Assembly (NCBI GenBank): GCA_016199245.1
Contig: JACQHC010000128.1
Location: 1-32,410 of the forward strand
From: Gemmatimonadota bacterium
Lineage (GTDB): Bacteria; Gemmatimonadota; Gemmatimonadetes; Gemmatimonadales; GWC2-71-9
Reading direction: 5' to 3'
DNA: 32,410 bases
Shown: in pieces, positions 1 through 32,410 of the stretch
Layout of the letters: every line of letters starts with the position of its first letter
Position numbering within the stretch: position 1 is the stretch's first letter
The notes under the pieces: generated by a model
What the model saw: only the letters and a program-made list of their open reading frames with translations
The model's database searches: none
What the model was told of the DNA's origin: nothing
Position numbers and translations under genes: made by a program

Positions 1-2
1 AT

Positions 3-365
3 CTCGCCGACGTCCGGGCGTGGTACGAGGAGCGGGTGCGCGGCGCCGGCCTCGAACACATCGAACCGCTGTGGGGCGAGCCGCCCATCGAGCTGGTATA
101 CGAGGTCGTGGAGCGGGGCTACCGCGCGCTCATCGTGGGAGTGGACATCCACCGCGGAGCAGCGGCGTTTCTTGGCCGGGAGTTGGATGCGGACATGCTC
201 ACCGCGCTGTCCATCGCGGAAGGACTCGACCCGACCGGCGAGCGGGGGGAGTATCACACGTTCGTGCACGACGGCCCCGCCTTCGCGTCACCCATCCCCA
301 TCCACACGGGACAGGTGTGGGAAGTGAACGGACACCGCTTGCTGGATCTCCTGCCGCGGATGTGA
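3..365 (+). CDS. Dph6/diphthine-ammonia ligase-like ATP-pyrophosphatase, C-terminal part (5' truncated by window edge)
   Basis: Open frame from the window edge: LADVRAWYEERVRGAGLEHIEPLWGEPPIELVYEVVERGYRALIVGVD...GERGEYHTFVHDGPAF, typical C-terminal motifs of the Dph6-like family. Confidence 0.8.
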   Translation, partial: LADVRAWYEERVRGAGLEHIEPLWGEPPIELVYEVVERGYRALIVGVDIHRGAAAFLGRELDADMLTALSIAEGLDPTGERGEYHTFVHDGPAFASPIPIHTGQVWEVNGHRLLDLLPRM

Positions 366-373
366 ACCCGTTG

Positions 374-391
374 CATGTATTGCAATACATG
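374..391. promoter_or_regulatory. 18-bp perfect palindrome CATGTATTGCAATACATG, probable autoregulatory operator overlapping a TTGCAT-N17-TACATT promoter
   Basis: Palindrome read directly; lies between a -35-like TTGCAT (371-376) and a -10-like TACATT (394-399), about 40 bp upstream of the RHH antitoxin start. Confidence 0.6.
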
Positions 392-429
392 TTTACATTT
401 ATCGCTATAGAGTTATCCGAGGTCCAGCC

Positions 430-717
430 ATGAAACGCGTCCCGCTTCAGGTCTATCTTGATCCGCGCGACCAGGCGCAGCTTGAGCGCCTCGCCGCCGG
501 GTTGGGGCTCTCCAAGGCCGAGACCGTTCGCGTGGCGATTCGCCGGTGGGCAATCGAGGCCACGGGGGGAGAGGATCCCGTACTCGATCTCATCGGCACC
601 ATCGACGCACCGCAGCTGCCGGCGGACCTCTCCACGCGGCACGACGAGTATGCCGTGGCGGGATACCCGCGCCGGCAGGTCGCGGAGCGACGCCCGTCGC
701 GGCGCAAGCCGGGGTGA
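430..717 (+). CDS. Ribbon-helix-helix antitoxin (VapB-like)
   Basis: 95 aa; MKRVPLQVYLDPRDQAQLERLAAGLGLSKAETVRVAIRRW is RHH-like; overlaps the PIN-domain gene. Confidence 0.75.
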   Translation: MKRVPLQVYLDPRDQAQLERLAAGLGLSKAETVRVAIRRWAIEATGGEDPVLDLIGTIDAPQLPADLSTRHDEYAVAGYPRRQVAERRPSRRKPG

Positions 718-1142
718 CGGGGCAACCCGTCCTGGTGGATACGGGCGCCTGGCTGGCGGCATTTCATCGCCGCGACCAGTACCACGCGCCCGCCGCGGCC
801 GAGCTCCGGCGGCTGCGCACCGCGCGGGCGCGACTGGTCGTGACCAACCTGATCCTTGCCGAGCTGCATCTGCATCTGGTCTACGGCCTGGGACCGCGGC
901 GCGCCGCGGACCACCTGGAGACCTTGAAATCAGATCCGTTGATCGACGAGGTCTTCGCCGATCAGGACTTGCAAGACGCCGCGCTCGCCGACTGGCTTCG
1001 TCACTTCGATGATCACGCGTTTTCCTTTACGGACGCCGTCAGCTTCGCCCTCATGCGCGCCCGGCGCGTTCCCACCGCCTTCACGTTCGACCGCCACTTC
1101 ACGATCGCCGGTTTCCGGACGGTGCCGACGAGCCCCAGATGA
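714..1142 (+). CDS. PIN-domain toxin (VapC-like)
   Basis: GTG start overlapping the antitoxin stop (GTGA); VLVDTGAWLAAFHRRDQYH...TNLILAE...FSFTDAVSFALMRARRVPTAFTFDRHF shows PIN acidic residues. Confidence 0.85.
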   Translation: MTGQPVLVDTGAWLAAFHRRDQYHAPAAAELRRLRTARARLVVTNLILAELHLHLVYGLGPRRAADHLETLKSDPLIDEVFADQDLQDAALADWLRHFDDHAFSFTDAVSFALMRARRVPTAFTFDRHFTIAGFRTVPTSPR

Positions 1143-2356
1143 GCGCCGCGCCGGCCAAGTGGCGCACGCTCGCCTTGCTGGCCGCGGCCCAGCTGCTCGC
1201 CATGGGGCTCTGGTTCTCGGCCAGCGCCGTGGCGCCCGCGCTCACCACGCACTGGGGACTCTCGGGGGCCCAGGCCGCGTGGCTCACGATGGCCGTGCAG
1301 CTCGGTTTCGTAGCCGGCGCATTGCTCTCCGCGCTGCTCAACCTGCCAGATCTCGTGGCGCCGCGCCGCGTGATCGCACTTGGCGCCTGGATCGGGGCCG
1401 CCGTGAACGCGCTCGTTCCCCTGCTGGACGTGTCGTTCGCCGTCGCCGTGGCCGCGCGGTTCGTGACGGGCATGGCGCTGGCGGCGGTGTACCCGCCCGG
1501 CATGAAGATCATCGCTACGTGGACTCGAGAAGATCGCGGGCTCGCGATCGGGATCCTGGTGGGCGCGCTCACGGTGGGCTCGGCCTCGCCCCATTTCTTC
1601 CGCGCGCTCGGCGGCATTGCGGCGTGGCAGCCCGTGATGTACGTGGCGTCCGCGCTGGCGGCGCTGGGCGGCGCGCTGGCCTGGCGCTATGGCGAGCTGG
1701 GGCCGTATCGCGCGCCCACGCCGCGGTTCGAGTGGCGCTACATGGCCCATGCCGTCGCCGACCGCCCGTTGCGCCGCGCCAACGGCGGCTACCTGGGCCA
1801 TATGTGGGAACTCTACGCCATGTGGACCTGGATTCCGCTGTTTCTCGCGTACGCGTACGGCGCGGCCGGCGTGGCGGGCGCCGAGGTTAAAGCATCGTTC
1901 GCAGCGTTCGGCGCGATCGCCGGCGGCGGCGTGGGGTGCGTCGCCGCCGGGTGGCTGGCGGATCGCTGGGGCCGCACGCGAACGACCATCGCCAGCATGG
2001 TGACGAGCGGGGCCTGCGCCCTGCTGATCGGACTACTGATCCCGTTGGGGCCGTGGGTCGTGACCGCGGTCGCACTGGTCTGGGGATTCACCATCGTGGC
2101 GGATTCGGCCCAATTCAGCGCCAGCATCAGCGAGCTCGCCGATCCGCGCTACGTCGGCACGCAGCTCACCACGCAGACGTCCCTGGGCTTTCTGCTCACC
2201 ATCGCATCCATCCAGCTGGTGCCGCTGCTCGTGGACCTGGTGGGCTGGCGCTGGACGTTCGCGTTCCTCGCGCCGGGCCCGGCGTTGGGATCGGTGTCGA
2301 TGTGGCTGCTCAAGAGGTCCGCCGATGCGGCGCGATTGGCCGGCGGGAGAGGGTAG
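1139..2356 (+). CDS. MFS transporter
   Basis: 405 aa with many hydrophobic helices; ATGA overlap with the toxin stop. Confidence 0.85.
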   Translation: MSAAPAKWRTLALLAAAQLLAMGLWFSASAVAPALTTHWGLSGAQAAWLTMAVQLGFVAGALLSALLNLPDLVAPRRVIALGAWIGAAVNALVPLLDVSFAVAVAARFVTGMALAAVYPPGMKIIATWTREDRGLAIGILVGALTVGSASPHFFRALGGIAAWQPVMYVASALAALGGALAWRYGELGPYRAPTPRFEWRYMAHAVADRPLRRANGGYLGHMWELYAMWTWIPLFLAYAYGAAGVAGAEVKASFAAFGAIAGGGVGCVAAGWLADRWGRTRTTIASMVTSGACALLIGLLIPLGPWVVTAVALVWGFTIVADSAQFSASISELADPRYVGTQLTTQTSLGFLLTIASIQLVPLLVDLVGWRWTFAFLAPGPALGSVSMWLLKRSADAARLAGGRG

Positions 2357-2364
2357 GATCTGGC

Positions 2365-2393
2365 GGGGTCGACGGCGTTCCACCGTCGACCCC
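2365..2393. terminator. Putative bidirectional stem-loop terminator between convergent genes
   Basis: ggggtcgacgg-cgttcca-ccgtcgacccc, perfect 11-bp stem between the MFS gene (+) and DUF411 gene (-). Confidence 0.55.
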
Positions 2394-2404
2394 TAGTGGC
2401 CGCG

Positions 2405-2851
2405 TCACCGCACCGCGTAAACGGTGACGTTCCCCTCCTTGTCAAACAGCAGGACGTTGTACCGGTCCTTCCGCGCCCCTTCCATCCCGGGCGCGCCCTG
2501 CGGCATCCCGGGCACGGACATTCCGGCGACCTCGGGCTGCTCAGTGAGAAGCCGCTTGATGAGATCGGCGGGCACGTGGCCTTCCACCACGTAGCCGTTC
2601 ACCACGCCCGTGTGACAGGACTCGACCGCGCTGCCCACACCGTAGCGGCGCTTCACGGGCGCCATGTCTTCGACGTCGTGCGTGGTGACCTTGAACCCCT
2701 GCTCTTGTAGGTAGCCTACCCACTTGGCGCAGCACCCTCAGGTGGGGCTCTTGTAGACCACCATCTCAATCTGCTTCTGCTGCGCCGGCACGAACCCGGC
2801 GGCGCCGGCCAGAGCTACCCCGGCGGCGGCAAGCGTGATCAGGCGAACCAT
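2405..2851 (-). CDS. DUF411 family metal/thiol protein with in-frame TGA at the first Cys of CGCC (candidate selenoprotein; alternatively a nonsense mutant)
   Basis: Same-frame ORFs joined across TGA 2740-2738: MVRLITLAAAGVALAGAAGFVPAQQKQIEMVVYKSPT-U-GCCAKWVGYLQEQGFKVTTHDVEDMAPVKRRYGVGSAVESCHTGVVNGYVVEGHVPADLIKRLL...VPGMPQGAPGME. Confidence 0.8.
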
Positions 2852-2900
2852 GATTCCTCGCCGTTGAACGGTGACGGGACGCGTTGACAGGTCAGTCAAG

Positions 2901-3404
2901 CTACACGGCGCCGGCGGCGCTGGCAACGAATCCCGCGCGCACGGCGTGGATGTAATCGGTGTACGCCGGCTCGCCGCCCGCCGCCCGCACCGTGCTCGCG
3001 ATTTGCCCGCGGTGGTACGCCGAGTGCAGGAGCACATGGAGCAGAACGTCGCCGACATTGCTCGACCACGACTCGCCTTTCGTGTTGACGTAGTCGCGCG
3101 GCTCGGTGAGAGGGACTTCGTCCAGAGTGCCGAGGATCGCGCGCCACTCGCGGGCGACGTCTTCGGCAATCTCCCCGCATTCCTGGAGCGCAAGCGCGGG
3201 CCAGACCGGCATGCGCTGTGGGCGGCGGACGAGTCGGTCGATCCACAGGCGATCCGCCGCGACGATGTGGGCCATCAGCGCGACCGCGCGCTCAGGCGCG
3301 GGTCCGGCCCCGAGCCCCCGCACAACCTCGCGGTTTGCCCATGCGTCGTAGTCGAATAGTAGGCGCAGATGACGGAGAATAGGCAGATTGTGCACGTCGG
3401 ACAC
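2901..3404 (-). CDS. DinB family protein
   Basis: LLFDYDAWANREVVRGL...HIVAADRLWIDRL...LLHVLLHSAYHRGQIASTVRAAGGEPAYTDYI, DinB-like His motif. Confidence 0.85.
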   Translation of the reverse strand: MSDVHNLPILRHLRLLFDYDAWANREVVRGLGAGPAPERAVALMAHIVAADRLWIDRLVRRPQRMPVWPALALQECGEIAEDVAREWRAILGTLDEVPLTEPRDYVNTKGESWSSNVGDVLLHVLLHSAYHRGQIASTVRAAGGEPAYTDYIHAVRAGFVASAAGAV

Positions 3405-3531
3405 ATTGACCTCGCCAATGAAGGTTGGGGTTGCTCCGGACAGTGACTGCTGATTACCCCTTACCTGTCACCCCTCACGCCTTACCGTCCCGGGTGGCGC
3501 TTCCTCGCGCGCCCATGCAACATTCTGCCCC

Positions 3532-6147
3532 GTGAACGTCCGGTCCGCCACCTCGCGCTCGATGTGTGTCGTCGGAACACTCACGCTCGGGTTTGCGGGT
3601 GCCCTGGTGGCACAGGACCATCCCGCAGTCCCCAGATTCGAGATCGCCGAATCCCCCCTGACGCTCCGCGGCGACGCGCGTCCCCACCAATACCTCGGCG
3701 CCATCGGGCGCCGTGCCGCGTGGCTCGGCACGGAAACGGGGCCCGCCGAGTTGTGGGTCCACCCCTACAAGCTGGCCGACGATTTCCAGCTCACGTTCCG
3801 CATTCCGGATTACGTCGACCCCGTGCGCGGCGTGGACGTGGCCCGCCGGGTCGAGATCCGGCCGGCCCTCACCACGATCACCTACTCGCACGCCACGTTC
3901 ACCGTGCGGCAGCACATCCTGGCGCCGCTGGACGAGGCCGGACTGTTGGTCCTGCTCGACGTCCGAACGCTCCGGCCGCTCGAAATCGGCGTGAGCTTCC
4001 GGATGGTGTTCCAGTACGCCTGGCCGGGCGCGTTCGGCGGTCAATACACGTTCTGGGACGCTGACACGCGGGCGTTCATTCTCTCGGAGAGTCGCCGCCA
4101 GCAGAACGCGATCATCGGGTCGCCCTGGGCAACGGCGGCATCGGACCATCCGGCGCACGCCCTGCCAGACGCGCCCAACACGTTTGTCATCGCGGTGGAC
4201 ACGGCACGGGCGCGATCCGAGTTCATCCCTATTGCGATCGCGGCCGGCACTGGACCGCGGGACAGCGTGCTCGCGATCTACCACCAATTGCTCGCGGGCG
4301 CGGAGAGCCTCTACCGCGCACGGGAATATCACGCACGCCGACTACTGGATGGTTCGGTGGCGATCGATACGCCCGACGACAGCCTCGACCTCGCGCTCGC
4401 GTGGTCCACGCTGGCGTTGGACGAGCAAATGGTCTGCAACCCGGACCTCGGCTGCGGCTTGGTGGCCGGCTGGGGACGCTCCGGCAAGAGCACGCGACCG
4501 GGATTCGGATGGTTCTTCGGCGGCGACGCGGCGGTCAACTCGCTGGCCATGGACGCGGTCGGGCTGTGGTCGCCGGTGGCGGAAGGCCTGCGGTTCCTCG
4601 CCCGGTACCAACGTGCCGACGGCAAGATCCCTCACGAGATCTCGCAGGCCGCCGCGCGGATTCCCTGGTTCACCGACTTCCCGTATGCGTACTACCACGC
4701 CGACACGACGCCCTACTGGATCCTGGCGGTGTGGCGCTACTGGCGCGCGAGCGGAGACGAGGCCCTGCTCCGGGACCTCTGGCCCGCGGTCAAGAAGGGA
4801 TACGCGTGGTGCAAGACAACGGAAACCGACGGGGACGGCATCATCGAGAACACCACTGGGGGGCTCGGAGCGATCGAAGTCGGGGCGATCGGGGAGGGTA
4901 TCCACCAGGACATCTACCTCGCGTCCGTCTGGATCGAGGCGCTCGCCGCCGTGCGCGACATGGCCGGCACACTGCGCGAACGCGCGCTGGCCGACGAGAC
5001 CGCCCGCCTGCGCGAGACCGCGCTCGCCACGCTGAACCGCAGGTACTGGCGCGAAGCCGAGGGGCATCACGCCTTCGGGATCCTCCGCTCGGGCGAGACC
5101 AACAACACCCTGACCGTCTGGCCCGCCACCGCCGCGGCGTTCGGCGCGCTCGAACCGGAGCGCGCGCGGCGCACGCTGGCACGGCTCGCCTCGGACGTCA
5201 TCTCCGCCGATTGGGGCGCCCGGATGCTCTCGACCGCCAGCCCGCTCTACGACCCGATGCACTACAACATGGGCGCGGTCTGGCCATTCGTTACCGGATT
5301 CGTGATCTGGGGCCAGTACAACTACGATCGCCCCTGGGCGGGGTTCCCGCTGCTCGACGCGTTGAAGCGACTCACCTTCCACTGGGCGCCGGGACGGCAT
5401 CCCGAGCTGCTGTCGGGACGGTTCTATCGTCCGCTTGATACGGCCGTGCCGCATCAGTTCTTCGCCACGTCCATGCTCGTTTCACCGCTGATGTACGGGC
5501 TGCTGGGCTGGGAACCGGACGCGCCGCGCCGTCGAGCCGTCCTCGCTCCGCAGCTGCCGCCGAACTGGCCACGCGCCGGGGTGGATCGGTTGCGGGTCGG
5601 CGGCGCCAGTGTCTCCGCCGCGGTCGAACAATCTGCGGGCCGGCAGGTGATTCGCCTGTCTGCCAACGGCGGACCCGTAGACGTCATCGTCACGCCCGTG
5701 CTGCCGCCCGGAGCGGGGGCGTCGCGCGTGACGCTCGACGGCGCCGCGCGCGAGGTAACGCCGCAGCCCGGACTCCGTCCGGACCGGCCCGGATTCGTAG
5801 TGAGCGTGGACCGGGCAGTCCGCACCGTGGAAATCACCTGGCGGGGCGGCCTCACGGTAGCGCCGCCGATCGTGGCGCTGACGCCCGGCCAGGAGAGCGA
5901 GGGGCTCCGCGTGCTGGATTTCCAGTCAGCGGGCGAGACGTGGTCACTCGATCTCGAGGGCGCCGCGGGCAGAACGTATGAGGTGACGTTGCATGGCGTG
6001 CCAGTCCGCCCGAACCTCGCAGGCGAGGTTACCGTGGTGCGACGCGAAGCGGCGCAAACCACGCTCGCGGTGCGCTTCCCCTCCGGCAGCGGGCGGCGGG
6101 CGCTGACCGTCACGCTCACGCCCGATGGACGAGAGGGGTCCCGGTGA
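3532..6147 (+). CDS. Secreted six-hairpin glycoside hydrolase / glycogen-debranching-like protein
   Basis: 871 aa, N-terminal signal-like region; WFFGGDAAVNSLAMDAVG...RYQRADGKIPHEISQAA...YYHADTTPYWILAVWRYWRASGD typical of (alpha/alpha)6 glucosidases. Confidence 0.75.
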   Translation: MNVRSATSRSMCVVGTLTLGFAGALVAQDHPAVPRFEIAESPLTLRGDARPHQYLGAIGRRAAWLGTETGPAELWVHPYKLADDFQLTFRIPDYVDPVRGVDVARRVEIRPALTTITYSHATFTVRQHILAPLDEAGLLVLLDVRTLRPLEIGVSFRMVFQYAWPGAFGGQYTFWDADTRAFILSESRRQQNAIIGSPWATAASDHPAHALPDAPNTFVIAVDTARARSEFIPIAIAAGTGPRDSVLAIYHQLLAGAESLYRAREYHARRLLDGSVAIDTPDDSLDLALAWSTLALDEQMVCNPDLGCGLVAGWGRSGKSTRPGFGWFFGGDAAVNSLAMDAVGLWSPVAEGLRFLARYQRADGKIPHEISQAAARIPWFTDFPYAYYHADTTPYWILAVWRYWRASGDEALLRDLWPAVKKGYAWCKTTETDGDGIIENTTGGLGAIEVGAIGEGIHQDIYLASVWIEALAAVRDMAGTLRERALADETARLRETALATLNRRYWREAEGHHAFGILRSGETNNTLTVWPATAAAFGALEPERARRTLARLASDVISADWGARMLSTASPLYDPMHYNMGAVWPFVTGFVIWGQYNYDRPWAGFPLLDALKRLTFHWAPGRHPELLSGRFYRPLDTAVPHQFFATSMLVSPLMYGLLGWEPDAPRRRAVLAPQLPPNWPRAGVDRLRVGGASVSAAVEQSAGRQVIRLSANGGPVDVIVTPVLPPGAGASRVTLDGAAREVTPQPGLRPDRPGFVVSVDRAVRTVEITWRGGLTVAPPIVALTPGQESEGLRVLDFQSAGETWSLDLEGAAGRTYEVTLHGVPVRPNLAGEVTVVRREAAQTTLAVRFPSGSGRRALTVTLTPDGREGSR

Positions 6148-7868
6148 CGCTCGAGCTTCCCGACCTGTTGCGCCGCGCGCGCGGCGACGAGCCCGCCGAC
6201 CTGCTGCTCAAGAACGCGCAGGTCGTCAACGTGTTCGCCGGTGAGGTCCATGCGGCCGACGTCGCGATCGCCGGCTCCACGATCGTCGGCGTGGGCAGCG
6301 GGTGGGAGGCGCGGCAGGTCGTCGACCTCGAAGGCCGGCACGTCGCGCCCGGGTTCATCGATGCCCACGTTCACATCGAAAGCGCGATGGTGCCGCCACG
6401 CGAGTTCGCCCGAGCCGTCGTGCCGCGGGGCGTCACGACCGCGGTGACCGACCCGCACGAGATCGCCAACGTCTCTGGGCTCACCGGTATCCGTTTCATG
6501 CTGGCCAACGCGCGCGGCGCGCCGTTCACCATGTTCGTGAACGCGTCTTCCTGCGTGCCCGCCACGCACATGGAGACGTCAGGGGCGGCACTCACGGCCG
6601 CCGACCTCGCGAGCCTCCGCGAGGAGCCGGAGGTGCTCGGGCTCGCCGAGGTGATGAACTTCCCGGGCGTGGTGTTCGGCGACCCAGATGTCTTGGCCAA
6701 GCTCGCAGTCTTCCGGGACCGCGTGATAGACGGGCATTGCCCCGGCCTGTCGGGCCGCCAGCTCAACGCGTACGCGGCGACGGGCATCAGCTCCGACCAC
6801 GAGTGCACCACGGTAGAGGAGGCGCGCGAGAAGCTCCGCCTGGGCATGACCATCTTCCTGCGTGAGGCGACCAACGCGCACAACCTGCAGACGTTGCTCC
6901 CGCTCGTCACGCGGGACAACGAACGCCGGTTCTGCTTCTGCACCGACGACCGCGTCCCCGCGGACCTGCTGACCGAGGGATCCATCGACCATCTGGTGCG
7001 CCTGGCCATCGCCGCGGGGCTCTCGCCGGTGACGGCGATCCGGATGGCCACGCTGAACGTCGCCGAGCACTTTCGCCTGCGCGACCGCGGAGCCGTGGCG
7101 CCGGGCCGGCGGGCGGACCTCATCGTGTTCGACGACCTCGCGTGTCCCCAGCCGGACCTCGTGTACGTGAGTGGCCAACTCGTCGCGAGCGGAGGTCGCC
7201 TGCTCGACGGCACTACTGCCCCTCATGCCGCTCATGCCGCTGTTTCCAACACCGTCCACGTCGACTGGTCCCGCGTAGACCTGCGCATTCCCGCCGCAGG
7301 AAAGCGCGTGCGGGTGGTCGGCGCGATTCCCGATCAGATCGTGACCGGGCACGAGATCATGGACGCCAAGGTGGAGAGCGGCGAAGCTGTGGCGGATCCG
7401 GCACGAGACCTGTTGAAGATGGCCGTGATCGAGCGACACGGCCGGCGTGGCAGCGTGGGCCGCGGATTCGTCAAAGGGGTCGGCCTCTCGCGCGGCGCCA
7501 TCGCCGGCACGGTGGCGCACGACCATCACAATCTCGTCGTGATCGGCGCCGACGACGTATCGATGCTGACCGCCGCGCGGGCGGTCGCCGCGGCGGGCGG
7601 GGGACAGGCCGTCGCCGAAGCAGACCAGGTGCGGGCGCTGCTTCCGCTCCCGATCGCGGGGCTGATGTCGGACCTTCCCATCGAAACCGTGCGGGATCGC
7701 ATGGCGGACCTGATCGGCGCCGCGCGCGCCCTCGGCAGCCGGTTGCACGATCCGTTCATGGCGATGAGCTTTCTCGCGCTGGAAGTGATCCCGAAACTCA
7801 AGCTGACCGACATCGGCCTGGTGGACGTCGAGCGCTTCGCCCCGGTTCCCCTGTTCATCGAGGACTAA
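6144..7868 (+). CDS. ade: Adenine deaminase
   Basis: HVAPGFIDAHVHIESAMVPPREFARAVVPRGVTTAVTDPHEIANVSG; start overlaps upstream stop (GTGA). Confidence 0.92.
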   Translation: MTLELPDLLRRARGDEPADLLLKNAQVVNVFAGEVHAADVAIAGSTIVGVGSGWEARQVVDLEGRHVAPGFIDAHVHIESAMVPPREFARAVVPRGVTTAVTDPHEIANVSGLTGIRFMLANARGAPFTMFVNASSCVPATHMETSGAALTAADLASLREEPEVLGLAEVMNFPGVVFGDPDVLAKLAVFRDRVIDGHCPGLSGRQLNAYAATGISSDHECTTVEEAREKLRLGMTIFLREATNAHNLQTLLPLVTRDNERRFCFCTDDRVPADLLTEGSIDHLVRLAIAAGLSPVTAIRMATLNVAEHFRLRDRGAVAPGRRADLIVFDDLACPQPDLVYVSGQLVASGGRLLDGTTAPHAAHAAVSNTVHVDWSRVDLRIPAAGKRVRVVGAIPDQIVTGHEIMDAKVESGEAVADPARDLLKMAVIERHGRRGSVGRGFVKGVGLSRGAIAGTVAHDHHNLVVIGADDVSMLTAARAVAAAGGGQAVAEADQVRALLPLPIAGLMSDLPIETVRDRMADLIGAARALGSRLHDPFMAMSFLALEVIPKLKLTDIGLVDVERFAPVPLFIED

Positions 7869-7877
7869 CCACCTGTC

Positions 7878-8417
7878 ATGACGACCCAGCCCAAGACCCT
7901 GATCTCCGAACAGGCGATCGCCGAGAAGGTGGCCGGGCTCGGCGCTCAGATTTCCCGCGACTACGCCGGCGTGGACAGCCTCATGCTGGTGGGTGTGCTC
8001 AAGGGCTCGTTCATCTTCCTGGCGGACCTTTCGCGCCGGCTCACGATTCCCCACACCGTCGATTTCATCGCGCTCTCGAGCTACGGCAACGCCACGACGC
8101 GGGCCACCGGTGAGGTGCGGCTGATGATGGACCTCCGCACCACGATCGCGGGCAAGCACGTGTTGATCGTCGAGGACATCGTGGACACGGGCCACACGCT
8201 CGACTACTTGATGCGGCTGCTCGGCGCCCGGGAACCGGCCTCGCTCAAGGCGTGTGCCCTGGTGCGCAAGCCGGATCGGCGTGAAGTGGACGTCGAGCTG
8301 TCGTACATCGGCTTCGATATTCCCAACAAGTGGGTGGTGGGCTACGGGCTCGATTTCGCGGACAAGTTCCGCACGCTGCCCTACATCGGCTATGTGGACG
8401 ACGCCCGCGCGAGCTGA
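7878..8417 (+). CDS. hpt: Hypoxanthine phosphoribosyltransferase
   Basis: GVLKGSFIFLADLSRRL...VLIVEDIVDTGHTLDYL...VVGYGLDFADKFRTLPYIGYV. Confidence 0.93.
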   Translation: MTTQPKTLISEQAIAEKVAGLGAQISRDYAGVDSLMLVGVLKGSFIFLADLSRRLTIPHTVDFIALSSYGNATTRATGEVRLMMDLRTTIAGKHVLIVEDIVDTGHTLDYLMRLLGAREPASLKACALVRKPDRREVDVELSYIGFDIPNKWVVGYGLDFADKFRTLPYIGYVDDARAS

Positions 8418-8465
8418 GGCGAGCAGGGGTCCAATCGCCAGCTGTCCGGCGACGGTAGGAATGCG

Positions 8466-8490
8466 GAACCCCGCCCACCGGGCGGGGTTC
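8466..8490 (+). terminator. Stem-loop terminator after hpt
   Basis: gaaccccgccc-acc-gggcggggttc, perfect 11-bp stem with 3-nt loop; no strong U-tract. Confidence 0.6.
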
Positions 8491-8506
8491 GTCGTTAGGG
8501 ACTAGC

Positions 8507-10882
8507 GTGCGCCACGACGCCCCATCCGCGAGCCTGCTTTCCCGCCACCCATGGCTGCTCGACGCGAGTGCGTGGACCGTGGAAAGCGGGCCCGGAGAAC
8601 CCGCGTCGCCCGATGAGGCCGGCGTGTGGATCATCGGGAACGGCTGGGTGTTCGCGCACGCGGGCCTCAGGAGACCGTACAACCGGCTCTCCGGTCTCAC
8701 GGGGCCGACGTACCAGGCGGGCGCGGAACACCCTCAGGGAACGTTCAGCGATTGCTGGCTCGAGTTGCGCAGCGGGCGTGGGCCGGTGGAGAGCAAGCAG
8801 GGCGTCATTGGGAGGCCGCGAGAATCCGGCGTGCTGGTGACGGCTGAGGGCGGCCGTGGCGCGGGCGCGGCCGTGGTGACGGTGGATTTCGCCCCGCCGG
8901 ACGATCCCGTGCTGATCCGCATCGTCGAGGTGTGGGGCGGGACGCGGCTGGGCAGCGACGCGGCACTGCTGGTGCATCTGCCACGGGGCGTGCCCCACGA
9001 CGAACGCCGGCGGTCCCTGCGCCAGATCGGTGACGCTGGGCGCGTGCTCATCCTCACGGCGCTCGCGCCGGGCCGGTGGGCCGAACCGGGGCACCTGGAG
9101 ATCCGCCTCGACCAGGTCGCCGCCGAGGGTGGGGTCTGGTGCCTGCCCCTGGTGCTGGCGTTCGGGACCGATGACGCGGACGCCGTGACCTGGCTGCGCC
9201 AGCCATTCGACGTGATCGACCTGCTCGATCAGACGCGATCGTACTACCGCATCTGGCTCCATCACACCCGGGCGACGGAACTCTGGCCACAGAATCTGCC
9301 GGGCTCCACGACCACGACGCGCTCGATCGCGGACCTGATCGAGGGAACGAAGCTCAATCTCAAGATGCACGTCGCGCAGCCGGGCGGCGCCGTGTGCTCC
9401 ATGGTGCCCCCGGACGAGGGGCGTGCCAGGGATTCGACGGGACCCGTCCGTGCCTTCCTTGCCATGGGCGCGCGTGACGAAGCGCTCGACGTGCTCGAGT
9501 ATTACTATCGCGCCGCGATCATCCTGGGCCGCATTCCAACCTCCGCCCCGGTGGACCTGGACGTCACGGGCGTGGGCGAGCGCACGGACTGGGATGCGGT
9601 CCAGGTACCCGACGGCAGCGGGCCCGCGCACATCGTGCTCCAGCACCGCTGGTGGCTCGAGGCCGGCGGCGATCCTGACGTCGTGCGGCGCCATTGGCCG
9701 TACCTCATGCGCTGTCTCTCCGGACCGCGAGCGACCGCCGAAGACTTGCTGCCGTTCGACGGCGACGAGCCGTATCTCCACGGCGGGTTGTACGACGTAT
9801 TTCCGGAGCGGTGTGGCTGGCCCAACGATCTCATCGCGGACCACGGAAGCCTGGGGTACGCCGCATGGTCACTCGACGCGATGGTCGTGCGCGCAGCGGC
9901 GCACGACGCCCTGGCGTGGATGGGGCAGCAGACCGGCTGCGCCGAGGACGCGCATCGCCATGCCGCGGAAGCCGCCCGCCTTCGGGAGGTGATTGAGTCG
10001 CGGTTCTGGCTGCGGGAGCGGGGCCATTACGCTCCCGCGTTGTATCCCTTGAGCGGCGCGCCGCACGATGTCCCGTTCGCGCCGATCAACCTGGCGCCAC
10101 TCTGGCTGGGCGCTCACGGGGCCGGTCATCCACACGCGCGTGCCAACCTCGACGCGGTGGTGGACTTGATCGGCTTCACCGGAATCACGCCGAACTGCGA
10201 CTACACAGTCGGCGCCGCGCCGGCGTACCTGTTGTGGGCTCTGTTGGAGGCGGCCTCGGATCTGGCGCCGCTGGCGCTGGCGAATCTTGCCGCGTTTGCG
10301 TCGCCCGGCGGCGAGTGGGCGCACGTGTACGGACCAGGAGGCGCGCCGGACACGAACGCGGTCTTTGGCTTCCCGCGCCGGGCGGGCCCGATGGAAAGCG
10401 GTACGTGTCTGGAGGCGCTGCTCAAGTACTTCACGGTGCGACGGGCCTCGCAGGAGCCAGGCGAGGATTTCCGCGGGGTGACGCGGCGCAGCGGAACGTT
10501 CGGGCCGGGGCCCACGCGCGCATCCAGCGCTTCCGTGGACCCACCACCGGGTGATCGACGAGTGGTCCTCGTGACGGCAGATGGCGCCGAAATCGCCGCA
10601 GCCGGCACTCTGCCAGGGGTGCGGGCCGGCGAATCGTTCCTGATTATCGAGCCCGGGCGGCCGTTCCGGACCGACTTCCTGGCGAAGCTCCTGTTCCACC
10701 CGTCAGGCACCCGCGCGGCCGACGTGCTCATCCTCGGCGCCAGTGCGCTCGCCGGCGATCGACGCTCCATGAAGCCGGTGACGTTCTGGCGCAGCGCGGA
10801 GGTCGTGGGCGCGCTGGAACGATTCACCGCGGCGGGAGGGCACGTGCTGCGGCCGCCATCATGGAATCGCGCGTCGCCCTGA
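8507..10882 (+). CDS. Six-hairpin glycosidase / GH65-like protein of uncertain specificity
   Basis: 791 aa: GVWIIGNGWVFAHAGLRRPYNRLSGLTGPTYQAG...EYYYRAAIILGRIP...QHRWWLEAGGDPDVVRRHWPYLMR. Confidence 0.6.
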   Translation: MRHDAPSASLLSRHPWLLDASAWTVESGPGEPASPDEAGVWIIGNGWVFAHAGLRRPYNRLSGLTGPTYQAGAEHPQGTFSDCWLELRSGRGPVESKQGVIGRPRESGVLVTAEGGRGAGAAVVTVDFAPPDDPVLIRIVEVWGGTRLGSDAALLVHLPRGVPHDERRRSLRQIGDAGRVLILTALAPGRWAEPGHLEIRLDQVAAEGGVWCLPLVLAFGTDDADAVTWLRQPFDVIDLLDQTRSYYRIWLHHTRATELWPQNLPGSTTTTRSIADLIEGTKLNLKMHVAQPGGAVCSMVPPDEGRARDSTGPVRAFLAMGARDEALDVLEYYYRAAIILGRIPTSAPVDLDVTGVGERTDWDAVQVPDGSGPAHIVLQHRWWLEAGGDPDVVRRHWPYLMRCLSGPRATAEDLLPFDGDEPYLHGGLYDVFPERCGWPNDLIADHGSLGYAAWSLDAMVVRAAAHDALAWMGQQTGCAEDAHRHAAEAARLREVIESRFWLRERGHYAPALYPLSGAPHDVPFAPINLAPLWLGAHGAGHPHARANLDAVVDLIGFTGITPNCDYTVGAAPAYLLWALLEAASDLAPLALANLAAFASPGGEWAHVYGPGGAPDTNAVFGFPRRAGPMESGTCLEALLKYFTVRRASQEPGEDFRGVTRRSGTFGPGPTRASSASVDPPPGDRRVVLVTADGAEIAAAGTLPGVRAGESFLIIEPGRPFRTDFLAKLLFHPSGTRAADVLILGASALAGDRRSMKPVTFWRSAEVVGALERFTAAGGHVLRPPSWNRASP

Positions 10883-12509
10883 ACTCCGTCCCGGGCTTCC
10901 AGTTCGGGAGCGTCGTCTCGTTCGCGACCTGATGACCGACACGAAACAGCAACTGCAGGTCGTCAATGGCGCCGCGCAGGTCCCACGTCGGGTCGTACTC
11001 GTCGGACGGCTTGTGGTAGCGCTCGGCCGTGTACTTGTCGCGCTGCTCGCGCGCGTACGTCTCGCCGCGCTCAACGTGGTCCACGCCGGCGTCCGTGTAC
11101 AGCGCCGGCACGCCCGCCTTCGCGAAGTTGAAATGGTCCGAGCGGTAGTAGAACCCCTTCTCCGGTTCCGCGTCCGGCTTGAGCACACGGCTCTGCGTGA
11201 GCGCGGCCTCCGCGAGATAATCGTCCAGCTCGGAGTTACCGTATCCGATCACGGTGATGTCTCGCATCGGCCCGATGTGATTCAGGCCGTCCATGTTGAT
11301 CACCGCGGCCGTCCGGTTGTGCGGATAGACGGGATTCTGCGCGTAATGCGCCGACCCGATGAGGCCCTGCTCTTCCGCGGTGACCGCGAGGAACACGATC
11401 GAGCGCTGCGGCGGCCGCTCGAGCGACGCAAACGCTTGCGCCAGCGCGAGCAGCCCCGCCGTGCCGCTCGCGTTGTCCAGCGCTCCGTTGTAGATGTCGT
11501 CGCCTTGGAGCGACGTGTCGCGGCCCAGGTGGTCCCAGTGGGCCATGTAGATCACGTATTCGTCCGGCCGGGCGGCGCCGGGCAGTAACGCGATCACGTT
11601 GTTGGACGTTGACGAGCGAATCCGGTTCCGGACGGTGACCAACGCCCGGAGGCCGAGCGACAGCGGCTTGAAGCCGCGCTGCATGGCGAGCGCCTTGAGC
11701 GAATCGTAGTCCCGGCCTGCCTGGGTGAAGAGGCTGCGCGCGGCCTCGACGGTGAGCCATCCTTCGACGGCCGCGCGCGACATGTTGCTGTCTTTCGCCA
11801 CCAGGCCGAACTGCTCGCCGCCCCAACTACCGGTCACGACCTCCCACGGGTACGCCGCGGGTTCCGTTTCGTGCACGATGAGCACGCCGGCGGCGCCCTG
11901 CCGGGCGGCCTCCTCGAACTTGTAGGTCCATCGCCCGTAGTACGTCATGGTCCTGCCGTGAAACAGCGCGGTATCGCCGGTAGCGAAGCCAGGATCGTTC
12001 ACCAGCACCACGACCGTCTTTCCGCGGGCGTCCAGCCCGGCATAGTCGTTCCAGCCGTACTCGGGAGCGACGACGCCGTAGCCGGCGAACACGACCTCAG
12101 AGTTGTCGAGCTGCGACTGCTGAACCACGCGTCGCGTGAATCCGATGAAGTCGTCGCCGTAGCGGAAAGTGCGAGTGCCGCTTTGCCCGCTCACCGAGAG
12201 CACCATGTTGCGGTCGGCCGTCATGGCCACGAGCGGGGCTTCCTGGAACCACCCACCTACATTCCCCGGCCGGAGCCCCAGCTTTGCGAACTCCCCCCGG
12301 AGGTACGCGATGGTCTTCGCTTCTCCCGGCGACGAGGGCCCGCGTCCCTCGAGACTGTCGGACGCGAGCACCTGGATATGGGTTACCAGGCCCCCGGTGG
12401 TCATCGTCTCCAGCGCCGCCTCCACGCTTCGGCCACCGGCATCGCACGCAATCAGCAGCGCCGACACCAAGGCGGACGCCATGGCGCGGCTGAGTCTAGT
12501 CGTTCGCAT
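10824..12509 (-). CDS. M28 family aminopeptidase with PA-like domain
   Basis: YVIYMAHWDHLGRDTSLQGDDIYNGALDNASGTAGLLALAQAFA...IVFLAVTAEEQGLIGSAHYA; start chosen at internal MRTTRL. Confidence 0.9.
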   Translation of the reverse strand: MRTTRLSRAMASALVSALLIACDAGGRSVEAALETMTTGGLVTHIQVLASDSLEGRGPSSPGEAKTIAYLRGEFAKLGLRPGNVGGWFQEAPLVAMTADRNMVLSVSGQSGTRTFRYGDDFIGFTRRVVQQSQLDNSEVVFAGYGVVAPEYGWNDYAGLDARGKTVVVLVNDPGFATGDTALFHGRTMTYYGRWTYKFEEAARQGAAGVLIVHETEPAAYPWEVVTGSWGGEQFGLVAKDSNMSRAAVEGWLTVEAARSLFTQAGRDYDSLKALAMQRGFKPLSLGLRALVTVRNRIRSSTSNNVIALLPGAARPDEYVIYMAHWDHLGRDTSLQGDDIYNGALDNASGTAGLLALAQAFASLERPPQRSIVFLAVTAEEQGLIGSAHYAQNPVYPHNRTAAVINMDGLNHIGPMRDITVIGYGNSELDDYLAEAALTQSRVLKPDAEPEKGFYYRSDHFNFAKAGVPALYTDAGVDHVERGETYAREQRDKYTAERYHKPSDEYDPTWDLRGAIDDLQLLFRVGHQVANETTLPNWKPGTEFRATRDSMMAAAARALPPR

Positions 12510-12530
12510 ATTGTCGGATCCCTTCACCCT

Positions 12531-12590
12531 CGTCGCCTGTCATCGCCTATCATCGCTTATCATCGCCTGTCTTCACCAATCATCGCCCCT
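12531..12590. repeat. Six contiguous 10-bp degenerate tandem units (consensus about CATCGCCTAT)
   Basis: cgtcgcctgt|catcgcctat|catcgcttat|catcgcctgt|cttcaccaat|catcgcccct read directly. Confidence 0.8.
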
Positions 12591-12592
12591 GG

Positions 12593-14770
12593 TCAGAGCG
12601 CGCCGAGCAGTTCCGTGGCGCGACGAACGCGGGCAGTCATTCGTTCAACGCCAGCCGCCACGATCGCCGCCTGCGCCCGCGCCTCCTCGGGGCGGTCCAG
12701 CTCGATGGCTTCCCGGACGCCCGGCATGGTCTTCACCCCGTAGCCCGTGTAGTAGCCCGGCGCGTAGATCGTGTGCCGGAACCACGACCGAATCGGCAGG
12801 CCTTCTGGCGCCGCGAGATCGCGCTCCGTCAGGTAAATCTCCCGGTTGATCGCCTCAAGTTGTCGCCGCTTGCCGGCGAGCCCGCGGGTGCCCAGGGCCA
12901 TCACGCGCTCGTACGCTGCGTCGAACGCCCGGCCGGCTTCGGCGAGGCCGTCCACCGCGCGCCGCACGGCGGTAAGATCGGTCCGGTTCGGTCCGAGCTT
13001 CTTCGCGGCCAAGCTGTCCAGCTCGCTCACGTACGTACCGTATGTCTTCGCTGCATCTACAAACGACCACGGGAGCACCGGCGCATCAGCCAGGCGGGCG
13101 AGCGCTACGCCTACGGCGCCAGCCTGGGCCTTCCCGTAGTGAAAGCCGGGGTCCAGGAACCGCACGAAGAAATCGTACGTGTCGTAGATCGAGTGGTAGA
13201 TGCCGGTCTCCTGTCCGCCGCCGTAGCCCATGTTGAGCGAGGCCACCGTCAGGTGATCGAGAAACACGGTGTAGTCGGACCCCGAGCCCAGCGCATCGAT
13301 GTAGTACCCGCGCTCCCGAATCCGGGTGGAGTCCTGCACGGTCTTCGCCTGGCTGAAGGCGCGTGCCGCCAGCGCTTCGAGGGCGCCCTGGCCGCTCTTG
13401 GGATCGTTCGCGTCTCGCGTCACCTGCTCCGCGAACGTGCGGAGCGCGTGCGACCCTTGCGTGCCGAGCCAGCCCCAGCCGTACGAGTCGGTATTGAGGT
13501 ACAGCACGGCCTTCTCACGCAGCTCATCCGCGTGGTGCTCGCCCCACTCCGTGGAGCCGAGCAGGCCCCATTCCTCTCCATCCCACAGCGCGAACACCAG
13601 CGTGCGCTGGGGGCGCCAACCGGTCTTCGCCAGCTCGGCGAACGACCGCGCCATCTCCATCAGGGCCACCGCGCTCGACGTGGGATCCTGGGCGCCGTTC
13701 ACCCAGGCGTCGTGATGACTGCCCTGGAGGATCCACTGGTCGGGGTACGTGGCCCCGGGGATCTTCGCGATCACGTTGTACAGCGGGCGGAGTTGCCAGT
13801 CGAACTGGAGGTGGACGCGGACGCGGGCGGGGCCGGGCCCCACGTGATAGGTGATCGGCAGCGCGCCCTTCCAGTCGTCATTGGGGGCCACGGGCCCACC
13901 GAGGGCGCGGAGGAGGGGCAACGCGTCTCCGTACGAAATCGGCAGTACGGGGATCGTGACGAGCGTCTTCGCATCGCGCCGGTCGAGCTTGCGGCCGCCT
14001 TTCACCCCGCCCCATCCCGGTGTGAGTGGATCACCGGGGTAGGTGGGCATGTCCATGACGCTGCCGCGCTGCGCGCCCAGCTCCGGCCGCATAGGTCCCC
14101 TGGGGTACACGTCGCCCACGTAATAGCCGTCGTCCTCGGGATCGGAGTAGATGAGGCAGGCGATGGCGCCGTGCTCGGCGGCGACCTTGGGCTTGATGCC
14201 GCGCCAGCTCCGGCCGTACTTGGCGATCACGATCTTGCCGCGCACGTCCACGCCCAGCCTGGCGAGTTGCTCGTAGTCCTCGGGGACGCCGTAGTTGATG
14301 TAGACCAGCTCCCCGGTGACGTCGCCGTCGGCGGAGTAGGCGTTGTAGGTGGGGAGCTGGCCGCGATCGCCGGAGTCCTTGTCTTCAGGGATTGCGGGTT
14401 CGGTCAAGCGGGCGACGTAGCGCTCGGGCGCGAGCAGCTCGACGTGCCGGGTCACGGGAATCGGCATGAGCGCTTCGAACTCCTCGATCTCTGCGGCGAG
14501 GCCCCATTCTTTGAACCTGGCGAGCGCGTACTCCGCGACGGCCTTAGAGCCGGGCGAGCTTGCGTGGTGCGGTTCCTCGGTCGTGGCGAGGAGGTATTGT
14601 CGCAGGCGGACAGTGTCCGGCGTGTTCCTCAGGATCGCTTCGATTCGGGCGCGATCGGGGAGGGCGTCGGCGGGGAACCCTCGAATTGGGGCCTGGGCTG
14701 CAAGCGCCGCGGGCACCGTCAGGAGACCCAGCAGCACCGATACGTGCCGACTACGGTACCGTTCGACCAC
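12593..14770 (-). CDS. M28 peptidase, glutamate carboxypeptidase II / PSMA-like with TFR-dimer-like C-terminus
   Basis: WILQGSHHDAWVNGAQDPTSSAVALMEMARSFAEL...LVFALWDGEEWGLLGSTEW; GSDYTVFLDHL. Confidence 0.9.
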   Translation of the reverse strand: MVERYRSRHVSVLLGLLTVPAALAAQAPIRGFPADALPDRARIEAILRNTPDTVRLRQYLLATTEEPHHASSPGSKAVAEYALARFKEWGLAAEIEEFEALMPIPVTRHVELLAPERYVARLTEPAIPEDKDSGDRGQLPTYNAYSADGDVTGELVYINYGVPEDYEQLARLGVDVRGKIVIAKYGRSWRGIKPKVAAEHGAIACLIYSDPEDDGYYVGDVYPRGPMRPELGAQRGSVMDMPTYPGDPLTPGWGGVKGGRKLDRRDAKTLVTIPVLPISYGDALPLLRALGGPVAPNDDWKGALPITYHVGPGPARVRVHLQFDWQLRPLYNVIAKIPGATYPDQWILQGSHHDAWVNGAQDPTSSAVALMEMARSFAELAKTGWRPQRTLVFALWDGEEWGLLGSTEWGEHHADELREKAVLYLNTDSYGWGWLGTQGSHALRTFAEQVTRDANDPKSGQGALEALAARAFSQAKTVQDSTRIRERGYYIDALGSGSDYTVFLDHLTVASLNMGYGGGQETGIYHSIYDTYDFFVRFLDPGFHYGKAQAGAVGVALARLADAPVLPWSFVDAAKTYGTYVSELDSLAAKKLGPNRTDLTAVRRAVDGLAEAGRAFDAAYERVMALGTRGLAGKRRQLEAINREIYLTERDLAAPEGLPIRSWFRHTIYAPGYYTGYGVKTMPGVREAIELDRPEEARAQAAIVAAGVERMTARVRRATELLGAL

Positions 14771-14925
14771 CGTGATCCTCTAGACTTTGGGGGGTCGGGT
14801 AAGTAATCCCACTCGAGGATCGAAATCAACCGCCGCGTACGGCGACCCCCGCGGGGAATGGGGCGCGGGGTGCATCGAGAAAGCAGCTTTTGCGACGCCA
14901 TTGGGCTCGCCAGAAGGTAGGTCGC

Positions 14926-16176
14926 GTGAGGGGAAACGATTCCGAGATTCGCCGTCGCATCCAGCGATGGCATCGCACCGGGGATATGGGAGCGCTGTGG
15001 CCGGAGTTCTCCGTCGCCGAACTGCTCGCGGGCCACGGCGCGGTCTGTGCGACGACGCGAGCGATGCTGCGAGAGCCGAGTGCCACGGCGACGCTCGAGG
15101 CGACCAGTGAGCGCGAGTCGGCCGCGCTCGGCATCGCCGCTTTTGAGTCGGGCATGGGGCCGCTGCTCGGGTGGTGGGTCGAGCGTGGCCTCGTGACCGC
15201 CTCCACCGGCGCGCGCCAGGTGCTGGCCGTCCACCTGGAGCACGGCAGACGCAGGATCGCCGCCATTCGGCAGGCGCTGACGGCGATTCTCCAAGCGCTG
15301 CATTCGGAGGGCGTCATTCCGGTGTTATTGAAAGGCCTGCACGTGGGCAGCGAGTATTTCCCCGAGCCTGGCACGTGCCCTGCGGGCGACATTGACCTGC
15401 TCGTACACCCATCGGAGCGCGACGCGGCAGCCGCCGGCCTGCGGCGGGCCGGCCTGCGGGAATCGCGGCGAACGGTGTACGGGGCGCGGTCAGAGTGGGT
15501 TCCCGATGGTCGGGCGCAGGTGGTGCATTCCCTGGAGTTCGACCACGCGGACAATCCCTTCGCGGTGGATCTGCACACGGGACTCGAGCGCTGGTATTTC
15601 CGCGGCGTTCGCGCCGGATTTGGTGAATCGGCGTTCGCGCACACGACGCCGATCGTCGTGGACGGCAGCACGGTTCGGGCATTGGACCAGCCGCTCCTTA
15701 CGGCATTCCTGGCGTTGCACACGAGCTCCGAGCTGGCACGCATGCGCCTCGTGCGGCTGGTTGAGCTGACCGTCGTGATACAGCGTGACCGCCGGAGCGG
15801 GGTGCTCGACTGGACCGCGCTGGGGGGGCTGCTGCACAGGACGGGGACGGCGCGATTCGTCTTTCCCGCGCTCGCGCTGGTTGAACGGTTGTGTCCCGGG
15901 ACGGTCGAGAATACGCTCATCGCGCGGAGCCAACCGTATCTCACCAATCGTATGCTGCGCGTCATCGAGGCGGTTGCCGCGGCGGACATGGCTCCGCTGA
16001 GGTATCGGTCGCTCGAGGAACGACTGGTGTGGGCTCGGGGAGCGCGCGAGCTGTTGCTGAACCTATCGGAGCTCGTGTGGCCGACCGATGACGGCTTGCC
16101 CGTCAGCGTGGGTCGCCTGCAGTGGAGGCGCGTTCGTGCGCTGGTGCGAGGCAGGGTGGGGTTGCGGGCGCGGTAG
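14926..16176 (+). CDS. NTP_transf_5-type nucleotidyltransferase family protein (paralog 1)
   Basis: VIPVLLKGLHVGSEYFPEPGTCPAGDIDLLVHPSERDAAAAGLRRAGL; C-terminal RSLEERLVWARGARELLLNLSELVWP. Confidence 0.8.
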   Translation: MRGNDSEIRRRIQRWHRTGDMGALWPEFSVAELLAGHGAVCATTRAMLREPSATATLEATSERESAALGIAAFESGMGPLLGWWVERGLVTASTGARQVLAVHLEHGRRRIAAIRQALTAILQALHSEGVIPVLLKGLHVGSEYFPEPGTCPAGDIDLLVHPSERDAAAAGLRRAGLRESRRTVYGARSEWVPDGRAQVVHSLEFDHADNPFAVDLHTGLERWYFRGVRAGFGESAFAHTTPIVVDGSTVRALDQPLLTAFLALHTSSELARMRLVRLVELTVVIQRDRRSGVLDWTALGGLLHRTGTARFVFPALALVERLCPGTVENTLIARSQPYLTNRMLRVIEAVAAADMAPLRYRSLEERLVWARGARELLLNLSELVWPTDDGLPVSVGRLQWRRVRALVRGRVGLRAR

Positions 16177-16283
16177 GGCGGCCGCGCACGGGCCATGCGG
16201 ACGCGGCCCCACGGTGCGCGCGCGACCAACCCCGAGGCGCGACACCCTTGCGAGCGGGCCGGCTGACGACAACTGTTTCATCC

Positions 16284-17177
16284 GTGACCGACCCGACAGT
16301 CTCCGTCATTATCCCCACGTACAACCGTGTCGCCCTGCTGCGCGAGGCGATCGACTCGGTGCGCCGGCAGACCTTCCGCTCCTGGGAACTCATCGTCATT
16401 GACGACGGCTCGACGGACAACACTGGAGCGTTCCTAGCGGAGCTCGCCGAACCCCAACTCCGCGTTCTTCGCACGGAGCACTCAGGTAATCCCGCGCGGG
16501 TGCGCAACGTTGGTCTGGCTGAGGCGCGCGGCCAATACGTGGCTTTCTTGGACGACGACGACTTGTGGCAACCAGAGAAGCTCGAGGTCCAGATGGGGTT
16601 GCTCAGAACCGGCGGCTGCCGTTGGAGCTACACGGGGTTCGTCCGTGTGAATGCCCTGGGCGAGCGGTTCTGGCAGACCACACCAGACCGCATCTACTGC
16701 GGAAGCATTTTGGAGAAGTTACTAGGAGTCCAGGCAGCTATAGCGCTCCCCACGGTCGTCGCCGAGCGGCGCCTCATAGACAACGTTGGACGGTTTGACG
16801 AGAACATGAGAACCCGAGAGGACTACGCCCTGTGGCTTGAACTCGCGGAGCGAGGGGACGTCGTAGCAACGCCGCAGCAGCTCACGATCGTGCGCGATCA
16901 CGCCGGGAGGCTCTTCCGCCCGGAGGGGTGCCGCGTGAGCGTCGCGTTATACCGGAAGTGATTCGCTCGGCTGGCGCGCCCGGAGCTTCGTCGAGTCTGC
17001 CGCCAGCGAATTGCCGAATCGTATCTCGCCGATGCCCGGTATCGAGTGACCGTGGGCCATTGGCGGCGTGCGCTCTCGGCGACACTGGGTGCGTTACGGT
17101 GGGATCCGCCCTACACCTCGGCCCGACTTATCCGCGCGATGCAGCGGCGGACACCTCCGTGGCGCGGCCGCCGGTAG
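16284..17177 (+). pseudogene. GT2 family glycosyltransferase with in-frame TGA (16959-16961) before its C-terminal segment
   Basis: VTDPTVSVIIPTYNRVALLREAIDSVRRQTFRSWELIVIDDGS...VAFLDDDDLWQPEKL...VALYRK-*-FARLARPELRRVCRQRIAESYLADARYRVTVGHWRRALSATLGALRWDPPYTSARLIRAMQRRTPPWRGRR, same frame. Confidence 0.7.
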
Positions 17178-17182
17178 GCTTC

Positions 17183-17465
17183 GTGACCGACTCGTTGATC
17201 TCTGTCATCCTACCGACCTATAATCGTTCGCCTCTCTTGCGGCAGGCAGTGGAGTCGGTGCGGGAACAGACGTACCGGCAGTGGGAGCTCCCCGTCATCG
17301 ATGATGGTTCGGCCGACGATACCGCCGGGCAGTTGGTGGGGGAGCCGCGGATTGGGGATTGGGCCAGGGCGGGTGACGCCAAGCTCACGGCCGCCATCAG
17401 CGTGGCGACGGTCTCGAGTCTGCCGACTCTCATGGCAATCACCTCGTGTATTTCTGAGCCAAGTA
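17183..17465 (+). pseudogene. Truncated/frameshifted GT2 N-terminal remnant (duplicate of upstream GT2)
   Basis: VTDSLISVILPTYNRSPLLRQAVESVREQTYRQWELPVIDDGSADDTAGQLV, then GT2-like similarity appears in another frame (GLESADSHGNHLVYF*). Confidence 0.65.
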
Positions 17466-17570
17466 CTCCCGCCCGCTTCCCGTAACCCGGAGGATGCTGC
17501 ATCAATGGAGCGAGCGCCCACGCAGGGTACCGCCTCGCCGCTGATCTCGCAAAGGGGCATACTTCCCGCC

Positions 17571-18533
17571 ATGCCTGTTGCGCCACGGCCAAACTTTTTC
17601 ATCGTAGGTGCACCTCGGTGCGGCACGACGTCGATGCACTATTACCTGAGCCAGCATCCCGCTGTCTACATGCCGCCGGTCAAAGAGTTACACTTTTTCG
17701 GTAGAGACCTGGATCCGGAGCTCGTCTACCCGGTCCCAGCAGACGCGGACGCATATCTCGCGTTCTTCGCTCCCGCCGGGTCGAGGAGAGGCATCGGTGA
17801 GACCTCGCCGTTCTACCTTTACTCCAGGACGGCCCCCGGTGAGATCGCAGACTTCTCTCCGGACGCGCGAATCGTCATCATGCTGCGCAATCCAGTGGAC
17901 CTCATGTACTCCTGGTTCTGCGGGGGGCGATTCTCATCCGCGTTCATCCCGGCGCACCGACAGCTGGCGTCTTTCGAAGCGGCCGTGGCGGGGGATCTCA
18001 AGCCTCACGGTGAGGTCAGCTCGCCGGACGGGCCACCGCGCTCTCGCGGGAGAGTTCCGCAATCGTATCGGGATCTTGCCGCGTACGCGCAACATGTGAA
18101 GCGGTACCTTGACGCGTTCGGAAGGGCGCGCATCCACGTGGTCTGGTTCGACGAACTCACCAGCGCTCCCGGGCCGGTGTTCCAGCGAATCTGCCGGTTC
18201 CTTGAGGTAGATCCCGGATTCATCCCGGATTTCGCCCCGCGCAACCAGAGTCGCCACGCCCGCGTCCGGACCCTCGTGCGTTTTCTCATTAGGCCTCCAC
18301 CGCTCGCGCGACATCTGGCCCGCGCGCTCGTGCCCGCGAGCGTGCGCCCAGCCATTCGGTCCGTATTCTGGCGGCTCGCCGTGACCCACCCCCCACCCCT
18401 GGACCCGGCCGTCCGCTGCCGTGTGCTGCCACAGTTCGCCGACGACATCCTGAAACTGCAGACACTGCTCGACCGGGACCTGAGCCATTGGCTGCGTTGC
18501 GACGAGGCAGCCCGCAACGTACCGGCGTCCTGA
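17571..18533 (+). CDS. Sulfotransferase
   Basis: NFFIVGAPRCGTTSMHYYLSQHPAVYMPPVKELHFFG (5'-PSB motif) and RIVIMLRNPVDLMYSWF. Confidence 0.9.
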   Translation: MPVAPRPNFFIVGAPRCGTTSMHYYLSQHPAVYMPPVKELHFFGRDLDPELVYPVPADADAYLAFFAPAGSRRGIGETSPFYLYSRTAPGEIADFSPDARIVIMLRNPVDLMYSWFCGGRFSSAFIPAHRQLASFEAAVAGDLKPHGEVSSPDGPPRSRGRVPQSYRDLAAYAQHVKRYLDAFGRARIHVVWFDELTSAPGPVFQRICRFLEVDPGFIPDFAPRNQSRHARVRTLVRFLIRPPPLARHLARALVPASVRPAIRSVFWRLAVTHPPPLDPAVRCRVLPQFADDILKLQTLLDRDLSHWLRCDEAARNVPAS

Positions 18534-18672
18534 CATGCAAACGCGTTCTCCTCTACATCGAGCGATCCACCCCGGGGGCCCGGCCGCGGACGGATCGGAC
18601 GGAAGTCGTTGTTTAGTAATGCTAGCGCGAATGGCTTCGTTCTCGGATGGATCAGCGATGGTTCCATGCGCC

Positions 18673-20464
18673 TCAATCCGGCCGCTCGGGGTCGTGCCGC
18701 GCAGCGGCGCATGAGGGTATGCGGATCCGGCCACCGACGACTTCGCGCAATCGAGCGGCTCGATCCGCGGACGCGCGCATCCAATACGTCCGGTACCCGT
18801 CCCCACGAATGACGCTGTCCGCCACCATGGAGACGATACGGTGGTACGCGGCAAGATAGCGGGGGCAGGCGAACGGCTGGGCCGGACTCCGTTCACTGAA
18901 CAGGAACACCATGTCCCGGCCGGCCTGGCGCTTCACGTCGCTAGCGAGGTGGCGAAGGTCCGGCATGCGATCAACCGACGCGCCGGTCGTGAAATGGAGG
19001 CTTGCAACCAGCCAGCCCTCGGTTCGCACCGATGGAGACGAACCGGAGCGCAGGTTCACCTCTCCCCAATGCACCGCGGGCCGGTCCAGCACACTTGGCT
19101 GGGTGAGCCCCTGCCACCCGTACTCGCGATAACGTTCGACGTTGCCCAGTGACAGCAGGGTTCCGACTCCGGTCGCGCCGATAACAACTGCCGATTCCAG
19201 CCCGAAGCGCGACGGCCGCAGCCGCGAAAGAATCGCACATGCACCGAGCGGGACAAGGCAGAGGGCAGACGGATTCAGCATCCGGGCATCCAGGCTTACG
19301 CCCCACACGGCACCCAGGCCGACGAGAGTCGCGGCGTAAAGGCATGCAAAGCCGGCGAGCACACGAACATATGGCCGCGACCAGAGGACCCGCTGACTAC
19401 CGGCCTCGGGGTCGGCCACGTCCTGCCTGGAACGTGTCGCCCTCAAGACCACCGCGATCAGGGCGGCGACGGTAACGTAGATGGCCACCGACCTGCCCGA
19501 CGTCACCCAGTAGGTCTGACGGACCGGGCCACATGCCGCGCTCCCCCGGGAACATCGTTTGAATCAGTCCTAACACGACCCCCAAAGCGCTTCCCGCCAG
19601 CCCCCGCGCGGCGGGGGCGGGAGGCACACCGCCCCACCCGCCTGCAAGTGCGATGTTGCGGAGAACAAGCGGGCTGATCAGCAACGGGTAGAGCAACAGC
19701 GCGGATGCGACCGGCCAGGCCGACCTGCGAGGCAACGGACGTGGGTGGCGGAACAGGACGTACGCTACGCACAGCGCGACCAGCGCGTACACGGTAACAC
19801 CCACGTACCGGACGCAGGTCGCCAGGACCGCGGCCATCACCGCCCCGAAGAGGGGCCACCTCTCCTGCCCATTGCCTTCCATCCAGCGTGATACCCAGAG
19901 GACCGCGAGCAGCACGAGAACCGCAAACGGTGGCTCAGACCACACCACCCGGACGACGCTTTGAAACATGGGAAGGACGCCGACCAGCGCCCCCGCAGCG
20001 ACCGCGGTCCGCGGGCCGGCAATCAAACTCGCCAGCCGCACGATCAAGAGGAGGACCGCAGCCCCGCCGACCAGCGCCACCGCTTGGCCCGCCGCTACGG
20101 CAGGGCTGCCCGTGATGCGCATGAGCCCCGCAATGAGTAGCGGGAACCCCGGCGGCCACGTAGTGAAGGCGTAGAGGGGCGTTCCGTCGCGGGCCACCCA
20201 CGTCGGTCCGGGGATGGCCTGAACCGGGCTCCCGATACGGACCGACACGTGGCGATCAGAGATCGGCGTCGCGACACGACCTTCCTTGACTATCGTGCTG
20301 GCAGCACTGACATAGAACAGAGAGTCCGGCGAAACGCCCGGAGCACCTCCCGTAACAATGACATAGAGCAATCCGCCAGGACCCAGTACCAGCAGCGCAC
20401 GGGAGAGAGCTCCCAGGGCATCGGCAAACGGGCGGCCCCGCAACAGCCGCTGATACGCCGTCAT
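18673..20464 (-). pseudogene. GT39-like / ArnT-like membrane glycosyltransferase split by a frameshift near 19500-19560
   Basis: ORF 20464-19397 carries N-terminal TM region (DSLFYVSAAS...TWPPGFPLLIAGLMRI); ORF ending 18673 continues with TM and C-terminal region in another frame; start overlaps GT9 stop (ATGA). Confidence 0.65.
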
Positions 20465-21570
20465 TCAGCGGGTTGGCAGCCTTCGGAGCGTATGATCCGC
20501 GGGCTCGTGCGCACACGCTGGAGGAGCTCCACGGCTGCATCCACCACGAGTCCAGGCTCAAGATCCGCCAGGCACGACCGGTCCCACCCGCCCTCACACT
20601 TCCCGTGCATGCAGACACCATCCGGTTGCGTGCAGGCGAGCACCAGCTCGCTGAAGGTGCCGTGTGGCCGGGCCCAGACCCAGCGACTCGCGCCGAATAG
20701 CCCGATGGTGGGTACGCCGAGCGCCCACGCGACGTGCATCAGACCGCCGTCTTCGGACACCGCCAGCACACACCGCTTGATGATCGCCGCCGCTTCCACC
20801 TGCGACGCGTGCCCGACAAGGTCAACCATTTGATCGCCAAGAGCGACCTTCAGCGCGTCCGTCTTGTCCCGGATTCCCGGAAGACCCGTGACCACAAATT
20901 GGGTCGGGTGCCCGCGACGGGCCGCGAATTCGCGAGCGAAGGACACGTATGCTGCGACCGGCCATTGGCGGTCCGGAAACGCGCCGCCGGGATTGAGCAG
21001 GACCAAATCATTCCCCCGCCTCCAGCCGCCCCGCGCAAGCTGCTCGGATCCCGCTTCCGGGTTGGTCAACTGGAGGCCAGGCAGGACCTCGGCCACGCCG
21101 ACTCCCGCCGCTTCAATCGTTCGGCGAGTTCGCTCGCCGGCCGGGGACGGCGAATACCGATCAAACTCCACCCAAGCGGTCGGCCCGAGGAGCATTCGCA
21201 CCAGCCGACTGACGCGGTTGCGCTGAAGGTCCAGAACGACCTGATAGCGGCCAAGCAACAAACGCGGCAAGAGGCCCAGGGCACTGAGCAGCTGCCGCCG
21301 ATAGCGCCGACCGCCGCCGATCTCGAACACCCGGTCGAATAGACGAACGCCCTTCGGAATGGCCGCCACTTCTTGGCGCGTCAGGAAGTCGAGCGTCACG
21401 TTCGGAAGCGTGCGTCGCACCGCATGCAGGTAGGGTAATGTGAGCACCGTGTCGCCCAGCCCTTGCAGGCGAATGGCGAGAATGCGGGACGGAGGTCCCG
21501 GGCCGCGCCAGGGACGGGCGTTGATGTCCTCGCTCGCCGGAACGCGGCCGGCGGCCGCGACGTGCGTCAG
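20461..21570 (-). CDS. Glycosyltransferase family 9 (heptosyltransferase-like); start codon uncertain
   Basis: ILAIRLQGLGDTVLTLPYLHAVRRTLPNVTLDFLTRQEV...DLVLLNPGGAFPDRQWPVAAYVSFARE...VLAVSEDGGLMHVAWALGVPTIGLFG. Confidence 0.85.
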   Translation of the reverse strand: MTHVAAAGRVPASEDINARPWRGPGPPSRILAIRLQGLGDTVLTLPYLHAVRRTLPNVTLDFLTRQEVAAIPKGVRLFDRVFEIGGGRRYRRQLLSALGLLPRLLLGRYQVVLDLQRNRVSRLVRMLLGPTAWVEFDRYSPSPAGERTRRTIEAAGVGVAEVLPGLQLTNPEAGSEQLARGGWRRGNDLVLLNPGGAFPDRQWPVAAYVSFAREFAARRGHPTQFVVTGLPGIRDKTDALKVALGDQMVDLVGHASQVEAAAIIKRCVLAVSEDGGLMHVAWALGVPTIGLFGASRWVWARPHGTFSELVLACTQPDGVCMHGKCEGGWDRSCLADLEPGLVVDAAVELLQRVRTSPRIIRSEGCQPAE

Positions 21571-22541
21571 CTTCCCTCCTCCAGCTCCGCCACGACTCCA
21601 TCGAGCAGGGGCACGGCCGCTAACGGCGAGCCCCCGAGGGTGAGCCGCCATCCACCGCCCGACGCGAGCGCCGCTGCGCGGGAGCGGATGGTGTCGGCGT
21701 AGAGGTCGAAGCCGGACTCGAGGTGTCCGGTGAGTTCGGCGACTACGACGTCCGAGGGGACTCGCTCGAGCGTCGGCTGGTCTCCGACGCCCGGCTTCAG
21801 CAGGCACACGGCCACGTGCTCCGCATACTGGCGGTGCTCGCCCGGAGAAACGACCACCTTGGTCTTGCCGGTCGCGAGCGTCGTGGGCTGCATCCCGCGC
21901 AGCTCCGGAAAGTGCTCCAGCGCCCCGATCGGAAGGTGGATCCGCGACCGCCGACCCCAAATACGCAGTTGGGGACGAAGTTGCACGTACACCGCCTCGT
22001 CCGCCAGCACGGTGTAGCCGGCGCGCCGTGCTGCATACGTGAGGGTGCTCTTCCCCGAACCGCCGGGGCCGGCGAGCACGATCGCGACGGAGCGCCGAAC
22101 GATGGCGGCCGCGTGCAGGGGCTGTCGATCCTGGGAACCCAGCAGAAACAGGGTCAGCGGCTCGAGCAGGCCGTCTGCGAACTCGGCCGATCGCGCCACC
22201 ACGCGCGTCGTAGTGTACACCACGGCGTCTAGACGCTTCGTGTCCGCCACGCCAGCGGTGCCGGGCGCCATGACCAAGAGCCGCTCCGCATCCAACAGCC
22301 GGTACTGGACCGCCGGTCCGTCCCTGAAGGTCTCATCACTGTCGTGGACGATGATCCGCACGCGGGCGCTCGACGGCGTGACCAGGCCGGCACCGTCAGT
22401 CAACGCGTTCCAGGCGCCGTACGTCTGTCGTACGGCCTCTAGGACGGAAGGAGCGTTGCTGGCGAACCTCGTCAGGATGCCGAGGACGGGTAGCTGCGCC
22501 GTATGAGAAAGCGCCACGTTGCGGTACAGCGAATCGGTCAT
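21567..22541 (-). CDS. HPr kinase-like protein (HprK-related)
   Basis: PLHAAAIVRRSVAIVLAGPGGSGKSTLTYAARRAGYTVLADEAVYV: Walker A and context of HprK-like kinases. Confidence 0.8.
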   Translation of the reverse strand: MTDSLYRNVALSHTAQLPVLGILTRFASNAPSVLEAVRQTYGAWNALTDGAGLVTPSSARVRIIVHDSDETFRDGPAVQYRLLDAERLLVMAPGTAGVADTKRLDAVVYTTTRVVARSAEFADGLLEPLTLFLLGSQDRQPLHAAAIVRRSVAIVLAGPGGSGKSTLTYAARRAGYTVLADEAVYVQLRPQLRIWGRRSRIHLPIGALEHFPELRGMQPTTLATGKTKVVVSPGEHRQYAEHVAVCLLKPGVGDQPTLERVPSDVVVAELTGHLESGFDLYADTIRSRAAALASGGGWRLTLGGSPLAAVPLLDGVVAELEEGS

Positions 22542-22653
22542 CGTGTGGCACGCGAAGAATGTCGTACCGGCTGGTACCCGCCGGAGGGGGCCTTATAGAT
22601 GCCCGCCGCTCCGCGTATCGTCCAGTACGCGCTATCGGCAGGCGGAACCGGGT

Positions 22654-23667
22654 ATGAGACCAATAACCGTATCGGCCGTGATCCCGACTCGGAACAGGCC
22701 AGGGAGTCTGCGCCGGACTCTCACGGCGCTCGCGGCCCAGGAACGCCTGCCGGACGAAGTGATCGTGGCCGACGCGAGTGACCGGCCGTCGGACATCGAC
22801 GCGCTCGCCGCCGCACACCCGCCGCTGTCCCTCAGGTCCTTCCACACAGCGCCATCCGTCTGCGCGCAGCGCAACGAAGCCATCCGCCGGGCCGGCGGGT
22901 CCCACATCTTTCTCTGCGACGATGATATTGAGCCACCTCCCGAATACCTCCGGCGCCTCGAGGCGTATCTTGTACACCATTGCGAGGTAGGCGCCGTCAC
23001 GGGAGTAATTTCCGAGCCCGACGCTGCCGGGCACTTTTCAGACCCCTTCCCGGTGCCCGGCTTGCGACAGCTGGTAACCAGTTTTGTCGCCCAGCGCACG
23101 GTGTGGGCAGACGTCGAAGCGACGACCGGAACTGCGTTTACCGCGCTGCCTCTCGCGCTGCTCAAGGGATGGTACCGCCGGCGCGGGAACACATGGTCCC
23201 TGGCCGGGTGGCCCCTGGTGACCCAGGTTAACGCGCCGATCGCACGGACGGCCATTTACGGGCTTGGGGCCGCGCTCGTGCGCCGGGACTGGCTCCTGGC
23301 GTCGCCGTACGACGAACGCCTGGGGTCGCACGGAATTGGCGACAATTATGGCGTGGCACTGGGGTTCCCCGGCGACCGCGCCATTATTCTCCTCACGGAT
23401 CTGCCGGTGCGCCACCACAAGGCGCAGGACAACAGACTCGAAAGCCTGAGCGCACAGTACCGGCGTGTTCTCGCACTCCATTACTTCATGCGGCGCAGCT
23501 CGAGGTTTTCCAGCCTCAACGTGGCGTTCCTCGTGTGGTCGCTGATGGCCAGCGCCGCCGCCCACGGCATTCGCGGTCGCGGAGATCCGTTCCGCATCAC
23601 GATTCGTGCGCTTCGGGTCATCGTCACCGGGCGGAATCCCCTGCTGGGGGGCCGGACGGCGGCGTGA
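22654..23667 (+). CDS. GT2 family glycosyltransferase
   Basis: MRPITVSAVIPTRNRPGSLRRTLTALAAQERLPDEVIVADAS...IFLCDDDIEPPPEYL. Confidence 0.85.
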   Translation: MRPITVSAVIPTRNRPGSLRRTLTALAAQERLPDEVIVADASDRPSDIDALAAAHPPLSLRSFHTAPSVCAQRNEAIRRAGGSHIFLCDDDIEPPPEYLRRLEAYLVHHCEVGAVTGVISEPDAAGHFSDPFPVPGLRQLVTSFVAQRTVWADVEATTGTAFTALPLALLKGWYRRRGNTWSLAGWPLVTQVNAPIARTAIYGLGAALVRRDWLLASPYDERLGSHGIGDNYGVALGFPGDRAIILLTDLPVRHHKAQDNRLESLSAQYRRVLALHYFMRRSSRFSSLNVAFLVWSLMASAAAHGIRGRGDPFRITIRALRVIVTGRNPLLGGRTAA

Positions 23668-23689
23668 CCGCCAGCCCATCGCCTCGATC

Positions 23690-24817
23690 GTGAGGATCGC
23701 CCTGGTGGTACCGGGCGGCGTGAGCCGCGACGGGGAATACCGCGTCATTCCGGTGCTCCTGTGGCTCATCGAGCGCTTGGCGCACCGGCACGATGTCCAC
23801 GTGGTGACGTTCCGCCAAGAAGCTGTGCCCGCGTCGTGGCCGCTGCTCGGGGCGACGGTGCACAACGTCGGCCGTCGACCCCGAAGCGTGCGGGCTCTCA
23901 GGATCTTGCTCCACCTACACAGATCGAAACCGTTTGACGTGTTTCACTCCATCTGGGCAGGCGGCCCCGGCCTCGCCGCGTTCGCAGCCGCCCGGCTCTG
24001 TCGCAAGCCGGTCCTGGTCCACGTTGCGGGCGGTGAGCTGGTGTGGATGCCCGAGCTCGAGTTCGGCGCCGCGCGCCGGGCGTGGTGGCGAGCATTGACC
24101 CGAATGGTCCTGCGCGGCGCCGACGTGGTGACGGCGGCCAGTACCTCGATGGTCGCGCTGGCGCGGGCGGCTGGCGCGGCACCGAGACGGGTGACGCTCG
24201 GGGTCGACACCGATCAATGGACCCCGTCGCCGCCTCGCGCCCGCCCGCTCGATCGTCCGGCGAGGCTGGTGCAGGTCGCGAGCCTCACCCCTGTGAAGGA
24301 CCAAACGACACTCCTGCGGGGGCTCGCGCGGCTCGTGGCCGACGGACGCTCCGTCCACCTCAACCTCGTCGGCGAAGACGCGTACCAAGGCGCGATGCAG
24401 CGGGAGGCGGCCGAGCTGGGTGTCACCCCCCACGTGAGCTTCGATGGATTCCTTCCCCAGCGCAAGGTCATCCCGGTGGTACGGGCGGCGGACCTGATGG
24501 TGGTGTCCTCGCGACATGAGGCCGGACCCGTCGCTCTCCTCGAAGCCGCAGCCGTCGGCGTGCCGACGGTGGGGACGGCCGTAGGCCATGTCCGGGACTT
24601 CGCGCCGGACGCCGCGGTCGCCGTGCCGATCGGAGATCCCGTTGCGCTCGCTCGGGAAGTCGGTCGCCTGCTGGACGACGAGCCGCGACGACTCGCGCTC
24701 GCGGCTCAGGCGCAGCACCGGGCCCTGAGCGAGGACGCCGACTGGACGTGCGCGCGGTTCGAGGAGCTGTACCGCGACGTCACCAGCCGGCGTCCGGCTC
24801 GCGGGATCCTCCGGTGA
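23690..24817 (+). CDS. GT4 family glycosyltransferase
   Basis: RLVQVASLTPVKDQTTLLRGLARL...HVSFDGFLPQRKVIPVVRAADLMVVSSRHEAGPVALLEAAAVGVPTVGT. Confidence 0.88.
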   Translation: MRIALVVPGGVSRDGEYRVIPVLLWLIERLAHRHDVHVVTFRQEAVPASWPLLGATVHNVGRRPRSVRALRILLHLHRSKPFDVFHSIWAGGPGLAAFAAARLCRKPVLVHVAGGELVWMPELEFGAARRAWWRALTRMVLRGADVVTAASTSMVALARAAGAAPRRVTLGVDTDQWTPSPPRARPLDRPARLVQVASLTPVKDQTTLLRGLARLVADGRSVHLNLVGEDAYQGAMQREAAELGVTPHVSFDGFLPQRKVIPVVRAADLMVVSSRHEAGPVALLEAAAVGVPTVGTAVGHVRDFAPDAAVAVPIGDPVALAREVGRLLDDEPRRLALAAQAQHRALSEDADWTCARFEELYRDVTSRRPARGILR

Positions 24818-25560
24818 CTTCCCGAACCCCGCTGTCCTGTTCGCCAGCGCCGCGGGACCAGCCGACCGCCGCCGATCGCGTGGCCCGGTGGAATGCGACA
24901 GGCAACCCACAGGACCTGTGGCCGGCAAGCAGCCCGGAGGACAGGCTGGCGGCCCATCGGCTCGTGTCTGCCACCGCGCGCGCGGTGCTCAGTGGTGAGC
25001 AACCCCCACCGCTGCAACTGCCGAGACCGGAGGCCTTGGCCGCCATGGGGGCGGCGGCGTTCGTGTCCGGACTCGGGCCGCTGCTGGGCTACTGGATCGA
25101 GCGGGGAACCGTCGAGGCCCCCGCCAGCGTGGCGGATCTTGTCCGGGCACACTACGCGTCCGCTGCCCGGAGAAGCGCCCGGCTCACCGCGGCCACGCTG
25201 GAGATTCTCGACCGGGGCGCTGAGCGCGGGCTGGCGTTCATCCTCCTCAAAGGCATGCATACGGCCCACGAGTACTTCCCGGATCCGGGCACGCGACCGG
25301 CGGCTGACGTCGATGTGCTGGTGGCACCCGGAGACGCCGGGGCGGCGGAGGAGTTGCTCGCACAGCTCGGGTTCGACGAAATGCGCCCAGCGACCGACGG
25401 CACCCGATCTGAATGGTACAGGCGCGGCGTGGCCAGAATGCCTATCACGCTCGACGCGGAACACGAGGACAACCGGTGGGCCGTCGACCTTCATTTTGCC
25501 CTGACCCGTCGCTACTACCGCGGCCTCAGGGCGGGGTTGCCGCAACCAGTGGCGCATGAA

Positions 25561-26643
25561 CTAGTGGACCGTAACTGAAATGCGTGAAGCACGAATGCGA
25601 CGCTTGGGGTCGCGATATCGCCACAGGAAGGGCTGACAGGTCGCGTTATGGAGCTTGATGTACTGGAGCAGCTTCTTCCGCAAGTCGGTCGTGGAGGTGA
25701 AGATGCCGCGGGCGATGCAGTCGCGCTCGATCTTAGCAAACCAGAGCTCAACTTGGTTCAGCCAACTGCTGTACGTCGGGGTGTAGTGGATGGTGACGCG
25801 CGGGTGCGCGCCGAGCCACGCTTGCACGGGGTTGGCTTTGTGGGCGCTCAGGTTGTCGGCGATGATGTGAATGGGCTTGCCCCGGGGCTGGGTGGCGACC
25901 ACCTGATCGAGAAAGTCGACGAACGCCAGGGCCGTGTGGCGCGGCACCGTATCGCCCAGCACGCGTCCCGTGTGCACATTGAGCGCGGCATAGAGGGAGA
26001 GCGTGCCGTGGCGGACGTACTCGAACCCGTGGCGCTCGGCGCGGCCGGGCGAGAGCGGCAGGACCGGGGTGGTGCGATCCAGGGCTTGGATCGCGGTCTT
26101 CTCGTCCACGCACAAGACCGCCGCGTGCTGCGGCGGATTCAGATAGAGCCCGATAATGTCCGCGGCCTTCCGCTCGAAGTCCGGATCGGGACTCTCCGTG
26201 TAGCGTTCGACGCGGTGCGGCCGGAGGCCGGCGCGCTGCCAGACCCGCGCGATCGTCATGTGACTGACGCCGAGCCGCTTGCCCAAGCGCCGCGTGGTCC
26301 AGTGCGTCAGCGGTGCGGGAGGAGCCTGATGCAGCGTGACCTCCAAGATCTTCGCCTCCAGCGCCGGACTCAGCGCGTGGCCGCGCCCGGCCCGCGGGGC
26401 ATCGCCGAGCGCCAATATCCCGCCCTCCAGGTATCGCCGCTTCCACATCGCGATGAAGCGATCGGTGACACCCAGCCGCGCCCCAATCGCCGCATAGCTC
26501 TCGCCGTCGGCCACCGCGAGCATCACGCGGGCGCGCCGGGCAATGGCCTGGCTGAGGGTGGTTTGTCGGAGCAGCTGCTCGAGCTCGTGCCGCTCGGCGG
26601 AAGCCAGCGTGAGGTCCATCGTGGGCGTAAACATACCGCCCAC
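25561..26643 (-). CDS. IS630-family transposase
   Basis: N-terminal HTH and DDE region: VLCVDEKTAIQALDR...IHIIADNLSAHK...YTPTYSSWLNQVELWFAKIERD. Confidence 0.95.
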   Translation of the reverse strand: MGGMFTPTMDLTLASAERHELEQLLRQTTLSQAIARRARVMLAVADGESYAAIGARLGVTDRFIAMWKRRYLEGGILALGDAPRAGRGHALSPALEAKILEVTLHQAPPAPLTHWTTRRLGKRLGVSHMTIARVWQRAGLRPHRVERYTESPDPDFERKAADIIGLYLNPPQHAAVLCVDEKTAIQALDRTTPVLPLSPGRAERHGFEYVRHGTLSLYAALNVHTGRVLGDTVPRHTALAFVDFLDQVVATQPRGKPIHIIADNLSAHKANPVQAWLGAHPRVTIHYTPTYSSWLNQVELWFAKIERDCIARGIFTSTTDLRKKLLQYIKLHNATCQPFLWRYRDPKRRIRASRISVTVH

Positions 26644-26685
26644 CGCTGCAAGTCGTGTGCTATAAACATCTCAGTTACGATCCAC
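25564..26685 (-). mobile_element. IS630-type insertion sequence with TA target duplication
   Basis: Terminal inverted repeats GTGGACCGTAACTGAAATG / GTGGATCGTAACTGAGATG (17/19 match) flanked by TA at 25562-25563 and 26686-26687. Confidence 0.92.
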
Positions 26686-27388
26686 TAGGAGTCCTGCCGC
26701 TTCATGGGCGCGCGGTCCCAGTACTCCGCCACCTCGCGCTCATCACCTTTCTGGCGCAGCATGCAGCTCACAACCCCAGGTACTTCCGCGCGATACGGCT
26801 CGGGGAACTTGCGCTCGTGATCCGTCGCGACACGGCGCGTGGCACTCTTCGCTGGGACGAGCTGATGCTGTTTCTAGCGGAAACTGGAACGCTGCGGTTC
26901 GCGTACCCGGCCCTCGAACTGGCCGAACGATTCGTTCCTGGGACCGTGGATTCAGTTTTGCGACAAGAAATCGGCCGGTGCGTGCCGCCGCGCATGCGTC
27001 GGGTCGTTTGAGCGATCGAACTCAGTGACATGACACTGCCCCGCGCGTCGGTTGAGGCACGCCTCATGTGGGCGAGCGGACCCGCAGAGCTCTTGATGGC
27101 CCTGAGTGACCTCGTGTGGCCTGCGGGCGTGCCTCTCACGTGGGCGAACGTCAACCTGCTCTATGGCCGGTGGCTCCGGATGGCCGCCGGTGGGCGCCTT
27201 TCGCTGCGCGCCAAACGGTAACCAGACCAGAAGTCGGTCTCGCCCTGGCTCTCGACTCTGGTTAAGCTACGTGGGGCGGACCGCCCCAGCCGAACGAGCC
27301 CCGGGGGGTACACGGAAAGTGTGTCGCCAAGCGAGCGCTATGACTCACGGTGTCGATGCGACATTCGGCAGCCAGGAGGGTAGACTAG

Positions 27389-28816
27389 ATGCACTCTGCC
27401 TCGTTGGAATCTCCTCGCATTCTGCTCGCGCACTCGTACTACCTGGCCTACGACCCGAAGCAGACGCAGAAGATGCGGCCGTATCCGCCGCTCGCCACGC
27501 TCATCACCGCGTCGGTCCTCCGGCAACACGGCTATGAGGTCGACCTGTTCGATGCCATGTTGGCACGCGGCGTCGAAGCTTTCCATTCTCAGGTCGATGC
27601 CATGCACCCGTCGATCGTCGCCATCGTCGAGGACAACTTCAATTTCCTCACGAAGATGTGCACGCTCAGAATGCGCGAGGCGGCGTTGGACATGGTCGCG
27701 TCCGCGCGCGCGGCCGGGGCCCGGGTTGTCGTCAATGGCTCGGATGCCGCAGACCGCCCCGACCTGTACCTCGTGGCAGGGGCCGATGCCGTCATTCCGG
27801 GGGATCCCGAGCCCGCGGTTCTCGACCTCGTCGCCGCGTGGACCGGCTCCAATGGGCTGAAGGCGGAGGCCGTACCGGGGATCATCATCGCCGCGCCCCA
27901 GAACGGCGAGACCCGGCGCACCGCGCCGCGCCCCGCTCTCGACGATCTGGACCACCTCCCGTTCCCCGCGTGGGACCTCCTGGACGCAGGCAGTTATCGG
28001 CGGGCGTGGACCGCAGCACACGGGCGACTGTCGTGGAACATGGCGACGTCGCGCGGCTGCCCCTATCGGTGCAACTGGTGCGCCAAGCCACTGTTCGGGA
28101 AGCGGTACGCGCAGCGCTCGCCGGAGAACGTCGCTGGTGAGCTAGACGAGCTCCGACACGCGATCGCACCGGACCACGTGTGGTTCGCCGATGACATCTT
28201 CGGCCTCACGCCGGCATGGATCGAGGCATTCGCCCGAGCCGTTTCGGCCCGGGGCGCACGGACGCCGTTCACCATGCAATCGCGGGCGAATCTGATGAAA
28301 CCGCGCGCGGTCGCGGCCCTGGCCGAGGCCGGGGCGGAAGAGGTTTGGCTGGGGGTCGAGTCCGGCTCGCAGCAGATCCTGAATGCGATGGACAAAGGCA
28401 CCACGGTGGCTCAGGTGCGAGAGGCGACGCGGGAACTCCGCCGACACGGTATCCGATGCGGCTGGTTCATCCAGCTGGGCTATCGTGGCGAGCAGTGGCC
28501 GGATCTCGTCGCGACGCGCAACCTGGTGCGCGACGAGTGGCCCGACGACATCGGCGTGTCGGTTTCGTATCCCCTCCCTGGCACCAAGTTCTACGAGCAG
28601 GTGCGCACCGAGCTCGGGCGGAAAACCAATTGGGCGGACAGCGATGATCTTGCCATGATGTTCCGAGGTACGTACGTGACCGAATTCTACAAGCGCGTGC
28701 GTGACCTCCTCCACACCGAGGTCCGAGCACGTCAGGCCCGCGACGCCGAGTGGGATGCGTTGGAGCGGCATGAGCCGGACAGCCGATCTCCAGCTGGATA
28801 TCCCGCGCCCCCATGA
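27389..28816 (+). CDS. B12-binding domain radical SAM protein
   Basis: N-terminal cobalamin-domain-like region; MATSRGCPYRCNWCAKPLFG (CxxxCxxC), VWFADDIFGLTP, VWLGVESGSQQILNAMDKGTT. Confidence 0.9.
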   Translation: MHSASLESPRILLAHSYYLAYDPKQTQKMRPYPPLATLITASVLRQHGYEVDLFDAMLARGVEAFHSQVDAMHPSIVAIVEDNFNFLTKMCTLRMREAALDMVASARAAGARVVVNGSDAADRPDLYLVAGADAVIPGDPEPAVLDLVAAWTGSNGLKAEAVPGIIIAAPQNGETRRTAPRPALDDLDHLPFPAWDLLDAGSYRRAWTAAHGRLSWNMATSRGCPYRCNWCAKPLFGKRYAQRSPENVAGELDELRHAIAPDHVWFADDIFGLTPAWIEAFARAVSARGARTPFTMQSRANLMKPRAVAALAEAGAEEVWLGVESGSQQILNAMDKGTTVAQVREATRELRRHGIRCGWFIQLGYRGEQWPDLVATRNLVRDEWPDDIGVSVSYPLPGTKFYEQVRTELGRKTNWADSDDLAMMFRGTYVTEFYKRVRDLLHTEVRARQARDAEWDALERHEPDSRSPAGYPAPP

Positions 28817-29658
28817 CCGCCCGTACGTCGCGCCCGGCCGACAGCGACGTCCTGCCGCCGGCCGTGGTGGCGTTCGATGCCGTCGCGCCGCAGTTCGATC
28901 AGCGGTATGGCCAATGGGCCAGCGTGCGGGCACAGCGACGGGCCGTCCAGAAGGAGTTGCTGCGGGCATTTCCCCCCGACGCGGCGCTCCTTGAGCTCGG
29001 GGGCGGGACCGGGGACGACGCGATTCACCTCGCCTCACGGGGCCGGCGCGTGCTGCTCACCGATGGCTCGCGTTCCATGCTTGCGTGCGCCCAGGCGAAA
29101 ATCCGGGACGCCCGCTTGGAGCATCGCATCACGACGCACGCAATCACGCTCGAGCGCCTCCGCGACCTGCCCAGAACCATGATTCCGTCCATGCCGGTGA
29201 GGTTCGACGGCGCCTACTCCAACTTCGCGGCGTTCAACTGCATCACGGATCTCGCGGGGGTGGCGTCTGACCTGGCCGACCTGCTGCGGCCTGGTGCACC
29301 GGTGTTACTCGTAATCTTCGGGCCCGTATCGGTTGGCGAAGTGCTGGTGCAACTCTGGAAGGGCGATGCTCGTGCCGCGTTCCGCCGACTGTCCTCCGGC
29401 GACATCCCCGCGCGGGTCGCTGGACGAGAGTTCACGGTTCGCTATCCCTCCCCCCGGCAGGTCGCGGATCGGTTCGCGCCATGGTTTCGGCTGGTCCGCA
29501 CGCGGGGCGTCGGCATCTTCGTGCCGCCCAGCGCGGCTGAGCCATCCATCTCCCGCTTCCCCCGGTTGCTCGCCATTCTGGAGGCGCTCGATCGGGGCGC
29601 CTCGGCTCCCCTGGCGTTGCTCGCGGACCACGTCCTGCTGCAATTCGAGCGTGTCTGA
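28813..29658 (+). CDS. Class I SAM-dependent methyltransferase
   Basis: AALLELGGGTGDDAIHLASRGRRVLLTDGSRSML; ATGA overlap with radical SAM gene. Confidence 0.88.
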   Translation: MTARTSRPADSDVLPPAVVAFDAVAPQFDQRYGQWASVRAQRRAVQKELLRAFPPDAALLELGGGTGDDAIHLASRGRRVLLTDGSRSMLACAQAKIRDARLEHRITTHAITLERLRDLPRTMIPSMPVRFDGAYSNFAAFNCITDLAGVASDLADLLRPGAPVLLVIFGPVSVGEVLVQLWKGDARAAFRRLSSGDIPARVAGREFTVRYPSPRQVADRFAPWFRLVRTRGVGIFVPPSAAEPSISRFPRLLAILEALDRGASAPLALLADHVLLQFERV

Positions 29659-30790
29659 CGGGGAATCCCGGCGAGTGCGGCCCTTCGTGCTCCGGGCTGA
29701 GAATGGCAGCCGCGTCGTCATCAGTGACGGCGAGATCAGTCAACCGGGGGATCGCCTGGGCGACACGTATGATCTCGGACCCGGTACGTTTCATGCTGGC
29801 CTGATCAACGCCCACGACCACCTGTTCCGGAATCACTACCCCAGACTGGGGGCGCCGCCTTACAGAAACGCCTACGAGTGGGGGAATGACATTCACGTGC
29901 GGTGGGCCGAAGAGATCCGACGCATGCAGGCTCTCCCCCGCAGAGAAGCGCTGCTGTTCGGAGCCTTGAAGAATCTGCTAGGTGCGGTCACCACCGTGGT
30001 GCATCACGATCCCTGGGACGACGCGCTGGCGGCGGACTTCCCGGTGCGAGTAGTCCGGATTCGCGTCGCGCATTCCCTCGGTCTCGAGCACGACCTCCCA
30101 CACGCCGTCGCGGGAGACGAACACACCCGAGACCGACCGTTGTCGATGCACCTCGCCGAAGGCGTCGATGCCGTCGCGGTCGCCGAAGTCCGTGAGGCGG
30201 AGCGCCGAGACCTGCTGGGCGGGGACCTCGTAGCGGTGCACCTCGTGGGCGTGGACCGCGACGCAATCGCCCGCATTCGGGCGACAGGAACCGCGGTGGC
30301 CTGGTGCCCCACGTCGAATCGCTTTCTATTCGACCGCACGGCTCCGGGCGAACTGTTTCAGCCCGGCATCGACGTCCTACTCGGCACGGACGCGCTCCTT
30401 ACGGCGGACGGAACAATGCTGGCGGAGCTCCACGAGGCACGCCGCCTGGGGCATCTGGACGATCAGCGCCTCCGAGAAGCGGTCGGTCGGGTGGCTGCCC
30501 GCAGGTTGCGGGTGCCCGAGCCGGCGCTGGCGCCCGGATATCCCGCGGATGTGGTGTTTCTCCGCCGACCGCTCTTTGAAGCGCGCCCTGCCGATGTCGC
30601 GCTGGTCCTCGTAGGCGGCGTTCCGCGACTCGCGGACGAGCAGTTCGCCGAACTGTTCGGCCATTGCGGCGTCCCCGCCGAACCGTTAGACGCCATCGGG
30701 ACACGCAAGCTCGTGGCGGCGCCGCTCGGAACTGTGGCCCGCCGCGTGTTCGATCTGTCGCCTCAGTGTCAGCGGGTGCTGGAATGGTAG
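29651..30790 (+). CDS. Amidohydrolase family protein
   Basis: GTFHAGLINAHDHLFRNHYPRLG...TTVVHHDPW...PLSMHLAEG...VAWCPTSNRFLFDRTAPGELFQPGIDVLLGTDALLTADGTMLAEL. Confidence 0.88.
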   Translation: MSDGESRRVRPFVLRAENGSRVVISDGEISQPGDRLGDTYDLGPGTFHAGLINAHDHLFRNHYPRLGAPPYRNAYEWGNDIHVRWAEEIRRMQALPRREALLFGALKNLLGAVTTVVHHDPWDDALAADFPVRVVRIRVAHSLGLEHDLPHAVAGDEHTRDRPLSMHLAEGVDAVAVAEVREAERRDLLGGDLVAVHLVGVDRDAIARIRATGTAVAWCPTSNRFLFDRTAPGELFQPGIDVLLGTDALLTADGTMLAELHEARRLGHLDDQRLREAVGRVAARRLRVPEPALAPGYPADVVFLRRPLFEARPADVALVLVGGVPRLADEQFAELFGHCGVPAEPLDAIGTRKLVAAPLGTVARRVFDLSPQCQRVLEW

Positions 30791-30993
30791 GCCGCCGATC
30801 AGACCTGTCACGGCGTCGTCTCGTACACGAACGGGAAATCGAGGAGCTGCCTTCGCGGCAGGCCCACCGCGGTGTATGGCTGACCGGAAACTTTAGCCCG
30901 CTTGACCCTGAGAACAACAGCAGACCGGACCGCCGTCTGCCTGAAGAGGCATTGGGCGGCGCCCTCCGGACTTCACTCATTAGCGTCGCGTAA
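30784..30993 (+). CDS. Hypothetical 69-aa small protein, translationally coupled to the amidohydrolase
   Basis: ATG overlaps amidohydrolase stop (ATGGTAG); MVGRRSDLSRRRLVHEREIEELPSRQAHRGVWLTGNFSPLDPENNSRPDRRLPEEALGGALRTSLISVA*. Confidence 0.4.
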   Translation: MVGRRSDLSRRRLVHEREIEELPSRQAHRGVWLTGNFSPLDPENNSRPDRRLPEEALGGALRTSLISVA

Positions 30994-31005
30994 CGGAGGG
31001 GCCAC

Positions 31006-31758
31006 ACGCCGCCACGCAGCTCGGACGCCAAATCGCGAGCCCTGGCGACAGACGCGCCGGAGCTGCTTCCGCCGCGAGAGGCCTACCGGCTCTGGGCACC
31101 GCACTACGAGGTCGAAACGGCTATCAGCGCCCTCGACGAGCTGGCAGTCGCAGAGTTGACGCCCCCGCTACAGGGCCTGGCTCTGCTGGACGCCGGTTGC
31201 GGAACTGGGAGGCGCCTTCCGGCGGTCTCGTCTCACGGACCCCATCGCGTCGTTGGTATCGACCTGGTGCGCGAAATGCTGGAGGTCGGCCGGCGCCTGC
31301 GAGGCCGCGACATACGCGTCTCGGTGGCTGACGTCAGAGCCCTGCCGTTTCCCACCCGGACCTTCGACGTGGTCTGGTGCCGTCTCGTGCTGGGTCATAC
31401 GCAGCGCCTCGATCCGGCCTATCAGGAGTTCTTCCGCGTCACTAAGCCCGGAGGGTCCTTGACTGTCACCGATTTCCACGCTGAAGCCGTGGCAGCCGGC
31501 CACGTCCGAACGTTCCGAGACGTCGACGGAGTCGTGCACGCCGTGGAAACGCAGCCACACACTGCAGAGGACCACCGGCAAGCGGCGGCAAGCGCGGGTT
31601 TCCTGCTCACAACCGCTCGTGATTGCCGCGTCGGACCGGAGGTGCGGAACTTCTGGCTGCAGGCGGGGGCGCTCGAACGCTACGAGGCCCAACTCGGCAC
31701 GCCCTTACTGCTGGCGCTCCGCTTCGCTAAGGAACGCCGGCGTGGCTCGCAGGGGTGA
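31006..31758 (+). CDS. Class I SAM-dependent methyltransferase (BioC-like N-terminus), non-canonical or lost start codon
   Basis: EAYRLWAPHYEVETAISALDELA...LALLDAGCGTGRRLPAV...LPFPTRTFDVVWCRLVLGHTQRLDPAYQEFFRVTKPGGSLTVTDFH; SD GGAGG at 30995-30999 but no ATG/GTG/TTG near it. Confidence 0.75.
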   Translation, partial: TPPRSSDAKSRALATDAPELLPPREAYRLWAPHYEVETAISALDELAVAELTPPLQGLALLDAGCGTGRRLPAVSSHGPHRVVGIDLVREMLEVGRRLRGRDIRVSVADVRALPFPTRTFDVVWCRLVLGHTQRLDPAYQEFFRVTKPGGSLTVTDFHAEAVAAGHVRTFRDVDGVVHAVETQPHTAEDHRQAAASAGFLLTTARDCRVGPEVRNFWLQAGALERYEAQLGTPLLLALRFAKERRRGSQG

Positions 31759-32409
31759 TCGGGCCTGAACGAGCCGGCCGAGGTCCCCGGCGCGGCGGCT
31801 CCCCGCAAGCCGTGTCACCACCAACCGCCACCCCAGCAACCCCACCAGTACCAGCCCGTACGTCACCGGCCGCCGCACATCCGCCTTCACCAACCACAGG
31901 AAATGCAGCACGCCGAGCGCCGCGGCCACGTACACCAACTGATGCAACCGCTGCCACCGCTTCGAGCCAAGACGCTTGACCCACCCCGCCGTGGAGGTCA
32001 CGGCGAGCGGCACCAGCATCACGAAGGCCGTGAAACCCACGGTGACGTACGGCCGCTTGGCGATGTCCTCGAGCACGATCCCCATGCTCAGTCCCTCGCC
32101 CGAGAACACCGCACGATCCAGCCAATAGATCGTGAAATGCAGCGTCGCATAGAAGAACACGTACAATCCGAACATCCGCCGCACGTGCACCAGGGCGTTC
32201 AAACTCAGCAGCCGCCGCAGCGGCGTGACGCCGAGCGTAATCGCGAGGAAGGTGAGCGCCGTGAGCCCGGTGCGGTGCGTGATCTCCTCGATGGGATTGG
32301 CGCCCAGGTCCGACCGAATGATGTCCCGCACGAGATCGGCCAACGGCAAAAGAGACGCCCCGAACGCCACGGGCTTTACGACGCGCTGAATCCACTGGCC
32401 CTGCGTCAT
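31705..32409 (-). CDS. msrQ: MsrQ-like heme-binding ferric-reductase-like membrane protein
   Basis: NPIEEITHRTGLTALTFLAITLGVTPLRRL...HVRRMFGLYVFFYATLHFTIYWLDRA...WQRLHQLVYVAAALGVLHFLWLVKAD. Confidence 0.88.
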   Translation of the reverse strand: MTQGQWIQRVVKPVAFGASLLPLADLVRDIIRSDLGANPIEEITHRTGLTALTFLAITLGVTPLRRLLSLNALVHVRRMFGLYVFFYATLHFTIYWLDRAVFSGEGLSMGIVLEDIAKRPYVTVGFTAFVMLVPLAVTSTAGWVKRLGSKRWQRLHQLVYVAAALGVLHFLWLVKADVRRPVTYGLVLVGLLGWRLVVTRLAGSRRAGDLGRLVQARSPLRATPAFLSEAERQQ

Positions 32410-32410
32410 G

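Follow-up and report, generated by a model that had tools for sequence, protein, structure and literature searches.

Four genes in a 32,410-nucleotide stretch of a Gemmatimonadota contig (hereafter the window) almost certainly form one conserved pathway, judged from the sequences of related loci. They encode a radical SAM enzyme (rSAM-A), two class I methyltransferases (MT1 and MT2) and an amidohydrolase (AH). The neighbours that recur around this cassette point to an exported glycan, a reading absent from the preliminary description of this DNA, and the cassette product is probably an unusual methylated building block of a secreted sugar coat.

Organization and conservation of the cassette

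The genes were re-read from the open reading frames, which confirmed the head-to-tail order rSAM-A, MT1, AH, 69-aa ORF and MT2 described earlier, with overlaps of 4, 8 and 7 bp (Table 1). Third-position G+C favours coding in the frames of rSAM-A, MT1 and AH, and a promoter and terminator scan of the forward strand gave nothing above chance.

Table 1. Coordinates of the cassette genes and of neighbouring features in the window.
Feature	Position	Strand	Remarks
rSAM-A, radical SAM enzyme with predicted B12-binding-type N-terminal domain	27389..28816	+	ATG, SD AGGAGG; 475 aa
MT1, class I SAM methyltransferase	28813..29658	+	ATG; 281 aa; 4-bp overlap with rSAM-A
AH, amidohydrolase, COG0402 deaminase type	29651..30790	+	GTG; 379 aa; 8-bp overlap with MT1
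69-aa ORF, probably not a gene	30784..30993	+	ATG; 7-bp overlap with AH
MT2, class I SAM methyltransferase	30995..31758 (including SD)	+	Methyltransf_11; placed by frame and N-terminal homology
NTP_transf_5 nucleotidyltransferase, first copy	14890..16176	+	Uninterrupted; profile 300 bits
HprK-like kinase, conserved neighbourhood	21567..22541	-	HprK profile 245 bits; no Pfam match at E 0.001
GT4 glycosyltransferase (GT4a), conserved neighbourhood	23606..24817	+	GT4a profile 526 bits
NTP_transf_5 nucleotidyltransferase, second copy	24748..27221	+	Interrupted by the IS630 element, with an additional frame change
IS630-family element	25565..26684	-	NCBIfam transpos_IS630, 249 bits

Relatives of rSAM-A span seven phyla and number at least 561 candidate loci. 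In 50 loci where the sequence extends 7.5 kb or more in both directions from rSAM-A, we counted neighbouring copies of MT1 (42 loci), MT2 (35), a second radical SAM gene, rSAM-B (33), and AH (32); all 32 loci with AH also carry MT2. Gene order and overlaps are repeated in Gemmatimonadota, Pseudomonadota and Acidobacteriota, including junctions of -4 bp. The adjacencies rSAM-A-MT1, MT1-AH and AH-MT2, with the genes either overlapping or only a few bp apart, recur across phyla, so that the coupling goes beyond chance; distances between the genes are correlated, and common descent is part of the expected cause. Of 246 genomes of the class, 14 have rSAM-A and 10 have an AH orthologue (E ≤ 1e-40), and each of these 10 is among the 14 (hypergeometric probability ~5e-15, uncorrected for phylogeny). 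Homologues are therefore linked rather than scattered. The preliminary description had proposed a single pathway for all five genes; the order and overlaps shared across phyla strongly support this for four of them, and neither scattered homologues nor a radical SAM enzyme from a characterised, unrelated subfamily, the two findings that it named as contrary, was seen.

The cassette is apparently mobile. Its distribution is patchy, and in the rSAM-A tree Alphaproteobacteria are nested inside a Gemmatimonadota-rich clade. The copy in the window looks reduced, with rSAM-B missing and one NTP_transf_5 gene broken by the IS630 element, whose terminal inverted repeats (TGGACCGTAACTGA and TGGATCGTAACTGA) are flanked on both sides by CTAG. 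A search for rSAM-B elsewhere in this genome (67% complete) returned only rSAM-A itself, and among the matches listed from plasmid records there were only distant radical SAM proteins (≤30% identity). We found no description of the cassette in open-licence PMC papers; one biofilm study in Xanthomonas, whose screen gave a radical SAM hit, deals with an unrelated 68-aa plasmid ORF.

The fifth gene of the earlier proposal, the 69-aa ORF, is probably not a gene. Searches of 96 related loci by tblastn and blastn returned no convincing homologue (best tblastn E 0.08), which means that the 7-bp overlap is probably of no significance; Pfam and NCBIfam also gave no match. The spacer between AH and MT2 is ~215 bp in the window, while the two genes overlap in Xanthomonadaceae. 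The MT2 frame (Methyltransf_11, 81.9 bits in Pfam) is open from 30994 to 31758; its conserved N-terminus begins near 31085, the first canonical in-frame start is a TTG at 31156, and no in-frame ATG, GTG or TTG was found upstream of it. The strong Shine-Dalgarno sequence reported before MT2 is present (GGAGGGG, 30995-31001), but the apparent start that follows is an ACG at 31006 rather than a canonical codon.

Predicted enzymes

The families assigned in the preliminary description agree with our profile searches. rSAM-A matches Pfam Radical_SAM (69.3 bits) and carries the cluster motif CPYRCNWC at residues 224-231; C224, C228 and C231 of its CxxxCxxC motif are invariant in 40 homologues. The N-terminal domain matches the B12-binding family PF02310 at 26 bits, under the Pfam cut-off of 32.1, and no DxHxxG motif was found in the rSAM-A sequence. 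In a structure model (pLDDT 89.9), the 15 top fold matches all have the B12-binding-type radical SAM architecture and are headed by MgmA, TsrM, AprD4 and OxsB.

AprD4, the radical SAM 1,2-diol dehydratase of apramycin biosynthesis (PDB 6fd2), gave both the highest TM-score to the model (0.72/0.75) and the top PDB profile match (E 1.6e-28), and the two proteins share a two-domain layout. AprD4 is a sugar-modifying enzyme whose structure was solved with a pseudodisaccharide substrate. However, rSAM-A reaches only 67.6 bits against the NCBIfam AprD4 model (cut-off 500), and no aminoglycoside genes were seen around it. Because AprD4, MgmA and TsrM are each only ~20% identical to rSAM-A, the fold leaves the substrate unfixed. 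All curated families considered (BchE, HpnJ, AprD4, MgmA, TIGR04295 and the RiPP family rSAM_ocin) score under their NCBIfam cut-offs, the best being TIGR04014 (MgmA) at 102 versus 360 bits, which places rSAM-A outside characterised subfamilies. The models of BchE, HpnJ and TIGR04295, all B12-binding-type radical SAM families, are matched by 40 of 40 rSAM-A homologues, and BchE is the best model across the family (best E 2e-52); rSAM-A of the window nevertheless scores 99.8, 95 and 82 bits against cut-offs of 481, 578 and 400, respectively. Unlike these families, it has motifs of its own, namely a conserved CNWCAKP cluster motif, EDNFNxLTKMC and NGSDA.

MT1 matches Pfam Methyltransf_25, Methyltransf_12 and Methyltransf_11; its closest NCBIfam model, CpaM, is far under cut-off.

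AH scores 19.6 bits against Amidohydro_1, under the Pfam cut-off of 25, and has the COG0402-type metal ligands (HxH, H, H, D) and catalytic glutamate; 34 homologues all keep H55, H57, H167, E170, H197 and D247. Its structure model (pLDDT 95.6) is closest in the PDB to adenosine, MTA and SAH deaminases. With the MTA/SAH and 8-oxoguanine-type COG0402 deaminases (4dyk, 4gbd, 4f0r and 7ww2), it shares the fold, the HxH...H..E...H...D set and the CPxSN motif. AH might therefore act solely in deaminating the 5'-deoxyadenosine, MTA or SAH that the radical SAM enzyme and the methyltransferases release, with no part in building the product. The top profile and fold matches (4dyk, 4gbd, 4f0r/4f0s) favour this role, as do a nucleoside phosphorylase gene (PNP_UDP_1) close to rSAM-A-MT1 in three loci of Anaerolineales and, in Bacteroidota and Ignavibacteriota, a gene of the cytidine-deaminase type. 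We nonetheless regard it as unlikely on balance: AH is only 17-20% identical to these deaminases and ~60-70 residues shorter, and its scores are far from the NCBIfam cut-offs (8-oxoguanine deaminase, 39 versus 532 bits; TRZ/ATZ model, 33.6 versus 540). In the profile alignment, only the HxH stretch is matched ahead of the third histidine, and the substrate-binding half, including the pocket region, is not alignable by sequence. Thus, the fold fits an MTA/SAH deaminase, whereas the curated cut-offs and the substrate pocket do not.

Glycan neighbourhood and proposed function

Genes for glycan assembly recur around rSAM-A. Across the 50 loci, NTP_transf_5 or NTx genes were found in 40, HprK-like kinase genes in 35, GT4a in 35, GT4b in 30 and an ABC exporter in 29. 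NTx, a nucleotidyltransferase-like protein encoded upstream of rSAM-A in Chloroflexota and Bacteroidota, had no match in NCBIfam and no significant match in the PDB, and an hhalign comparison with NTP_transf_5 gave no support for a common family (probability 0.6%). The window contains GT2, GT4, GT9 and sulfotransferase genes; no flippase or polymerase was identified in the window itself. Components of a polysaccharide (Wzx/Wzy-type) locus, namely Wzx, Wzz and ligase-like genes, accompany the glycosyltransferases in related loci: Wzz genes occur in Xanthomonadaceae, ligase/Wzy-like genes (assigned by reading) in Xanthomonadaceae and Acidobacteriota, and the Chloroflexota and Bacteroidota copies adjoin Wzy_C, glycosyltransferases and polysaccharide flippases.

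Since the cassette genes co-occur, tightly packed, within polysaccharide loci across phyla, and AprD4 is the closest match to the rSAM-A model by TM-score, we give an even chance to a role in sugar modification, with the cassette altering either a sugar itself or a small sugar-carried group destined for an exported glycan or glycoconjugate. rSAM-A would catalyse radical C-methylation or dehydration of a sugar-linked substrate, and MT1 and MT2 would add O- or N-methyl groups. AH may hydrolyse a C-N bond on an intermediate or remove the adenosine by-products 5'-deoxyadenosine and S-adenosylhomocysteine. The adjoining nucleotidyltransferase, kinase and GT4 enzymes would then activate and transfer the product, which might be exported by ABC or Wzx/Wzy-type machinery.

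Alternatively, the cassette could turn a primary metabolite into a free small molecule, either a secondary metabolite or a cofactor-like compound. The ABC transporter would then export this molecule, and the adjoining glycan genes would be incidental or would glycosylate it. Two Acidobacteriota loci (L116 and L123), in which no glycosyltransferases directly adjoin the cassette, would fit such a product; in the Solibacteraceae locus L116, the run A-C-MT1-MT3-B-MT2-AH-SP19 lies between unrelated, housekeeping-looking genes. Up to five radical SAM and three methyltransferase genes in one run (L066 and L062) would also be rich for a glycan ornament, and the patchy distribution and nested Alphaproteobacteria agree with this alternative. 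Polysaccharide genes nevertheless lie beside rSAM-A in most loci of several phyla, even where only rSAM-A-MT1 is kept, and we consider a free small molecule rather improbable.

The RiPP (ribosomal peptide) tailoring raised in the preliminary description, for which the 69-aa ORF would encode the precursor, is by now largely refuted and very improbable: a putative kinase and nucleotidyltransferase (PsmK/PsmN) do serve the lasso peptide pseudomycoidin (PMC9266682), and the cassette likewise adjoins a kinase and a nucleotidyltransferase of similar annotation and, in many loci, an ABC exporter, but the ORF is unconserved, no conserved small ORF was found beside the cassette, rSAM_ocin_1 scores 67.5 bits against a cut-off of 281.85, and an SGGxDS motif search for an Asn-synthase-like cyclase in all loci gave one match, outside the cassette (L098), whose 279 aa are unlike the usual size of a lasso cyclase.

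Returning to the glycan assignment, we tentatively suggest a new multi-enzyme radical pathway in which between one and five radical SAM enzymes would act with two or three methyltransferases and one amidohydrolase, and which could lead to a new sugar- or nucleoside-derived residue in surface glycans of several phyla, with soil Gemmatimonadota and Acidobacteriota, Sphingomonas, Caulobacter and Xanthomonas as hosts. In our judgement, the radical SAM enzymes encoded among surface polysaccharide genes of bacteria have received little attention. The cassette may offer a new amidohydrolase substrate class. With its small fixed core, it is present in strains of Sphingomonas, Caulobacter, Rhodanobacter and Dyella that can be grown in culture, which makes its function accessible to gene deletion and glycan analysis.

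Gene content and state of the cassette

Re-reading of the open reading frames and junctions at 27389-31758 bore out the genes and overlaps given in the preliminary description: a radical SAM enzyme with a putative B12-binding-type N-terminal domain (rSAM-A), methyltransferases MT1 and MT2, an amidohydrolase (AH) and a 69-aa ORF.

Coordinates of the cassette and associated genes in the window
Feature	Position	Strand	Remark
Adenine deaminase and phosphoribosyltransferase genes	6144-8417		~19 kb upstream of cassette
NTP_transf_5 gene	14890-16176		uninterrupted
Second NTP_transf_5 gene	24748-27221		broken by IS630 element
IS630 element	25565-26684		ends in near-identical inverted repeats of 14 bp; flanked by CTAG target repeats
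rSAM-A	27389-28816	+	
MT1	28813-29658	+	
AH	29651-30790	+	GTG start
69-aa ORF	30784-30993	+	
MT2	30994-31758	+	open frame
Ferric-reductase-like membrane protein gene	31705-32409	-	overlaps MT2 end

The rSAM-A model (pLDDT 89.9) first matched the cobalamin-type radical SAMs MgmA, TsrM, AprD4, OxsB, CysS and TokK, with the sugar dehydratase AprD4 giving the top TM-score. The enzyme fell below every curated family cut-off tested (best 102/360 bits) and was not placed in a well-characterised subfamily; such a placement would have spoken against the preliminary description. The DxHxxG motif was not found in rSAM-A, which resembles cobalamin-type enzymes in its predicted fold and is a putative B12 binder. 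AH (model pLDDT 95.6) has the COG0402 deaminase fold with all metal ligands; adenosine, MTA and SAH deaminases are closest, at 17-20% identity, although its substrate-binding half cannot be aligned with theirs by sequence. Family matches place both MT1 and MT2 among the class I methyltransferases, without pointing to a substrate.

MT2 has no ATG, GTG or TTG ahead of 31156, its conserved N-terminus (REAYRLWAPHY...) starts near 31085, and a strong Shine–Dalgarno sequence (GGAGGGG, from 30995) leads to an ACG at 31006; a non-canonical start, mutation or sequence error may account for this. The window copy seems decaying or reduced, because the second NTP_transf_5 (nucleotidyltransferase) gene is broken by the IS630 element and carries another frame change downstream of it. 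The ferric-reductase-like gene is also found near the cassette in relatives L035 and L039.

Recurrence across phyla

A profile scan of 84,980 species genomes yielded at least 561 candidate relatives of rSAM-A, and the loci compared from it were the best 80 of these matches rather than a random sample. These 80 came from Gemmatimonadota, Acidobacteriota, Pseudomonadota, Chloroflexota, Bacteroidota, Ignavibacteriota and Planctomycetota. Profiles of each cassette gene were run over 96 loci with mechanical gene calls, and presence was counted, after removal of duplicates, in the 50 loci where sequence reached 7.5 kb or more to either side of rSAM-A. By these counts, which rest on profiles made from those same loci, MT1 lay near rSAM-A in 42, MT2 in 35, the second radical SAM B (motif CPxGCxFCGV) in 33 and AH in 32; all 32 loci with AH also had MT2. 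In the comparison of loci within the class, these five genes form the recurrent set, occasionally joined by methyltransferase MT3, a third radical SAM C (~36% identical to rSAM-A) and the SPASM-like radical SAM SP19. The longest form, in Acidobacteriota, reads D17-A-C-MT1-MT3-B-MT2-AH-SP19, where A is rSAM-A.

Conservation of gene order, the check proposed in the preliminary description, was evident, with a linked cassette and tight junctions recurring across several phyla. At 15 of 35 junctions rSAM-A and MT1 overlap by 4 bp, and at 17 of 19 AH and MT2 overlap by 1-13 bp, the window's long AH-MT2 gap being an exception. The distances between genes are correlated (r 0.78-0.95), partly through common ancestry. 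The window shares its MT1-AH-MT2 order with Xanthomonadaceae, where MT1-AH-MT2-B-GT4b-GT4a (the last two being GT4 glycosyltransferases) are transcribed in that order. B is absent from the window, as from five Xanthomonas loci, and no B homologue besides rSAM-A itself was found across the window's genome (2.58 Mb, 197 contigs, 67% complete), of which the window is one complete contig.

Distribution in the class and phylogeny

Within the class, rSAM-A occurred in 14 of 246 genomes (E<=1e-60; identity up to 64%) and a clear AH orthologue in 10 (E<=1e-40), all among those 14. The chance probability of this co-occurrence is ~5e-15 if genomes are independent, which class genomes are not fully. By the named records recovered, the window's kin belong to Gemmatimonadota; among the compared loci, L050 and L057 coincide with contigs of class members G179 and G136. 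In some Gemmatimonadota (L036:10140-11843, L034 and L042; ORFs of 561-579 aa) MT1 forms a single fusion protein with another methyltransferase-like domain, which supports placing both in one pathway. The adenine deaminase and phosphoribosyltransferase pair lies ahead of the cassette in Bacterium HR33 (L035) as well, and synteny with this relative thus reaches past the cassette.

In the rSAM-A tree, the window grouped with Gemmatimonadota, Alphaproteobacteria and two Acidobacteriota (25 rows, 99% SH-aLRT). Sphingomonas and Caulobacter sequences were nested in this clade, separate from Xanthomonadaceae. This nesting, together with patchy occurrence (17 of 298 phylum genomes), suggests that rSAM-A spread by horizontal transfer.

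Glycan-related neighbours and candidate product

Genes for an HprK-like kinase and for GT4a each lay near rSAM-A in 35 of the 50 loci, those for GT4b in 30 and those for an ABC exporter in 29; a nucleotidyltransferase was present in 40, pooling NTP_transf_5 and NTx genes without established kinship. Wzz, O-antigen-ligase-like and Wzx-like genes were seen in several groups of related loci. The window's setting is alike: besides a sulfotransferase gene it holds NTP_transf_5 genes, an HprK-like gene and glycosyltransferase genes of families GT2, GT4 and GT9.

The nucleotidyltransferase-like NTx family (~330 aa, GS...DIDF motif) lies directly upstream of rSAM-A in L081, L100, L126 and others, in Chloroflexota, Bacteroidota and Ignavibacteriota, frequently with a 4-bp overlap; it gave no match in Pfam (one member scanned) or NCBIfam (13 members). 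In Anaerolineales loci L103, L117 and L120, a nucleoside-phosphorylase-family (PNP_UDP_1) gene sits near rSAM-A and MT1, and its product could clear 5'-deoxyadenosine or MTA.

Because the assignment of the cassette product to an exported glycan rests on these neighbours and the resemblance to AprD4, we put its chances at about even. The chief rival, a free small molecule, appears appreciably less probable and draws mainly on two Acidobacteriota loci in which no glycosyltransferase gene directly adjoins the cassette. RiPP tailoring, raised in the preliminary description, is unlikely: a kinase/nucleotidyltransferase pair, PsmK/PsmN, does belong to a lasso peptide (PMC9266682), but neither precursor nor cyclase was detected in the cassette neighbourhoods, and the 69-aa ORF had no convincing relative in the 96 related loci (best tblastn E 0.08). 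A search of open-licence PMC papers found no description of the cassette. On the exported-glycan reading, radical chemistry, methylation and C-N hydrolysis would together shape a sugar-linked group for that glycan.
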